A stretch of 64,000 nucleotides of DNA. Origin: Pseudomonas lalkuanensis. GTDB taxonomy: Bacteria; Pseudomonadota; Gammaproteobacteria; Pseudomonadales; Pseudomonadaceae. The notes under the pieces were generated by a model. That model saw only the letters and a list, made by a program, of their open reading frames with translations, was not told where the DNA came from and ran no database searches. The stretch covers positions 2,646,001 through 2,710,000 of the forward strand of contig NZ_CP043311.1 of assembly GCF_008807375.1 (NCBI RefSeq). Reading direction: 5' to 3'. Shown piece after piece: positions 1 to 64,000 of the stretch. A program made the translations under genes and the position numbers. Position 1 is the first letter of the stretch; each line of letters begins with the position of its first letter.

Positions 1-15
1 GGGCCTTGTTCATTC

Positions 16-57
16 AAGTGGGAGCGAATTCATTCGCCAATGAATTCGCTCCCACTT
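16..57. repeat. REP-like palindrome (GTGGGAGCGAATTC family)
   Basis: Perfect inverted repeat: AAGTGGGAGCGAATTCA at 16-32 pairs with its complement at 41-57 around an 8-base centre. The same core recurs about fifteen times in this window, always between genes, so it is the local dispersed REP family and not a gene-specific operator. Confidence 0.85.
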
Positions 58-152
58 GGCTTTACACCTTGGGTTCTACGACCAAGGAACCATGTCCCCA
101 GATGGCGATTCGCCGCTTAATACCCGGAAACAATGACAACAGGGGACGAGCG

Positions 153-1721
153 ATGCGCTACTGCCTGATCCACAGCCTCTTGATCCTTTTCATTGCCGTT
201 GGAGTCGCGCTTACGGGCCTGCCGCCCTGGCTGGGCGTCCTCGTGCTGCTGCCACTGCCCTGGCTGTTCCGCCAGAAGCCCCAGGCGCGGACTACGGTAG
301 AAGAGGGCGCCGACATGGCTCGGCTCACCCGCGACCTGTCCCGCAGTACCAGCCACAACGCCTTGTCCGCCGCCGGAGTCGCCTGGTCGGTGGATCGCCT
401 GGCCGAGCGCCTCAAGTCCCAGTTGCAGGCTGCCGAGCGCATCGTCGGCAGCGCCGAGGTGATGATCGCCACCGAGGCGGCCACTTCCGAACTCAGCCAG
501 CAGGCCTTCGCCGCCGCCTTTGACGCGCGCCAGAACAGCGATGAAGGGCGCGAGGTGCTGCAACAGGCCATCGCGCTCATGCAGCAACTGAGTCTCAGGG
601 CCGGTGCCAGCCGCGAGCTGATCGCCACCCTCAGCCAGCGCAGCGAGGAAATCCAGCAAGTGGCCCAGGTCATCCAGTCCATCGCCAGCCAGACCAACCT
701 GCTGGCGCTGAATGCCGCCATCGAGGCCGCGCGGGCGGGGGAGCATGGCCGTGGCTTCGCCGTGGTGGCGGACGAGGTGCGCGGCCTGGCCGGCCGCACT
801 GCCAGCGCCACGGGCGAAGTGGGGCAGATGGTGGCCGACATCCAGCGCCAGACCGCCCTGGTGGTGGAGCAGATCCAGCAGCTTTCCACGGACCTGGAGG
901 CCGGGGTCGGCCAGGTGGAGCTGACTGGCCGCCAGCTGGAGAAGATCGCCGGACTGGCCGCGGCGGTAGAAGGGCAGGTGGATGAGATCGCCCGTGGCGC
1001 CCGGACCAATCGCGACCAACTCGCCGGGCTGTTCGAGGCGGTGGGGCAGATGCGCTGCGACCTGGGTGTGAGCGACGAGCAGACTCGCCGCCTGGCCGAG
1101 GCCGCCAGCCAGTTGGAAGGGCAGGCGGAAACCATCAGCGAGCGCCTGGCCGAAGTGGGGCTGGACGACTACCACCAGCGCATCTATGACCTGGCACGAG
1201 ATGGCGCGAGTGCTATCGCCGCGCGCTTTGAGCGGGACGTAAAGGAAGGCCGCATCAGCCTCGATGACCTTTTCGACCGACGCTTCCAGGTGGTGCCCGG
1301 TACCTACCCGCAGAAGTACAGCTCGCGTTTCGACCGCTACACCGACCTGGTCCTGCCGGATATCCAGGAACCGCTGCTCAAGCAGCACGAGGGGCTGGTC
1401 TTCGCCATCGCCTGCACCCAGGAAGGCTATGTGCCAACCCACAACCAGGCCTTCAGCCAGGCGCCCAGCGGCGACCCTGAGCAGGACATGGCCCGCAGCC
1501 GCAGCAAGCGCATGTTCAACGACCGCACCGGCCTGCGTTGCGGCAGCCACCAGCAACCGCTGCTGCTGCAGACCTACACCCGCGATACGGGCGAGCTGAT
1601 GCACGATCTTTCGGTGCCGATCATCGTCCTGGGCCGGCACTGGGGCGGGTTGCGCCTGGGGTATCGGCCCGAGCAGACGGCAACGCAGGCTACGGGGAAG
1701 AAGGCTCTGGCGCGGGCCTGA
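153..1721 (+). CDS. Methyl-accepting chemotaxis protein with C-terminal sensor-like domain
   Basis: Chemoreceptor of 522 residues. The ATG at 153 is chosen because AGGGGA lies just before it; the frame is open further upstream but only through the REP element. Two closely spaced hydrophobic segments (about residues 3-38) form a membrane hairpin with almost no periplasmic loop. A long coiled coil follows, with the signalling tip [20 protein letters not shown] that contacts CheA/CheW, near residue 185. After the coiled coil the last 160 residues hold a domain with the motifs [18 protein letters not shown] and MHDLSVPI, ending HWGGLRLGY. This tail recurs in many Pseudomonas receptors without a periplasmic ligand domain and may sense a cytoplasmic signal. 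Its ligand cannot be read from sequence. Confidence 0.9.
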
Positions 1722-1852
1722 GCCCCCGCCAATTAGTACCAAATGACGAGGGCGTCTATTCCATGGGCGCATACCGGGGGGCAGTGGCGGCTGACTAAGA
1801 TCGGTCCACAGCCTGCCCAGCCGGGCAGGTACCGACCAGAGAGAGCAACGCC

Positions 1853-3373
<1,521 letters not shown>

Positions 3374-3496
3374 GCCGGACGCGACCTTCGTCGACCCCGT
3401 GGTGCGCCGGTTAGGGCACCACACTCCCTTAGGCGACGCCAACCTGTCAGCGGGAAAGAGCGCCCCCACATCCAAAGCCCGGCAGGGCCTTGTCGC

Positions 3497-3523
3497 AACG
3501 CGGCTTCGGCCGCGTTTTTTGTT
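3497..3523 (+). terminator. Rho-independent terminator after exaC
   Basis: ACGCGGC-TTCG-GCCGCGT is a stable tetraloop hairpin followed by a run of T. It lies between exaC and pqqA, so the two genes are probably separate transcripts. A second, weaker hairpin (GTGGTGC/GCACCAC, 3399-3422) sits just after the exaC stop. The rest of the 322-base gap holds a degenerate palindrome and the pqqA leader. Confidence 0.85.
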
Positions 3524-3545
3524 TGGTGCATGGGCGAGTTCCTTG

Positions 3546-3589
3546 TAGGGGAGAGTTCATTCGCCAAGCAGGCGAAGGGCTGCCCCTAC
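3546..3589. repeat. Degenerate REP-like palindrome
   Basis: GTAGGGG at the left end pairs with CCCCTAC at the right end, and an inner TTCGCC/GGCGAA pair flanks an AAGCA loop. It contains the TTCATTCGCC core of the local REP family but the arms have diverged. Confidence 0.55.
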
Positions 3590-3695
3590 CAAATCACGAG
3601 CAAATCTCCTCCGAAAGTACCATTCGGACCCCTCCGGGCCGGTGGTTAACTGGACTTGCCGGAATCCTCCGGCGTCATAACAAGAGGATTGCTCC

Positions 3696-3767
3696 ATGTG
3701 GACTAAACCCGCCTTTACCGATCTGCGCATTGGTTTCGAAGTGACCCTGTACTTCGCCAACCGCTGA
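3696..3767 (+). CDS. pqqA: PQQ precursor peptide PqqA
   Basis: A 23-residue peptide, [20 protein letters not shown] followed by ANR. Glu15 and Tyr19, spaced E-x3-Y, are the two residues that PqqE cross-links and from which the whole PQQ skeleton is built. An AGAGGA ribosome site precedes the ATG. It is 46 bases upstream of pqqB, and the strong terminator at 3497-3523 separates it from exaC. Length and motif match Pseudomonas PqqA, so the assignment is secure in spite of the small size. Confidence 0.96.
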
Positions 3768-3813
3768 TCCGCATCGCCCCGGCCCAGCCGGGGCCCCCGC
3801 CAGGGCAAATCCC

Positions 3814-4728
3814 ATGCACATCCAGATTCTTGGCTCCGCCGCCGGCGGCGGCTTCCCCCAGTGGAACTGCAACTGCCGCAACTGCCGCGGCGTGCGCAGC
3901 GGCAAGCTCCGCGCCCAGCCACGCAGCCAGTCGTCCATCGCCCTCAGCGCCAATGGTGTCGACTGGGTGCTGTGCAACGCCTCGCCGGATATCCGCGCCC
4001 AGCTCGAGGCCTTCCCGCCGCTGCAGCCGGCCCGCCATGTGCGCGACACCGGCGTCCAGGCGATCATCCTGATGGACAGCCAGATCGACCACGTCACCGG
4101 CCTCTTGAGCCTGCGCGAGGGCTGCCCGCACAGCGTCTGGTGCACCGACATGGTTCACCAGGACCTCACCTCCGGCTTCCCGCTGTTCAGCATGCTCCAG
4201 CACTGGAACGGCGGGCTCACCTGGCAGCCCATCGACCTCGCCGCGCCGACCTTCACCCTTCCCGCCTGCGCCGGCCTGCGCTTCACCGCCATCCCCCTGC
4301 GCAGCAGTGCGCCGCCGTACTCGCCGCACCGCGGCAACCCACACCCGGGCGACAACATCGGCCTGTTCATCGAAGACCTGGAAACCGGCGGCACGCTGTT
4401 CTACGCCCCGGGGCTGGGCCAGGTGGATGACGCGCTGCTCGGCTGGATGCGCCGCGCCGACTGCCTGCTGGTGGACGGCACGCTCTGGCGCGATGACGAG
4501 CTGCGCCACTGCGAGGTGGGCGACAAGCTCGGCAGCGAGATGGGTCACCTGCCGCAGAGCGGCCCGGGCGGGATGATCGAGGTGCTCGACGGCCTCAAGG
4601 GCCCGCGCAAGGTGCTCATCCACATCAACAACACCAACCCGATCCTCGACGTCGACTCCGCCGAGCGTGCCGAACTCGGCCGCCACGGTATCGAAGTGGC
4701 CTGGGACGGCATGAGCATCCTGTTGTAA
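3814..4728 (+). CDS. pqqB: PQQ biosynthesis protein PqqB
   Basis: Metallo-beta-lactamase-fold protein of 304 residues. It begins [19 protein letters not shown] and carries the cysteine cluster NCNCRNC near residue 20, typical of PqqB. The metal-site loop reads [10 protein letters not shown]. PqqB is thought to act after the PqqE step, hydroxylating the tyrosine-derived part of the Glu-Tyr intermediate. It lies between pqqA and pqqC, with 11 bases to the next start, so it is surely in the same operon. Confidence 0.96.
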
Positions 4729-4739
4729 CGGAGCCCGAG

Positions 4740-5492
4740 ATGAATCAGCCCGCCATGACTCCAGTGGAATTCGAGCAGGCCTTGCGCGCCAAGGGCGCCT
4801 GTTACCACATCCACCACCCCTACCATCGCGCCATGTACGAGGGCCGTGCGACCCGCGCACAGATCCAGGGCTGGGTGGCCAACCGGTTCTACTACCAGGT
4901 GTGCATCCCGCTGAAGGATGCCGCCATCCTCGCTAACTGCCCGGACCGCGACACCCGCCGCGAGTGGATCCAGCGCATCCAGGACCACGACGGCGCGCCC
5001 GGCGAGGCCGGCGGCATCGAGGCCTGGTTGCGCCTGGCCGAGGCGGTGGGACTGGACCGCGAGCAGGTGCTGTCCCAGGAGCTGGTACTGCCGGGGGTGC
5101 GCTTCGCGGTGGACGCCTACGTCAACTTCGCCCGCCGCGCCAGCTGGCAGGAGGCGGCGAGCAGCTCGCTGACCGAACTGTTCGCCCCGCAGATCCACCA
5201 GTCGCGGCTGGACAGCTGGCCGCAGCACTACCCCTGGATCGACCCGAGCGGCTACGACTATTTCCGCAAGCGCCTGAAGGAGGCGCGCCGCGATGTCGAG
5301 CACGGCCTGCGCATCACCCTCGGGCACTACCGCACCTTCGAGGCCCAGCAGCGCATGCTGGAGATCCTGCAGTTCAAGCTGGACGTGCTCTGGAGCATGC
5401 TCGACGCCATGAGCATGGCCTACGAGCTGGACCGTCCGCCCTATCACACGGTGACCCGAGAACGGGTCTGGCACCGGGGGATCGACCTATGA
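4740..5492 (+). CDS. pqqC: Pyrroloquinoline-quinone synthase PqqC
   Basis: Cofactor-free oxidase of 250 residues that catalyses the last ring closure and oxidation to PQQ. The stretch [20 protein letters not shown] near the N terminus and [20 protein letters not shown] are PqqC hallmarks of the heme-oxygenase-like fold. Length is normal. Its stop overlaps the pqqD start in ATGA, so the two are translationally coupled. Confidence 0.97.
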
Positions 5493-5770
5493 GCGATTTC
5501 GACCTCAAGCAGGTTCCCCACCTGCGCCGCGGCTTTCGCCTGCAATGGGAGCCAGCCCAGGGCTGCCACGTGCTGCTTTACCCGGAGGGCATGGTGCGGT
5601 TGAACGAGAGCGCCGGAGAGATCCTCCGGCTGGTGGATGGTGAACGTTCGGTGGCGCAGATCATCCTCGACCTGCGCCGGCGCTTTCCGGACGTTCCCGG
5701 TCTGAATGAAGACATCCTGGCCTTCATCGAGGTGGCCCATGCCCAGTTCTGGTTGCAACTCGAAGCCTGA
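5489..5770 (+). CDS. pqqD: PQQ peptide chaperone PqqD
   Basis: Protein of 93 residues of the PqqD/RRE fold, which binds PqqA and hands it to PqqE. Family features are [27 protein letters not shown] and [11 protein letters not shown]. It starts inside the pqqC stop codon and its end overlaps the pqqE start by about 32 bases. PqqA, PqqD and PqqE are therefore made in close sequence. Confidence 0.96.
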
Positions 5771-6890
5771 AAACCAGCCGGGGCCGCCGTTCTGGCTGCT
5801 GGCCGAGCTGACCTACCGCTGCCCGCTGCAGTGCCCGTACTGCTCCAACCCGCTGGATTTCGCCCAGCAGGGCGAGGAGCTGACCACCGCGCAGTGGATC
5901 GAGGTGTTCCGCCAGGCCCGTGCGCTGGGTGCCGCGCAGCTGGGCTTTTCCGGCGGCGAACCGCTGGTGCGCCAGGACCTGGAAGAGCTGATCCGCGCCG
6001 CCCGCGAACTGGGTTACTACACCAACCTGATCACCTCCGGCATCGGCCTCACCGAGGCGCGCGTCGAAGCCTTCAAGGACGCCGGGCTGGACCATATCCA
6101 GGTCAGCTTCCAGGCCGCCGACGAGGCGGTGAACAACCTGCTGGCCGGCTCGCGCAAGGCCTTCGCGCAGAAGCTGGCGATGGCCCGCGCGGTGAAGGCG
6201 GCGGGCTATCCGATGGTGCTCAACTTCGTCACCCACCGGCACAACATCGACCAGATCGAGCGGATCATCGAGCTGTGCCTGGAACTGGAAGCGGACTTCG
6301 TCGAACTCGCCACCTGCCAGTTCTACGGCTGGGCCGAGCTGAACCGCGCCGGCCTGCTGCCGACCCGCGCGCAGCTGGAACGCGCCGAACGCATCACTCA
6401 CCAATACCGGGCCAAGCTCGCGGCGGAGAAGCACCCGTGCAAGCTGATCTTCGTCACCCCGGACTACTACGAGGAACGCCCCAAGGCCTGCATGAACGGC
6501 TGGGGCAACCTGTTCCTCGACATCACCCCGGACGGCACCGCGCTGCCCTGTCACAGCGCGCGGCAGCTGCCGGTACGCTTCCCCAACGTCAAGGAGCACG
6601 ACCTGCACTACATCTGGTACGAGTCGTTCGGCTTCAACCGCTTCCGTGGCTACGACTGGATGCCGGAACCCTGCCGCTCCTGCGACGAAAAGGAAAAGGA
6701 CTTCGGCGGCTGCCGCTGCCAGGCCTTCCTGCTCACCGGTGACGCCCGCAACGCCGACCCGGTGTGCGCCAAGTCTGCCCATCACGGCCAGATACTGGCG
6801 GCGCGGGAAGAAGCGGACCATGCTGCGGGGACCCTGGAGCAGCTGACCTACCGCAATGAGCGAACCTCGAAAATTATTTGCCGCGCCTGA
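5739..6890 (+). CDS. pqqE: PqqA peptide cyclase (radical SAM) PqqE
   Basis: Radical SAM enzyme that joins Glu15 and Tyr19 of PqqA. The cluster motif C-x3-C-x2-C is seen in [10 protein letters not shown] close to the N terminus. A SPASM-type cysteine tail ([38 protein letters not shown]) carries the auxiliary Fe-S clusters. I take the ATG at 5739 (383 residues), which has GAGGTGG before it; an ATG at 5706 would add 11 residues. It overlaps pqqD at the front and the next gene by 35 bases at the end. Confidence 0.95.
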
Positions 6891-8700
6891 AATCCGTCCT
6901 TTCGGCTTCTGGGACAGCCCCTGGAGCGCGGAATGCGCCGTCGCCGCCAGCCGCGACTTCGTCGAACTCCGCTGTGGCCCGGCGGGGCTGTTCTGGACGC
7001 TGTTCGACCCCGCCGACGGCCGCACCACGCTCTGGCGCTGGCAGGCGGGGGAGGCGAGCTGCCTGACGCCGGACAGCCACTCCCTGCGCAGCCGGGTCTA
7101 CGAATATGGCGGCGGTGCCTTCTGCCTGGTGCCGGGCGGGGTGGCGTTCGTCAATGAGGCTGACCAGCAGCTCTATCTCCAGCCTTTCTCCGCCGCTCCG
7201 GCCGTGCGGACGCGAAATCCCGACGCCCGCTATGGCGATCTCTGGAGCGCCGGGCCGCATGTGCTGGCCGTGGAGGAAGACCAGGGCACCCACCGGCTGG
7301 TGGCGATTGCCCTGGCCGACGGCGAACGCCAGGTGCTGGTGGAGGGCGCCGATTTCTATGCCGCGCCACGCCTCAGCCCGGATGGCCGGACGCTTGCCTG
7401 GATCGAGTGGAGCCGCCCCGCGCAGCCCTGGACGGAAACCCGGCTTTGCCTGCGTCGACGGGACGGGGATGCCTGGGGGCCGATCAACATCGTCGCGGGA
7501 GCGGATGGCGGCGAGTCCCTGCAACAGCCGCGCTTCGATGCCGAGGGGCGTCTGCATTGCCTGAGCGACCGCAATGGCTGGTGGCAGCCCTGGGCACTGG
7601 AGGGCGAACACCTGCGCCCCTTGCCAGCGGCCCATGCCGATCACGCCCCGGCGCCCTGGCAACTGGGTCTATGCAGCTACCTGCCCGAGGCGGGGCTGCG
7701 GAGTTGGCTGGCCGCTGACCGGAGCGATCTGGTCGGTGCCGACTGCCAGTTGCTGGCGACCGGATACAGTCGCTTCCGCCAACTGGCTGCGGACGAGGGG
7801 CATTACTACTGCATCGCCGCCGGGCCGGAAAACGCCAGCGCCGTCCTCGCCATCGACCGCAACGACGCCAGCGTGCAGGTGCTGGCTGGCGGTGGCAGCG
7901 AACTGTCCGCCGACGAAATCGCCCGGCCACGACCCCTGCAATTCGCCGTTGGGGACGGGGAGTGCGCTCACGGTTACTTCTATCCGCCCTGCAACACGGC
8001 CCATCGCGGCCCGGAAGACCAGCGTCCACCGTTGCTGGTGTTCTGCCACGGCGGCCCGACTTCCGCCAGCCAGCCGGTGTTCGATCCGCGCATCCAGTTC
8101 TGGACCCAGCGCGGCTTCGCCGTGGCCGATCTCGATTACCGGGGCAGCAGCGGTTATGGCCGTGCCTATCGGCAGCGGCTGGCCGGCGGATGGGGCGAAC
8201 TGGACGTGGAGGACGCCAAGGCGCTGCTGATGCATCTCGCCGGGCTGGGTCTGGTGAACCCTCAGCGGGCCTTCATTCGTGGTTCCAGCGCCGGTGGGTT
8301 CACTACATTGCTGGCTCTGGTGGGGAATACGCCATTTCGCGGTGGTGCCAGCTATTACGGCGTGAGCGCTCCTTTGGCGCTGCGGGAAAAGACCCACAAA
8401 TTCGAGGCCGACTATCTGGACTGGCTGATTGGCGACCCGGTGAGGGATATCGCGCGCTACCGCCAACGCACGCCGGTGTTGCGGGCGTGGGAGATCGGCG
8501 CACCGGTGATTTTCTTCCAGGGGGGGCAGGACGCCGTGGTGGTGCCGGAACAGACCGCCTCCATGGTTGCCGCCCTGAAAGAAGCGGGCCGGCAGGTGGA
8601 ATGCCATGTCTACCCGGAGGAGCGCCATGGCTTTCGCAACGCTGCCAATCTGGCCCATGCGCTGGAGGCGGAACTGGCGTTCTATCGGGGGCTGTTGTAG
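6856..8700 (+). CDS. pqqH: S9 prolyl-oligopeptidase-family protein (PqqH-like)
   Basis: Serine peptidase of 614 residues with an N-terminal beta-propeller-like half and a C-terminal alpha/beta hydrolase half. The catalytic triad can be read: Ser478 in GSSAGG, Asp559 in GGQDAVV and His591 in ERHGF. The oxyanion motif FCHGGPT is present. It starts within the last 35 bases of pqqE, the position held by pqqH (PA1990) in P. aeruginosa. A role in trimming modified PqqA is plausible from context, but the M16 peptidase PqqF is absent here and the function is inferred. No signal peptide is visible. Confidence 0.85.
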
Positions 8701-9020
8701 GGGCAACCCCGTTCTCGGCACGCGGCGCGCGCAGTGCACCCTGCGGTCAGCGTCGGAGCCCAGGTAGGGTGCGCACCCTCAGCGGAATGTCAGGCGGCAC
8801 CGAGCTGGCAATTGGTTTTCCTGCAGGGGCGAATTCATTCGTGAAGCAGGCCGAAGGCCTGCCTGTCGGCGTCAAAGGCAATCGCGAATGAATTCGCTCC
8901 CACAAGGGTAGGAATGAAGGATGTAGGGCCTAGGAAAGCTCCCAAGGTCTGATTGAAAAGCCCTGTGAATCCAGTAGGCTGGGTCCTACTCACCGCATAA
9001 CTACAAGAAAGAGCTGTTTG
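8701..9020. other. Gene-free gap between pqqH and ercA
   Basis: 320 bases without a credible gene. It holds a REP-like palindrome (8823-8904) and a GC-rich stretch of short inverted pieces around 8715-8775. The ercA leader has only a weak AAGAAAGAG ribosome site. No clear terminator with a T run was seen. Confidence 0.5.
8823..8904. repeat. REP-like element, extended form
   Basis: GCGAATTCATTCG on the left and CGCGAATGAATTCGCTCCCAC on the right form the outer arms. An inner GCAGGCCGAAGGCCTGC hairpin lies between them. It belongs to the same family as 16-57, with an insert between the arms. Confidence 0.8.
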
Positions 9021-10184
9021 ATGCGTCACGATATCAGCCCACTTCGCAAGTTCGTTTCTCCCGAAATCATTTTCGGCGCCGGATGCCGGCACAACGTCGG
9101 CAATTACGCCAGCACCTTCGGTGCGCGCAAGGTCCTGGTGGTGTCCGATCCCGGTGTGCAGGCCGCCGGCTGGGTCGCCGACATCGAGGCCAGCCTGCAG
9201 GCCCAGGGCATCGACTACTGCCTCTACACCCAGGTATCGCCCAACCCCCGTGTGGAAGAAGTGATGCAGGGGGCCGACTTCTACCGCAGCACGGGCTGCA
9301 ACGTGATAGTCGCCGTGGGGGGCGGCAGCCCGATGGATTGCGCCAAGGGCATCGGCATTGTGGTTGCCCATGGCCGCAGCATTCTCGAATTCGAGGGCGT
9401 GGACACCCTGACGGTGCCCAGCCCGCCGCTGATCCTGATCCCGACCACCGCCGGCACTTCGGCCGATGTGTCGCAGTTCGTGATCATCTCCAACCAGCAG
9501 GAACGGATGAAGTTCTCCATCGTCAGCAAGGCCGTGGTGCCGGATGTGTCGCTGATCGACCCGGAAACCACCCTGAGCATGGACCCGTTCCTCTCCGCCT
9601 GTACCGGCATCGACGCCCTGGTACACGCCATCGAGGCGTTCGTGTCCACCGGCCACGGGCCGCTGACCGACCCCCATGCGCTGGAGGCCATGCGCCTGAT
9701 CAACGGCAACCTGGTGGGCATGATCGCCAACCCGCAGGACATCGCCCTGCGCGAGAAAATCATGCTCGGCAGCATGCAGGCGGGCCTGGCCTTCTCCAAC
9801 GCGATCCTTGGCGCAGTGCATGCCATGTCCCACAGCCTGGGGGGCTTCCTCGACCTGCCGCACGGCCTGTGCAACGCGGTGCTGGTGGAGCATGTTGTGG
9901 CGTTCAACTACAGCGCCGCGCCGGAGCGCTTCAAGGTCATCGCCGAAACCATGGGCGTCGATTGCCGCGGCCTGACCCATAACCAGGTGCGCCAGCGCCT
10001 GGTGGAGCACCTGGTGAGCCTGAAGCACGCAGTGGGCTTCCACGAAACCCTGCGCCTGCACGGCGTCGGTACCTCGGACATTCCGTTCCTTTCACGTCAC
10101 GCCATGGACGATCCCTGCATCCTCACCAACCCGCGCGAGTCGAGCCAGCGGGATGTCGAGGTGGTGTATGCCGAGGCCCTCTGA
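9021..10184 (+). CDS. ercA: Iron-containing alcohol dehydrogenase ErcA
   Basis: Group III alcohol dehydrogenase of 387 residues. NAD-binding GGGSPMDCAKGI and PTTAGTSADV are present, with the metal-binding histidines in GAVHAMSHSLGG and DLPHGLCN. In P. aeruginosa the orthologue (PA1991, beside pqqH) is described as part of the regulatory network for ethanol oxidation, and the order pqqH-ercA-ercS is the same here. The ATG at 9021 is used. Its end overlaps the next gene by 17 bases. The real substrate is not known from sequence. Confidence 0.88.
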   Translation: MRHDISPLRKFVSPEIIFGAGCRHNVGNYASTFGARKVLVVSDPGVQAAGWVADIEASLQAQGIDYCLYTQVSPNPRVEEVMQGADFYRSTGCNVIVAVGGGSPMDCAKGIGIVVAHGRSILEFEGVDTLTVPSPPLILIPTTAGTSADVSQFVIISNQQERMKFSIVSKAVVPDVSLIDPETTLSMDPFLSACTGIDALVHAIEAFVSTGHGPLTDPHALEAMRLINGNLVGMIANPQDIALREKIMLGSMQAGLAFSNAILGAVHAMSHSLGGFLDLPHGLCNAVLVEHVVAFNYSAAPERFKVIAETMGVDCRGLTHNQVRQRLVEHLVSLKHAVGFHETLRLHGVGTSDIPFLSRHAMDDPCILTNPRESSQRDVEVVYAEAL

Positions 10185-11508
10185 CGACCCGCGCGACGCC
10201 CTGACGGGGCTGCTTGGCCTGGGCAGCCATTCGGCGCGCAAGAGCCACTACCCCGAACTGCTGGCGCGCCTGGAGGAATTGGAGGCTGAGCGCAATCGCT
10301 ACCAGACCCTCAATGACGAACTGGAGCAACGTGTGCTGGACCGCACCCGCGAGCTCCAGGCGCTGAACGAGCAGTTGCGCGAAGCGCGTGATGCGGCCGA
10401 GGCGGCCAACCTCAGCAAGGACAAGTACCTGGCCGCTGCCAGCCACGACCTGCTGCAACCACTGAACGCCGCGCGGCTGCTGGTTTCCACCCTGCGGGAA
10501 CGCGCGCTGCCGGCCTCCGAGCGACAGCTGGTGGAACGCACTCACCAGGCGCTGGAAGGCGCCGAAGACCTGCTCACCGATCTCCTGGATATCTCCAAGC
10601 TGGACCAGAGCGCGATCAAGCCGGACCTGGATGTCTACCACCTGGACGAAGTGCTCGGGCCACTGGCCTCGGAGTTCCAGAGCGTCGCCGAGGCTGCCGG
10701 CCTGGGGTTGCGGGTGCGCATTCCACGCCTGTGCATCAGCACCGACTTCCGTTTGCTCACGCGCATCCTGCGCAACTTCCTCAGCAATGCCTGCCGCTAT
10801 ACCGAGCAGGGTCGCGTCCTTCTCGGGGCACGGCGTCGGGGCGATCGGCTGCGGCTGGAAGTGTGGGACAGCGGGCGGGGCATTCCGGCGGATCAGCTGG
10901 AAGCGATCTTCCTCGAGTTCAACCAGCTGGACGTGGGCCGCGCCTCCGAGCGCAAGGGTGTTGGTCTGGGCCTGGCCATCGTCGACCGCATCGCCAGCAT
11001 GCTGGAGTATCGGGTCGAGGTGCGTTCGCAGGTAGGACGGGGGTCGGTGTTCAGCATCGAGGTGCCCCTGGTGCGGGAACAACCGCAGGTGCGGCCGAAT
11101 GCGGAGCCGCGCCCGGTAACCGGCGATCCGTTGCCTGGCCGACGCCTGCTGGTGGTGGACAACGAGCCGGGCATCGTGGAAAGCATGTCGGCGCTGCTCG
11201 GACAGTGGGGTTGCGAGGTGCTGACCGCCCCCGATCTGGCTACCGCCGAGAAGGTGCTGGAAGGGCGGGCGCCGGACCTGATTCTGGTGGATTACCACCT
11301 CGACCATGGCATGGTCGGTTGCGATGTGATCCTGTCCCTGCGCCAGCGCTTCGCCATTGAAGTGCCCTCGGTGATCATCACCGCCGACCGCAGCGACCAG
11401 TGCCGTCGCAAGCTGCAGGGCCTTGGCGTGCCGCTGCTCAACAAACCGGTCAAACCCGGCAAGCTCAGGGCGGTGATCAGCCAGTTGATCGGCCAGGCCA
11501 GCGGCTGA
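10168..11508 (+). CDS. ercS: Cytoplasmic hybrid sensor histidine kinase (ErcS-like)
   Basis: Protein of 446 residues without any membrane segment. An N-terminal coiled coil (about residues 30-80) is followed by the H-box ASHDLLQPLNA with His93. The ATP-binding boxes are NACRYT, DSGRGIP and KGVGLGLAI, and a receiver domain carries Asp375 in ILVDYHLDHG. It starts inside ercA with GAGGTGGTGT as ribosome site, so the two are coupled. By position it matches ErcS (PA1992), which belongs to the ethanol-oxidation cascade. With no input domain other than the coiled coil it must take its signal from a partner, perhaps ErcA, but that is inference. Confidence 0.82.
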   Translation: MPRPSDDPRDALTGLLGLGSHSARKSHYPELLARLEELEAERNRYQTLNDELEQRVLDRTRELQALNEQLREARDAAEAANLSKDKYLAAASHDLLQPLNAARLLVSTLRERALPASERQLVERTHQALEGAEDLLTDLLDISKLDQSAIKPDLDVYHLDEVLGPLASEFQSVAEAAGLGLRVRIPRLCISTDFRLLTRILRNFLSNACRYTEQGRVLLGARRRGDRLRLEVWDSGRGIPADQLEAIFLEFNQLDVGRASERKGVGLGLAIVDRIASMLEYRVEVRSQVGRGSVFSIEVPLVREQPQVRPNAEPRPVTGDPLPGRRLLVVDNEPGIVESMSALLGQWGCEVLTAPDLATAEKVLEGRAPDLILVDYHLDHGMVGCDVILSLRQRFAIEVPSVIITADRSDQCRRKLQGLGVPLLNKPVKPGKLRAVISQLIGQASG

Positions 11509-11917
11509 TCGGAGGCTTTGTCGGCCAGGCGTGGTCGATGGTCCGGAAAAAAGTGCAGCCTGAAATCGGTGTGCTTGAATCAGAATTACCTGGTGCAGTT
11601 CCGCGCTGAGCTCAAAGCGCCGCGATCACACTGACCGCCCCCAACTTCTGCTCATCCGCCCTGGCTGCGCCCTGCGGCAATCCCGGCTGAACAAAGAAAA
11701 CGTTTCGCCGGGACGACAACGCACTCCCCGGAGTTCGCTGAGCAGCTTGAGGCTTAGGCCTCTGACAGCAGGGGGTCAGATGATTCTTATAACGAAGGAT
11801 AGGGCGGGGTCACAGGCTTGCCTGGATTGGGGGAAACGCTGCGGCGTTGGCCCGCAACGAGTGCCTGATGAACTTCAATTGCCCGCGCATGCGCCCGCAG
11901 CGCGGAGTGGCGACTAG
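11509..11917. other. 409-base gap with no recognised gene
   Basis: Between the ercS-like kinase and the ABC protein. No long codon-biased frame, no REP core and no convincing hairpin-plus-T terminator were found. The ABC gene is preceded by a TAG and has only GGAG (11903-11906) as possible ribosome site. Confidence 0.4.
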
Positions 11918-13666
11918 ATGTCCCCGCCGGCTGAAAGCTCTCGCTGGCAGCTCCTGCGTCTGGTGATGCCATACTGGAATTCCGACGCGAAGTGGAAGGC
12001 GCGCGGCTACACCGTGGCGCTGCTTCTGCTCACCCTGGCGCAGGTCGCGCTGGTGATCTGGACCAACTACTGGAACCGCGCACTCTTCGATGCCCTGGAA
12101 GCCAGGTCGCTCAATCGCCTGATGATGCAGATCGGCACCTTCGTGGTGATTCTCCTGCTGACGGTGGGCGTCACGGCGATGCACATGCGGGTCAAGCGCT
12201 GGCTGCAGCTGGACTGGCGCCGGTGGCTGACCGCACGGCTCGTCGACAAGTGGATGACGCGCGGACATCACTACCAGTTGCAGCAGACCCGAGGCGAGCA
12301 CGACAACCCTGACGGCCGCATCGCCGAGGACATTCATGTCGTCACCGAAAGCGCGATTTCGCTGACCCATTCGCTGGTCTATTCGCTGCTGATCTTCAGC
12401 ACCTTCGCCAACATCCTGCTGACGGTCACCGGCAGCGTGCAATTCCCTGGCACCGGCCTGATGGTGCCCGGCTACATGCTGATCCTCGCGGTGGCCTATG
12501 CCGGCGCCGGCACGGTGTTCGGCATGCTGCTCGGGCGCCCGCTGATCCGGGCCACCAACAAGCTGCAATCGGCGGAAGCGGACTTCCGTTTCGGGCTGGC
12601 CCATGCGCGGGAAAGCTCAGAGTCCATCGCTCTGATGCAGGGCGAGGAGGCGGAGCGCCGGAGTTCAACGAGCCATTTCGCCGAGCTGGGGCACCGCTGG
12701 TATCGGCAGACCATGGCCTACCTCGGCATCGTCTCGTTCTCGTCGGGCTACGGCGTGTTGCTGCCTGTGTTCCCGATCCTGGTCATGGCGCCCCAGTACA
12801 TTTCCGGTGCCATGACCCTGGGCGTCCTGATGCAGGCCGCGCAGGCATTCCACCAGCTGACCTCGGCGCTGTCCTGGCCGATCGACAACCTGGCCGAACT
12901 GGCGCGTTGGCGAGCGTCGGCCGACCGCGTGATGAGCCTCTACAACGACCTGCAGGACCTGGAAGACCAGGCTGCGCAGCCGCAGGACCGTATCTGCGTG
13001 GCGCAGTCGCAGCAGGCGGAAATCGTGCTGCGCGACCTGTGCATCGCCACCCCTGATGGGCAGGTGCTGATCGATGGACTCAACGTCATGATCCAGCGCG
13101 GCGAGCGGGTGCTGATTTCGGGGGATCCGGCGGTCACCATCGGCCTGTTCAAGGTGCTCGCCGGTTTGTGGCCATGGGGGCATGGCGAGGTCTGGCTACC
13201 GGCGGGCGCGGCCATCTGCTTCCTGCCGCAGCGCCCCTTCCTGCCGGTCGGCAGCCTGTGCGCGGCGTTGAGCTACCCACAGCCCGCCGGCACCTTTGCC
13301 GCTGGCGCCATGCAGCATGCCCTGGAGAGCGCGGGCATCGCCTGGCTGGCCAAGCGAATGGAAGAGGTCGACAACTGGCAGAGCGTGTTACCGCTGCGTA
13401 CGCAGCAGCGGCTGGCCATCGCCCGCTTGTTCCTGCAGCAGCCCGCCTGGGTGTTCATCGAGGAGGCGAGCAGTGCCTTCGAGGCCCGCGACGAGGAAGA
13501 CTTCATGGACATGCTGCACCGCGAGCTGCCGGACTCGACGCTGCTGGCGATCAGCTTCCAGTCCGGGCTGGAGCGGCACTACCAGCGCCGGCTCCTGCTC
13601 AATCACCTGCCGCAGGAACCCCTGGTCGGCTATGGCACGCCCCTGCGGGCGCTAAGAAAAAGTTGA
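11918..13666 (+). CDS. SbmA/YddA-type ABC protein with degraded ATPase domain
   Basis: Fused permease-ATPase of 582 residues of the SbmA/BacA (ABC_membrane_2) type. About six membrane spans (for example YTVALLLLTLAQVALVIW, IGTFVVILLLTVGV, GYMLILAVAYAGAG) are followed by a nucleotide-binding-like half. The family usually has GPSGSGKSS as Walker A; here residues 401-410 read SGDPAVTIGL, one residue short and with no lysine. The signature LSLGEQQR is LPLRTQQR, Walker B VFLDEATSALD is VFIEEASSAFEA, and the switch histidine region reads ISFQSGLER. The Q-loop LPQRPF and AGLWPWG remain. The frame is intact, so this looks like a kept but probably ATPase-dead protein. It ends 15 bases inside the convergent glucanase gene. 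Confidence 0.8.
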   Translation: MSPPAESSRWQLLRLVMPYWNSDAKWKARGYTVALLLLTLAQVALVIWTNYWNRALFDALEARSLNRLMMQIGTFVVILLLTVGVTAMHMRVKRWLQLDWRRWLTARLVDKWMTRGHHYQLQQTRGEHDNPDGRIAEDIHVVTESAISLTHSLVYSLLIFSTFANILLTVTGSVQFPGTGLMVPGYMLILAVAYAGAGTVFGMLLGRPLIRATNKLQSAEADFRFGLAHARESSESIALMQGEEAERRSSTSHFAELGHRWYRQTMAYLGIVSFSSGYGVLLPVFPILVMAPQYISGAMTLGVLMQAAQAFHQLTSALSWPIDNLAELARWRASADRVMSLYNDLQDLEDQAAQPQDRICVAQSQQAEIVLRDLCIATPDGQVLIDGLNVMIQRGERVLISGDPAVTIGLFKVLAGLWPWGHGEVWLPAGAAICFLPQRPFLPVGSLCAALSYPQPAGTFAAGAMQHALESAGIAWLAKRMEEVDNWQSVLPLRTQQRLAIARLFLQQPAWVFIEEASSAFEARDEEDFMDMLHRELPDSTLLAISFQSGLERHYQRRLLLNHLPQEPLVGYGTPLRALRKS

Positions 13667-14779
13667 CGGCAACCAGCCGCGCTGGACGCACTCGCGGAAG
13701 CACCAGGCTGGCGTGGTTTCGGTCTTGTAGCTCCAGAAGAACCAGCCCAGGTACTTCTCATAGGTCAGCAACTGTGCAGCGGCATAGCCGCGATAGGCCA
13801 CGTCCTGCTGGAAGCGGTCCATGTTTTCCAGTGCGTGATTGAAGGGCCCTTCGGCCCAGAGCGAGACCACTTTCAGGTCGAGGCCCAGGCTCCACTCGCC
13901 GCAGTACGCCGGGATGCCCAGTTGCCCGATGATCGAGTCGGCCTCGGTCTTCCACTGGCCGCTGGCCTTGTGGATGTGGGTGTAGATGTCGCTGTCGATA
14001 TCGCCGCGTTCGAAGCACTGGTAGCGATGGATATCGAACACCACGTTGGCGAATTCCGGCGGCTGCATGAACCCCAGGTATTCGTCGAAGGCGCGGAAGC
14101 CGTCATGGAAGACCACGCTGACTTTCTCCGCAGGGCAGTGCTTGCGAATGCGCTGGTAGGCATCCAGGTTGTAGCCCTTGAGGTAGTCGGTCGGCACATC
14201 CCAGCGCGGCTCGTTGAGCACTTCGATGGCGTGCAGGGCGGGCTGGGCGCGATAGCGCTCGGCCAGGCGTTCCAGCACGCTCAGCGAATGCGCGCGGTAC
14301 TCGTCCCGGGTGTGCCATTGGCAGACATCCTTGATGCCGCCATTGTCGAAGCCGTTCTGGCAGCCGGGGGCGGCGTGCAGGTCGAGGACGATTCTCAGCT
14401 GGAACTCGTCGGCCCAGGCGAAGGCCCGGTCGAGCACCTCGATGCCGCCCTCGACGAAGGGGTGGCGGGCTTCGCCGTACTTCGGGTGGTAGGGATAATC
14501 CGGCCCGAATATCCAGTGGCCCAGGGGAATGCGCACGGCATTCAGGCCGCGCTCGTGCAGCCAGGCGAAGTCGTCGCGGGTGATGAAGGAGTTCCAGTGT
14601 TGCTTCAGTCTTTCCGGGGCTCGTGCGCCCATCTCGGCGCACCAGGTGGTTTCATCGGTGGCTTCAAGACCCTCGAACAGGCTCGGGGTCATCCACTTCT
14701 CCAGTACCAGCCACCCCCCCAGGTTCACGCCACGCAATTTCTGTCCGGGGTTGGTGTTGACGGGATTCCGCTGCGCCAT
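13652..14779 (-). CDS. Glycoside hydrolase family 5 (exo-1,3-beta-glucanase-like)
   Basis: Protein of 375 residues beginning MAQRNPVNTNPGQKLRGVNL. GH5 marks are RGVNLGGWLVLEKWMTPSLF, NAVRIPLGHW, the acid/base glutamate in EVLNEP, and the nucleophile glutamate in YCGEWS. The GWLVLE start and NGFDNGG resemble fungal-type exo-beta-1,3-glucanases. There is no signal peptide, so it would act in the cytoplasm or be released in another way. It converges on, and overlaps by 15 bases, the degraded ABC gene. Substrate specificity is inferred only. Confidence 0.82.
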   Translation of the reverse strand: MAQRNPVNTNPGQKLRGVNLGGWLVLEKWMTPSLFEGLEATDETTWCAEMGARAPERLKQHWNSFITRDDFAWLHERGLNAVRIPLGHWIFGPDYPYHPKYGEARHPFVEGGIEVLDRAFAWADEFQLRIVLDLHAAPGCQNGFDNGGIKDVCQWHTRDEYRAHSLSVLERLAERYRAQPALHAIEVLNEPRWDVPTDYLKGYNLDAYQRIRKHCPAEKVSVVFHDGFRAFDEYLGFMQPPEFANVVFDIHRYQCFERGDIDSDIYTHIHKASGQWKTEADSIIGQLGIPAYCGEWSLGLDLKVVSLWAEGPFNHALENMDRFQQDVAYRGYAAAQLLTYEKYLGWFFWSYKTETTPAWCFRECVQRGWLPSTFS

Positions 14780-14901
14780 GACTGCACTCCTTTGAACGGC
14801 AGAAACCGAACTTCTGGAATTCTTGCGAATCGCCCTTGCAAGCCTAGGTCATGAGCGGACGGCCGCCAGGCGCGATGGCGACGACAGCCCCGGGCTCGCC
14901 A

Positions 14902-14939
14902 GTTGCGGGGGCGATTTCAATCGCTATGCGGACCGCAGG
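14902..14939. repeat. Partial REP-like element (one arm)
   Basis: The stretch GCGGGGGCGATTTCAATCGC with its downstream GGACCGCAGG matches the left half of the elements at 33390 and 45689, but the right arm is missing. It lies in the 228-base gap between the glucanase and pobA genes. Confidence 0.6.
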
Positions 14940-15007
14940 TTCGCCAGTTGGCAGGGTGCGCCGCGCGCACCGCAGCAATGCAACCGGTGCGCAAAGCAAC
15001 CGGCCGC

Positions 15008-16243
<1,236 letters not shown>

Positions 16244-16275
16244 TCACCTGTTGTCGTGGTGCGCCTGTATTTTTT

Positions 16276-16334
16276 GTGGATGGGCATTGGCTTTGAAGGC
16301 AATATCCACGGTCATTCATGGACTTTTCGTGGAT
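16276..16334. promoter_or_regulatory. Candidate PobR sites in the pobA/pobR gap
   Basis: ATCCACG (16304-16310) and CGTGGAT (16328-16334) form an inverted repeat with 17 bases between. A further GTGGAT half-site lies at 16276-16281. They are in the only promoter region between the divergent pobA and pobR, close to the pobR start. Spacing of about 24 bases between centres fits an AraC-type dimer, but binding is inferred. Confidence 0.5.
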
Positions 16335-16353
16335 CTATGTCATTGGAGGTTCG

Positions 16354-17223
16354 ATGATCGAACAGAGCCATTCCCCCGTGCCGGTGTTCAAGCTCTACGG
16401 CGAGACGGCTGCCTGGCCGACGCCGGACCTGATCCACTGGGAGTCCATCGAGTCCCGCAGCCGCCTGCACGAATGGGAGATCAAGCCGCACCAGCACGGT
16501 GATCTGGTGCAACTGCTCTATGTGCGTTCGGGGCGTGCCGAGCTGGAGGTGGAAGGGCAGGTGAATCGTATCGACCGCGCCGCGCTGCAGGTGGTGCCGG
16601 CCCTGTGCGTGCATGGCTTCCGTTTTTCCGATGACGTGGACGGCCATGTGCTGACCCTGGCCCAACCGCTGGTGGAGCAGGTGGCCGGGTTGCTGGATAG
16701 CCAGGCGTTGCTTGCGCCGGCCTGTTTCGCGGCGGGCGAAAGCCAGCCTTACCTGGACACGCTGTTCGAAGCCATCAGCCGCGAGTACGCGCAACAGCAG
16801 CCCGGCCGCGAACTGATGCTGCAATCGCTGATCAGTGTGCTGCTGGTGTGGATCGGCCGTCGCTCGCTGGAGCAGCACCAATCCGATGCACACCAGCAGG
16901 ACCGGGGCCGCCTGCACCTGCAGGAATTCACCCGCCTGCTGGAGCAACACTTTCGCGAGCACCTGCCCATCGAACATTACGCTCAGCGCCTGGGCATCAG
17001 TGCCGCCCACCTCAATGCCCTGTGCCGGCGGCTTGCCGGGCAGTCGGCGCTGCAGATGATCAACCAGCGCCTGCTGCTGGAGGCCAAGCGCTGCCTGGTC
17101 TACACGGCAATGACCATCAATCAGGTATCGGACAGTCTCGGTTTCTCCGAACCGGCGTACTTCTCACGGTTCTTCAAGCGCGGTACGGGGCAGCCGCCGA
17201 AGGCGTTCCGCATTTCGCGGTAA
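16354..17223 (+). CDS. pobR: AraC-family activator PobR
   Basis: Regulator of 289 residues. An N-terminal cupin-like ligand domain (HQHGDLVQLLYVRSG) is followed by a C-terminal double helix-turn-helix ending GFSEPAYFSRFFKRGTGQPP, the AraC signature. The ATG at 16354 has GGAGG eight bases before it. It is divergent from pobA, and Pseudomonas pobA is controlled by an AraC-type PobR (unlike the IclR-type one of Acinetobacter). Its ligand should be 4-hydroxybenzoate. Confidence 0.9.
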   Translation: MIEQSHSPVPVFKLYGETAAWPTPDLIHWESIESRSRLHEWEIKPHQHGDLVQLLYVRSGRAELEVEGQVNRIDRAALQVVPALCVHGFRFSDDVDGHVLTLAQPLVEQVAGLLDSQALLAPACFAAGESQPYLDTLFEAISREYAQQQPGRELMLQSLISVLLVWIGRRSLEQHQSDAHQQDRGRLHLQEFTRLLEQHFREHLPIEHYAQRLGISAAHLNALCRRLAGQSALQMINQRLLLEAKRCLVYTAMTINQVSDSLGFSEPAYFSRFFKRGTGQPPKAFRISR

Positions 17224-17243
17224 GCGCTGGCGGTTGGATTTCC

Positions 17244-17295
17244 TGTGGGAGCGCATTCATTCGCGATGCTTTTCTCGACTGAAGTCGCTCCCACA
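17244..17295. repeat. REP-like palindrome
   Basis: TGTGGGAGCG on the left pairs with CGCTCCCACA on the right around the core ATTCATTCGCGA. It fills the gap between pobR and the convergent doxX gene and may end both transcripts. Confidence 0.8.
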
Positions 17296-17312
17296 AAGGA
17301 ATATCCCTGTCG

Positions 17313-17822
17313 TTATCTGTACCGCCTGGCAATCAGGTGGTCGATGGACAGCATCCCCGGCCCCTGGCTGACCAGCAGCAACAGGCTGGCGGCCCAGACA
17401 CCGTGGGTGGGGTAGGCGTCGGGGTAGATGAAAGTCTGGATCACCAGGGTCATGCCCAGCAGGGCCAGGGCCGAAAAGCGGGTGGCGAAGCCGATGAGGA
17501 TCAACAGCGGGAAGATGTGCTCGGAGAAGGCTGCCGCATGGGCCGCCAGTTCAGGCGAGAGGAAGGGCAGCTTGTATTCCTCGGTGAACAGCGGAATGGC
17601 CGAGTCCGACAGGTGCGGGATGCCCAGCACGAAAGTGCCGTCCACCAGGTCGATGGCCAGGCCTTCCACCTTGGTCTGCCCGGATTTCCAGAAGATCGCG
17701 GCAATGGAAAAGCGCGCGACGAAGGCCACCAGGCTGTAGGGGATCCGCTTGCACAGCTCGACGGCCTGGGACACCAGTTTCTTCGGCAAATGGCTGTAGT
17801 GGATCTGGATGGTGGCGTTCAT
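17313..17822 (-). CDS. DoxX-family membrane protein of the bufferin operon
   Basis: Protein of 169 residues with four hydrophobic segments, for example VAFVARFSIAAIFW, IFPLLILIGFATRFSALALL and LLGMTLVIQTFIY, typical of DoxX/DUF417-like proteins. The motif RFSIAAIFWKSGQTK is the usual DoxX start. It is the last gene of a four-gene operon, overlapping bufC by 4 bases. DoxX partners are regular members of bufferin loci. Its exact part in maturation or electron transfer is not settled. Confidence 0.88.
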   Translation of the reverse strand: MNATIQIHYSHLPKKLVSQAVELCKRIPYSLVAFVARFSIAAIFWKSGQTKVEGLAIDLVDGTFVLGIPHLSDSAIPLFTEEYKLPFLSPELAAHAAAFSEHIFPLLILIGFATRFSALALLGMTLVIQTFIYPDAYPTHGVWAASLLLLVSQGPGMLSIDHLIARRYR

Positions 17823-18595
17823 GGCATCTGACTCCCGCTGTGGAGGGTGAACCGCGTGATCGCGCCGCCTGCCAGCAGGCGCGCGAGGGTGGAGCCCGGG
17901 TCGAAGCCGGCGTCGATGGCCAGTGCGGTGCCCACGGCAGCGCCCAGCGGGTTACCGGCCGCCAGGGCCTGGATGAAGGCCGCCGTGCCCGTGCCGATGC
18001 GGCTGACTTCCACCTCCAGGCCATTGCGCAGTACCAGCGCGCATTCGGCCTGGCCGGGATTCACCTCGGCCAGGTCCAGCAGCCCCTGGTGGGCGGCCCA
18101 GAGGGAGGCGATGGCATGGTCGGAGCAGACCACCGCCACCGAGGGATGCAACCGGAGCTGCATGCCGGGCAGGCATTCCGGGTCGGACAGGACGGCGGCC
18201 AGACGGGCCGTGTCCAGCGCCGGCAGGTCGGCTGCGTGGTAGGCGTGCACCTGTGCCAGTTCCAGCCGCGCCACGTCTGCCAGATAGGGCAGGCCGGAGG
18301 CCGGCGGGAAGGCGCGGATGAACGCCGGGAAATCCTCGCCGTAGAACGCCAGCAGCGGCGAGCGGGGCGGTGTCGCCTGCACGTGCAGGCGCGCCATGCC
18401 ATTGAAGAATTCATCGCCCACCAGTTGCCGAACCACCGGGAAGGTGTCGGCCAGGGCGTTGATCAGCGAAGCCAGCACGTTGTTGCGGTACACGGCGAAG
18501 CGTTGCGCCGGGTCGGAACCGTTCCAGGCCCGCAGGCCGGATGGGCAGGGTTGTTCGGGGTCGAGCAGGGCATGGGCGAAGCTGTCGGCGTTCAT
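17819..18595 (-). CDS. bufC: Bufferin maturation partner BufC (DUF2063)
   Basis: Protein of 258 residues. The N-terminal half has the DUF2063 pattern (RFAVYRNNVLASLINALADT, PVVRQLVGDEFF) and the C-terminal half is a peptide-binding-like domain. In the related MbnB/MbnC and BufB/BufC systems this partner recruits the precursor peptide to the iron enzyme. Its start lies in the bufB stop (4-base overlap) and its end overlaps doxX by 4 bases, so all three are coupled. Confidence 0.88.
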   Translation of the reverse strand: MNADSFAHALLDPEQPCPSGLRAWNGSDPAQRFAVYRNNVLASLINALADTFPVVRQLVGDEFFNGMARLHVQATPPRSPLLAFYGEDFPAFIRAFPPASGLPYLADVARLELAQVHAYHAADLPALDTARLAAVLSDPECLPGMQLRLHPSVAVVCSDHAIASLWAAHQGLLDLAEVNPGQAECALVLRNGLEVEVSRIGTGTAAFIQALAAGNPLGAAVGTALAIDAGFDPGSTLARLLAGGAITRFTLHSGSQMP

Positions 18596-19461
18596 GCCGC
18601 GTGCTCCTGGCGCAGCCGCCGTTCGGCCTGATGCGCTTCGCGCACCAGCATTGCCAGCGCGGGGATGTCGTTGTCCCGCTCGATCAGCGTGGGCAGCGGG
18701 CCGAGGCGGCCGATCATCTCGTCGTAGAGGGCCCAGACGGCGGCGTCCACGGGCGACCCGTGATGATCGATCAGCAGGCGCGCGCCGGCCGCATCGCGGT
18801 CCTCGGCGAAGCCCGCCAGGTGAATCTCGCCCACTGCATGCAGGGGCAGGGCATTGAGGTAGGCGCGGACATCGCGATTGTGATTGGTGCAGGACACATG
18901 GGCGTTGTTCAGGTCCAGCAGCAGGCCGCAGCCGGTGCGCTTCACCACCTCGGAAATGAACTCGGCCTCGTCCAGGCTGGAGCTGTCGAATTCCAGGTAG
19001 GTGGCCGGGTTTTCCAGCAGCATTCGCCGCTGCAGATGGTCCTGCACCTGGTCGATGTGCCGGCAGACCCGCTCCAGGCTGGGCCGGTCATAGGCGAGTG
19101 GCAGCAGGTCGTTGAGAAAGAAGTCGCCATGGGTGGACCAGGCCAGGTGCTCGGAAAACGATTCCGGCTGGTAGCGCCCGAGCAGCGTGGCGAGGCGGTC
19201 CAGGTGGGCCATGTCCAGTGGCTGGTCGGCGCCGATGGACAGACCGACGCCGTGGATGGAGAGCGGGTAGTCCTGGCGGATCTCGCCCAGGTAGCGGTGA
19301 AAGGGCCCGCCTTCCACCATGTAGTTCTCGGCGTGGACTTCGAAGAAACCGAGGTCCGGACGGGCATCGAGCACGTCCCGGTGATGCCGGGACTTGAGCC
19401 CGATGCCGGCCCGGGCCGGCAGCTGGCCGGCAGGAGCGTGGGGCAGAGGGGAGTGGGACAT
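18592..19461 (-). CDS. bufB: Multinuclear iron oxidase BufB (DUF692/MNIO)
   Basis: Protein of 289 residues of the DUF692 family, TIM-barrel enzymes with two or three iron atoms that modify cysteines of precursor peptides. Candidate metal ligands are in SIHGVGLSIG, LLENPATY, DLNNAHVS, GEIHLAGF, IDHHGSPVD and LIERDNDIP. The substrate is almost certainly the Cys4 peptide encoded 24 bases upstream. In characterised bufferins two core cysteines are turned into thiooxazoles that bind copper; that is family knowledge, not seen here directly. Confidence 0.92.
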   Translation of the reverse strand: MSHSPLPHAPAGQLPARAGIGLKSRHHRDVLDARPDLGFFEVHAENYMVEGGPFHRYLGEIRQDYPLSIHGVGLSIGADQPLDMAHLDRLATLLGRYQPESFSEHLAWSTHGDFFLNDLLPLAYDRPSLERVCRHIDQVQDHLQRRMLLENPATYLEFDSSSLDEAEFISEVVKRTGCGLLLDLNNAHVSCTNHNRDVRAYLNALPLHAVGEIHLAGFAEDRDAAGARLLIDHHGSPVDAAVWALYDEMIGRLGPLPTLIERDNDIPALAMLVREAHQAERRLRQEHAA

Positions 19462-19485
19462 GGCGTGCGCTCCTGCCAGGGGCGG

Positions 19486-19797
19486 TCAGCTCTTCTTCTC
19501 TTCCTTGAATGCCTGGAGCTGGCCGTAGCCGGTGGGCGAAGTGGGGGAAGCGGTCTTCTCGCAGGTGCCTTTCGGGACGTATTTCCAGGAGTTGCCCTGG
19601 TAGTCCATCTTCTGGGTGCCCGCGCAGGAAGTGCCGGCGCCGGCAGCGCAGTCGTTCTTGCCCTTCATGGCGACGCCGAAGCATTTCTCGTTGTCGGCGG
19701 CCTGTGCGCCTACGGGGGCCATGGCCAGGCCGATGGCGGTGCTCAGGGCAAGGGCGAGACCGGTTGCGGATACGACACTGGCAGTCGGGTTTTTCAT
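19486..19797 (-). CDS. bufA: Bufferin precursor BufA1 (DUF2282)
   Basis: Precursor peptide of 103 residues from the ATG at 19797. A signal peptide (hydrophobic [20 protein letters not shown], cleavage near AQA-AD at 33/34) sends it to the periplasm. The mature part has exactly four cysteines at 39, 50, 58 and 79, in [23 protein letters not shown] and KGTCEK. This is the DUF2282 pattern of copper-buffering bufferins, with the second and third cysteines as the usual modification sites. It heads the operon bufA-bufB-bufC-doxX. A strongly lysine-rich tail (FKEEKKS) follows the last cysteine. Confidence 0.92.
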
Positions 19798-20024
19798 GGT
19801 TGTTCTCTCCGTTTCTGGTGGGTCGAATGTAGGGCTGGTTGCCCAGAGGTGGCGATTCATACCGCTGGATGCATCGCCTTCGAAACAGGAGACAAGGCTA
19901 TCCGGGCGGCGTTACAGGAGGCGAGAAAATTTTCTGCGCGCCTGGGTGGGAACGCCGGCCCGGCGACGCTACCGCCCCTCACCCCGGCCCCTTGCGCCGG
20001 TGTGGGGCGGCTGGTCATCGCTGG

Positions 20025-20343
20025 CTAGCTCGACCTGCGATCATGCGGGTAGGCCGTTTCCACCATCCGCCGGTCCACGTGGTTGATGGTGGTGATGATG
20101 ATGCGCTCGGCATCGCACAGCGCGGGCGCCATGGTCCAGCGCCTGGTGGCGTCGTTGCCGATGCGCACCATGCTGGTGTGTGTGGCCAGGTTGGCGTCCA
20201 CTTCCGGCACCGGGTCGTAGAAGCCCATGCTGAAGCGCACTCGGCGGATGTCGTCAGGCGAGCCGGTGCGGAACGGCCAACCAGAGGGCGCCGCCCGGAG
20301 TGCCTATGCCCATGCCGCCGAGTAGAACGCGTCGCGTGTTCAT
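20025..20343 (-). pseudogene. Remnant gene, frameshifted, downstream of the oxidase remnant
   Basis: Starts MNTRRVLLGGMGIG, with a twin-arginine-like or lipoprotein-like leader, at an ATG that overlaps the stop of the preceding frame (CCATGA). This frame meets TGA after 29 codons. A neighbouring frame then continues for about 80 residues (SPDDIRRVRFSMGFYDPV, NLATHTSMVRIGND, IIITTINHVDRRMVET) to a stop at 20025. The two pieces read as one damaged coding unit. I do not recognise the family. The overlap with the oxidase frame suggests they were once an operon. Confidence 0.5.
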
Positions 20344-20857
20344 GGTGTACCTCCTGTGTCCGGAGTGCCTGGTCTGGAAGGGCCGGCGGCGGGTGCCGCC
20401 GAGACCTCTTCCGGGGCGAGGGGACGCAGTTCCCGCAACCTGTCGGGCACCTGGCTGAGGTCCTGCTCGGGCGGTTGCCGGTCGACGACGAACTTCAACA
20501 CGCGAGGGCCGGGGCGGTTCTGGAACCCGTCGTCGTCGGCGCAGATGGTGCCGTAGTGCGGTTCCTTGAACTGCCCGGACCTCCCAGGGTGGGGCCGGTC
20601 TTGACCGGGCTGATGAAGTCGGCGGGGAAGCCGTCGCTCTCCGAGGCGGTGTGGCCGTTGTGCAGGTGTACCGAGTTTTCCGCTGAGCCGAATCCCTGGT
20701 GATCCTGGGGCAGCTCATTTCGGAAGCGCACGACCATGGGGCGACCGTAGTGTCCTACGCGCACGGGACCGGGCGCGGTGACCTCTCTGTCACCCCTGAA
20801 GCCCCATAAAGGTGGCGGAGGGTAGGCCGGCTTGAACACCGGGGCGGGACGTTCCAT
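20341..20857 (-). pseudogene. Decayed multicopper oxidase
   Basis: From an ATG at 20857 the frame gives a typical N-terminal region of a CotA/bilirubin-oxidase-like multicopper oxidase: PVFKPAYPPPP, GHYGRPMVVRFRNELP and the first copper motif region SVHLHNGHTASESDGFPADF. After about residue 95 a frameshift near 20575 is needed to continue with QFKEPHYGTICADDDGFQNR and RPGPRVLKFVVDRQPPEQDL, which is a late part of such oxidases. The middle of the protein and the C-terminal copper motifs are gone. It is therefore a shifted and internally deleted remnant. It points away from, but lies next to, the copper-related bufferin operon. Confidence 0.68.
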
Positions 20858-21304
20858 GGCGATCAGCTCGTGTCTTCATGGAAGCAGGCAGGAACGAGCT
20901 TTCGTGTGAAATCGCTCGAGTCTCGAATAGAGCGGCACGTCCACGGTTTGTGGCGGTGAAAGGTGGACTTCCTCCCAGGATGGGGTGGTCAAAATAATGG
21001 CGTTGCACCTTCATCATGAGGGTGGACCCGATGCCTTTGAAAATTGTTCCGGAGTTTCGACAAGCCTCGCTTTGCCCGAGCCGTCACGCGGCTGCGGGGC
21101 GTAACGGCGCCCGAACCGCCTTCTGCGTTTCGTCGCGTCTCTTGCCCTCCTGTCAAGGCAGCCGGGATGCCACCTTGACGGCTGTTGCCTGGTCACGAAA
21201 CTCAGGCGTCAGGGGCCGGATAAAAACTACAGATTCGCCAACGCTCAGCCCTCAATCAGCGGTACTGGCAACGATGACAATTGCTTCGGCTAGGGGAGGC
21301 AGTC
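20858..21304. other. 447-base gap with no recognised gene
   Basis: Upstream of the oxidase remnant on one side and of the Cys2 protein on the other. Short open frames here have no codon bias or family resemblance. It may include the lost promoter of the oxidase gene. GGGGAGGCAG just before 21305 is the ribosome site of the next gene. Confidence 0.4.
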
Positions 21305-21811
21305 ATGTGTCATGCAGTGGAAGTCAGTGGGCTTTACACCGCCGAAGGGAGCCGGCTACTCATCAATTACCCCGACAGTGACGCGGCATTGCCCATCCAT
21401 GATCCGCAGCGCGGCGTGGTGTGGATTCCCTGGGGACGCCGCAGCCAGGAGCATGGCGAGCTTCCGGCGACCGGCTGGCTGCCGGGGGGCGATGCGCTGC
21501 CGGACGGCTGGGACCGCTACAGCCCCGCCACGGTGCTGGCACGGGTGGAGCGCTTCATGGAGATGAGCCGTGATGGCGAACCCCGCTGGTTCGACGTGGA
21601 AGACGGTAAGTCGCTTCAATGCGTGCTGCTGCGCCACGGCCATGAACAGCGCGTGTATGTAGTCACCACCGAAGCACCCGACGCGCAGCACCGCCGCTGG
21701 CCCCTGACGCGTGGGCACGCGGGAAGAGGGCGGCTCATGGCGCGAGGTTGCTGCCAGGAGAGTGCGCCGCGCGCACCGCTGGCCGGGTGCCGTGCAGCGT
21801 CGGTCCCTTGA
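21305..21811 (+). CDS. Small protein with N-terminal Met-Cys (weak SRAP-like resemblance)
   Basis: Protein of 168 residues from the ATG at 21305, which has GGGGAGG before it. It begins MCHAVEVSGLYTAEG. A cysteine at position 2 and later pieces GVVWIPWGRR and EPRWFDVEDGKSLQCVLL faintly recall SRAP/YedK proteins, whose Cys2 is catalytic. The normal MCGRF start and the NARAE-type motif are missing, and the length is below the usual 220. The last 30 residues (RLMARGCCQESAPRAPLAGC) look like unselected read-through, so the true end may have been lost. I give no function. Confidence 0.55.
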   Translation: MCHAVEVSGLYTAEGSRLLINYPDSDAALPIHDPQRGVVWIPWGRRSQEHGELPATGWLPGGDALPDGWDRYSPATVLARVERFMEMSRDGEPRWFDVEDGKSLQCVLLRHGHEQRVYVVTTEAPDAQHRRWPLTRGHAGRGRLMARGCCQESAPRAPLAGCRAASVP

Positions 21812-21982
21812 GCGCAGCGCGTGGCTCGACCTGCGCTCAGGCAATTGTCGCGGGCATCGCCTTTCTCTTTTTGTGAAGAATTTCTTCTCGATTATTCGTT
21901 TTACGTGAATCGGTCGCTGCCTTAATTTCGCCGCACGACTGACCGCGAGCCCTGACCGGCTTTCACGTACAACGAGGACAGC

Positions 21983-23362
21983 ATGACTACGCCTGCCGCC
22001 ATCTCCCGCAACCCCGCCACCGGCGAAGAAATTGCCCGCTATCCCTACCAGGATGCCGCCGCCCTGGAAGCCAGCCTGGCGTCCAGTCAGCGTGGCTTCG
22101 CGGCGTGGAGCCAGTTCAGCGTCGAGGAGCGCAGTGCTGCGCTGCTGCGCATGGCCAAGGCCCTGCGCGCCAACGCCGAGGCCATGGCGCGCATGAGCAC
22201 CACCGAGATGGGCATGCCGATCAGCCAGTCCCGTGGCGAGATCGAGAAATGCGCCAAGCTCTGCGAGTGGTATGCCGAGCACGGCCCGGCCATGGTCGCG
22301 GACGAACCGACCCTGGTGGAAGACGACAAGGCTGTGGTTGCCTACCTGCCGCTGGGCCCGGTGCTGGCGGTAATGCCCTGGAACTTCCCGGTGTGGCAGG
22401 TGATGCGCGGCGCTGTACCGATCATCTTCGGTGGCAACAGCTATGTGCTCAAGCACGCCCCAAACGTCATGGGCTGCGCCCGTCTGCTGGCTTCCGTCTG
22501 GGCCGAAGCCGGCCTGCCGGAAGGCGTGTTCGAGGTGATCAACGTCGAGCCGCCGCTGGTTTCGGTGGCCATCGCCGACCCGCGCATCGCCATGGTGGCG
22601 GTGACCGGTAGCGTTGGCGCCGGTGCTGCCATCGCCGCCCAGGCCGGTGCCGCACTGAAGAAGTGCGTACTGGAACTGGGCGGTTCCGACCCCTTCATCG
22701 TGCTGGCCGATGCCGATCTGGACCAGGCCGTGAAGGCTGCCGTCACCAGCCGCTTCAACAACGCCGGTCAGGTCTGTATCGCCGCCAAGCGCATCATCCT
22801 CGAAGCCCCCATCGCCGAAGCCTTCACCGAGCGCTTCGTGGCGGCGGTCAAGGCGCTGCAGATCGGCGATCCGCAGGCTGATTCCACCTTCGTCGGCCCT
22901 ATGGCCCGCTTCGACCTGCGCGACGAGCTCGATGGCCAGGTCCAGGCCACCCTGGCCGAAGGCGCGACCCTGCTGTTGGGCGGCCACAAGCTGGAAGGCG
23001 AGGGCAACTACTACGCGCCCACCGTGCTGGCGGACGTGACCCCGGACATGACCGCCTTCCGCAAGGAAATCTTCGGCCCGGTGGCTTCGCTCATCGTCGC
23101 CCGCGATGCCGAGCATGCAGTCGAGCTGGCCAACGACAGCGAGTTCGGCCTGGGCGGCGCGCTCTGGACCACCGACGCGGCCAAGGCGCAGAAACTGGCC
23201 CGCCGTATCGTCAGCGGCGCGGTGTTCATCAACGGCTTCACCGCCTCCGACCCGCGTGTGCCGATCGGCGGCGTGAAGAAGAGCGGTTACGGCCGCGAAC
23301 TGTCCCACTTCGGCCTGCGCGAGTTCCTCAACGTGCAGACCATCTGGCGCGATCGCGGCTGA
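21983..23362 (+). CDS. sad: Sad-type succinate semialdehyde dehydrogenase
   Basis: Aldehyde dehydrogenase of 459 residues, closely like E. coli Sad (YneI). Shared stretches are CEWYAEHGPAM, VLAVMPWNFPVWQVMRGAVP, LKHAPNVMGCA, GAALKKCVLELGGSDPFIVL and GPMARFDLRDELDGQV. The general-base glutamate is in LELGG and the catalytic cysteine in NAGQVCIAAKR. It oxidises succinate semialdehyde (GABA catabolism) or a related semialdehyde. It ends in a strong terminator and converges on a GabR/MocR-type regulator, which may control it. Confidence 0.9.
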   Translation: MTTPAAISRNPATGEEIARYPYQDAAALEASLASSQRGFAAWSQFSVEERSAALLRMAKALRANAEAMARMSTTEMGMPISQSRGEIEKCAKLCEWYAEHGPAMVADEPTLVEDDKAVVAYLPLGPVLAVMPWNFPVWQVMRGAVPIIFGGNSYVLKHAPNVMGCARLLASVWAEAGLPEGVFEVINVEPPLVSVAIADPRIAMVAVTGSVGAGAAIAAQAGAALKKCVLELGGSDPFIVLADADLDQAVKAAVTSRFNNAGQVCIAAKRIILEAPIAEAFTERFVAAVKALQIGDPQADSTFVGPMARFDLRDELDGQVQATLAEGATLLLGGHKLEGEGNYYAPTVLADVTPDMTAFRKEIFGPVASLIVARDAEHAVELANDSEFGLGGALWTTDAAKAQKLARRIVSGAVFINGFTASDPRVPIGGVKKSGYGRELSHFGLREFLNVQTIWRDRG

Positions 23363-23385
23363 TCGACCGGGGTGGATGAAGAAAG

Positions 23386-23414
23386 GGGCTGATGTGTTCA
23401 GCCCTTTTTCTTTT
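23386..23414 (+). terminator. Rho-independent terminator after sad
   Basis: GGGCTGA-TGTGT-TCAGCCC followed by TTTTTCTTTT, 23 bases after the sad stop. A textbook intrinsic terminator. Confidence 0.92.
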
Positions 23415-23563
23415 GTGCCCTGCGCGTACCTCGACCTGTCAGGACGAAGCCGATCGGGTAGGGGCCGGACCGAGCTGAAGAGATCGACCTGTGGCAAGGG
23501 ACGGACTCGCGCCCTTCCAGGGGGCTACGGCAAGTCCACTTTCTACGAACGTGGATGTTGGCT

Positions 23564-23621
23564 TGTGGGCGCGAATTCATTCGCGAATGGGCCCTGCATC
23601 GAGACTGAAATCGCTCCCACA
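23564..23621. repeat. REP-like palindrome
   Basis: TGTGGGCGCGAATTCATTCG on the left and AAATCGCTCCCACA on the right, with a one-base mismatch in the outer arm. It lies between the sad terminator and the end of the convergent regulator gene. Confidence 0.8.
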
Positions 23622-23651
23622 GAAGCCGACAAAGCAGCCCAGAACCGGAAC

Positions 23652-25085
23652 CTACGCAATCTGCTCCAGGATATCCCGCACCCGGTCCAGCGCCGGGTCG
23701 AGGTCCAGGGTTTCGATGGCGCCGTAGCCGAGGAACAGGCCGTTGCGCGGTGGTACCTGGTAAGAGAATCCGGCCAGCGGGTAGAGACCCACGTCCAGCT
23801 TGCGCGCCAGCTCCACCAGCAGCGGGATGTCCAGTGGCAGCCTGGCCTGGGCCGCGAGGTGGAAGCCGGCCACCGAGGGCACCAGTTCGAACCAGTGCGC
23901 CAGGTCGCCATTGAAGCGATCGAGGATGCGCTCCCGCCGGCTGGCGTAGATGGCATGGCAGCGGCGGATGTGTTTTTGCAGGCAGCCGTCGTCGATGAAC
24001 TTGGCCAGGGTCCACTGGGTGAGGGTGGAGCAGTGCCAGTCGCTGAGCTGCTTGGCGGCGGTGACGGCTTCGACCAGCGCCGGCGGCAGGATGCAGTAAC
24101 CCAGGCGCAACTCCGGCTGCAGGGACTTGGAGAAAGTGCCGACATAGGCCACCGCGCCCTGGCTGTCGAGGCTCTGCAGGGTTTCGCTCGGCCTGCCTTC
24201 GTAGCGGAACTCGCAGTCGTAGTCGTCTTCGATGATCACCGCACCGATGCGCAGGGCCTTCTCCAGCAGTGCCACGCGCCGTGCCTGGCTCATGGGCATG
24301 CCGAGGGGGAACTGGTGCGAGGGGGTCACGTAGATCAGCCGCACGTGCTCCGGTATGGCGTCGACGCAGATGCCTTCCGCATCCACCGGTACGCCGATCA
24401 CCTCGGCACCCTGGGCAGCGAAGCTCTGCCGCGCCGGCGGGTAGCCGGGATCTTCCACCGCCACGCTGCAGCCGGGTTCCACCAGCACGCGGGCGAGCAA
24501 GTCCAGGGCCTGCTGGGCACCGTGGCAGACCAGCACGTCTTCGACGTTGCAGTGCACCCCACGGGAAAACGCCACATGCCGGGCGATGGCGTCACGCAGC
24601 GCGGGCAGGCCGGCGGGCTGGCTGTAGAGCCCGCGGGATTTCGCGGTCTGGCGCAGGGCGTGCTGGGCGCAGCGGCGCCAGTCATCCTGGGGAAACTGGT
24701 TGCGGGTGGTGGCGCCGCCAATGAAGTCGTAGCGCAATATCGCGTCCATGGACGGATGGCCCAGGGAGGTGGAGATGTTGTGCCATTTGGAGATGATCGC
24801 TGCACTGGCCAGCGACTCGTGGCCCTGCTTGCGGCACTGGCCGACGGCCTGGGCGTTGACGAAGGTGCCCGAGCCCACCTTGCCGGTGAGCAGGTTGTCG
24901 TAGGTGAGCAGGGCATAGGTGTCCGCCACCGTCTTGCGCGAGATGCCCAGTTGCTCGGCCAGCAGGCGGCTCGGCGGCAGCCGGGTGCCAGCCTTGAGAC
25001 GCCCGGATTCGATGGCCTCGCGCAATTGCCGGTACAACTGCCCGGACAGGTCCTTGCTGCCCTGGATGACAATGTGCAGTTCCAT
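23652..25085 (-). CDS. MocR/GabR-type regulator (GntR helix-turn-helix plus aminotransferase domain)
   Basis: Protein of 477 residues from the ATG at 25085. The GntR domain covers about residues 1-75 (LSGQLYRQLREAIESGRLK, LPPSRLLAEQLGISRKTV). A fold-type I aminotransferase domain follows, with VCHGAQQALDLLARVLVEPG, VTPSHQFPLG, IIEDDYDCEFRY and the PLP-binding lysine in VGTFSKSLQPELRLGY. Such proteins sense PLP plus an amino compound such as GABA, and act on nearby catabolic genes. The convergent sad gene suggests a link to GABA or a diamine, but the target is inferred. Confidence 0.88.
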   Translation of the reverse strand: MELHIVIQGSKDLSGQLYRQLREAIESGRLKAGTRLPPSRLLAEQLGISRKTVADTYALLTYDNLLTGKVGSGTFVNAQAVGQCRKQGHESLASAAIISKWHNISTSLGHPSMDAILRYDFIGGATTRNQFPQDDWRRCAQHALRQTAKSRGLYSQPAGLPALRDAIARHVAFSRGVHCNVEDVLVCHGAQQALDLLARVLVEPGCSVAVEDPGYPPARQSFAAQGAEVIGVPVDAEGICVDAIPEHVRLIYVTPSHQFPLGMPMSQARRVALLEKALRIGAVIIEDDYDCEFRYEGRPSETLQSLDSQGAVAYVGTFSKSLQPELRLGYCILPPALVEAVTAAKQLSDWHCSTLTQWTLAKFIDDGCLQKHIRRCHAIYASRRERILDRFNGDLAHWFELVPSVAGFHLAAQARLPLDIPLLVELARKLDVGLYPLAGFSYQVPPRNGLFLGYGAIETLDLDPALDRVRDILEQIA

Positions 25086-25182
25086 GCATGGCTCCGTCGG
25101 GGGAATGGCAGAAAAATACCGCAATCCCTCGAAGTGATAACGCGAAACGCGCGCCGAATGCTTCACGGGCGCGCCATGAGAA

Positions 25183-25207
25183 TGAAAAGGGCCGCTCGAT
25201 GCGGCCC
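25183..25207 (-). terminator. Rho-independent terminator after the CMD-family gene
   Basis: Read on the minus strand: GGGCCGC-ATCGA-GCGGCCC followed by TTTTCATT, just past the stop of the gene ending at 25230. It protects the regulator promoter downstream. Confidence 0.8.
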
Positions 25208-25229
25208 ATTTTCAGTGAGGCAGGGGACG

Positions 25230-25664
25230 TCAGGGGATCATGGCGAAGCCCACGCCGAAGCGGTTCCAGGCATTGATGGTGGCGATGGCCAGGGTCAGGT
25301 TGACGATTTCGGTTTCGCTGAAATGCTCGCGCAGGCGCTCGTACTGGTCTTGCGGGGCATGGCGCTCGGGCAGCAGGGTCAGGCTTTCCGTCCAGGCCAG
25401 GACGGCTTGTTCGCGCTCGCTGAAGAAACGGGTGTCATGCCAGACGCTCAGGGTCTGCAAACGTGCCTCGGTCTCGCCGGCCCTGCGGGCGTCATTGGCG
25501 TGCATGTTGATGCAGTAGGCGCAGCCGTTGATCTGCGAGGCGCGCAGGCGGATCAGTTCGAGCAGGGAGGTTTCCAGACCGGATTTGGCCAGGGCCTGTT
25601 CCAGACCGACCATCGCCTTGTAGGCATCGGGAGCCTGCTTGGCCCATTCGATTCGTGCGCTCAT
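25230..25664 (-). CDS. AhpD-like carboxymuconolactone decarboxylase family protein
   Basis: Protein of 144 residues from the ATG at 25664. The AhpD/CMD core is NGCAYCINMHANDARRAG with the C-x2-C redox pair and the following histidine. Downstream pieces (AWTESLTLLPERHAP, LREHFSETEIVNLTLAIATI) match the alkylhydroperoxidase-like YciW/AhpD group. It is probably a small thiol peroxidase or scavenging protein rather than a true decarboxylase. It stands alone with its own terminator. Confidence 0.85.
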   Translation of the reverse strand: MSARIEWAKQAPDAYKAMVGLEQALAKSGLETSLLELIRLRASQINGCAYCINMHANDARRAGETEARLQTLSVWHDTRFFSEREQAVLAWTESLTLLPERHAPQDQYERLREHFSETEIVNLTLAIATINAWNRFGVGFAMIP

Positions 25665-25929
25665 CTCGGTTCTCCAGAGTAGCCCGCGGGACGCGGGGGA
25701 TGGACGTAAGTTATCTGGCAGTCGGTCCCGGCCGAATAGCCAATTCGGGCGAAACTCGGCAGGCCAATCGGACGACCCTTGGTCAGGTGCAACGGCGCGG
25801 AAAACCTCCTGTGCTATATCCGGAAGTGAGCAAGGCAAGGCATGCGCCGACCTTCAGTTGAACATCCACCCACGCCCGCCGGGCCGGCCGACCCCGTGGC
25901 TGCGGGCCTTCAACAAAGAGGTAGACCCC

Positions 25930-26190
25930 ATGAGCACCCTGCAATGCGTTCACCGCAACCATGTGATTGTCGCCGACGTCTATGAGCATCCGGGCATCCC
26001 CACGCCCTGGGCCGCCGGCTGCCACATCACCTCCCCTGAGGGCGAGACCACCCGCCGGATTGCGTTGCCGGTGAGGTACGCCTTCCTTTCGGAACTGGAC
26101 AAGGCCCAGCACGCATCCATCGCCCACGGCAAGTGGCTGGTGGACCAGTACCTGGACGAAGGCCGCGAGCTCTTCCAGAAGAGCGCCTGA
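25930..26190 (+). CDS. Conserved-looking small protein of unknown function
   Basis: Protein of 86 residues, MSTLQCVHRNHVIVADVYEH at its start, rich in charged residues and with no membrane segment or signal peptide. It has good codon usage in all three positions. The sequence IPTPWAAGCHITSPEGE and the helical end KWLVDQYLDEGRELFQK give no family I know. It lies 96 bases before another small gene on the same strand, so the two may form an operon. Confidence 0.6.
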   Translation: MSTLQCVHRNHVIVADVYEHPGIPTPWAAGCHITSPEGETTRRIALPVRYAFLSELDKAQHASIAHGKWLVDQYLDEGRELFQKSA

Positions 26191-26286
26191 GCACCGCAGG
26201 GCAGGGAGGCCCTTGTCTGTCGCCATCGCGCCCCCATGTTGGAGGAGCGCGATGCCTGCGCGGACAACCTGCAAGGAGCAATTTCC

Positions 26287-26604
26287 ATGAGCGATTCCAA
26301 CCCCGACCTCGCCCGGATCAATGGCCGTATCCTGGCCGCGGGCGAGCACCTGCCAGCCGTGACCCTCAAGGATGGCAGCCGCGTACAGACCGGCACGGTG
26401 GCGGCGATGCTGCAGAACGTCAGGCGTTACAACGACGGCGAGCGGGGTGAGGTGGAGCGCGAACTGGAATTGGCCGTGCCGACCCTGGTGAAGGTGGGCC
26501 TGTTCGAGCTGTTCAGTCCGCAAGAGTGGGCCGCCGGGGACAACCCCGGTCGCCGCTTCGTGGGGCTCAAGGCGCGGCAGTACCTCGACGATCAGGGCGC
26601 CTGA
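26287..26604 (+). CDS. Small protein of unknown function
   Basis: Protein of 105 residues from the ATG at 26287, with CAAGGAGCAATTTCC as a good ribosome site. It is acidic and probably alpha-helical (GTVAAMLQNVRRYNDGERGE, LELAVPTLVKVGLFELF, VGLKARQYLDDQGA). No motif or family is recognised. Its stop codon directly abuts the end of the convergent MarR gene with no base between. Confidence 0.65.
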   Translation: MSDSNPDLARINGRILAAGEHLPAVTLKDGSRVQTGTVAAMLQNVRRYNDGERGEVERELELAVPTLVKVGLFELFSPQEWAAGDNPGRRFVGLKARQYLDDQGA

Positions 26605-27168
26605 TCAGGCCGCTTCCTCGCGGGGCTGGTGTTCGCGGCAAATGAGTTCGATGGACGGGCGGGCCAGGGGTTCCCGGGTCAGCCCGCAGAACGGCCCACC
26701 ATCCCGCTGCTGGTGGAAGCGGCAGGTCTTGCACAGACCAAAGCCGGGGACATCCACCTGACGTTGCACGGTGCGCAGCAACCCGGCCAGCAACCGCTCC
26801 AGCTCCACGGCATCCGGTCCCATTTCCACTACCGCGTTCGCCAGGAACCCCGGGGGCGTGACTGCGGCCAGCAGTTCGCGCGCGGCCGGGGTCAGCTCCA
26901 GGTGCACGCTGCGCTTGTCCTGCTGGTCCTGACGCTTCTCGATCAGGCCCTTGGCTTCCAGGGCCTTCAGCGATTGCGACACCGTTCCCTTGGTCAGCCC
27001 CAGGTACTCGGTCACCGCCAGCGGCGTGTCCGAGTAGTGGTTGCAGCGTGCCAGGTACTCCAGGGCACTGAGCTGCACAGGCTGCAGGTCCGCCAGCAGC
27101 GGGTGCTCTCGGTGCCAGATGCGCATCAGGCTGGTGAGTCGTTCGAACAGGTCGAATAGGTCGGTCAT
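26605..27168 (-). CDS. MarR-family regulator with C-terminal Cys4 motif
   Basis: Regulator of 187 residues; the ATG at 27168 follows a perfect AAGGAGGTGAAC. The winged helix reads LSALEYLARCNHYSDTPLAV, EYLGLTKGTVSQSLKALEAK and DKRSVHLELTPAAREL. Beyond the usual MarR end there is an extension with cysteines at 146, 149, 161 and 177 (C-x2-C-x11-C-x15-C), in LCKTCRFHQQRDGGPFCG and LICREH. This could bind an Fe-S cluster or zinc and serve as redox or metal sensor. It is divergent from a thioredoxin-like operon whose promoter holds a matching palindrome. Confidence 0.87.
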   Translation of the reverse strand: MTDLFDLFERLTSLMRIWHREHPLLADLQPVQLSALEYLARCNHYSDTPLAVTEYLGLTKGTVSQSLKALEAKGLIEKRQDQQDKRSVHLELTPAARELLAAVTPPGFLANAVVEMGPDAVELERLLAGLLRTVQRQVDVPGFGLCKTCRFHQQRDGGPFCGLTREPLARPSIELICREHQPREEAA

Positions 27169-27189
27169 GTTCACCTCCTTCGGTAGATA

Positions 27190-27258
27190 GTATCGAGTAA
27201 AAACTATGTTGACAAAGGGGTGGTCACGGGTAATCTGATTAACGTATCGAATCGATAC
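27190..27258 (+). promoter_or_regulatory. Promoter and palindromic operator between marR-type gene and redox operon
   Basis: TTGACA (27209-27214), 16 bases, then TAATCT (27231-27236) is a good sigma-70 promoter for the rightward operon. A 15-base palindrome GTATCGAATCGATAC covers 27244-27258, right at the expected start of transcription. A half copy GTATCGA lies at 27190-27196, near the start of the regulator gene. This layout fits repression of both genes by the divergent MarR protein. Site assignment is inference from symmetry and position. Confidence 0.72.
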
Positions 27259-27280
27259 TAAATACTCTGGAGACCTGAAC

Positions 27281-27511
27281 ATGACTACCGCTCGTTTCTA
27301 TCACGCCGGCTGCCCGGTATGCGTTTCCGCTGAACAGACCCTGCTCGACCTGCTTGCGCCGGAGGTAAAGGTGGAAGTGGTGCACCTGGGCGATGTGCCC
27401 GCCCGTGTCGCCGAGGCGGAAGCCGCCGGTGTCCAGTCGGTTCCCGCCCTGGTGGTGGATGGCCAGGTGCTGCACATCAACTTCGGCGCCGCCATCGCCG
27501 ACCTGAAGTGA
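27281..27511 (+). CDS. Small thioredoxin-like protein
   Basis: Protein of 76 residues with FYHAGCPVCVSAEQTLLDLL, where CPVC is the active-site pair, and VQSVPALVVDGQVLHINFGA, with the cis-proline typical of thioredoxin and glutaredoxin folds. No signal peptide, so it acts in the cytoplasm. It is the first gene of a three-gene set with gaps of 13 and 10 bases, controlled by the promoter and palindrome just upstream. Confidence 0.85.
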   Translation: MTTARFYHAGCPVCVSAEQTLLDLLAPEVKVEVVHLGDVPARVAEAEAAGVQSVPALVVDGQVLHINFGAAIADLK

Positions 27512-27524
27512 GGAGGGCGTCGAC

Positions 27525-27779
27525 ATGCAGGTAAAAGTCTTCGATACCCATGTCCGTACCCGCGATGGCCGCTACCTGCACTTCGACGTGCTTACCAGCG
27601 CCGGCGACAAGGCCCAGGCCAGCCAGTACGCCGCCGAATGGCTGGCCAGCCGGGGTGTGCAGGACGCCGACATCGCTGCCAGCGAGTGCCTGTTCTGCCA
27701 TAGCGAGATCGCCAGCCCGCAGGTGGCCGAGGCCATCGGGCGGCAGGGTTACTCCATCCTTCCGCTGCAAGGCTGCTGA
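27525..27779 (+). CDS. DUF2024 family protein
   Basis: Protein of 84 residues matching DUF2024: it starts MQVKVFDTHVRTRDGRYLHF, followed by DVLTSAG, and ends with the conserved CLFCHSEIASPQVAEAIGRQ and GYSILPLQGC. The C-x2-C-H group and a final cysteine suggest a metal or redox role. The family has no agreed function. It lies between the thioredoxin-like gene and the Rof-like gene, which supports a redox-linked role. Confidence 0.87.
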   Translation: MQVKVFDTHVRTRDGRYLHFDVLTSAGDKAQASQYAAEWLASRGVQDADIAASECLFCHSEIASPQVAEAIGRQGYSILPLQGC

Positions 27780-27789
27780 GGAGGACGCC

Positions 27790-28062
27790 ATGTATCAGCC
27801 GCTGGATTGCGACCTGCACGACCTGCTGGAAATCGCTTGCCTGTATCGCTACCTGGTGAAGGTGGAACTGGTGGACGGCGGTGGATTCGAGGCTCGGGCG
27901 CTGACCACCCACACCAGCGCGGAGAAGGAGGAGTTCTTCGTGCTGGAGGTGGAGGATGGCCCTTGCTCCGTGCGCATGGACCGCCTGCTGGCGATCACCC
28001 CGCTGGAGGCCGGCGCGCGTTTCGGCCGGGTGGAGTTGGCGGGAAAGGTCTGTGCGGTCTGA
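27790..28062 (+). CDS. rof: Rho-binding antiterminator (Rof-like)
   Basis: Protein of 90 residues of the Rof/YaeO type: MYQPLDCDLHDLLEIACLYR is the family start, followed by a small Sm-like barrel (KVELVDGGGFEARAL, EEFFVLEVEDGPCSVRMDRL, AITPLEAGARFGRVEL). Rof binds Rho hexamers and blocks RNA loading, lowering Rho-dependent termination. GAGGACGCC precedes the ATG. Its presence as third gene of a redox-type operon under a MarR regulator is unusual and suggests that Rho activity is tuned by the same signal. Confidence 0.82.
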   Translation: MYQPLDCDLHDLLEIACLYRYLVKVELVDGGGFEARALTTHTSAEKEEFFVLEVEDGPCSVRMDRLLAITPLEAGARFGRVELAGKVCAV

Positions 28063-28079
28063 GCGCGGGGCCGATCCAT

Positions 28080-28117
28080 GTGGGAGCGATTTCAATCGCG
28101 ATTGAATTCGCTCCCAC
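28080..28117. repeat. REP-like palindrome
   Basis: GTGGGAGCGATTTCAATCGC followed by its partner GAATTCGCTCCCAC; compact form of the local family, between the rof-like gene and pcaQ. Confidence 0.82.
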
Positions 28118-28179
28118 GAATGGCTCCCGGGCCCGTCCTTGAGCTAGCCTTCGCAGGCCAGCCGCCACAGGACCCGCCG

Positions 28180-29109
28180 TTGAACATCGATACCCGCATC
28201 AAATTCCGCCACCTGCTGTGCTTCCTCGAAGTGGCGCGCCAGGGCAGCCTGGCCCGCGCTGCCGACCAGTTGGCGGTGAGCCAGCCGGCTATCTCCAAGA
28301 CCCTCAAGGAACTGGAGGAAATCCTCGACGCCAGCCTGTTCGACCGCAGCAAGAGCGGTGCCAGCCTGACCGAGGCGGGGCTGGCCTTCATGCGCTACGC
28401 AGGCCCCTGCGTGCAGGCCTTGCGCGACGGGGTCAACAGCCTGCGCGAAGGCGAATACGCCGCCGGCACCGTGCGGCTCGGGGTGCTCTCCACCGTGGAA
28501 GGCCTGCTGGTGCCGGAAATGGTGCGGCGCCTGCATCAACACCACCCCTCGCTGGTGGTCAGCGTGCTGACGGGACCCGGTGCCTACCTGTTGTCGCAAC
28601 TGCGGGTAGGCGAGTTGGACCTGGTGGTCGGACGCATGACCGACAACCCGGAAATCCACGGCCTGACCTTCGAGCACCTGTACAGCGAATCCATGACCCT
28701 GGTGGTGCGCGCTGGCCATCCGTTGCTGGAGGAGGGCGCCGACCGCCGCTCCCTGGAGGGCTTCCCCCTGGTGTTGCCACTGGCTGGAACCAGCATTCGC
28801 AAGCATGCCGACGGATTCTTCGTGCAGAGCGGCATCAGCCCGCCGCGCCAGCGTCTTGAAACCCTGTCGCTGGCCCTGAGCCGGCGCTACGTGCAGAGCG
28901 GCGAAGCCGTCTGGATTGCGCCCCTGGACGCGGTGCGCCTGGACCTGGCCGCCGGCGAACTGGTGGAACTGGACCTGGGCTTCAAGGAGCCCGGCGGTTC
29001 GGTGGGGATCTGCAGCAATGCATCACTGCCGCTTTCCCTGGCGGCGCAGTGGGCGGTGGAGACGCTGCGCGAGGCGGCGCTGGATTATCGCGAGGGGCGT
29101 CTTACATAA
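28180..29109 (+). CDS. pcaQ: LysR-family activator PcaQ
   Basis: LysR regulator of 309 residues. A TTG at 28180 gives the family-typical start [20 protein letters not shown]. The helix-turn-helix is [20 protein letters not shown], with [18 protein letters not shown] following. The effector domain has the usual LysR length. It lies directly upstream of pcaHG, and its own stop codon overlaps a palindrome that matches the PcaQ binding site. PcaQ responds to beta-carboxy-muconate or a related intermediate and activates protocatechuate genes. Confidence 0.92.
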
Positions 29110-29122
29110 CCATATGGTTATG
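29105..29122 (+). promoter_or_regulatory. PcaQ binding palindrome upstream of pcaH
   Basis: CATAACCATATGGTTATG is a perfect 18-base palindrome. Its core ATAACC-N4-GGTTAT fits the PcaQ site ATAACC-N4-GGTTAA known from rhizobia. It overlaps the last codons of pcaQ and lies about 100 bases before pcaH, the right place for activation of pcaHG. Confidence 0.82.
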
Positions 29123-29222
29123 GATGGGCGGAAGGATTTCAATTTTCCGCCGACCTCCGCTGGATGAAACTGCGCCCCACGGCCCCCCGCCGTTCCACAA
29201 ATCCAAGAAAGAGGAATCCGTG

Positions 29223-29942
29223 ATGTCCGATGCGGAAAACAGCCGCTTCGTCATTCGTGATCGAAACTGGCACCCCAAGGCCCTGACCCCCGACTACAAG
29301 ACGTCCATTGCCCGTTCCCCGCGCCAGGCGCTGGTGAGCATTCCGCAGTCCGTCTCCGAGACCAGCGGCCCCGATTTCTCCCACCTGAAGATGGGCGAGC
29401 ACGACAACGACCTGCTGCTCAACTTCAACAACGGCGGGCTGCCCATCGGCGAGCGCATCATCGTTTCCGGCCGCGTCATGGACCAGTACGGCAAGCCGGT
29501 TCCCCACACCCTGGTGGAAATGTGGCAGGCCAACGCCGGCGGCCGCTACCGCCACAAGAACGACCGCTACCTGGCGCCGCTCGACCCGAACTTCGGTGGT
29601 GTCGGCCGTGTCCTGACCGACAGCGAAGGCCGCTACATCTTCCGCACCATCAAGCCGGGCCCTTACCCCTGGCGCAACGGCCCGAACGACTGGCGCCCGG
29701 CGCACATCCATTTCTCCATCAGCGGGCCGTCCATCGCCACCCGCCTGATCACCCAGCTGTATTTCGAAGGTGACCCGCTCATCCCGATGTGCCCCATCGT
29801 CAAGAGCATCGCCAATCCCGACGCGGTTCAGACGCTGATCGCCAAGCTCGACATGAGCAACGCCAATCCCATGGATTGCCTGGCGTACCGCTTCGACATC
29901 GTCCTGCGCGGCCAGCGCAAGACCCACTTCGAAAACCGCTGA
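29223..29942 (+). CDS. pcaH: Protocatechuate 3,4-dioxygenase beta subunit PcaH
   Basis: Subunit of 239 residues carrying the non-heme Fe(III). The iron ligands are two tyrosines (in [17 protein letters not shown] and GPYPWRN) and two histidines (RPAHIHFSI). It cleaves protocatechuate between the hydroxyls to 3-carboxymuconate. The ATG at 29223 follows AAGAGGAATCCGTG. pcaG starts 12 bases after its stop, giving an alpha-beta operon. Confidence 0.97.
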
Positions 29943-29954
29943 GGAGATACGCGC

Positions 29955-30560
29955 ATGCCTATCGAACTGCTGCCGGAAACCCCCTCGCAGACCGCCGGCC
30001 CCTACGTGCACATCGGCCTGGCCCTGGAAGCGGCCGGCAATCCGACCCGCAGCCAGGAAATCTGGAACCAGATGGCCAAGGCCGACGCCCCCGGCCAGCA
30101 CATCCTGCTGCTGGGCAATGTCCATGACGGCAATGGCCACCTGGTGCGCGACTCCTTCCTGGAGTTCTGGCAGGCCAACCACGAAGGCGTCTACGACACC
30201 GCCTTCGACCTGGAGAAGCCGTTCAACAGCTTCGGCCGCACCGCCACCACCTTCGATGCCGGCGAGTGGACCCTGCAGACCATCAAGCCGGGCGTGGTTA
30301 AGAACGCCGCGGGCGTGGCCATGGCGCCGCATATCAACGTGTCGCTGTTCGCCCGTGGCATCAACATCCACCTGCAGACGCGTATCTATTTCGACGACGA
30401 GGCCGCCGCCAACGCCGCCGACCCGGTGCTCAACCTGATCGAGCAGCCGCAACGCCGCGAAACCCTGGTGGCGCGCCGCTGCGAGGTGGGTGGCAAGCTG
30501 GCCTATCGCTTCGACATCCGTATCCAGGGCGAAGGGGAAACGGTGTTCTTTGACTTCTAG
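29955..30560 (+). CDS. pcaG: Protocatechuate 3,4-dioxygenase alpha subunit PcaG
   Basis: Subunit of 201 residues, homologous to PcaH but without the iron ligands; it completes the active site and the (alpha-beta)12 shell. Family pieces are ETPSQTAGPYVHIGLALEAA, FLEFWQANHEG and APHINVSLFARGINIHLQTR. It follows pcaH at 12 bases with GAGGAGATACGC as ribosome site. The next gene starts within its last 11 bases. Confidence 0.97.
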   Translation: MPIELLPETPSQTAGPYVHIGLALEAAGNPTRSQEIWNQMAKADAPGQHILLLGNVHDGNGHLVRDSFLEFWQANHEGVYDTAFDLEKPFNSFGRTATTFDAGEWTLQTIKPGVVKNAAGVAMAPHINVSLFARGINIHLQTRIYFDDEAAANAADPVLNLIEQPQRRETLVARRCEVGGKLAYRFDIRIQGEGETVFFDF

Positions 30561-31650
30561 GGAACTGGACCCCGCATTCGATGCGCTGAGCGAGCCCGTT
30601 GGCCAGCGCATCGAACGGCACTTCGACGCACAGCTGGAGGCCAGGGGTTACCGGGCCGATGCGGCGCAACGCACAGCCATTGGCCGTCTCGGCCAATGGC
30701 TGGAGTCGTTTCTGGCGGGAAAATCCGGCTGGTTGCGCCGTCCGCGCGCGGGGCTTTACCTCTGGGGTGGAGTGGGGCGCGGCAAGAGCTTCGTGATGGA
30801 CGCCTTTTTCGCCGCGGCGCCGCTCGTCGCAAAGCGACGCGTGCACTTCCATGCCTTCCTCCAGGAATTGCAGGGGCGCATGCGCAACTTCGCCGGGCAA
30901 CCCGACCCGCTGGCCCTGGCCGCCCGGGCGCTGGCCGAAGAAACGCGGCTGCTGTGCTTCGACGAGTTCCACGTTCACGACATCGGTGACGCCGTGCTCC
31001 TCGGGCGCCTGCTCAAGGTGCTGGTGGAGGAGGGCGTGGGCCTGGTCTGCACCTCCAACTACCACCCGGATGGGCTCTGTCCGAATCCGCTCTACCGCGA
31101 ACGCTTCAAGCCGGCCATCGCCCTGATCGAGAAACGCTTCGAGGTGCTCAACCTCGATGGCGGCGAGGACTACCGCCAGCGCCGCGGAGTGCTGGAAGCC
31201 TGGGGCAGTTATTGCTGGCCTCTGTCGGGCTTCACCGATGGCTGGGTCGACCGGCAACTGGGACTGACGCCGGCTGCCACGCGCGACGTGGAGGTCGCCG
31301 TCAATCACCATCCCCTGCGTGTGCGGGCGATGGAAGGAGAGCGTGCCTGGCTTGACTTCGACGAACTGTGCCGACGACCACATTCCAGTGCCGACTTCCT
31401 CTGGCTCAGCCAGCGCTTCGGGCGGCTCGCCATCAGCGGCGTGCCTTGCCTGGGCGAGGAAGCCATCGACGTGCAACAGCGCTTCGTCAACTTGATCGAC
31501 ATCGCCTACGACGCCGGCATCCGCCTGCTGCTGGCCAGCGAGGCCAGCCTCGACGACTTGTGCCGGGGCAAACCCCATATGGACTTCTCCCGTACCCGCA
31601 GCCGGTTGCAACAGCTGGAACCGGTCCAGCCAGGGCAGGGAAGCGACTGA
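30550..31650 (+). CDS. AFG1/ZapE-family ATPase
   Basis: ATPase of 366 residues of the AFG1/ZapE type. Walker A is GGVGRGKS, Walker B LLCFDEFHVHD, and CTSNYHPDGLCPNPLYRERF is the family sensor region. A TTG at 30550 is the best start, overlapping pcaG by 11 bases; no ATG fits in front of the conserved start. In E. coli ZapE affects the division ring, and yeast AFG1 affects respiratory-chain assembly. Why one is coupled to protocatechuate dioxygenase is unknown. Pseudomonads usually carry another zapE copy elsewhere, so this may be a paralogue. Confidence 0.85.
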   Translation: MTSRELDPAFDALSEPVGQRIERHFDAQLEARGYRADAAQRTAIGRLGQWLESFLAGKSGWLRRPRAGLYLWGGVGRGKSFVMDAFFAAAPLVAKRRVHFHAFLQELQGRMRNFAGQPDPLALAARALAEETRLLCFDEFHVHDIGDAVLLGRLLKVLVEEGVGLVCTSNYHPDGLCPNPLYRERFKPAIALIEKRFEVLNLDGGEDYRQRRGVLEAWGSYCWPLSGFTDGWVDRQLGLTPAATRDVEVAVNHHPLRVRAMEGERAWLDFDELCRRPHSSADFLWLSQRFGRLAISGVPCLGEEAIDVQQRFVNLIDIAYDAGIRLLLASEASLDDLCRGKPHMDFSRTRSRLQQLEPVQPGQGSD

Positions 31651-31664
31651 CCGACGAGCCCAGA

Positions 31665-32594
31665 ATGCTTCAGATACTTGGTATTACCGCGCCCATCTTC
31701 ATCCTGATCGGTATTGGCTACCTGTCCGCCCGTGGGCGGCTGGTCAGCCCCGAGCAGGTGCTGGGGCTCGGAAAATTCGTCATCACCTTTGCCCTGCCGG
31801 CGCTGGTGATCCGCGCACTGCTGGAAAAGCCGCTGGACGAGGTGTTCGACGCCACCTATCTGCTGGCCTACGGCATCGGCTCCCAGCTGATGTTCTGGGG
31901 CGGCTTCCTGTTCGCTCGCCTGGTGCGCAGGGACAGCCTCAGCGGCAGTGCCCTGAGTGGCCTGGGCATGTCGGTATCCAACAGCGGTTTCGTTGGCTAT
32001 CCCATCGTCGCCATGGTGCTGGGTTCACCCGCTGCGGTGGCCCTGGCACTGGGCATGATGGTGGAGAACCTGCTGATGATCCCGCTGGCACTGGCCATTG
32101 CCGAACTGGGCCGGCAGAACGGTGGTGGGTTGCGCGCGGCGCTGCTGGACACCTTCATGCGTTTGCTGCGCAATCCGGTGATCATCGCCATCAGCGTCGG
32201 CCTGACACTGGCACTGCTCGGGGTTCGCCTGCCGGCCGTGCCGGCCAAGGTGGTCGAGATGCTGGCGATGGCCTCGGCACCGGTGGCGCTCTTCGTCATC
32301 GGCGCGAGCCTGAACGGGCTCAGGGCCGGCGGCCTGGTCAAGGACGTGGCCCAGCTCAGCATCGGCAAGCTGGTCCTGCACCCGCTGGCAGTGCTGCTCT
32401 GCTTCCAGCTGCTGCCGCCGGTGGACCCGGTGCTGCGGGTAGCCGGCGTGCTCTTCGCCTGCTCGCCGATGATGAGCATCTACCCCATCCTCGGCCAGCG
32501 CTACGGCCTGGAGGGTCGCTGCGCGGCGGCACTGGTGGTGTGCACCGTGCTTGCCTTCGTCAGCATCAGCCTGTTCATCGGTTTGCTGACCTGA
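31665..32594 (+). CDS. AEC-family (auxin efflux carrier) permease
   Basis: Membrane protein of 309 residues with about ten spans and the AEC topology: a start MLQILGITAPIFILIGIGYL, a middle loop with GRQNGGGLRAALLDTFMRLL, and the second half VAGVLFACSPMMSIYPILGQ. Members export or import small organic acids such as malonate or malate. It starts 14 bases after the ATPase gene and ends before the nitroreductase gene. A link with transport of an aromatic-pathway acid is possible but not shown. Confidence 0.87.
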   Translation: MLQILGITAPIFILIGIGYLSARGRLVSPEQVLGLGKFVITFALPALVIRALLEKPLDEVFDATYLLAYGIGSQLMFWGGFLFARLVRRDSLSGSALSGLGMSVSNSGFVGYPIVAMVLGSPAAVALALGMMVENLLMIPLALAIAELGRQNGGGLRAALLDTFMRLLRNPVIIAISVGLTLALLGVRLPAVPAKVVEMLAMASAPVALFVIGASLNGLRAGGLVKDVAQLSIGKLVLHPLAVLLCFQLLPPVDPVLRVAGVLFACSPMMSIYPILGQRYGLEGRCAAALVVCTVLAFVSISLFIGLLT

Positions 32595-32738
32595 GGTGAG
32601 GCCTGCCCTTGAGGTCCCTTGGAGTGGCTTGGCGAACCTTGGCAAGTGAATTCGCCCCCGCAAGCGGCCCCCGCCACTGACTATCCTCTCCAGGTCATCC
32701 GCACGAGCGTGCGGCCACCCTGGCAAGAGGAGGCAGCG

Positions 32739-33371
32739 ATGAGCAAGCGATTGAACGAAGAAGGCATGGACCTGCTGTTCCGCCAGGCACGTACCTACAG
32801 TGCCTGGCTGGACAAACCGGTTAGCGACGACACGTTGCGCGAACTGTACGACCTCATGAAATGGGGCCCCACCAGCGCCAACTGCTGTCCGGCGCGGATC
32901 CTTTTCCTGCGTACCCCCGAGGCCAAGCACCGCCTGTTGCCCGCACTGGCGCCTGGCAACGTCGACAAGACCATGGCGGCTCCAGTCACTGCCATCATCG
33001 CCTACGACCTGAAGTTCTATGAGCAACTGCCCAAACTTTTCCCCCACACCAATGCGCGCGCCTGGTTCGCCAATACGCCTGAACTGGCCGGACTCACCGC
33101 GCGGCGCAACAGCTCGTTGCAGGGGGCCTATTTCATGCTGGCAGCGCGGGCGGTCGGGTTGGATTGCGGGCCGATGTCGGGGTTCGACAATGCCCTGGTC
33201 GACCATGAATTCTTCCCTGCTGACGGGCGCGCGGATGCCTTCCAGCTGGAGCACTTCCCGGATAGCCAGGTGAAGTCCAGCTTCCTCGTCAACCTGGGCT
33301 ATGGCGATCCGTCGAAGCTGCATGCGCGCGGGCCGCGCCTGGACTTCGACGAGGTGTGCAAGCTGTTGTAG
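32739..33371 (+). CDS. RutE-like nitroreductase (malonic semialdehyde reductase type)
   Basis: Flavoprotein of 210 residues. The family start (MDLLFRQARTYSAWLDKPVS), KWGPTSANCCPARILFLRT, and AGLTARRNSSLQGAYFMLAA with LDCGPMSGFDNALVD match RutE/HadB-type NAD(P)H reductases. In the Rut pathway these reduce malonic semialdehyde to 3-hydroxypropionate. No rut genes lie nearby, so the substrate here is open. AAGAGGAGG gives it a strong ribosome site. Confidence 0.87.
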   Translation: MSKRLNEEGMDLLFRQARTYSAWLDKPVSDDTLRELYDLMKWGPTSANCCPARILFLRTPEAKHRLLPALAPGNVDKTMAAPVTAIIAYDLKFYEQLPKLFPHTNARAWFANTPELAGLTARRNSSLQGAYFMLAARAVGLDCGPMSGFDNALVDHEFFPADGRADAFQLEHFPDSQVKSSFLVNLGYGDPSKLHARGPRLDFDEVCKLL

Positions 33372-33389
33372 GGCGCGGGCCCCAGGAGT

Positions 33390-33487
33390 TGTGGGGGCGA
33401 TTTCAATCGCTAAGCAGACCGCAGGTCTGCCCTTCGGGTTTGAAGGAGGCAGCTGCGCTGCCATTTGCGAACGAATTCGCCCCCACA
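33390..33487. repeat. REP-like element, extended form
   Basis: TGTGGGGGCGATTTCAATCG and CGAATTCGCCCCCACA are the outer arms. Between them lie GCAGACC/GGTCTGC and GGCAGCTGCGCTGCC hairpins. Nearly the same insert is found in the element at 45689-45788, so the two share a recent origin. Confidence 0.82.
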
Positions 33488-33637
33488 TGGCACGCCGGGG
33501 TGTTGGCGTTTGCCGCGGTGGGGAGATGGCGACTCTGCCTCTTGAGCGGAGCCGTTGCCTGGCGCCGAGGTACCTGATCAAACCGGGGCGCCGCGTGGCG
33601 GGGCAAAAGTAAGAGCCGGGGGCGTCAGGGTCAATTG

Positions 33638-33665
33638 CGATTATCGAACTTTGGTTCGATAATCG
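33638..33665 (+). promoter_or_regulatory. PcaR operator upstream of pcaR
   Basis: CGATTATCGAAC (33638-33649), TTTG, GTTCGATAATCG (33654-33665): a perfect inverted repeat with 12-base arms. The right arm equals the core of the PcaR binding sequence known from P. putida (GTTCGATAATCGCAC). Placed 41 bases before pcaR, it fits autoregulation. Confidence 0.88.
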
Positions 33666-33706
33666 GCCGCACCTGCCGTGTCTGCGATTCACCAAGGACA
33701 ACAAGA

Positions 33707-34549
33707 ATGACCGACGAACTACGCTCTCCGCTGCCGCCCCTTGCCCCGCCAATCATCGCCTCGCCGGCCAAGCGCATCGAAGCCTTCACCGGTGACCCCA
33801 ACTTCATGACTTCCCTGGCCCGGGGCCTGGCGGTGATCCATGCTTTCCAGGAGCGCAAGCGCCACCTGACCATCGCCCAGATCAGCCACCGTACCGAAAT
33901 CCCCCGTGCCGCCGTGCGCCGCTGCCTGCATACGCTGATGAAGCTGGGCTACGTGACCACCGACGGGCGCACCTACTCGCTGCTGCCAAAGGTTCTGACC
34001 CTGGGTCACGCCTACCTGTCTTCGACCCCGCTGGCGGTTACCGCCCAGCCGATCCTCGACCGCCTCAGCGACCAGCTCCACGAAGCCTGCTCCATGGCCA
34101 CTCTGGAAGGGGACGAGATTCTCTACATCGCCCGTTCGGCCACGCCCAACCGGTTGATCTCCGTGGACCTCAGTGTCGGCAGCCGTCTCCCGGCCTACTG
34201 CACCTCCATGGGCCGCATCCTGCTCGCCGCCCTGGATGACGCCGCGCTGGACGACTACCTCGAACACGCCGACCTCCAGGTGAAGACCAGCCGCACCGTG
34301 CACACCGCAGAAGGGCTGCGCGCGAGCATCGCGGAGATCCGCCGCCAGGGCTGGGTGATTATCGACCAGGAACTGGAAATGGGCCTGCGTTCGGTGGCGG
34401 TTCCGGTGCGGGATTCCGCCGGCCAGGTGCTGGCGGCGTTGAACGTGGGCACCCACGTTGGCCGCATCAGCCGCCAGGAACTGGAAACCCGTTTCCTGCC
34501 GGCGCTGCTGGAGGCGAGCAAGGACCTGAGTACACGGTTGTTTCATTGA
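33707..34549 (+). CDS. pcaR: IclR-family regulator PcaR
   Basis: Regulator of 280 residues. The winged helix is FMTSLARGLAVIHAFQERKR, LTIAQISHRTEIPRAAVRRC and LHTLMKLGYVTTDGRTYSLL. The effector domain has LISVDLSVGSRLPAYCTSMG and QELEMGLRSVAVPV, both typical. PcaR with beta-ketoadipate activates pcaIJ, pcaBDC, pcaF and pcaK in P. putida. It has its own operator upstream and a second one before pcaK. The lower-pathway genes it governs are outside this window. Confidence 0.95.
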   Translation: MTDELRSPLPPLAPPIIASPAKRIEAFTGDPNFMTSLARGLAVIHAFQERKRHLTIAQISHRTEIPRAAVRRCLHTLMKLGYVTTDGRTYSLLPKVLTLGHAYLSSTPLAVTAQPILDRLSDQLHEACSMATLEGDEILYIARSATPNRLISVDLSVGSRLPAYCTSMGRILLAALDDAALDDYLEHADLQVKTSRTVHTAEGLRASIAEIRRQGWVIIDQELEMGLRSVAVPVRDSAGQVLAALNVGTHVGRISRQELETRFLPALLEASKDLSTRLFH

Positions 34550-34569
34550 GGGGACGGTGGCGCTTTTCC

Positions 34570-34597
34570 TGTGGGGGCGAATGAATTCGCCCCCACA
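34570..34597. repeat. Short REP-like palindrome
   Basis: TGTGGGGGCGAATGAATTCGCCCCCACA is an almost perfect palindrome without loop, the shortest form of the family here. It lies 20 bases after the pcaR stop and could end its transcript. Confidence 0.82.
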
Positions 34598-34651
34598 GAA
34601 GAACAGCAACCGCAGCGCCTGCAGGATGCGTTCGAATACCGAACGCTTTGC

Positions 34652-34668
34652 CGATTATCGAATTGAAC
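34652..34668 (+). promoter_or_regulatory. PcaR site upstream of pcaK
   Basis: CGATTATCGAATTGAAC repeats the CGATTATCGAA arm of the pcaR operator, followed by a near match to GAAC. It lies about 200 bases before pcaK, in a 314-base gap otherwise empty apart from a REP palindrome. Expected role: activation of pcaK by PcaR. Confidence 0.72.
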
Positions 34669-34863
34669 CGCCAGGCCGCTCTTCGTAAGGTCTGCACAGC
34701 CGCGCTACCAGCCAGCGCGGCCAATAACAACAATGAGAGTCCGTTCCGGTCGTAGCCTGTATTGCCGGAGACACCCTCATTCCTGTCCAGTCCGAGTCTT
34801 CCCCGTCAGAGGCCGCAGAGAATGGCCCGCATGCGGAGGAGGGCCAATCGCAGGAATACTTGC

Positions 34864-36213
34864 ATGACCAGCCCAGCCCACCTGCCCGCCACGGGCACCC
34901 TGGATGTCCAATCCTTCATCAATGCCCAGCCGCTATCCGCCTACCAATGGCGCGTTGTGCTGCTGTGTTTCCTCATCGTTTTCCTCGACGGCCTGGATAC
35001 TGCCGCCATGGGCTTCATCGCCCCGGCGCTGACCCAGGACTGGGGCATCGACCGCGCCAGCCTTGGCCCGGTGATGAGCGCCGCGCTCATCGGCATGGTC
35101 TTCGGGGCCCTCGGCTCCGGCCCCATGGCCGACCGCTTCGGGCGCAAGGTGGTGCTGGTAACGGCGGTTTTCCTGTTCGGGCTGTTCAGCCTGATCTCCG
35201 CCTTCAGCGCCAACCTCGAACAACTGCTGATTCTCCGTTTCCTCACCGGCCTCGGGTTGGGCGCCGCCATGCCCAATGCCACCACGCTGCTCTCCGAATA
35301 CACCCCCGAGCGCCTCAAGTCGCTGCTGGTGACCAGCATGTTCTGCGGCTTCAACCTCGGCATGGCCTCCGGCGGCTTCGTTTCCGCCTCGATGATCCCG
35401 GCCTACGGCTGGCACAGCCTGCTGCTGCTCGGCGGCATCCTGCCGCTGGCGCTCGCCGTGGTGCTGCTGGTCTGGCTGCCGGAATCGGCACGCTTCCTGG
35501 TGGTACGCAACAAGGGCGCGGACAAGGTGCGCAAGGCTCTGGCACCCATAGCGCCTGCTGAAGTGGCGACCGCCTCCGGCTTCAGCGTGCCGGAACAGAA
35601 GACCGTACAGAGCCGCAACGTCTTCAAGGTGATCTTCTCCGGCACCTACAGCGCCGGCACCCTGTTGCTCTGGCTGACCTATTTCATGGGCCTGGTGATC
35701 GTCTACCTGCTCACCAGTTGGCTGCCCACCCTGATGCGCGACAGCGGCGCCAGCATGGAACAGGCAGCCTTCATCGGTGCGCTGTTCCAGTTCGGCGGCG
35801 TGCTCAGCGCCGTTGGCGTGGGCTGGGCCATGGACCGTTTCAATCCGCACAAGGTGATCGGCGCGTTCTACCTGATGGCGGGCGTCTTCGCCTATTGCGT
35901 GGGCAAGAGCCTCGGGGAGGTGACGCTGCTGGCCACCCTGGTACTGCTGGCCGGGATGTGCGTCAACGGCGCGCAATCGGCCATGCCGTCCCTGGCGGCG
36001 CGCTTCTACCCGACCCAGGGCCGCGCCACCGGCGTGTCCTGGATGCTCGGCATTGGCCGTTTCGGCGCCATCCTGGGTGCCTGGATCGGCGCGACCCTGT
36101 TGGGCCTGGGCTGGAACTTCGAACAAGTGTTGACCGCGTTGGTGGTGCCGGCCGCCATCGCGACTACCGCGGTGGTGATAAAGGGGCTGGTAAGTCACGC
36201 AGACGCAACCTGA
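34864..36213 (+). CDS. pcaK: 4-hydroxybenzoate/protocatechuate transporter PcaK
   Basis: MFS aromatic-acid:H+ symporter of 449 residues with twelve spans. The conserved first-span motif is VFLDGLDTAAMGFIAPAL, and GPMADRFGRKVVL is the loop 2-3 signature. DGLDT is the PcaK form of the DGxD motif needed for transport. Start is the ATG at 34864. PcaK imports 4-hydroxybenzoate and also takes part in chemotaxis to it. A PcaR site is upstream, and the pob/pca genes in this window use its substrate. Confidence 0.92.
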   Translation: MTSPAHLPATGTLDVQSFINAQPLSAYQWRVVLLCFLIVFLDGLDTAAMGFIAPALTQDWGIDRASLGPVMSAALIGMVFGALGSGPMADRFGRKVVLVTAVFLFGLFSLISAFSANLEQLLILRFLTGLGLGAAMPNATTLLSEYTPERLKSLLVTSMFCGFNLGMASGGFVSASMIPAYGWHSLLLLGGILPLALAVVLLVWLPESARFLVVRNKGADKVRKALAPIAPAEVATASGFSVPEQKTVQSRNVFKVIFSGTYSAGTLLLWLTYFMGLVIVYLLTSWLPTLMRDSGASMEQAAFIGALFQFGGVLSAVGVGWAMDRFNPHKVIGAFYLMAGVFAYCVGKSLGEVTLLATLVLLAGMCVNGAQSAMPSLAARFYPTQGRATGVSWMLGIGRFGAILGAWIGATLLGLGWNFEQVLTALVVPAAIATTAVVIKGLVSHADAT

Positions 36214-36351
36214 TCGGCTTATCTGTAACCGTTCATCTCAACCCACGGCATGTAGGAAAAGGCTCACATAGAATCCGGAAACGAAGATCGCGGGCGCTTG
36301 CCAACCGGCATGACGCCCGCGACGTACAACAACGACAAGAGTGCCTGATCC

Positions 36352-37311
36352 ATGGATAGTCGCCTGCTGAGTGAACGCAGTAGGGTGTTCGAGCGTGCGG
36401 ACCCCTATGCCGTGTCCGGATATGTGAACCAGCATGTCGGGTCGCACTGCATCCGGCTGCCCTCGGCCGGCCATCCGCAGGCCAGCCTCAACCACCGCAA
36501 GTTCGCCAACCTCGACCTCTGTCGCATCAGCTACGGCGGTGCCGTGCGCGTCACCTCGCCGGCGCTGGAAACCATCTACCACCTGCAGATTCTCCTCAGC
36601 GGCCATTGCCTCTGGCGCGGCCACAAGCAGGAGCACTACCTGGCCCCCGGCGAGCTGTTGCTGATCAACCCTGACGACCCGGTGGACCTGACCTATTCGG
36701 ACGATTGCGAAAAATTCATCCTGAAGATGCCGACCACCCTGCTGGAAAGCATCTGCGAGGAGCAGCGCTGGCATCGGCCGAGCCCCGGCGTGCGTTTCCT
36801 GCAGAACAATTACCAGCTCAATGAGCTGGAAGGCTTCGTCAACCTGCTGGCCATGGTCTGCCAGGAGGCGGAAGCGAGCGACGCACTGCCGAGGGTGCAG
36901 GAGCATTACGCGCAGATCGTCGCCAGCAAGATGCTCAGTCTGATGAAGACCAACGTCAGCCGCGAGAGCCTGGGCTGCCAGGAGGCCTCCTTCGAGCGCA
37001 TCCTGGCCTACATCGAGCACAACCTGAAACAGGACATCAGCAGCGAGTTCCTCGCTCGTCAGGCCAGCATGAGTCTGCGCTCCCTCTACGCGCTGTTCGA
37101 GCGCCACCTGGGCACCACGCCCAAGCACTACATCCGCCAGAAGAAGCTGGAGCGCATTCGCGCCTGCCTGGCCGACCCGAGCTGCAACGTGCGCAACGTC
37201 ACCGAGCTGGCCCTGGATTACGGCTTCCTGCACCTCGGGCGTTTCTCCGAGAGCTACAAGGGGCTGTTTGGTGAATTGCCTTCCGACACGCTGAAGCGGC
37301 GCGGGCTCTGA
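36352..37311 (+). CDS. benR: AraC/XylS-family activator BenR
   Basis: Regulator of 319 residues closely like XylS and BenR. The N-terminal part starts MDSRLLSERSRVFERADPYA. The DNA-binding end reads DISSEFLARQASMSLRSLYA, LFERHLGTTPKHYIRQKKLE and LDYGFLHLGRFSESYKGLFG. With benzoate as effector it activates the ben operon, and the two XylS-type repeats it should bind lie 128-163 bases after its stop. Confidence 0.95.
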   Translation: MDSRLLSERSRVFERADPYAVSGYVNQHVGSHCIRLPSAGHPQASLNHRKFANLDLCRISYGGAVRVTSPALETIYHLQILLSGHCLWRGHKQEHYLAPGELLLINPDDPVDLTYSDDCEKFILKMPTTLLESICEEQRWHRPSPGVRFLQNNYQLNELEGFVNLLAMVCQEAEASDALPRVQEHYAQIVASKMLSLMKTNVSRESLGCQEASFERILAYIEHNLKQDISSEFLARQASMSLRSLYALFERHLGTTPKHYIRQKKLERIRACLADPSCNVRNVTELALDYGFLHLGRFSESYKGLFGELPSDTLKRRGL

Positions 37312-37330
37312 TCTCGCCTGCTTTTTTCCT

Positions 37331-37421
37331 TGTGGGAACGAATTCATTCGCGATCGGCGTGTGCGCAGCGGCAACAACGGCAACGCTGTGCGTTGCCTTC
37401 GCGAATGAATTCGCTCTTACA
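37331..37421. repeat. REP-like element, extended form
   Basis: TGTGGGAACGAATTCATTCG and CGCGAATGAATTCGCTCTTACA are slightly mismatched outer arms around a GCAGCGGCAAC/GTTGCC-type inner part. It lies between benR and the benA promoter. Confidence 0.8.
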
Positions 37422-37438
37422 GGCGTTTACCAGGACTC

Positions 37439-37474
37439 TGCAAAAAACGGATAGCGATCTGCAAAAAGCGGATA
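37439..37474 (+). promoter_or_regulatory. benA promoter: BenR/XylS direct repeats of the ben promoter
   Basis: TGCAAAAAACGGATA (37439-37453) and TGCAAAAAGCGGATA (37460-37474) are direct repeats, 21 bases from start to start, each fitting TGCA-N6-GGNTA of XylS. Order and spacing equal the Pm promoter of the TOL plasmid. A CCTAACCT-type -10 follows near 37495. benA starts 63 bases after the second repeat. Confidence 0.93.
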
Positions 37475-37537
37475 TTGCCGTTTCCCCCGCATCCCTAACC
37501 TGACCTGGCCTGAACAATAACAACGGAGGCCCTGGCC

Positions 37538-38896
37538 ATGTCCCTGGGATTCGATTTCCTGCACTCGCTGCTTGAGGACGACAAAGAGAAGGGCGTCTAC
37601 CGCTGCAAGCGGGAGATGTTCACCGACCCGCGTCTGTTCGAACTGGAAATGAAACACATCTTCGAAGGCAACTGGATCTATCTCGCCCACGAGAGCCAGA
37701 TTCCCGAGAAGAACGACTACCTCACCCTCAACATGGGGCGCCAGCCGATCTTCATCGCGCGCAACAAGGACGGTGAGCTCAATGCCTTCCTCAACGCCTG
37801 CAGCCATCGCGGTGCGCAGCTGTGCCGGCACAAGAGCGGCAACCGTTCCTCCTATACCTGCCCGTTCCACGGCTGGACCTTCAACAACTCCGGCAAGCTG
37901 TTGAAAGTGAAGGACCCGGCTGAAGCCGGCTATCCGTCCAGCTTCAACTGCGAAGGCTCCCACGACCTGACGAAAGTGGCTCGCTTCGAGTCCTATCGCG
38001 GCTTCCTCTTCGGCAGCCTGAACGCCGACGTGAAGCCCCTGGTCGAGCACCTGGGCGAGTCCGCCAAGATCATCGACATGATCGTCGACCAGTCCCCCGA
38101 GGGCCTGGAAGTCCTGCGCGGTTCCTCCAGCTACATCTACGAGGGCAACTGGAAGCTGACCGCCGAAAATGGCGCCGACGGCTACCACGTGAGTTCCGTG
38201 CACTGGAACTACGCCGCCACCCAGAACCAGCGCAAGCAGCGCGAAGCGGGTGAAGAGATCAAGACCATGAGCGCCGGCAGCTGGGCCAAGAACGGCGGTG
38301 GTTTCTACTCCTTCGACCACGGCCACCTGCTGCTCTGGACCCGCTGGGCCAACCCGGAAGACCGTCCGCTCTACGAGCGTCGTGACGAACTGGCCCGGGA
38401 ATTCGGCCAGGCCCGTGCCGACTGGATGATCGAGAACTCGCGCAACCTCTGCCTGTACCCGAACGTCTACCTGATGGACCAGTTCAGCTCGCAGATCCGT
38501 ATCGCCCGGCCGATCTCCGTCAACCAGACCGAGATCACCATCTACTGCATCGCGCCGAAGGGCGAGAGCGCCGAGGCCCGCGCCAAGCGCATCCGCCAGT
38601 ACGAGGACTTCTTCAACGTCAGCGGCATGGCCACTCCGGACGACCTGGAAGAATTCCGCTCCTGCCAGCTGGGCTACCAGGGCAGCCGTGGCTGGAACGA
38701 CATGTCCCGTGGCGCCGAGCACTGGGTCGAAGGCGCCGACGCCGCCGCCCAGGAAATCGACCTGCACCCGCTGCTCTCCGGCGTGCGCACCGAAGACGAA
38801 GGCCTGTTCGTGCTGCAGCACAAGTACTGGCAGGAAACCATGCTCAAGGCCGCCGCGGCCGAGCAGCAACTGATCCCCCTGGAGGCCGTGCAATGA
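37538..38896 (+). CDS. benA: Benzoate 1,2-dioxygenase alpha subunit BenA
   Basis: Large oxygenase subunit of 452 residues. The Rieske cluster is C-x-H and C-x2-H in [11 protein letters not shown] and [11 protein letters not shown], about residues 88-112. The mononuclear iron site is in [16 protein letters not shown], near residue 215. Overall sequence fits BenA better than anthranilate (AntA) or toluate (XylX) forms, though these are close relatives. It converts benzoate with BenB and BenC to the cis-diol. Stop and benB start overlap in ATGA. Confidence 0.95.
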
Positions 38897-39381
38897 GCAT
38901 CTCTTACGACGCCGTGCGCGACTTCCTCTACCGCGAAGCGCGCTACCTGGACGACAAGGACTGGGACAACTGGCTGGAGCTGTACGCCAGCGACGCCAGC
39001 TTCTGGATGCCGTCCTGGGACGACCGCGACGAGCTGACCGAAGACCCGCAGACCGAAATCTCGCTGATCTGGTACGGCAATCGTGGCGGCCTGGAAGACC
39101 GCGTGTTCCGCATCAAGACCGAGCGTTCCAGCGCGACCATGCCGGACACCCGCACCTCCCACAACATCAGCAACATCGAGATCCTCGAAGTGGCCGATGG
39201 GCAGTGCAAGGTGCGCTTCAACTGGCACACCCTGAGCTTCCGCTACAAGACCGTGGACAGCTACTTCGGCACCAGCTTCTACACCCTCGACGTGCGCGGC
39301 GAGAGCCCGCTGATCAAGGCGAAGAAGGTCGTTCTCAAGAACGACTACGTGCGCCAGGTAATAGACATCTACCACATCTAA
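38893..39381 (+). CDS. benB: Benzoate 1,2-dioxygenase beta subunit BenB
   Basis: Small oxygenase subunit of 162 residues, the usual length, with the family features [40 protein letters not shown] and [14 protein letters not shown]. It has no catalytic metal and supports the alpha3-beta3 structure. Translationally coupled to benA. A 152-base spacer separates it from benC, which is long for this operon. Confidence 0.96.
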
Positions 39382-39533
39382 AAACACGGCCTGAGGCTGT
39401 TGCACTTGCCCATGCTGCGTTGGAAGACGGTTCGAAATGCTCATTCACTACAGTGAACTCCGCTTTCTCACCGCCTTCCGCCTTGCCTGGCCTGCGCTCA
39501 CGACGCCCCAGACCGCGTTTTGCGGAGTTTGAT
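39382..39533. other. Spacer inside the ben operon with inverted repeat
   Basis: 152 bases between benB and benC with no coding sense. It holds TTCACT-AC-AGTGAA (39444-39457) and a run GCTTTCTCACCGCCTTCCGC followed by CTTGCCTGGCCTGCGCTCAC. The composition differs from the neighbours and looks like an inserted dispersed repeat of another type than the REP family. Confidence 0.5.
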
Positions 39534-40547
39534 ATGACTCACAAGATCGCACTGACTTTCGAAGACGGCGTCACCCGTTTCATCGACGCCACGCCCAGCG
39601 AAACCGTGGCTGACGCTGCCTATCGGCAGGGCATCAACATCCCGCTGGACTGCCGCGACGGCGCCTGCGGCACCTGCAAGTGCTTCGCCGAAGCCGGCCG
39701 CTACGACCTGGGCCAGGACTACATCGAGGATGCACTGAGCGAGGAAGAAGCCGCCCAGGGCTACGTGCTCACCTGCCAGATGCGCGCCGAGAGCGATTGC
39801 GTGGTGCGCGTGCCGGCGTCCTCCGACGTCTGCAAGACCCAGCAGGCCAGCTTCGAGGCGAGCATCAGCGCCGTGCGCCAGCTCTCCGACAGCACCATTT
39901 CGCTGTCCATCAAGGGCGAGTCCCTCGCCAGGCTGGCCTTCCTGCCGGGCCAGTACGTCAACGTGAAAGTGCCGGGGAGCGAGCAGACCCGGGCCTATTC
40001 CTTCAGCTCCCTGCAGAAGGATGGCGAGGTCAGCTTCCTGATCCGCAACGTGCCGGGCGGCCTGATGAGCAGCTTCCTCACCGGTCTGGCCAAGGCTGGC
40101 GACAGCATGTCCCTGGCCGGTCCGCTGGGCAGCTTCTACCTGCGCGACATCCGTCGCCCGCTGCTGCTGCTGGCCGGCGGCACGGGCCTGGCGCCCTTCA
40201 CCGCGATGCTGGAGAAGATCGCGGAAGAGGGCAGCGATCATGCATTGCACCTGATCTACGGCGTGACCAACGACTTCGACCTGGTGGAGATGGACAAGCT
40301 GGAAGCCTTCGCCGCGCGCATCCCCAACTTCACCTACAGCGCCTGCGTGGCCAACCCGGAAAGCAGCTACCCGCAGAAGGGCTACGTGACCCAGCACATC
40401 GAGCCGAAGCACCTCAACGACGGCGACGTGGATGTCTACCTGTGCGGCCCGCCGCCCATGGTCGAGGCGGTCAGCCAGTACATCCGCGAGCAGGGCATCT
40501 CGCCCGCGAATTTCTACTACGAGAAGTTCGCCGCCAGCGCGGCGTGA
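39534..40547 (+). CDS. benC: Benzoate dioxygenase reductase BenC
   Basis: Electron-transfer flavoprotein of 337 residues. An N-terminal plant-type [2Fe-2S] ferredoxin (CRDGACGTCKCFAEAG plus the later CQM) is followed by an FAD domain (RAYSFSS) and an NADH domain (LLAGGTGLAPFTAML, CGPPPMVEAV). It passes electrons from NADH to the Rieske centre of BenA. Start is the ATG at 39534 after CGGAGTTTGAT. Confidence 0.95.
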   Translation: MTHKIALTFEDGVTRFIDATPSETVADAAYRQGINIPLDCRDGACGTCKCFAEAGRYDLGQDYIEDALSEEEAAQGYVLTCQMRAESDCVVRVPASSDVCKTQQASFEASISAVRQLSDSTISLSIKGESLARLAFLPGQYVNVKVPGSEQTRAYSFSSLQKDGEVSFLIRNVPGGLMSSFLTGLAKAGDSMSLAGPLGSFYLRDIRRPLLLLAGGTGLAPFTAMLEKIAEEGSDHALHLIYGVTNDFDLVEMDKLEAFAARIPNFTYSACVANPESSYPQKGYVTQHIEPKHLNDGDVDVYLCGPPPMVEAVSQYIREQGISPANFYYEKFAASAA

Positions 40548-40557
40548 CGCATGTCGA

Positions 40558-40636
40558 CGTAGGTTGTGGCTGAGCGCAGCGAAGCCCAACGACTCGCGAG
40601 TTGCGTTGGGCCTCGCGTAGCTCGGCCCAACCTACG
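40558..40636. repeat. Second REP family between benC and benD
   Basis: CGTAGGTTG at the left end pairs with CAACCTACG at the right end. Inner pieces GCCCAACGACTCGCGAGTTG and GCGTTGGGC pair too. It is unrelated to the GTGGGAGCGAATTC family and sits inside the operon, where it could stabilise or cut the transcript. Confidence 0.75.
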
Positions 40637-40664
40637 GATTGCATAGCCAATTCAAGGGGCTGCC

Positions 40665-41441
40665 ATGTACAAGAGATTCCAGGACAAGGTCGCGCTGGTC
40701 ACCGGCGCGGCGCAGGGTATCGGCCGCCGCGTGGCCGAGCGGCTGGTGGAGGAGGGCGCACGGGTGGTTGCCGTGGACCGTTCCGAGCTGGTCTTCGAGT
40801 TGCAGGACGAACTGGGAGCGGGCAGCGGGATGCTGGCCCTGACCGCCGACCTCGAACAGTTCGCCGAGTGCCATCGCGTCGCCGCCGCCGCAGTGGAGCG
40901 CTTCGGCCGGTTGGACATCCTCATCAACAACGTGGGCGGGACCATCTGGGCCAAGCCCTACGAGCACTACCAGGAACACGAGATCGAGGCCGAAGTGCGG
41001 CGCTCACTGTTCCCCACCCTCTGGTGCTGCCACGCCGCGCTGCCCTTCATGCTGGAGCAGGGCGCGGGCGCGATCGTTAACGTGTCCTCCATCGCCACCC
41101 GTGGCGTGAACCGCGTGCCCTATGGTGCGGCCAAGGGCGGGGTGAATGCCCTCACCGCCTGCCTGGCCTTCGAGAACGCCGGGCGGGGCATCCGCGTCAA
41201 CGCCACCGCACCGGGCGGCACCGAAGCGCCGCCGCGCCGTATCCCGCGCAACACCGCGCAGCAGAGCGAAGAAGAGAAGGCCTGGTACCAGCAGATCGTG
41301 GACCAGACCATCGATAGCAGCTTGATGAAGCGCTACGGGACCATCGACGAGCAGGTCGGGGCGATCCTTTTCCTCGCCTCCGACGAAGCCACCTACATCA
41401 CCGGCGTAACCCTGCCGGTGGGCGGAGGTGACCTGGGCTGA
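40665..41441 (+). CDS. benD: Benzoate cis-diol dehydrogenase BenD
   Basis: Short-chain dehydrogenase of 258 residues. The NAD motif is TGAAQGIGRRVAE, the catalytic serine lies in NVSSIATRG, and Y-x3-K is in YGAAKGG. It oxidises 1,6-dihydroxycyclohexa-2,4-diene-1-carboxylate with loss of CO2 to catechol. It follows benC after a 117-base gap containing a REP element. Confidence 0.95.
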   Translation: MYKRFQDKVALVTGAAQGIGRRVAERLVEEGARVVAVDRSELVFELQDELGAGSGMLALTADLEQFAECHRVAAAAVERFGRLDILINNVGGTIWAKPYEHYQEHEIEAEVRRSLFPTLWCCHAALPFMLEQGAGAIVNVSSIATRGVNRVPYGAAKGGVNALTACLAFENAGRGIRVNATAPGGTEAPPRRIPRNTAQQSEEEKAWYQQIVDQTIDSSLMKRYGTIDEQVGAILFLASDEATYITGVTLPVGGGDLG

Positions 41442-41461
41442 CAGCCTGTGGGAATTGACCT

Positions 41462-41499
41462 GTGGGAGCGAATTCATTCGCGAATGAATTCGCTCCCAC
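41462..41499. repeat. REP-like palindrome between benD and benK
   Basis: GTGGGAGCGAATTCATTCGC directly followed by GAATGAATTCGCTCCCAC is a perfect, loopless palindrome; the best-preserved copy in the window. Confidence 0.88.
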
Positions 41500-41590
41500 C
41501 AAGAAGTACCTACAGGGCACCACCGGACCGGCACCGTCACGCGCCCGTCCCTGCGGTTTCTACACAACAACAACAAAAGAGACACATGCC

Positions 41591-42922
41591 ATGCGAAAAC
41601 TCGACGTACACGCGATCATCGATAACGCGCGCTTCACGCCCTTCCACTGGATGGTGATGTGCTGGTGCGCACTCCTGCTCATCTTCGACGGCTACGACCT
41701 GTTCATCTACGGCGTGGTCCTGCCCGTGCTCATGAAGGAATGGGGCCTGACCCCGCTTGAAGCCGGCGCCCTGGGCAGCTACGCGCTGTTCGGCATGATG
41801 TTCGGCGCCCTGACCTTCGGTTCCCTGGCCGACAAGATCGGCCGCAAGAAGGGGATCGCCATCTGCTTCGTGCTGTTTTCCGGCTTCACCGTGCTCAATG
41901 GCTTTGCCAGCTCGCCCACCGAATTCGGCATCTGCCGCTTCATCGCCGGCCTCGGCATCGGCGGACTGATGCCCAACGTGGTGGCGCTGATGAACGAGTA
42001 CGCGCCGAAGAAACTGCGCAGCACCCTGGTGGCCATCATGTTCAGCGGCTATTCCCTGGGCGGGATGCTGTCGGCCGGCGTGGGCATCTACATGCTGCCG
42101 CGCTTCGGCTGGGAAGCCATGTTCTTCGCCGCGCTGCTGCCGCTCCTGCTGCTGCCGCTGGTCCTCTGGTACCTGCCGGAATCCGTCGGCTTCCTGCTGC
42201 GCCAGGGCCGCGTCGAACAGGCCCGCGCCATCCTCAAGCGCATCGACCCGCAGGCTTCCATCGGTGACAAGGACGAACTGGTGTTGAACGAAGTGAAAGT
42301 GCAGGGTGCCCCGGTGCTGGAACTCTTCCGCGAAGGCCGTGGCGTGCGCACGCTGATGATCTGGGTGGCGTTCTTCTGCTGCCTGCTGATGGTCTACGCG
42401 CTCAGCTCCTGGTTACCGAAACTGATGGCCAACGCCGGCTACAGCCTGGGCTCCAGCCTGTCGTTCCTGCTGGCCCTGAACTTCGGCGGCATGTTCGGCG
42501 CCATCGCCGGTGGCTGGCTGGGGGACCGCTTCAACCTGCCCAGGGTGGTGGTGGCCTTCTTCATCGTCGCCGCCGTGTCCATCAGCCTGCTGGGCTTCAA
42601 GAGCCCGACCCCGTTGCTTTACCTGCTGATCGCCATCGCCGGCGCCACCACTATCGGCACGCAGATCCTGCTCTACGCCACCGCCGCGCAATTCTATGGC
42701 CTGGCATTCCGCTCCACGGGTCTCGGCTGGGCCTCGGGCATCGGCCGCAACGGCGCCATCGTCGGCCCGCTGCTGGGTGGCGCGCTGCTGGGCATCAACC
42801 TGCCGCTGCAACTGAACTTCATGGCCTTCGCCATTCCGGGTGCCATCGCCGCCCTGGCCATGTGCTTCGTCCACCAGCGCCAGCCCAAGGCCGTGCCGCT
42901 GGCGACCGCCGCCCAGGGTTGA
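41591..42922 (+). CDS. benK: Benzoate MFS transporter BenK
   Basis: Aromatic-acid:H+ symporter of 443 residues with twelve spans. Signature pieces are LLIFDGYDLFIYGVVLPVLM (the DGYD motif of the aromatic-acid symporters) and SLADKIGRKKGIAI. The start is the ATG at 41591, giving MRKLDVHAIIDNARFTPFHW as in other BenK proteins; the longer open frame upstream is only the REP palindrome. Position after benD is the usual one. Confidence 0.94.
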   Translation: MRKLDVHAIIDNARFTPFHWMVMCWCALLLIFDGYDLFIYGVVLPVLMKEWGLTPLEAGALGSYALFGMMFGALTFGSLADKIGRKKGIAICFVLFSGFTVLNGFASSPTEFGICRFIAGLGIGGLMPNVVALMNEYAPKKLRSTLVAIMFSGYSLGGMLSAGVGIYMLPRFGWEAMFFAALLPLLLLPLVLWYLPESVGFLLRQGRVEQARAILKRIDPQASIGDKDELVLNEVKVQGAPVLELFREGRGVRTLMIWVAFFCCLLMVYALSSWLPKLMANAGYSLGSSLSFLLALNFGGMFGAIAGGWLGDRFNLPRVVVAFFIVAAVSISLLGFKSPTPLLYLLIAIAGATTIGTQILLYATAAQFYGLAFRSTGLGWASGIGRNGAIVGPLLGGALLGINLPLQLNFMAFAIPGAIAALAMCFVHQRQPKAVPLATAAQG

Positions 42923-42976
42923 TCCGCCGCGGGGCGCTCGGGCGCCCCCTGCCTGATGAGAAAAAGGAGCGCCGAA

Positions 42977-43045
42977 ATGGCCGCTTTCACCGCCGCCCAG
43001 CTGCGTGCGCCTCGACGTCGAACGATTCAGGGAACGATGCCATGA
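42977..43045 (+). CDS. Possible 22-residue leader ORF coupled to benE
   Basis: ATG at 42977 with AAAAAGGAGCGCCGAA, a better ribosome site than that of benE. The frame is MAAFTAAQLRAPRRRTIQGT plus MP, and its TGA overlaps the benE ATG (ATGA). It could simply bring ribosomes to benE, be a regulatory leader peptide, or be chance. A GC-rich hairpin GGGGCGC/GCGCCCC lies just upstream at 42931-42948. Confidence 0.4.
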   Translation: MAAFTAAQLRAPRRRTIQGTMP

Positions 43046-44256
43046 CCCGCCTGTTCAGGGACTGCTCGCTGTCCGCGCTGGTGGCGGGGTTCATCGCCAC
43101 GGTGATTTCCTACGCCGGCCCGCTGGTGATCATCTTCCAGGCCGCCAAGAGCGCCGGGCTGCCGGCCGAGGTGCTGTCCTCCTGGGTGTGGGCCATCTCC
43201 ATCGGCAGCGCGGTGCTGGGCATCGTGCTCAGCATCCGCTTCCGCGTGCCCATCGTGATCGCCTGGTCGGCGCCCGGCTCGGCGTTGCTGGTGGCCATGC
43301 TGCCGGACATCAGCCTCAACGAGGCGGTGGGGGCCTATATCCTGGCCAATGCGCTGATCCTGCTGGTGGGATTGTCCGGCGCCTTCGACCGCATTGTCGG
43401 CAAGCTGCCGGCGGCCATCTCAGCGGCGATGCTGGCGGGCATCCTGTTCAGCTTCGGAACCCAGCTGTTCGTCTCGCTGAAGGACAAGCCAGCGATGGTG
43501 CTGGCGATGTTCGTCACCTACCTGGCGTTCCGCCGCCTGCTGCCGCGTTACGCGGTGATGGCCGTGCTGGTGGTGGGTTGCGCCTTCGCGTTCGCGGCTG
43601 GCGAGCTGAACGCCTCGGCACTGGTGATCGGCTTCGCCACGCCGGTATGGATCGCCCCGGAATTCAGCTGGCACGCCATGCTCAACATCGCCTTGCCGCT
43701 GGTGATGGTGGCCCTCACCGGGCAGTTCGTGCCGGGCATCGCCGTGCTGCGCAACGACGGCTACCAGACCCCGGCCAGCCCGATCATTTCCGCCAGCGCC
43801 CTGGGCAGCCTGCTGCTGGCGCCGTTTGGCTGCCACGGCCTGAACCTGGCTGCGATCACCGCCGCCATCTGCACCGGCCGCGAGTCCCACGAAGACCGCG
43901 ACAAGCGCTATGTGGCCGGGGTGATCGGTGGGCTGTTCTACCTGCTGCTGGGCATCTTCGGCGCCACCCTGGTGTCCATCTTCAGCGCCTTCCCCAAGGA
44001 GCTGATCGCGGCCCTGGCTGGGCTGGCCCTGTTCGCCGCCATCGCCGGTGCGCTGGCGGGCTCCATGGCCGTGCCGGATGACCGCGAGGCGGCGCTGGTG
44101 ACCTTCCTGGTAACGGCCTCCGGCATGTCCTTCCTCGGACTGTCGGCGGCCTTCTGGGGGCTGATCTTCGGCCTCTTCGCCCACCTGCTGCTGAAGGCGC
44201 GTCGTGCGCCCCAGGCGACACCGGAACGGGAGGAGGCGCTCGAAGCCAATCCCTGA
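43042..44256 (+). CDS. benE: Benzoate transporter BenE
   Basis: Membrane protein of 404 residues of the BenE family with about twelve spans. Typical stretches are RDCSLSALVAGFIATVISYA, PIVIAWSAPGSALL, ALTGQFVPGIAVLRNDGYQT and GCHGLNLAAITAAICTG. The ATG at 43042 matches the family start. It is in the order benK-benE-benF seen in P. putida, but without the catA copy that lies there between them. Confidence 0.93.
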   Translation: MTRLFRDCSLSALVAGFIATVISYAGPLVIIFQAAKSAGLPAEVLSSWVWAISIGSAVLGIVLSIRFRVPIVIAWSAPGSALLVAMLPDISLNEAVGAYILANALILLVGLSGAFDRIVGKLPAAISAAMLAGILFSFGTQLFVSLKDKPAMVLAMFVTYLAFRRLLPRYAVMAVLVVGCAFAFAAGELNASALVIGFATPVWIAPEFSWHAMLNIALPLVMVALTGQFVPGIAVLRNDGYQTPASPIISASALGSLLLAPFGCHGLNLAAITAAICTGRESHEDRDKRYVAGVIGGLFYLLLGIFGATLVSIFSAFPKELIAALAGLALFAAIAGALAGSMAVPDDREAALVTFLVTASGMSFLGLSAAFWGLIFGLFAHLLLKARRAPQATPEREEALEANP

Positions 44257-44386
44257 CCGAGCCCGGTGATGGACCTGCTGCGGGAGCTGTCCGCAGCCAT
44301 CGCCACACCTCTCCCGATTTGCGTGCCAGGGCCCCTATAGAGAGCCCGCGGGGGAGTTCTGTCCCTATAAAAACAAGAGCGACGAC

Positions 44387-45646
44387 ATGACCCACAACAC
44401 AAGCAAACTCTGTGTACTGCTTTCCGCCGGCGTGAGCGCCGGGTTCGCCCAGGCCGCCGAGTCCGGTTTCATTGCCGGCTCCACCGCGACCCTGCAGGCG
44501 CGCAACTACTACTTCAGCCGTGACTACTCGGACATCGTCGGCCCGAACAAACAGTCCAAGGCCGAAGAGTGGGCCCAGGGCTTCATCCTCAACTTCAAGT
44601 CCGGCTACACCCCGGGCCCGGTGGGTTTCGGCCTGGACGCCATCGGCACCCTCGGCATCAAGCTCGACAGCAGCCCCGACCGGGTCAACACCGGCCTGCT
44701 GCCGGTGCAGGACGACGGCGAGGCCGCCGACGAATACAGCCGTCTCGGCGTCGCCGGCAAGATGCGCTTCTCCAGGACCGAGCTGAAGGCCGGCGAGCTG
44801 CAGCCCAACCTGCCGGTGCTGGTATTCAGCGACATCCGCCTGTTGCCGCCCAGCTATCAGGGCGCCAGCATCACCTCCAACGAGATCGCCGGGTTGACCC
44901 TGCAGGGCGGCCACCTGACGTCCACCAGCCTGCGCAACGAGGCCGGCGACGACAAGATGCAGGCCATGCTCGGTCACCTGCCGCAGCGCCAGGCGTCCAG
45001 CGATGCCTTCAACTACGCAGGTGCCGATTACGCCTTCAATTCCAACCGCACGACGGCCAGTGCCTGGTACGCGCAGCTGGAAGACATCTATGACCAGCGC
45101 TTCTTCGGCCTCAAGCACAGCGAGCCGGTGGGCGACTGGGTGCTGGGCGCCAACGTCGGCTACTTCGACTCCAGCGAGGACGGCAGGAAACTGATCGGCG
45201 ACATCGACAACCAGGCCTTCTTCTCCCTGTTGTCGGCCAAGCGTGGCGGCCACACCTTCTTCGTTGGCTACCAGGCCATGTTCGGTGACAGCTCTTTCCC
45301 ACGGGTGTTCGCCAACGTCAGCCCGCTGGGTAACGAGGTGCCGACTTTCGAGTTCGCCTTCGCCGACGAACGCTCGTGGCAGGCGCGCTACGACTACGAC
45401 TTCGCCGCCCTCGGTATTCCCGGCCTGGTGGCCAGCACCCGCTACATCACCGGCGACAACGTGGATACGGGCCAGGGCTTCGAAGGCAAGGACCGGGAGC
45501 GCGACCTGGACATCAGCTACGCCGTCCAGAGCGGCACCCTCAAGGGGCTCGGCGTGCGCGTGCGCAACGTCACCGCGCGCTCCAACTACCGCACCGATAT
45601 CGACGAGAACCGCTTGATCCTGAGTTACACCTGGACGCTGTTCTAA
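44387..45646 (+). CDS. benF: OprD-family outer-membrane porin BenF
   Basis: Porin of 419 residues. A signal peptide ([20 protein letters not shown]) is followed by the OprD barrel: [17 protein letters not shown] near the start, [38 protein letters not shown], and a C terminus ending SYTWTLF with the terminal aromatic residue needed for barrel assembly. Position after benE makes it the benzoate-uptake channel BenF. GAGCGACGAC precedes the ATG. Confidence 0.9.
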
Positions 45647-45688
45647 GACCGAGGGCCGCTGCCTGGCATGGGCAGGGCCTGCTTTACC

Positions 45689-45788
45689 TGTGGGGGCGAT
45701 TTCAATCGCCAGGCGGGTCGGAGGCCCGCCACGTTCAGGCCCAGATGGGGCAGCTGCGCTGCCCTTGGCGAATGAATTCACCTCTACA
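45689..45788. repeat. REP-like element, extended form
   Basis: Left arm TGTGGGGGCGATTTCAATCG and right arm CGAATGAATTCACCTCTACA (diverged), with GCGGGTC/GGCCCGC and GGGGCAGCTGCGCTGCCC inside. Same type as 33390-33487. Lies between benF and the small chemoreceptor gene. Confidence 0.78.
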
Positions 45789-45825
45789 GGACCTTGTATC
45801 CCGCGAAGTAGAAGGAGCTTTTCTC

Positions 45826-46692
45826 ATGCCACGCAATCTTCTGGCCGCACTGCTGCTTGGCAGTGGCGGCCTTCTTTGTCTGTCCGCCCATCTCGCCATC
45901 AGCGCCTGGATGCTGGGCCTGGCCCTGGCCGCCATTGCCGCAGGTGGTGTGCTTTACCATCTGCAGCCGCCCCGGCTGGTCGAGGTGCGGGTCGAGGTAC
46001 CGGTGTACGAGCCGGCGCGCCCGGTTGTCAGCGAACGCGGTCCGGAGCCTGCACCGGTCGCCCCGAGCATCCACTTGAACGCGCCACTGGGCGAGCTGCT
46101 CGACGCCATCCTCCACTGCGAGGCGGACATGCAGTACGCCAACAGCCTGGCCCGCGCGGCCGGCGAAAAGGTGCAGCTCGGCGCCGAGAGCATGCAGGCC
46201 ACCGCAGGTGCCATCGGCGAGCTGGATGCCTACATGGTGCATATCGGCCAGGTGTTCAACGAGCTGGGCAGCCAGTCCATGCGCATCGGCGCCATCGTCG
46301 GGAGCATCCAGGACATCGCCCGGCAGACCAACCTGCTGGCCCTGAATGCCGCCATCGAGGCGGCGCGGGCCGGCGCCCATGGCCGGGGCTTCGCGGTGGT
46401 TGCCGATGAGGTACGCAATCTCTCGCTGCGGGCGAACGAGTCCAGTGGGCAGATCCGCCTGATTGCCGAAGGCCTGCAGAAGGCCGCTGAAGAGGCGAGG
46501 GCGGGAATGGAGCATGTGAGCGGCTCCACCCGCGCCGGTCTGGAGAAATCCGCCGCGGCCCTGCAGGCCATGGGTGAGATGCGGGCAGGGGCGGCGGCGC
46601 GGGTGGAAATCGTCGAGAGGATCGTCCAGCGGCTTGCCGGGCAGCGGAGCCTGGCGCAGCGCATGGCCGGATTGTTGGAAGAGGGCGCCTGA
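45826..46692 (+). CDS. Small methyl-accepting chemotaxis protein without ligand domain
   Basis: Receptor of 288 residues from the ATG at 45826 with GAAGGAGC before it. Two adjacent hydrophobic segments ([40 protein letters not shown]) anchor it. A proline-rich linker ([16 protein letters not shown]) and a short coiled coil with [20 protein letters not shown] follow. There is no periplasmic or PAS domain, so it must sense through the membrane or a partner. Next to ben genes it may serve taxis to aromatic acids, but this is inference from position. Confidence 0.85.
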
Positions 46693-46716
46693 GCGGCGCC
46701 CTTTGGCGACTTGGCG

Positions 46717-47700
<984 letters not shown>

Positions 47701-47715
47701 GCTCACACCTCCAAT

Positions 47716-47730
47716 TAGACCAGTCGTCTA
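47716..47730 (-). promoter_or_regulatory. Palindromic operator upstream of acuI
   Basis: TAGAC-CAGTC-GTCTA, a perfect 5+5+5 palindrome 16 bases before the acuI ATG. Its exact twin in arms and spacing lies before the TetR gene at 48411-48425. This is strong evidence that it is the target of that repressor. Confidence 0.83.
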
Positions 47731-47764
47731 TAAATAGGCCCGAAAAACCGCGCGCCCACAGGGG

Positions 47765-48397
47765 CTAGCGCGGCAATCCGGCGAGAAAACCCTTGAAGAA
47801 CACCTCCAGCGGAACGTTGTCCCGCGTCAGCCGGGCACGCAACACGGCGCCTTCCCAGCCGATCCAGAAGAACGCCGCCAACCCATCGCAATCCGCATTC
47901 GCCGACAGCTCGCCGGCCGTGCGGGCTTCACGCAGGCACTCGGCCAGGCGGTCCTGCCAACTGCACAGGATGGCTTCCAGTTGCAGGCGGAAACCCTCCG
48001 GCAGGATGGCCACTTCCTGCCCCAGGTTGCCCACCAGGCAGCCGCGGCAGAACTGGTGCCGGACCATGCCGGCCTTGGCGTCCTCGACGAAGTCACGGAG
48101 GCGCTGCAGTGGGGGCACGTCGTCCTGCAGGAGGTAGCGGTCGAGCTTGTGGGCGAAGTAGCCGGCGTAGCTCTCCAGCACCGCCTGGCCGAAGGCTTCC
48201 TTGCTATCGAAGTAGTGATAGAAGGAGCCCTTGGGCACGCCCACGCGCTTGAGCACCGCATCGATGCCGGTGGACATGAAACCCTGCTCGGTAAGGATCT
48301 CCATGCCGCAACGGATCAGTGCGGCACGGGTATCGTCGAAGTCGCGATCGACCTTGGGCGGCCGGCCGCGACGGGGTTTGGAATTGGCTTCGGTCAT
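47765..48397 (-). CDS. acuR: TetR-family repressor (AcuR-like)
   Basis: Regulator of 210 residues. A basic start KPRRGRPPKVDRDFDDTRAA is followed by the helix-turn-helix GIDAVLKRVGVPKGSFYHYF, with DSKEAFGQ after it. The C-terminal ligand domain includes MVRHQFCRGCLVGNLGQEVA, which resembles AcuR, the acrylate-responsive repressor of acuI. The gene precedes acuI on the same strand, and both have a TAGAC-N5-GTCTA operator. The ligand is inferred as acrylate or a related electrophile. Confidence 0.88.
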   Translation of the reverse strand: MTEANSKPRRGRPPKVDRDFDDTRAALIRCGMEILTEQGFMSTGIDAVLKRVGVPKGSFYHYFDSKEAFGQAVLESYAGYFAHKLDRYLLQDDVPPLQRLRDFVEDAKAGMVRHQFCRGCLVGNLGQEVAILPEGFRLQLEAILCSWQDRLAECLREARTAGELSANADCDGLAAFFWIGWEGAVLRARLTRDNVPLEVFFKGFLAGLPR

Positions 48398-48410
48398 GGG
48401 GAGGGGATTT

Positions 48411-48425
48411 TAGACTGATCGTCTA
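48411..48425 (-). promoter_or_regulatory. Palindromic operator upstream of the acuR-like gene
   Basis: TAGAC-TGATC-GTCTA, 13 bases before the regulator start; same arms and spacing as 47716-47730. Fits autorepression. Confidence 0.83.
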
Positions 48426-48461
48426 GAAGGTCAATCGCTACCAATGTTGTAGGGAGCACCT

Positions 48462-48537
48462 TGTAGGAGCGAATTCATTCGCGAAGGGGCCGCGAAGCGG
48501 CCCCGTTGCTCGCATCGCGAATGAATTCGCTCCCACA
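48462..48537. repeat. REP-like element with inner GC hairpin
   Basis: TGTAGGAGCGAATTCATTCG and CGCGAATGAATTCGCTCCCACA enclose GGGGCCGCGAAGCGGCCCC, a strong inner hairpin. It separates the acuR-like gene from the end of the hydrolase gene. Confidence 0.83.
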
Positions 48538-48551
48538 GACAGGGCCCGCCA

Positions 48552-49439
48552 TCAAGCCGGAATATCCCCCAACACCTCACGAATCCGCTGGGCGATATGG
48601 CCGACATGGGTTTCCAGGGCGAAGTGCCCGGTATCCAGCAGTTCCACCACCGCATTGGGGTTATCGCGCTTGAACGCCTCGGCTCCCGGCGGGATGAAGA
48701 ACGGATCGTGCTCGCCCCAGATCACCAGGGTCGGCAACCGGGTATCACGGAAGAACGCCTGGAACGCCGGGTAGAGCTTCAGGTTGTTGGCGTAGTCGAG
48801 GAACAGGTCGAGCTGGATCTCCTTGTTACCCGGGCGTTCCAGCAGCAGCGCATCCAGGTAGTACGACTCGGGGGCCACCAGCGCCAGGTCCTTCACGCCA
48901 TGCACGTACTGCCAGCGGGTGCCTTCCAGGTTCAGCACGGCATCGTGCACCACCTTGCGGCGCTCGGGGTTGCCGGGCTCGGCCCAGTAGGCGCGGATCG
49001 GCTCCCAGGCATCGCCCAGGCCTTCCAGGTAGGCGTTGCCGTTCTGCGAGATCAGCCCGGTGACCCGTTCCGGATGGGCCAGGGCCAGGCGCAGGCCGGT
49101 GGGAGCGCCGTAGTCGAACACATAGAGGGCGTAGCGCTCGAGACCCAGCTTCTCGACGAAGGCGCCGAGGGTGACGGCCAGGGCATCGAAGCTGTAGCGG
49201 TATTCGCGTTCTGCGGGGATTTCGGTGAAACCGAACCCCGGGAGGTCCGGCGCGATGATGTGGAACTTGTCGGCCAGCAGCGGGATCAGGTCGCGGAACT
49301 GGTGGGACGAGCTGGGATAGCCGTGCACCAGCAGCAGCGTGGGCGCGGCGGGATCGCCGGCTTCACGGTAGAAGACGCGAACACCGTCGGCTTCGACGAA
49401 TTGGTGGCGAACCGGGATATGCACGATGGGCGAGGTCAT
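48552..49439 (-). CDS. Alpha/beta hydrolase (epoxide hydrolase/haloalkane dehalogenase type)
   Basis: Protein of 295 residues. The oxyanion motif is LLVHGYPSSS. The nucleophile elbow YVFDYGAPTGLRLA carries aspartate instead of serine, as in epoxide hydrolases and dehalogenases. The acid is in WGEHDPFFIPPG and the base histidine in LLDTGHFALETH. No signal peptide. It is divergent from a CGNR zinc-finger regulator across a promoter with three matched inverted repeats. The substrate is unknown; an ester would be unlikely with an Asp nucleophile. Confidence 0.85.
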   Translation of the reverse strand: MTSPIVHIPVRHQFVEADGVRVFYREAGDPAAPTLLLVHGYPSSSHQFRDLIPLLADKFHIIAPDLPGFGFTEIPAEREYRYSFDALAVTLGAFVEKLGLERYALYVFDYGAPTGLRLALAHPERVTGLISQNGNAYLEGLGDAWEPIRAYWAEPGNPERRKVVHDAVLNLEGTRWQYVHGVKDLALVAPESYYLDALLLERPGNKEIQLDLFLDYANNLKLYPAFQAFFRDTRLPTLVIWGEHDPFFIPPGAEAFKRDNPNAVVELLDTGHFALETHVGHIAQRIREVLGDIPA

Positions 49440-49451
49440 GGCGGTCACTCC

Positions 49452-49585
49452 GTAACTTGTAAAAGCACGTTTGAGGGTTACTGCTGGGGCTGAGTATGAA
49501 CCTGTTATGTAACCTGTCAATAGATATAATTGGGGTTACTTGCGCCGTTCGTCGTAACTGTTCATTTGCGTTTTATGAGGTTACT
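49452..49585. promoter_or_regulatory. Triple inverted-repeat operator array in the hydrolase/CGNR gap
   Basis: Three copies of GTAAC-N20/21-GTTAC(T): 49452-49481, 49509-49539 and 49554-49584. The right half is preceded by G-rich GGG or AGG each time. A leftward promoter TTGACA (49515-49520 on the minus strand), 16 bases, CATACT (49493-49498) runs through the middle copy. TATAAT (49525-49530) on the plus strand may serve the regulator. The array should be the binding site of the CGNR regulator; binding itself is inferred. Confidence 0.68.
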
Positions 49586-49616
49586 CTTTCGCCATTCACC
49601 TCTCCGGAGCGCCATC

Positions 49617-50195
49617 ATGACCACCGCCGCTTCCTCACCGCCTCTCGAACCCTTCGTACTGGCCGACCACCCCGTGCTGGACATGCTCAACACCCTGGCG
49701 GCGCTGGACGGTGCTCCCCTGGAGTTCTGGCGCAGCGATGAGGATGTCCAGGCCTGGCTGGAGCGAACCGGCTGGGAACCGCCCACGGCGCATTTCGCCA
49801 GGGGCGAATTGCTGCAGGCGGCGCTGACCCTGCGTGAAGCGGTGCGCGGGCTGGTGGAGCAGCGCAAGGCAGGCGGCCAGGGTTCGCCGGATGTCCTCAA
49901 CCGCTTCCTGGCGGCACCCAGCCACTTGCGACTGGACTGGCCTGCAAGCGGAGAGCCGCGACTGGAGAAGGTGCGGGCAAGCGCTACCGCTGAACAGTAC
50001 CTGGCGCCCTTGGCCGAGGCGGCGGCGCAGCTGCTGGTGGATGGCGACTTCAACCTGGTGCGCGAATGCGAGCACCCGGACTGTGTGCTCTGGTTCTACG
50101 ACCGCACCAAATCCCATCGCCGCCGCTGGTGCAGCATGGCGCTGTGCGGCAACCGGCATAAGGTGGCCGAGTTCCGCAAACGCAAGCAGCAGTAG
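49617..50195 (+). CDS. CGNR zinc-finger regulator (ABATE domain)
   Basis: Protein of 192 residues. The N-terminal part (LADHPVLDMLNTLAALDGAP, ALTLREAVRGLVEQRKAGGQ) fits the ABATE stress-ligand domain. The C-terminal finger is CEHPDCVLWFYDRTKSHRRR followed by WCSMALCGNRHKVAEF, the CGNR signature. It is divergent from the hydrolase gene and probably regulates it and itself through the GTAAC/GTTAC array in the gap. Confidence 0.9.
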   Translation: MTTAASSPPLEPFVLADHPVLDMLNTLAALDGAPLEFWRSDEDVQAWLERTGWEPPTAHFARGELLQAALTLREAVRGLVEQRKAGGQGSPDVLNRFLAAPSHLRLDWPASGEPRLEKVRASATAEQYLAPLAEAAAQLLVDGDFNLVRECEHPDCVLWFYDRTKSHRRRWCSMALCGNRHKVAEFRKRKQQ

Positions 50196-50210
50196 GCTGC
50201 GCTCTTCTCT

Positions 50211-50250
50211 TGTGGGAGCGAATACATTCGCGATTGAAATTGCTCCCACA
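50211..50250. repeat. REP-like palindrome
   Basis: TGTGGGAGCGAATACATTCG and its partner GAAATTGCTCCCACA, with a few mismatches. Lies between the CGNR gene and the PvdS box of pvdY. Confidence 0.8.
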
Positions 50251-50275
50251 GGACTACCGACTCACCCGTGCAGCT

Positions 50276-50299
50276 TAATTTCCCGCTGCCTCGCCACGT
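50276..50299 (+). promoter_or_regulatory. PvdS (iron starvation) promoter before pvdY
   Basis: TAATT (50276-50280), 16 bases, CGT (50297-50299). The geometry equals the iron-starvation box TAAAT-N16/17-CGT recognised by the sigma factor PvdS, and is identical to the one before mbtH. It is 38 bases before the pvdY start. Confidence 0.75.
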
Positions 50300-50337
50300 T
50301 CTTTGGGTATTGGTCCCAGTCGTAGCGAGAGAACCCC

Positions 50338-51354
50338 ATGAATCATCCCCAAGGACTCCATCGTCTGCCGTTGCCGGGCAGCGAACTTCTTGCCATCGAA
50401 GTTGGAAATAGCCGCCTGTGCCTGTTGCGTGGCGATCAGCCGTTGGCGCAGGTCGTCACTGAGGAGGAGGGAGGCCAGCCGCTGTTCCGGTTGCAGGAGG
50501 TGGCAAGTGGGCAAGCCGATGGCGCGATCCGTGCGTTCTGCTATTGGCATTTCGCCCGTTCGCCGGAGCACCAGCGCCTGGCCTGGCGGCTGGAGGTCCC
50601 AGTCGACCGCGCCGTGCGTAGCGGGCTGCTGATTCCCGGCAGCGCGGGGCTGTTCATCGCCGAGCGCAGCCTGTTCTGGCAACTGCCTGATCCCTGGCTG
50701 CGTGGCGCCCAGGGCAACGGCTATCCGCAAACGATGGTGATGAGCGCCAATGGCCGCCGCCACCCCCTGCGCGCACCCAAGGCCCGGGGCGAGGTCTATC
50801 GCCGCTTCGATGCGCGCCTGGGCAGCTGGGTTTCCCTGCGTACCCTGGATATCGAACTGGACCTGGAACGCTTCAACCGCTGGCAGAACAGTCCGCGCGT
50901 CCTGGAATTCTGGCAGGAGGGCGGCAGTCTCGAGCAGCACCGCGATTACCTGCAGAAGCTGGCGGACGACCCGCACACCCTGACCCTGATCGGCTGTTTC
51001 GACGACGAGCCCTTCGCCTATTTCGAGGCGTACTGGGCCAAGGAAGACCGCATTGCGCCGTTCTACGCGGCGGACGACTACGACCGGGGCATCCACATGC
51101 TGGTGGGCGAGGAAAAGCACCGTGGCCCGCACAAGGTGGCGAGCTGGCTATCGGCCCTCGCGCACTACCTGTTCCTCGACGACAGCCGCACCCGCAAGGT
51201 GGTGGCCGAACCCCGCGCCGACAACGCCCGGATGATCGGTCACATGCAGGCCCAGGGTTTCTATCGCGAGAAGGAGTTCGACTTTCCCCACAAGCGCGCG
51301 GCGCTGATGGCGCTGGGGCGGGAGTGGTTCTTCGAGCGTTGTGAGTTGTGTTGA
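50338..51354 (+). CDS. pvdY: Siderophore-type N-acetyltransferase (PvdYII/IucB-like)
   Basis: Protein of 338 residues. The C-terminal 180 residues form a GNAT domain of the IucB/AlcB type: LQKLADDPHTLTLIGCFDDE, YWAKEDRIAPFYAADDYDRG, MLVGEEKHRGPHKVASWLSA and VAEPRADNARMIGHMQAQGF. IucB acetylates N-hydroxylysine in aerobactin. The pyoverdine counterpart next to pvdS in fluorescent pseudomonads is thought to acetylate N5-hydroxyornithine. That points to a pyoverdine with acetyl- rather than formyl-hydroxyornithine. It has its own PvdS box. Confidence 0.82.
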   Translation: MNHPQGLHRLPLPGSELLAIEVGNSRLCLLRGDQPLAQVVTEEEGGQPLFRLQEVASGQADGAIRAFCYWHFARSPEHQRLAWRLEVPVDRAVRSGLLIPGSAGLFIAERSLFWQLPDPWLRGAQGNGYPQTMVMSANGRRHPLRAPKARGEVYRRFDARLGSWVSLRTLDIELDLERFNRWQNSPRVLEFWQEGGSLEQHRDYLQKLADDPHTLTLIGCFDDEPFAYFEAYWAKEDRIAPFYAADDYDRGIHMLVGEEKHRGPHKVASWLSALAHYLFLDDSRTRKVVAEPRADNARMIGHMQAQGFYREKEFDFPHKRAALMALGREWFFERCELC

Positions 51355-51381
51355 CGAGGGCAAATAGGGGCAGCGTCTGGT

Positions 51382-51477
51382 TGTGGCAGCGAATTTGTTC
51401 GCGAAGAGCCGCCTGCGGCTTTCCGATCATCTCAGGACAGGCCTACGGCCTGTTTCGCGATTGAAATCGCTCCCACA
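51382..51477. repeat. REP-like element, extended form
   Basis: TGTGGCAGCGAATTTGTTCG and CGATTGAAATCGCTCCCACA enclose AGCCGCCTGCGGCTT and ACAGGCCTACGGCCTGT hairpins. It lies between the convergent pvdY and pvdS genes. Confidence 0.8.
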
Positions 51478-51500
51478 ACGAAGGGGCAGGAGCGCGCTGT

Positions 51501-52073
51501 TCACGCACCCTTGCACATCTCGCGCTCGGCTCCGACCGTCTTGCGGCAGTGGATCAGCGCGTCGCGGATCATGAAGTTGACCAGGGTAGGAGAGACGCCC
51601 AGTTCCTGGGCGATTTCCTTCTGTGGCTTGCCATGGATGCGGTACATCTCGAAGGCGTATCGGGTGCGTTCGGGGAGCTGGCCGAGGGCATTGGCCACCA
51701 TCTCCAGGGTTTCCTGGTGCAGATGCAGGGCTTCGGGGGATGCGCTGGCGTGCTGTTCCACGTTCAGGCCCTCTTCTTCGCTGCTGGAGTGGCGCAGTTC
51801 GAGGGTCTGCTTGCGGTAATGGTCGATGGCCAGGTTGCGCACGGTCTGGAACATGTAGCTCAGCTGCGCCTTGAAGGAGAGTTTGAGCAATGGGGCAGAC
51901 TGCAGCCTGAAGAAGGCGTCCTGGACGACGTCTTCGGCGCGGTAGTGGCAGCCGGTGATACGGGCGGCGATCTTGACCATCATGGAGCGATGATCGATGA
52001 AGGCCTGCAGGGATGAGTGGGGGTGACCGGCGGCAACGCAGTCAACAGGTCCTTGTTCTGGCATTGGGTTCAC
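51501..52073 (-). CDS. pvdS: Iron-starvation sigma factor PvdS
   Basis: ECF sigma factor of 190 residues. Region 2 is RAEDVVQDAFFRLQS and LSYMFQTVRNLAIDHYRKQT; region 4 is LPERTRYAFEMYRIHGKPQK and EIAQELGVSPTLVNFMIRDA. The end AEREMCKGA is also typical of PvdS. It directs transcription of pyoverdine genes from TAAAT/TAATT-N16-CGT boxes, two of which are in this window, and is held by the FpvR anti-sigma factor until ferri-pyoverdine signalling. A Fur box lies in its promoter. Confidence 0.96.
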   Translation of the reverse strand: MNPMPEQGPVDCVAAGHPHSSLQAFIDHRSMMVKIAARITGCHYRAEDVVQDAFFRLQSAPLLKLSFKAQLSYMFQTVRNLAIDHYRKQTLELRHSSSEEEGLNVEQHASASPEALHLHQETLEMVANALGQLPERTRYAFEMYRIHGKPQKEIAQELGVSPTLVNFMIRDALIHCRKTVGAEREMCKGA

Positions 52074-52151
52074 CTGTGCGCTTTCTTGGTATTGCTTTTC
52101 TGGTTGGGGGCGAGGCGGGGCACAAAATTAGTGGTAACGCCATACACTGTC

Positions 52152-52175
52152 AAATAAGAATCATTAGCATTATTT
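52152..52175 (-). promoter_or_regulatory. Fur box of pvdS
   Basis: The stretch AAATAAGAATCATTAGCATT plus ATTT is AT-rich, with inverted AAATAA/TTATTT ends and a centre like the Fur consensus (GATAATGATAATCATTATC). It lies about 80 bases before the pvdS start in otherwise GC-rich DNA. It makes pvdS, and through it the whole pyoverdine set, iron-repressed. Confidence 0.87.
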
Positions 52176-52313
52176 GAGATTGTGTCGGAATCTTTCCCTC
52201 CAGGGACTGTCGCGTTGCGAGTGGGAATCTTTCTTGATGGCGCGGTGGGTTTCCCGATCCAGGCGACGGGAAAGCGCCTTTTCCAGGTCGCGAGCACGAG
52301 CAACATCCCGAAG

Positions 52314-52337
52314 TAATTTCTTGTCATCCTCATCCGT
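52314..52337 (+). promoter_or_regulatory. PvdS promoter before the mbtH-like gene
   Basis: TAATT (52314-52318), 16 bases, CGT (52335-52337), 64 bases before the GTG start. Should drive mbtH-pvdG-pvdL as one iron-starvation operon. The rest of the 328-base gap between pvdS and mbtH holds the Fur box and no gene. Confidence 0.78.
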
Positions 52338-52401
52338 TCTTCTCAGTGAAAGCGTTGGAGGCAGCCGCCCCGGACGGGTTTCAACAGAGGAGAGAAGCAC
52401 C

Positions 52402-52611
52402 GTGTTCGATCGTGACGACGTGATTTTCCAGGTGGTGGTGAACCACGAAGAGCAGTACTCCATCTGGCCGGAGTACAAGGCCATCCCGGCTGGCTGGCGT
52501 GCAGCCGGCAAGAGCGGCCTGAAGAAGGAATGCCTCGAATATATCGAGCAGGTCTGGACCGACATGCGTCCGCTGAGCCTTCGTCAGCAGATGGAAGGCG
52601 TGACGGCCTGA
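52402..52611 (+). CDS. mbtH: MbtH-like NRPS accessory protein
   Basis: Protein of 69 residues starting at a GTG (52402) with AGAGGAGAGAAG before it. The family pattern is complete: [19 protein letters not shown] and [12 protein letters not shown], including the conserved tryptophans. MbtH proteins bind and activate adenylation domains, here those of PvdL and the other pyoverdine synthetases. It is 10 bases upstream of pvdG. Confidence 0.95.
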
Positions 52612-52621
52612 GGGGACGGAC

Positions 52622-53392
52622 ATGGTCGCACTGCGTCTGTTCTGCATGCCGTACTCCGGCGCCAGCGCGATGGCCTATGCCCGCTGGCGCCGCAAGGTGC
52701 CGAAATGGCTGGCGATCCGCCCGGTGGAGTTGCCGGGCCGTGGTTCCCGTCATGGCGAACCCTTCGCGACCGATGTCCTGACGCTGGCGCGCGGGCTGGC
52801 CAACGAGATCCGTGGCGAGGCGCGGCAACCCTACGCACTGTTCGGTCACAGCCTCGGTGGCCTGCTGGCCTTCGAGATGGCCCATGCCCTGCGCGAGCTG
52901 GACGTGCCGCGTCCGGTGGCGCTGTTCATATCGGGAAGCGCCGCCCCGGCGCGGCGTGACTTCTCCGGGTTCGCCACGGCCAGGAGCGACGCCGAGCTGA
53001 TCGCCAAGCTGCGCAGCCTGGGCGGTACGCCGGAAGAAGTGCTGGCCAATCGCGAATTGCTGGATCTGCTGCTACCCGTGCTGCGCGCCGACTTCCTGCT
53101 CTGCGGCCAGTACCGCTATCACCCGCGAGAGCCGCTGTCGATCCCGATGCATGTCCTCGGCGGACACCGCGACAGCATCAGTGTCGACGACCTGCTGGCG
53201 TGGCAGGAAGAAACCGCGTCCAGCTTCTCCCTCGACATGCACGAGGGGCATCACTTCTTCATCCATGACAACGAGGGGCGGGTACTGCGCACCCTCAAGT
53301 CCCATCTGGGACGGCACCTGCGCTACCGCTCTTCCTGGGGTTGGTCCCCGGACGTCCGCCCGGCGGACAGGATTTCCCAGACGGGTGGCTGA
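52622..53392 (+). CDS. pvdG: Type II thioesterase PvdG
   Basis: Protein of 256 residues of the external (type II) thioesterase class. It starts with the family sequence LRLFCMPYSGASAMAYARWR, followed by the nucleophile elbow LFGHSLGGLLAFEMAH and a late HEGHHFFI with the catalytic histidine. Such enzymes clear stalled or wrongly loaded carrier domains of NRPSs. It lies directly before pvdL, as in P. aeruginosa (PA2425). The last 25 residues after YRSSWGWSP are probably a flexible tail. Confidence 0.93.
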   Translation: MVALRLFCMPYSGASAMAYARWRRKVPKWLAIRPVELPGRGSRHGEPFATDVLTLARGLANEIRGEARQPYALFGHSLGGLLAFEMAHALRELDVPRPVALFISGSAAPARRDFSGFATARSDAELIAKLRSLGGTPEEVLANRELLDLLLPVLRADFLLCGQYRYHPREPLSIPMHVLGGHRDSISVDDLLAWQEETASSFSLDMHEGHHFFIHDNEGRVLRTLKSHLGRHLRYRSSWGWSPDVRPADRISQTGG

Positions 53393-53449
53393 GCCGCCCG
53401 CATTCCCCGATCAAACCGATTGCAAGCCGTACTCAGGCAGGAACGAAAA

Positions 53450-56400
53450 ATGACGGAAGTGTTCGATCTCCCAGGCACCCTGGTGGAGGCGCTGCAGTGT
53501 CGCGCTGCGGCGGAGCCGGAACGTGTGGCCCTGCGGTTCCTCGGCGGGGACCAGCCAACCGGCGAGGTGCTCGACTACCGCCAGCTGGACTGGCGTGCCC
53601 GCCGCATCGCCGCCGCGCTGCAACAGCGCGCCAGCGTCGGGGATCGCGCCGTGTTGCTGTTCAACAGCGGCCCGGACTACGTCGCCAGCTTTTTCGCCTG
53701 CCTGTATGCCGGTGTGATCGCGGTTCCGGCCTATCCGCCGGAGTCCAACCGTCACCATCACTTGCAGCGCTTGCACTCGATACTCGACGACGCCGAGCCG
53801 GCCCTGGTGTTGACCTCCACCGGCCTTGAAGTCCAGTTGCGGTCCGCACTGGGCGAGCAGTCCGGCCGCCTGCTCTGCGTCGACCGCCTGGCCACGGACC
53901 TGACCGAGGCCTTCCAGCCGGTGGAACTGTCCGGCGAGCACATCGCCTTCCTGCAATACACCTCCGGCTCCACTTCGCTTCCCAAGGGCGTGCAGGTCAG
54001 CCACGGCAACCTGGTGGCCAACGAGCAGATGATCCGCCACGGCTTCGGCATCTGCGATGACGACGTGATCGTCAGCTGGCTGCCGCTCTACCACGACATG
54101 GGCCTGATCGGCGGCCTGCTGCAGGGCATCTGGAGCGGCGTGCCGGTGGTGCTGATGTCGCCGCAATACTTCCTCGAACGCCCGGTGCGCTGGCTGGAAG
54201 CCATCAGCCAGTTCGGCGGCACCGTCAGCGGCGGCCCGGACTTCGCCTACCGCCTGTGCTGCGAGCGCATCAGCGAATCGGCCATGGCTCGCCTCGACCT
54301 GTCCGGCTGGCGCCTGGCGTTCTCCGGCTCGGAGCCCATCCGCAAGGACAGCCTCGATGCGTTCGCGGAGACGTTCGCTGCCTGCGGTTTCTCCAGCGCG
54401 TCCTGGTTTGCCTGCTACGGCCTGGCCGAGGCGACGCTCTTCGTCACCGGCGCCCGCCGTGGCCAGGGCATCAATGTGCGTGAACTGGATGCCGCAGCCC
54501 TGGCCACCAATCGTGCCGAAAGTGGCCGCGGCGCCATCGCCATCAGTTGCGGTTACCCGCAGCCGGGCCACGAGCTGATGCTGGTGGACCCGCTGCACGG
54601 TGGCGTCCTGGGCAACGGCCAGGTGGGCGAGATCTGGGTCAGCGGCACCAGCGTCGCCCTCGGCTACTGGTGCAATCCGCAAGCCAGTGCGCGCACCTTC
54701 GTCGAGCGTGATGGGCGCACCTGGCTGCGTACCGGCGATCTTGGCTTCCTGCTGGAGGGCGAGCTGCACATCACCGGCCGCCTGAAGGACATGCTCATCG
54801 TCCGTGGCCACAACCTCTATCCGCAGGACATCGAGCGCACCGTCGAGACGGACGTCGAAGTCGTGCGCAAGGGCCGCGTCGCCGCCTTTGCCGTGCAGCA
54901 CCTGGGCAATGAAGGCATCGGCATCGCCGCCGAGATCGGTCGCCGCGCACAGAAGAGGGTGCCGCCGGACGTACTGGCGCGGATGATCCGCCAGGCCGTG
55001 GCCCAAGCCCATCAGGAAAGCCCGGCGGTGGTCGTACTGCTCAACCCCGGCGCGCTGCCCAAGACCTCCAGCGGCAAGTTGCAGCGCTCCGCCTGCCGCA
55101 GCCAGCTGGCCGACGGCAGCCTCGACCACTACGCGCTGTTCCGTGAGGGCGACGCCGTTCGCCTGCCCGGCGAGACGCCGAGCGCAGCCGCCGATGGCCT
55201 GGTGGCCAGGCTCTGGCGCGAGCAGTTGGACCTGGCCGAGCTGAATGCCGGCGACAACTTCTTCGCCCTGGGCGGCAACTCCATCCGTGCCGTACAAGTC
55301 ATGGCCCGACTGCGCGAAGAGCGCGGCGTGGCCGTGGAGATGCGTCACCTGTTCGAAGCACCCACCCTGGGCGAATTCTCCGCGCTGGTGGAGCGTCTGG
55401 CGGCCGAAGGCGGACAAGCAGAGGGCGGCATCGCGCGTCTCGACCGCAGCCAGCCGCTGGCCCAATCCGCCGCGCAGAACCGGCTCTGGTTCCTCTGGCA
55501 GCTCGATCCGCAAAGTGCCGCCTACAACATCCCTGGCGCCTTGCGCCTGCGCGGCAACCTCGATGAGGCAGCCCTTGAGCAGAGCTTCCTCCAGTTGGTG
55601 GAGCGCCATGAATCTCTGCGTACCACCTTCCATGAACTGGGCGGCCTGCCGGTCCAGCGCATCCACCCGGCCGGTGCGTTCGCGCTGAGCCTGATCGACC
55701 TCGAAGACCAGCCGGACGCCGAAGCCCGCGCCCTCGCCATCCGCGAGTCGGAAGCGCTGGCGCCGTTCGACCTGGAGAACGGGCCGCTGCTGCGGGTCAG
55801 CCTGGTGCGCATCGCCGAGCGCGATCACCTGCTGCTGGTGACCCTGCATCACATCATTGCGGACGGCTGGTCGCTGGACCTGCTGCTGAACGAGTTCTCC
55901 CGCCTCTACGGCGCCATCGGACTTGGCCAGTACGCAGCGCTTGAACCGCTCGCGCTGCAATATGTCGATGTGGCTGCCTGGCAGAGCCAATGGCTGGCGG
56001 CGGGCGAGGGCAAGCGCCAGCTCGACTGGTGGAAAGCCCAGCTGGGTGAGGAACAGCCGCTGCTGCTGATGCCCACCGATCGGCCGCGTACACCGGATGC
56101 GCGCTATCGCGCCGGCCGCTACAGCGTGCGCCTGGACAAGGCCCTCGGCGAGCGGCTGCAACAGCTGGCCCGCGAGCATGACGCCAGCCTGTTCATGGTG
56201 CTGCTGGCCAGCTGGCAGGCCTTGTTGCACCGCTACAGCGGACAGAAGGACATCCGCCTCGGCGTGCCGGGCGCCAACCGTGCGCGCCTGGAAAGCCAGG
56301 GGCTGATCGGTTTCTTCATCAACACCCTGGTGCTGCGCGGCGAGCTGGATGGGCGCATGCCCTTCGAGGCGTTGTTGGCCCAGGCCCGCCAAGCCACCCT

Positions 56401-59400
56401 GGGCGCCCAGTCCCATCAGGAACTGCCGTTCGAGCAACTGTTGGAAGCCTTCCCTGAAGCCCGTGCCCAGGGCGGCCTGTTCCAGGTGCTGTTCAATCAC
56501 CAGCAGCGCGATCACCGCGCGCTGCAACGCCTGCCCGGCCTGTCTGCCGAAGAGCTGCCGTGGAACAGCTTCGAGGCGAAGTTCGAATTGCAATTGCAGA
56601 GCGAGGAAGACGAGCGTGGGCGCATCAGCCTGTCGTTCGACTACGCCGTCGAATTGTTCGACGAGGTCACCATCGCCCGCCTGGCCAGCCACTTCCAACG
56701 CCTGCTCTGGCAGGTCGCCGAGCGCCCGGACCTGGCCATCGGCGACGTGCAACTGCTGGGCGACACCGAGCGCTCCCAGCTCGCCGTCTGGAGCAGCGCG
56801 CCGCGCGAACGCGCCCAGCGCTGGTTGCCCGAGCTGCTCGCCGAGCAGGTGGTCGCCGCTGCCGGACGCCCCTTGCTGCTGGGACGCGAAGCCCTGTCCC
56901 TGGGTCAACTGGATGCCCGCGCCAACCGCCTGGCCAACCGCCTGCGAGCCCTGGGCGTTGCACCCGAAGTGCGTGTCGGCATCTGCGCCGAGCGCTCGCC
57001 AGAGCTGCTGGTGGGGCTGCTGGCCATCCTCAAGGCCGGCGGTGCCTATGTGCCGCTGGACCCGGATTACCCCCGCGAGCGCCTGGCCTACATGGTCGAA
57101 GACAGCGGCATTCGCCTGCTGCTGACCCAGCGCCACCTCGACGTCGTGGCCCTGCCGGAAAACGTTCAGCGCCTCGACCTGGACCGTGCGGAGGAGGGGG
57201 AATGGCCCGCGACCGCGCCCACTCTGGCGCTGCTCGGCGAAAACCTCGCCTACGTGATCTACACCTCCGGCTCCACCGGCAAGCCCAAGGGCGTTGGCGT
57301 GACTCATGCCGCCCTGGCCGAGCGCCTGCTGTGGATGCGCGATACCTACGCTTTTGGCAGTGCCGACGTATTCATGCAGAAGGCTCCGGTCAGCTTCGAC
57401 GTGTCCGTCTGGGAATGCTTCCTGCCGCTGCTGTGTGGCAGCCGTCTGGTGCTGGCGGCACCCGGCGAGCACCGCGATCCGGCGCGCATCGTCGAACTGG
57501 TGCGCGAGCATGGCGTGACCGTGCTGCACTTCGTGCCGTCGCTGCTGCAACTCTTCATCGAAGAACCGCAACTGGCCCGGTGCAGCAGCCTGCGCCTGCT
57601 GTTCTCCGGCGGCGAGGCGCTGTCGGCCGAACTGCGCGACCGCGTACTCCGGCAGCTCCCGGCGGTGCAACTGCACAACCGCTACGGCCCGAGCGAAACC
57701 ACCATCAACGTCACCCACTGGCATTGTCGGGCGGGCGAGGGCGCTGTGGTGCCCATCGGCCGCCCGCTGGGCAATGCGCAGTGCCTGGTGCTGGACGAAA
57801 ACCTGGAAGTGGCCGTGCCCGGGGTAACCGGTGAACTGTGCATCGGTGGCGCGGGCCTGGCCCGGGGTTATCTCGGCCGCGCCGGCCTCAGCGCCGACCG
57901 CTTCGTGCCGAACCCGGATGGCAGCGGTTCGCGCCTCTATCGTACCGGCGACCTGGCGCGCTGGCGCGCCGACGGCGTGCTGGAGTACCTCGGCCGTGTC
58001 GACCAGCAGGTGAAGCTGCGCGGCTTCCGTATCGAGCTGGAGGAGATCGAAGCCTGCCTGCTGGCCCAGGCCGGCGTGCGCCAGGCCGTGGTGGTCCTGC
58101 GTGACAGCCAGGCTGGCCCGCAACTGGTGGGTTATGTGGTCGCCGATGCCGACGAACAACTGCTGGTGCGCCTGAAAGCCGCCCTGCAACTGGCCCTGCC
58201 GGAATACATGGTGCCGGCGCACCTGCTGCGCCTCGAGAAAATGCCGCTGTCCCCGGCCGGCAAGCTGGAGCGCAAGGCACTGCCGGAAGCGCAATGGCAG
58301 CAACGTGAACACGTGGCGCCGCAGACCGAAGTGGAGCAGCGTCTGGCCGCCATCTGGCGTGAAGTGCTGGGCGTCGCCCAGGTCGGCCTGGATGACGACT
58401 TCTTCGCGCTGGGCGGGCACTCCCTGCTGGCCACCCAGATCGTGTCCCGCAGCCGCCAGGCCTTCGACATCGAACTGCCGCTGCGCGCCCTGTTCGACGC
58501 CAGCCGCCTGGCCGATTTCGCCGCTCGCGTGGAGCTGGCCCTGGCCTCCGGCCTGCGCGACAGCCGGGGCACCATCGCCCGCGTCGACCGCAGCCAGCCG
58601 GTGGCCCTGTCGCATTCCCAGCAGCGCATGTGGTTCCTCTGGCAGATGGAGCCGGACAGCCCGGCCTACAACGTCGGTGGCGTGGCGCGCATGAGTGGCC
58701 GACTCGATGCCGAGCGTTTCGAAGTGGCCTTGCAGGCATTGATCAAACGCCATGAAACCTTGCGCACCACCTTCCCCAGCGAGGGCGGGGTGCCGGTGCA
58801 GCGGGTTTCGGAAGACTTCGGCCTGCGTATCCAGCGCGAGGACTTCTCCGCGTTGCCGGCCGTTGTGTTCCAGCAGCGCCTGGACGCCTTCGCCGATGCC
58901 GAGGCGCATCGTCCCTTCGACCTGGAGCAGGGGCCGCTGCTGCGGGTCTGCCTGGTCAAGGCCGAAGCCGAATTGCATTACCTGGTGGTGACCCTGCACC
59001 ACATCGTCACCGAAGGCTGGGCGATGGACATTTTCGCCCGTGAACTGGCCGAGCTCTACGCAGCGCAACTGGAGGGCCGCGAGGCGAACCTGGCGCCGTT
59101 GCCGGTGCAATACCTGGATTACAGCCAGTGGCATCGGCAGTGGCTGGAAGCGGGTGAGATGCAGCGCCAGCTGGACTACTGGAAGGCCCAACTGGGCGGC
59201 GAACAACCGCTGCTGGCGCTGCCGGCCGACCGTCCGCGCCCGCCGCTGCAGAGCCATTCCGGCGACCTGTTCCGCTTCGACCTGGATAACGAGCTGGCGG
59301 CGCAGGTGCGGGCCTTCAACGCCGAGCATGGGCTGACCATGTTCATGACCATGACCGCGGCCCTGGGTGTGTTGCTGTACCGCTACAGCGGCCAGGATGA

Positions 59401-62400
59401 CCTGCGCATCGGCGCGCCGGTGGCCAACCGCATCCGCCCGGAGAGCGAAGGGCTGATCGGTGCCTTCCTCAACACTCAGGTACTGCGCGTGCAGCCCAAG
59501 GGCCTGATGAGCGTGCGCGACTTGCTGGAGCAGGTGCGCCAGGTGGCGATCGATGCCCAGTCCCACCAGGACCTGCCGTTCGACCACCTGGTGGAGGCCT
59601 TGCAACCGCAACGCAGCGCCGCCTACAACCCGCTGTTCCAGGTGATGTGCAACGTCCAGCGCTGGGAATTCCAGCAGACCCGCGAAGTGGCCGGCCTGAC
59701 GCTGGAGTTCATCGCCAACGATGCCCGCGCCACCAAGTTCGACCTGAACCTGGAAGTCACCGACCTCGATGAGCGCCTGGGTTGCTGCCTGACCTACAGC
59801 TGCGACCTGTTCGACCGTCCGCGTATCGCGCGCATGGCCGGGCATTGGCAGAACCTGCTGCGGGCGATGATCGAAACGCCGGACGCCGTGCTCGCCGAGC
59901 TGCCGCTGTTCGCGGCCGAAGAGCGCGCGGCGCTGATCGACGCCCATCGCCAGGGTGCCGACGCCTACCCGCTGGACACCACGGTGCAGCAGCTGTTCGA
60001 GCGTCAGGCCGCCGCCGCCCCCCAAGCACTGGCACTGACCTACGCCGGCGAGCACCTCGGTTATGCCGAGCTCAACGCCCGTGCCAACCAACTGGCTCGC
60101 CGCCTGATCGAGCTGGGTGTGGGGCCGGAAGTGCGCGTGGGCCTTGCCCTGGAGCGTTCGCTGGAAATGGTGGTGGGCCTGCTGGCCATCCTCAAGGCCG
60201 GTGGCGCCTACGTCCCGCTGGACCCGGAATACCCTCTCGACCGTCTGCGCTACATGGTGGAGGACAGCGGCATCGCCCTGTTGCTGAGCCATGCCGGCCT
60301 GCTGGATGCCCTGGGCGAATTGCCTGCCGGCGTGGGCGGTTGGTGCGTCGAGCGTGACGGCGCTGTGCTGGCCGGCTATTCCGTCGAAAACCTGCCGGCG
60401 CGCAGCGGCCCGGAAAATCTTGCCTACGTGATCTACACCTCCGGTTCCACCGGCCAGCCCAAGGGCGTCGGCGTGGACCAGGGTGCCATCGCCATGCACC
60501 TGCAGGCGGTGGTCGCCGACTTCGGCATGCGCAGTGACGACTGCGAGTTGCACTTCTATTCGATCAACTTCGACGCCGCCAGCGAACGCCTGCTGGCGCC
60601 GCTGGTGTGCGGCGCGCGGGTGGTCCTGCGCGCCCAGGGGCAGTGGGGCGCTGAAGACATCTGCGGGCTCATCCGCGACCAGCAGGTGTCCATCCTCGGC
60701 TTCACCCCCAGCTATGGCTGCCAGTTGGCTCAGTGGCTGGACGGCCGTGGCGAGCGCCTGCCGGTGCGCCTGTGCATCACCGGTGGCGAAGCCCTGACTC
60801 CCGAATACCTGCAAGGGATACGTGCGACCTTCGTGCCCGAGCGCTTCTTCAACGCCTACGGTCCCACCGAAACCGTGGTGATGCCGCTGGCCAGCCTGTC
60901 GCCGGAACAACTGGAGGCGGGCGCCAGCAGCGTGCCCATCGGCACGGTGGTGGGCGCCCGCGCGCTGTACGTGCTGGACGCCGACCTCAACCTGGTGCCA
61001 CCGGGCGCCACCGGTGAGTTGTACGTGGGCGGTGAAGGCCTCGCCCGTGGCTATCACCAGCGCGCCGGCCTGACCGCCGGGCGCTTCGTGGCTGACCCCT
61101 TCGGTGCTCAGGGCGGTCGCCTGTACCGCACCGGCGATCTGGTACGGCAGCGAAACGATGGCCTGCTGGAATACGTCGGCCGCATCGACCTCCAGGTGAA
61201 GATTCGTGGTTTCCGCATCGAGCTGGGCGAGATCGAAGCCCGCCTGCAAGCCCAGGCGGGCGTGCGTGAGGCCGTGGTGCTGGCCCTGGAGACCAGCTCC
61301 GGCAGACAACTGGTGGGCTACCTGCTGCCGGAAGACCTGGCGCTGGCCAGCGCCGGTGCCGAGCGCCAGTCGGCGTTCCGCGAGCAGCTCAAGGCTGCAC
61401 TCAAGGCACTGCTGCCCGACTACATGGTGCCTGCGCACCTGGTGCTGCTGGAGCGCATGCCGCTGACCGCCAACGGCAAGCTGGACCGCAAGGCGCTGCC
61501 GGCACCGGACCTGGAGCGGGGCCGCCAGGCCTACGCGGCGCCGCGCAACGAGCGCGAGCGCCGACTGGCGGAGATCTGGCGCGAAGTGCTCAACCTGTCC
61601 CAGGTGGGCATTCACGACAACTTCTTCGAACTGGGCGGCGATTCCATTCTCTCCATCCAGGTGGTGAGCCGAGCTCGGCAGGTGGGCATCCATTTCACGC
61701 CCAAGGACCTGTTCCGCTTCCAGACCGTGCAGACACTGGCCGAAGCGGCCCAGGACACCCCGCACCGGGAAGCCGCTGCCATCGAGCAAGGCCCGCTCAG
61801 CGGCAGCGCCGGGCTGACGCCAATCCAGCACTGGTTCTTCGATGGCCGCGACACCGGGCTCAACCATTGGAACCAGGCACTGCTGCTGGAGCCCACCGAG
61901 GTAATCGATCCGACGCGGCTGGAAGCGGCCCTTGAGCAATTGCTGGCGCATCACGATGCGCTGCGCCTGTCCTTCCATCGGGACGGTACGAGCTGGAGTG
62001 CCGAATACCGGGCCCCGGAACCTTCCCATGACCTGCTCTGGCATCGCCAGGCAGCCACCGAAGCCGGGCGCCTGGAACTCTTCGAAAGCGCCCAGCGCAG
62101 CCTGGACATCAAGCGGGGGCCGCTGTTGCGTGCCGTGCTCACTGAAGGTCCAGGCAGCGAACAGCGGCTGCTGCTGGCCATCCACCACCTGGCGGTGGAT
62201 GGGGTGTCCTGGCGCGTCCTGCTGGAAGACCTGCAAGCCATCTATCGCCAACGAGCGGAGGGCCGCGATGCGCGATTGCCGCCCAAGACCAGCTCCCTGC
62301 GTGATTGGAGCGGTCGCCTGGCGGCCTATGCCAGCAGCGAATCCCTGCGTGAGGAACAGGCCTGGTGGCAGGACCATCTCGACGGCCCGACGGCCGAGCC

Positions 62401-64000
62401 GCCGCGCGACAACCCACAGGGCGCGAACACCGAACGCCATGCCCGCAGCGTCACCGTGCGGCTGGATGCCCCGCGCACCCGTGCGCTGCTGCAACAGGCG
62501 CCAACGGCCTACCGCACCCGGGTCAACGACCTGCTGCTGACCGCACTGGCCCGCGTGCTCTGCCTCTGGACCGGCAGCCAGTCGGCCCTGGTGCAACTGG
62601 AGGGTCATGGCCGCGAGGCGCTGTTCGATGAGATCGACCTGACCCGCAGCGTCGGCTGGTTCACCAGTACCTATCCGTTGCGCCTGACCCCGGCTGCCAC
62701 GCCGGGTGAATCGATCAAGGCGATCAAGGAACAACTGCGCGCCGTGCCGCACAAGGGCCTCGGTCATGCTGTGCTCAGCTACCTTGCCGACGCCGGCCTG
62801 CGCCAGGCGATGCAGGCGCTGCCACAGGCCAGGGTGACCTTCAACTACCTGGGCCAGTTCGACCAGAGCTTCGGCAGCGAAGCGCTGTTCCAACCGCTGG
62901 AAGAGCCGGCCGGTGCCCAGCACGACAGCGACGCGCCACTCCCCAACTGGCTGAGCATCGATAGCCAGGTCTATGGCGGCGAGCTGCAACTGCGCTGGAC
63001 CTTCAGCGAGCAGGTATTCGACACGGCAAACATCGAACGCCTGGCCGCGGACTACCAGGCCGAGCTGGAAGGCCTGCTGGAGCATTGCCTGGCCGAGGGC
63101 AGTGGCGGCATCACACCGTCCGACTTTCCGCTGGCGCGTCTGTCCCAGGAACAGTTGGACAGCCTGTCCCTGGCCCCCGGCGAGATCGGCGACATCTACC
63201 CGCTGACCCCGATGCAGGAGGGGCTGCTGCTGCACACCCTGCTGGAGCCGCGTTCCGGCATCTACTTCATGCAGGATCGCTACACCATCAACAGCGCCAT
63301 CGACTTCGAGCGTTTCGCCACCGCCTGGCACGCGGTGGTCGACCGGCACGAAGCCCTGCGTGCTTCGTTCTGGTGGAACAGCGGCGAGAACATGCAGCAG
63401 ATCATCCATCGCCGCAGCACCGCCCGCATCGAGCTGCTGGACTGGAGCGCCCTGCCTGCGGCGGACCACGACCAGCGCCTGCGCAACCTGCTCAAGGCCG
63501 AGCGCGAGGCCGGCTTCAACCTGCTGGAAGAAGCACCGTTCCGCCTGCGGCTGATCCGCCTGGGCGCCGAGTGCCACTGGTTCATCATGAGCAACCACCA
63601 CATCCTCATCGATGCCTGGTGCCGTTCCCTGCTGATGGGCGACTTCCTGGAAATCTACGGCGCACTGGGCGAGGGCCGCGAGGCACGCCTGCCAACGCCA
63701 CCGCGCTACCGCGACTACATCGGCTGGCTGCAACAGCAGGACGCCCAGGCCGCCGCCGACTTCTGGCGCGACAACCTGCGCGGTTTCGAGCGGCCCAGCT
63801 ACATCCCCAGTGATCGCCCGTTCCTGCGCGATAACGGCGCCATGCTGGTGGGCGACCGCATCATCCGCCTGAAAGTGGAAGAGGGTGCTCGCCTGCGTGA
63901 GCTGGCGCAGCGTCATCAGCTGACCCTCAACACCTTCGCCCAGGCCGCATGGGCCCTGGTGCTGCGCTGCTACGGCAGCGAGCGTGACGTGCTCTTCGGC
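53450..64000 (+). CDS. pvdL: Pyoverdine chromophore synthetase PvdL (partial, runs off the window)
   Basis: 3517 codons are open to the window edge, without a stop. Order: fatty acyl-AMP ligase (about 1-560; [19 protein letters not shown]), carrier (Ser611 in LGGNSIRA), condensation (HHIIADG at 800), adenylation ([11 protein letters not shown] at 1271), carrier (Ser1658 in LGGHSLLA), condensation (HHIVTEG at 1850, Glu in place of the usual Asp), adenylation ([11 protein letters not shown] at 2329), carrier (Ser2732 in LGGDSILS), epimerase (HHLAVDG at 2912), condensation (HHILIDA at 3383). This is the PvdL plan: fatty acid, L-Glu, D-Tyr, then Dab. The last adenylation and carrier domains, about 800 residues, lie beyond 64000. 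The epimerase after the second module fits D-Tyr. Starter fatty acid and tyrosine form the acylated pyoverdine chromophore precursor. Confidence 0.96.

Follow-up and report, generated by a model that had tools for sequence, protein, structure and literature searches.

The locus examined here raises the question of whether a set of genes resembling a bufferin operon in Pseudomonas lalkuanensis has taken over from a broken multicopper oxidase gene beside it, and which sigma factor transcribes it. The DNA analyzed, called the window, is a 64,000-nucleotide stretch (G000:C1:2646001-2710000) of a genome assembled as a single contig of 6.06 Mb. An earlier note had read four consecutive genes in the window as a complete bufA-bufB-bufC-doxX operon encoding a secreted four-cysteine DUF2282 peptide, a DUF692 enzyme, a DUF2063 partner and a DoxX protein, and had proposed that, here, peptide buffering had taken the place of copper handling by enzymes. 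Sequence and fold tests upheld the identification as a bufferin (Buf1) operon, and the replacement proposal failed.

The bufferin operon and its products

Open reading frames and profile searches recover the full four-gene set in the order bufA-bufB-bufC-doxX on the minus strand at 17313-19797 of the window, the order and span given in the earlier note (Table 1). A gap of 24 bases separates bufA from bufB. The bufB/bufC and bufC/doxX junctions each overlap by 4 bases, as the earlier note had described. All four Pfam scores are above their cut-offs. The genome contains one DUF2282 match and two MNIO genes.

Table 1. Features of the buf locus, with coordinates in the window
Feature	Coordinates	Strand	Evidence
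doxX, DoxX-family membrane protein, 169 aa	17313..17822	-	PF07681 (DoxX), 52.9 bits
bufC, DUF2063 + RRE-like partner protein, 258 aa	17819..18595	-	DUF2063 (Pfam), 95.5 bits; fold comparison
bufB, MNIO maturase, 289 aa	18592..19461	-	PF05114 (MbnB_TglH_ChrH), 343.2 bits; NF050167 MNIO_BufB, 379.5 bits
bufA, Buf1 bufferin precursor, 103 aa	19486..19797	-	PF10048 (DUF2282), 87.4 bits
Predicted ECF-type bufA promoter	19888..19916	-	conserved across Pseudomonas; Caulobacter sigma-F -35 core and spacing
Remnant of SCO1/SenC-like gene	20025..20343	-	tblastn with intact L057 protein; PF02630 on intact L057 and L058
Remnant of bilirubin-oxidase/CotA-like multicopper oxidase gene	20343..20872	-	tblastn and blastn against L057

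BufA exceeds the PF10048 cut-off of 22.4 bits and matches no NCBIfam model. A Sec-type signal peptide was read by eye from Lys2, a hydrophobic stretch and an AQA-AD site. The four cysteines (Cys39, Cys50, Cys58 and Cys79) are invariant in an alignment of 15 sequences that includes the window's, and the claimed secreted four-cysteine DUF2282 peptide is borne out at the level of sequence. BufB passes the NCBIfam MNIO_BufB model (cut-off 310 bits) and scores 224.3 bits with the HvfB model, below its cut-off of 360. Nine BufB residues (H70, H105, E150, D183, N186, H214, D232, H234 and E261) are invariant in 17 sequences, and three conserved positions align by eye with HvfB N175, D242 and H244, which are reported to be essential (PMC13419390). 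The BufC fold resembles NGO1945 and TglI and, less strongly, MbnC; its C-terminal half is RRE-like. BufC and DoxX match the NCBIfam HvfC and HvfX models below cut-off. The Pfam and MNIO_BufB results confirm the DUF692 enzyme, DUF2063 partner and DoxX protein of the earlier note and support the assignment of the predicted operon to the Buf1 bufferins.

The genus comparison covered 18 genomes, the window's own included. The buf genes are kept near the same dehydrogenase (ALDH) gene in all 13 genomes with a close bufA, and dN/dS against six relatives is 0.13-0.33. Because of this shared position and these ratios, the gene set is more than a chance arrangement, and the predicted operon is a full Buf1 bufferin operon maintained by purifying selection. 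The pobA gene flanks the operon in the window and in several relatives; it was not found between doxX and the adjoining 375-aa gene in L057 and L061. An inverted repeat with 23-base arms (83% complementary) lies at 17244..17295, between the 3' ends of doxX and an AraC-type gene. We take this palindrome to be REP-like, and it is a possible terminator common to both genes. A terminator scan of 17000-21400 gave nothing usable (2 found, 2.5 expected), and an Rfam search of 15000-25000 gave no match. When 16300-22000 was compared with plasmids by megablast, a single record matched, and only across the AraC-type gene. BufB relatives occur on 353 of 72,556 plasmid records; Escherichia accounts for 73 of the 353, and the Escherichia matches listed have about 59% identity.

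At the genome's second MNIO locus (L074, G000:C1:3124000-3136000), an HvfB-type enzyme (423.2 bits) and an HvfC-type partner (281.2 bits) are encoded together with a precursor of 241 aa, which carries KCGExKCG motifs and gives EF-hand matches. A peptide synthetase gene with four condensation and three adenylation stretches occupies 53420-64000 on the plus strand and runs off the window. The strand opposite is open over 10.6 kb (3,529 codons) with no Pfam match, a long shadow frame.

The predicted promoter element and its candidate sigma factor

The element upstream of bufA consists of a -35 TGTAAC (19916-19911), a 17-base spacer and a -10 GTCTCC (19893-19888), and the bufA ATG follows at 119 bases, counted from the first -35 base. 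Upstream regions of 97 bufA genes were compared: the window's, one from each of 17 genus relatives, and those of 79 named loci (L125-L203). TGTAAC is present in 53 of them and is followed by [G/C]TCT at a distance of 17 in 44; at none of the other distances in the range 8-29 does [G/C]TCT follow in more than two regions. TGTAAC-N17-[G/C]TCT precedes bufA in 44 of 55 Pseudomonas or Atopomonas regions (12/18 in the genus set, 30/35 other Pseudomonas, 2/2 Atopomonas) versus 0 of 42 others. Four of the six genus regions without [G/C]TCT carry CGAA. Of the other two, L067 shows GTCATT in the corresponding position, and the match in L073 (G004) is only remote. The other Pseudomonas loci without the motif are L126, L128, L129, L164, which has TATAAC, and L180, which has CTCAAG. 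The 42 regions from outside Pseudomonas and Atopomonas divide into 25 with TGTAA(C/G)-N16/17-CGA, 5 with CGTC and 12 with neither. TGTAAG with CGACT is frequent among those 25 CGA-type sites, another promoter variant. Fetched flanks contain a sigma-F-like match at 8 of the 42 loci and an NrsF match at 2.

The position of the motif is specific. The 47 Pseudomonas loci (35 other Pseudomonas and 12 of the genus) hold 109 TGTAAC sites on both strands; 41 have [G/C]TCT at 17 and the other 68 do not, and 41 is also the number of bufA sites with [G/C]TCT in these loci. The exact pattern TGTAAC-N17-GTCTCYT occurs in 10 of the 18 genus genomes; each has a single copy, which invariably precedes bufA. 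In 2 further genomes the pattern stands before bufA with one mismatch. Allowing up to one mismatch gives 28 matches in the 18 genomes, 16 of them away from bufA, compared with 47 for the reversed pattern. The motif is enriched only at its place before bufA and not across the genomes at large. At the second MNIO locus, the precursor gene is not preceded by the bufA motif. A sigma-70 promoter scan of 17000-21400 found none (mean of 0.4 in shuffled sequence). Listings, abstracts and passages of the open-licence literature contain no description of such a promoter class for Pseudomonas bufferin operons, and the conserved ECF-type promoter before Pseudomonas bufA is the new point here.

Passages of PMC3511200 report that the promoters of two Caulobacter DUF2282 genes were set by 5' RACE and give the sigma-F sequence as GTAACC-N16-CGAA. 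A DUF692 operon in S. meliloti is described as being under RpoE7, with TGTAAC-N17-CGAAT (passages of PMC6180224). Written in the sigma-F register, the window sequence is GTAACG-N16-GTCTCC; the -35 core and the spacing are kept but the -10 differs, and the element does not qualify as a sigma-F promoter. NrsF scores above cut-off in 4 of the 18 genus genomes (G003, G007, G008 and G017), and in G009 the match is partial, falls below cut-off and contains two stops. The same four genomes have a sigma-F ortholog (71-100% identity, E ≤6.1e-79; best E elsewhere in the 18, 1.3e-11) and are exactly the four with a CGAA -10 before bufA. Their BufA proteins are 53-57% identical to the window's and their loci differ too, which indicates two operon lineages and not necessarily one promoter altered in place.

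The window's genome has no NrsF match and no sigma-F ortholog (best E 7.5e-7, 30% identity), and no sigma-F-like or NrsF match was seen in the flanking DNA, in some cases short, retrieved for the 2 Atopomonas loci and the 35 loci of other Pseudomonas. Sigma genes of the window's own genome were scanned at 17 of 29 loci, about 1.5 kb on each side, with a looser motif, and none is preceded by the bufA motif. One occurrence, in L206, is antisense inside a sigma gene and was judged to be chance. The AlgU promoter is given as GAACTT-N16/17-TCtgA in passages of PMC10651043. The TCT core of its -10 and the distance are like those of the bufA element and the -35 differs, and AlgU is a possible candidate for the sigma factor of the bufA promoter. 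With modest confidence, we favor a candidate ECF sigma factor recognizing a -10 of [G/C]TCT(A/C) that would replace the Caulobacter sigma-F/NrsF pair at Pseudomonas bufferin operons, a second, unlinked wiring with possibly a very small regulon.

The broken oxidase-chaperone pair

The dead multicopper oxidase gene reported beside the operon is present upstream of bufA. Internal deletions have removed its start, its Tat signal and the greater part of the coding sequence. The remnant is continued by an equally broken SCO1-like gene that was absent from the earlier note, in which residues ~1-25 and 118-211 of a relative's 211 are recognizable in different frames. Among the 13 genomes with a close bufA, this MCO-SCO pair is intact between the dehydrogenase gene and bufA in 4, broken in 2 and absent in 7. 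In the intact pairs (G012, G009, G006 and G011), an oxidase open frame of 618-666 aa, as called, is followed by the SCO1/SenC-like gene, which is 211 aa in three relatives and 255 aa as called, from an upstream start, in G011. The best PDB matches of the G012 oxidase (L057) are bilirubin oxidase and CotA. For the intact oxidases of L057 and L058, the CopA model TIGR01480 gives no match at E 0.001, and their best NCBIfam model is PhsA, below cut-off. No match to the pair was found at six of the seven loci without it (L063-L068), and the seventh (L062) gave only a 33% match far from bufA. None of the 79 named loci L125-L203 has the pair in its flanks (≤6 kb, several shortened by contig ends).

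The window pair is broken by four internal deletions of ~0.35, 0.6, 0.4 and 0.3 kb relative to G012, and the G015 pair by a single deletion of ~1.9 kb. The tree places G015 as sister to G012 with the window's genome, G000, outside (98/94); 3 of 10 inner branches are weak, and the G015-G012 branch is not among them. On this topology, the losses in G000 and G015 look independent. One common loss was rejected, as the deletions differ and G015 groups with the intact G012.

Four paralogous MCO-SCO pairs (L004, L005, L006 and L007) remain in the window's own genome, and their frames are open; each is an oxidase 59-61% identical to that of G012 with an adjacent SCO-like gene. The L004 oxidase frame is open for 597 codons, and the single stop in the match is its end. 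The genome also encodes CopA (L002, TIGR01480, 1000.1 bits) and two further oxidases (L003 and L008). Four CotA/bilirubin-oxidase-like MCO and SCO1-like pairs in one genome is an unusual multiplication of an oxidase-chaperone pair. DNA related to the paralogous pairs was matched in at least 14 of 57 genomes, and the matches listed are all from the same genus.

The bufA promoter motif occurs whether or not the MCO-SCO pair is present, and none is found before the oxidase in any of the four intact relatives. A single MCO-SCO-buf unit under the ECF promoter was rejected on this result. A conserved (T/C)CATTATTTTGAC element stands before the pair in L057, L059 and L060 and is still readable in the window remnant at ~20987-21002; it was not seen before the L058 oxidase. 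The element is possibly the pair's own operator.

Proposed function and alternative explanations

Taken as a whole, the locus is very probably a selected, ECF-driven Buf1 operon that would produce a modified copper-chelating peptide, next to an MCO-SCO pair lost separately. An ECF sigma factor would transcribe bufABC-doxX from the operon's own promoter, predicted from its strong conservation, under envelope, metal or oxidant stress. By analogy with the Caulobacter bufferin and its kin, BufC (DUF2063 plus RRE) would bind the signal/leader region of BufA and hand BufA to the multi-iron BufB, which would oxidize the two central cysteines, Cys50 and Cys58, to thiooxazoles. The product would be exported by Sec, a Cys39-Cys79 disulfide would form and mature BufA would chelate excess copper in the periplasm. 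DoxX is a putative accessory membrane protein, and the broken MCO-SCO pair would be a separate gene pair undergoing its own loss. Passages of PMC12452194 describe Buf1 precursors as Sec-exported, with the central cysteines modified and the first and last in a disulfide, and their thiooxazoles as chelating periplasmic copper and enhancing growth in excess copper. The -2 Da shift on cysteine proposed earlier departs from the value reported for this enzyme class, -4 Da per modified cysteine in the related fontiphorin (passages of PMC12668002). Homology leads us to expect -4 Da per cysteine at BufA Cys50 and Cys58.

Three alternatives were weighed. The conserved element could be an activator or repressor site instead of a sigma-factor promoter, as an extra block past the -10 (TTCGAAGGCG or close to it in most of the genus) and the palindromic CTCTAGAG upstream of bufA in many other Pseudomonas would suggest. 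The 17-base spacing is nevertheless fixed while the 44 sites, which are related sequences and not independent events, carry 37 different spacers, and the -35 core and spacing match the RACE-mapped Caulobacter sigma-F promoters reported in PMC3511200; a regulator site is therefore quite unlikely. The operon could serve mainly against another stress (oxidants, gold or chromium), with copper binding secondary. The conserved promoter is of ECF type, in passages of PMC3511200 the genes that sigma-F controls under chromium include the bufferin genes of Caulobacter, the Legionella GIG promoter answers gold as well as copper in those of PMC5413113, and DoxX is linked to protection against other stresses in those of PMC12452194. 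The last source also reports the Caulobacter bufferin as a copper chelator aiding growth in excess copper, which weighs against this explanation and leaves it a minority possibility that we regard as somewhat unlikely.

The third alternative is that the lost oxidase was succeeded by the peptide system; in its favor, the oxidase gene adjoining bufA is broken both here and in a second close genome, G015. The proposal fails because seven of the 13 genomes lack the pair at their buf locus, four keep both intact, and the window's own genome retains four paralogous pairs and CopA. The pseudogene is moreover CotA/bilirubin-oxidase-like and not of the CopA type, and the intact pairs share no promoter motif with bufA. 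We consider such a takeover highly improbable; that a neighboring gene is broken does not show one way of handling copper to have given way to another.

The operon, read as a selected Buf1 system, has close counterparts. The Caulobacter Buf1 cluster CC3254-CC3257, as described in passages of PMC12452194 and PMC3511200, has the same order of DUF2282, DUF692 (MNIO), DUF2063 and DoxX genes, and shares the signal peptide, four cysteines and an ECF-type promoter whose -35 contains GTAAC and whose spacing is identical. It differs in its sigma-F and NrsF, neither of which the window's genome has, linked or elsewhere, and in its CGAA -10 in place of GTCTCC. The 'Pep1' clusters of Pseudomonas fluorescens strains have the same four families in the same order and are described, in passages of PMC8719888, as putative peptide clusters correlating with suppression of a potato pathogen; those passages do not analyze a promoter. 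Oxazolin/Hvf and other EGKCG captophorins (passages of PMC12668002 and PMC13419390) resemble Buf1 in the MNIO and PME1 partner, the 5-thiooxazole chemistry and a frequent DoxX, but their precursors carry EGKCG repeats instead of DUF2282, and the window BufB falls below the HvfB cut-off. The GIG operons of Cupriavidus and Legionella also combine DUF2282 and DUF692 genes, in other hosts and with a reported gold and copper response and possible RpoS influence (passages of PMC5413113); gig operons are counted among the bufferin clusters in passages of PMC12452194.

The window operon is a known kind of system, and its regulator is the testable point. Bufferins form a large class of modified peptides that chelate copper and were recognized recently. 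In Pseudomonas, a tractable host, the sampled bufferin operons mostly have no linked sigma-F/NrsF, and the sharply defined bufA promoter makes the question of the controlling sigma factor directly testable.

Follow-up and report, generated by a model that had tools for sequence, protein, structure and literature searches.

Bufferins, their two families and a gene core of the order A-B-C-DoxX have been described in PMC12452194, in which they are reported to chelate copper. In Caulobacter, the sigmaF regulon was reported to be copper-induced and sigF to have a copper phenotype (PMC8224329), the sigmaF consensus being given as GTAACC-N16-CGAA (PMC3511200) and that of ECF group 16 being cited as tGTAACc-N16-CGAA (PMC3420878). 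A Pseudomonas version of the Buf1 cluster has also been described already, as Pep1. The operon analysed here lies in the window, by which we mean the whole 64-kb stretch of DNA under study, and its features are collected in Table 1.

Table 1. Coordinates of the features of the window referred to in the text.
Feature	Position	Strand	Remarks
Inverted repeat	17245-17294		arms GTGGGAGCG / CGCTCCCAC
doxX	17313-17822	minus	169 aa; DoxX-family membrane protein
bufC	17819-18595	minus	258 aa; DUF2063 partner protein
bufB	18592-19461	minus	289 aa; MNIO (DUF692) bufferin maturase
bufA	19486-19797	minus	103 aa; Buf1 (DUF2282) precursor; Cys39/50/58/79
TGTAAC-N17-GTCTCC, ECF-type promoter-like element	19888-19916	minus	starts 119 bases upstream of the bufA start codon
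SCO1/SenC copper-chaperone relic	~20040-20282	minus	downstream of the oxidase relic
Multicopper oxidase relic	20394-20872 (pieces ~20394-20522, ~20561-20872)	minus	two recognisable pieces
Sigma70_r4_2 match	51546-51704	minus	probably an ECF-type sigma factor gene

The four genes bufA, bufB, bufC and doxX follow one another on the minus strand from 17313 to 19797, in the complete order and at exactly the coordinates of the original prediction, and each product matches its Pfam family: BufA DUF2282 (E 6e-25; 87.4 bits, cut-off 22.4), BufB MbnB_TglH_ChrH (E 1e-102), BufC DUF2063 (PF09836; E 2e-27; 95.5 bits, cut-off 27.2) and the doxX product DoxX (PF07681; E 6e-14; 52.9 bits, cut-off 23.6). The 4-base overlaps that had been predicted after bufB were found as ATGA at the bufB/bufC junction and again at the bufC/doxX junction, and 24 bases separate bufA from bufB. 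BufA carries all four Buf1 cysteines and is thus the four-cysteine DUF2282 peptide that had been expected, while the reading of the locus as a bufferin operon was borne out by BufB, which scored 379.5 bits against NCBIfam MNIO_BufB (NF050167), above the cut-off of 310. Since BufC and DoxX scored under the NCBI cut-offs for HvfC (41.6 bits, cut-off 142) and HvfX (37.1 bits, cut-off 80), they are regarded as family members and not as equivalogs of these proteins; a DoxX gene is common in Buf1 clusters, not universal. Judged by eye from the translation, the N-terminus of BufA resembles a Sec signal peptide, and the best solved-structure relative of BufA was not convincing (E 0.21). Scans of the 64-kb window for tRNAs and for Rfam families at gathering score found nothing. 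An inverted repeat, possibly a terminator or some repeat element, lies between doxX and a convergent AraC-family gene. The operon itself is a standard, intact Buf1 bufferin cluster with nothing unusual in it.

The iron site of BufB was compared with that of VcMbnB, for which the reported iron ligands are His55, His91, Glu135, Asp165, Asn168, His194, Asp209 and Glu238; a further residue, His211, is likewise described as critical for the third iron (PMC8888699). Eight of these nine positions, counted by eye in a HMMER alignment to MbnB, correspond to H105, E150, D183, N186, H214, D232, H234 and E261 of BufB; the counterpart of His55 falls outside that alignment and was assigned to H70 from an IHG motif in common with 3bww. 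Read in this way, by eye from the alignments, BufB has the expected residue at all nine positions.

Conservation was assessed in 18 genomes of the genus, the genome of the window (own genome) counted in. BufB orthologues were present in 13 of them, the 12 relatives showing 73-93% identity, and bufA, bufC and doxX accompany bufB in order in each of the 13. Comparison of the four genes with those of three of the 12 carrier relatives gave dN/dS values of 0.13-0.22 in all 12 gene-by-genome comparisons, and the four genes are under purifying selection. These values, together with a gene order kept in 13 of 18 genomes, place the operon far beyond chance. A second, divergent Buf1 type, with a BufB at about 46-48%, occurs in G003 (in two copies), G007, G008 and G017, and in G004, two of the four MNIO matches were inspected and neither showed a BufA. 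Buf1 of either type is therefore found in at least 17 of the 18 genomes, making an intact bufferin operon a near-constant feature of the genus. A scan of named genomes confirmed at least 576 relatives, the best 80 of which were taken as named loci, that is, as stretches of up to 7 kb on each side, some of them ending at contig ends. By tblastn, these best 80 comprised 71 A-B-C-DoxX, five A-B-C, two B-C, one B-C-DoxX and one A-B arrangement; bufA was found in 77 of the 80, and in all 77 the aligned part of BufA contains the four cysteines. Among the matches listed, the nearest named record was Pseudomonas sp. JM0905a (93%).

The own genome also has a second MNIO locus outside the window (G000:C1, ~3129466-3131106; L185, 2467-4107), at which a precursor-like protein has EGKCG repeats and, by eye, EF-hand-like motifs. 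This locus is of the Buf_EGKCG/EF-hand kind named in PMC12452194.

We hold, at a probability of roughly 90%, that the locus is a functional Buf1 bufferin operon in a bacterium of the Pseudomonas type, encoding an exported copper-binding peptide. The genes, their families, the iron-site residues, purifying selection, gene order and the promoter-like element are observed, and it is characterised relatives that suggest the chemistry, export, copper binding and sigma control. By analogy with these relatives, BufA would be made with a Sec signal, and in the cytoplasm the iron oxidase BufB, guided by BufC, would convert Cys50 and Cys58 to 5-thiooxazoles; after export the outer Cys39-Cys79 disulphide would form, and the periplasmic peptide would bind surplus copper, with DoxX as a putative membrane accessory. 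The shift of -2 Da per cysteine suggested in the original prediction departs from the literature, in which MmrA and FonA, relatives of the repeat type, are reported to lose 4 H per modified cysteine (PMC12538549, PMC13097082); to this, we infer, the outer disulphide of Buf1 adds the loss of 2 H more.

Besides copper, such a peptide may answer to further stresses, and copper may not be the main one, because a DUF692-associated RiPP gene set of P. aeruginosa was reported to be up on GlcNAc and with hypochlorite (PMC9023270), the gig operon of C. metallidurans is placed fifth among five copper-resistance systems (PMC10304878), and a related cluster of Microbulbifer was reported not to be expressed under copper stress (PMC12538549). 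It could thus be envisaged that the peptide serves chiefly against gold, cadmium, chromate, hypochlorite or oxidative stress, copper being a side effect, which would agree with the hypochlorite response in P. aeruginosa, with the reported response of Caulobacter sigmaF genes to chromium and cadmium (PMC3511200) and with that of gig to gold as well as copper (PMC10304878, PMC5413113). However, loss of sigF harmed Caulobacter with copper and not with chromate or cadmium (PMC8224329), and it is copper chelation that has been reported for bufferins (PMC12452194), so that we consider a chief role in another stress unlikely and retain copper binding as the preferred reading.

A dead multicopper oxidase had been predicted to adjoin the operon, and it does so, in the company of a dead SCO1/SenC gene (Table 1); the families of both relics were named from intact oxidase and SCO copies in G009. 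The window aligned with G012 in five blocks, the intervening stretches being absent from the window. An intact oxidase-SCO pair stands upstream of buf in four of the 13 carriers (G012, G009, G011 and G006), relics of the pair are present in two (the own genome and G015), with buf intact in both, and nothing was found within the fetched stretches of the other seven. Both oxidase/SCO query pairs matched the same seven sequences, and among the 80 named loci (the best of at least 576) L092, the same genome as G012, was alone in showing the pair. Elsewhere, the own genome encodes four near full-length oxidase relatives (59-63% identity), two of which were flagged for a single in-frame TGA, and an additional distant relative matched in two pieces. 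As the G009 oxidase scored above no NCBIfam cut-off, the best being PhsA (147 of 950 bits) and CueO (103 of 525), a role of the oxidase in copper tolerance is only putative.

The decay of the oxidase and SCO genes beside bufA in the own genome and in G015, with buf intact, makes it tempting to suppose, as the original prediction did, that the loss of a copper oxidase here was made good by buf, with peptide buffering in place of enzymatic copper handling. In contrast, buf is present in all 13 carriers whether the pair is intact, a relic or undetected within the stretch that was fetched, and the near-absence of the pair from the best 80 named loci likewise speaks against replacement. Because intact pairs coexist with buf in four relatives and the own genome keeps related oxidases, the idea is unsupported and largely refuted; we regard it as highly improbable and rejected it, which corrects an attractive story for the dead copper oxidase.

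An ECF-type promoter-like element, TGTAAC-N17-GTCTCC, precedes bufA in the window. TGTAAC lies 100-155 bases before bufA at all 13 genus loci and on the opposite strand at none of them (200 bases scanned), and N17-GTCTC follows it in 11 of the 13, with CTCTCC in L008 and GTCATT in L014 instead. Among the 77 named bufA loci (from the best 80 of at least 576), 73 have TGTAA[CG] within 200 bases upstream, all but L125, L127, L129 and L163. Mononucleotide shuffles would yield 5.7 such loci, and the reverse strand has the motif at three of the 77. When a -10 of loose definition was required too, 66 of 77 were observed where 0.4 were expected; these loci are mostly Pseudomonas and not independent, and the looser pattern was picked after the sequences had been viewed. 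A first, stricter pattern fitted only six of the 80 named loci (the best of at least 576) over 500 bases. Genome-wide, the strict element gave two matches in the own genome against one for a backward control pattern, and the corresponding counts were 7 against 14 in six genus genomes and 6 against 3 in five Pseudomonas genomes; the second strict site of the own genome (L044) was discarded as lying antisense in a ribosomal-protein gene. The element is thus remarkable by its place and not by its genome-wide number. The one extra TGTAAC-TCTCTAG site of a P. protegens genome (L172, ~1501-1529) has a second MNIO gene (279-1124) close by, which runs on the other strand.

The first half of the element is the -35 of the Caulobacter sigmaF consensus, while its second half is GTCTCC and not CGAA. 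Transcription of bufA probably starts at the element, driven by an ECF factor distinct from sigmaF. Alternatively, the element could be the binding site of a regulator or a leftover of common ancestry, as might be argued from the search for a cognate sigma gene, which found none, from counted loci that are mainly Pseudomonas and not independent, and from sites per genome no higher than the backward control; or it could be read by a distant sigma factor of the ECF16 group. EcfF of Bradyrhizobium, a member of that group, is reported to read GTAAC(g,a)-N14-15-(c,t)CG(t,a) (PMC3420878), and the -10 half is therefore variable within the group; since this motif also fits one of the 13 genus elements (L006), a distant group-16 sigma is a conceivable reader. 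Against these alternatives stand the occurrence of TGTAA[CG] at 73 of the 77 loci, far above expectation and the other strand, and a -35 half identical to the sigmaF consensus (PMC3511200), and we find them doubtful. Taken as a promoter for an ECF factor other than sigmaF, the conserved element offers a concrete handle on the missing regulator of Pseudomonas bufferins. In the literature consulted, nothing was found on a Pseudomonas bufA promoter or on a link between bufferins and oxidases, which is weak evidence of absence.

In the genus, each of the five loci of the divergent Buf1 type carries TGTAACC-N16-CGAA, the consensus of sigmaF (PMC3511200) and also the one cited for ECF group 16 (PMC3420878); this sigmaF box stands at none of the 13 loci of the window type. 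SigmaF-like genes (E 1e-12) were found only in the four genomes with the second type, in five copies, of which three were flagged for a single TGA either inside the matched frame or at its end, and NrsF was above its cut-off in the same four genomes, with one match below cut-off in G009. None of the 13 carriers of the window-type operon had a sigmaF-like gene at E 1e-12 or an NrsF above cut-off; the own genome gave no NrsF match at all, and its lack of a sigmaF-like gene holds for E 1e-12, which a more distant relative could escape. The sigmaF-like protein of L091 was also used as a tblastn query against 98 sequences (12 genus stretches, five second-type stretches, 80 named loci and the whole window). 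It matched all five second-type stretches and one of the 80 named loci (L171; best 80 of at least 576), and had no match in the window or the 12 genus stretches.

A relaxed pattern, TGTAAC-N15-18-GTCT, gave nine sites in the own genome against 12 for the backward control. One of them lies at the start of a candidate ECF sigma gene divergent from a catalase-family gene, and this candidate was rejected: with the region aligned in all 18 genomes, the site falls within the sigma coding sequence and TGTAAC is kept in 11 of 18, so that it is a coding coincidence. Upstream of an ECF sigma gene, all 18 genus genomes (L207-L224) have an inverted repeat of the TTTATTCC / GGAATAAA type, one base off in L212, and in the own genome the gene divergent from this sigma gene is of the catalase family. 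The window itself contains a Sigma70_r4_2 match, probably marking an ECF-type sigma factor gene (Table 1).

We tentatively propose, at slightly less than even odds, that the genus holds two mutually exclusive Buf1 lineages, one with sigmaF-like and NrsF genes next to the operon and with GTAACC-N16-CGAA (four genomes), the other with a TGTAAC-N17-GTCTCC-type element and neither regulator found (13 genomes), the latter rewired to another ECF sigma factor, perhaps one dedicated to the operon. If so, this second lineage would answer to a different envelope signal.

Among known systems, the Buf1 cluster CC3254-CC3257 of Caulobacter (DUF2282, DUF692, DUF2063, DoxX) has the gene content and order of the window operon, is reported to be copper-induced (PMC12452194, PMC3511200, PMC8224329) and has a GTAAC-type -35 in common with it (PMC3511200); it differs in its regulators, neither NrsF nor a sigmaF-like gene (E 1e-12) having been found in the own genome, and in the -10 half, which is GTCTCC here and not CGAA. 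The copper/gold-induced gigPABT operon of Cupriavidus metallidurans has a counterpart small periplasmic protein, a DUF2063 protein and a DoxX-like protein (PMC10304878), but is transcribed divergently from rpoQ, an ECF sigma gene of its own and a neighbour that the window operon does not have. HvfABC-HvfX, the oxazolin system of Haemophilus, and other captophorins combine an MNIO with a DUF2063/RRE partner and a DoxX-like protein, as here, and carry 5-thiooxazole on cysteine (PMC13419390, PMC13097082); their precursors have repeated cysteine motifs, whereas BufA of the window has a four-cysteine DUF2282 domain instead. The Pep1 cluster of Pseudomonas (2021) has the same four families, listed in an order equal to that of the window operon, and was predicted in another strain set, where it correlates with the suppression of Streptomyces scabies (PMC8719888).
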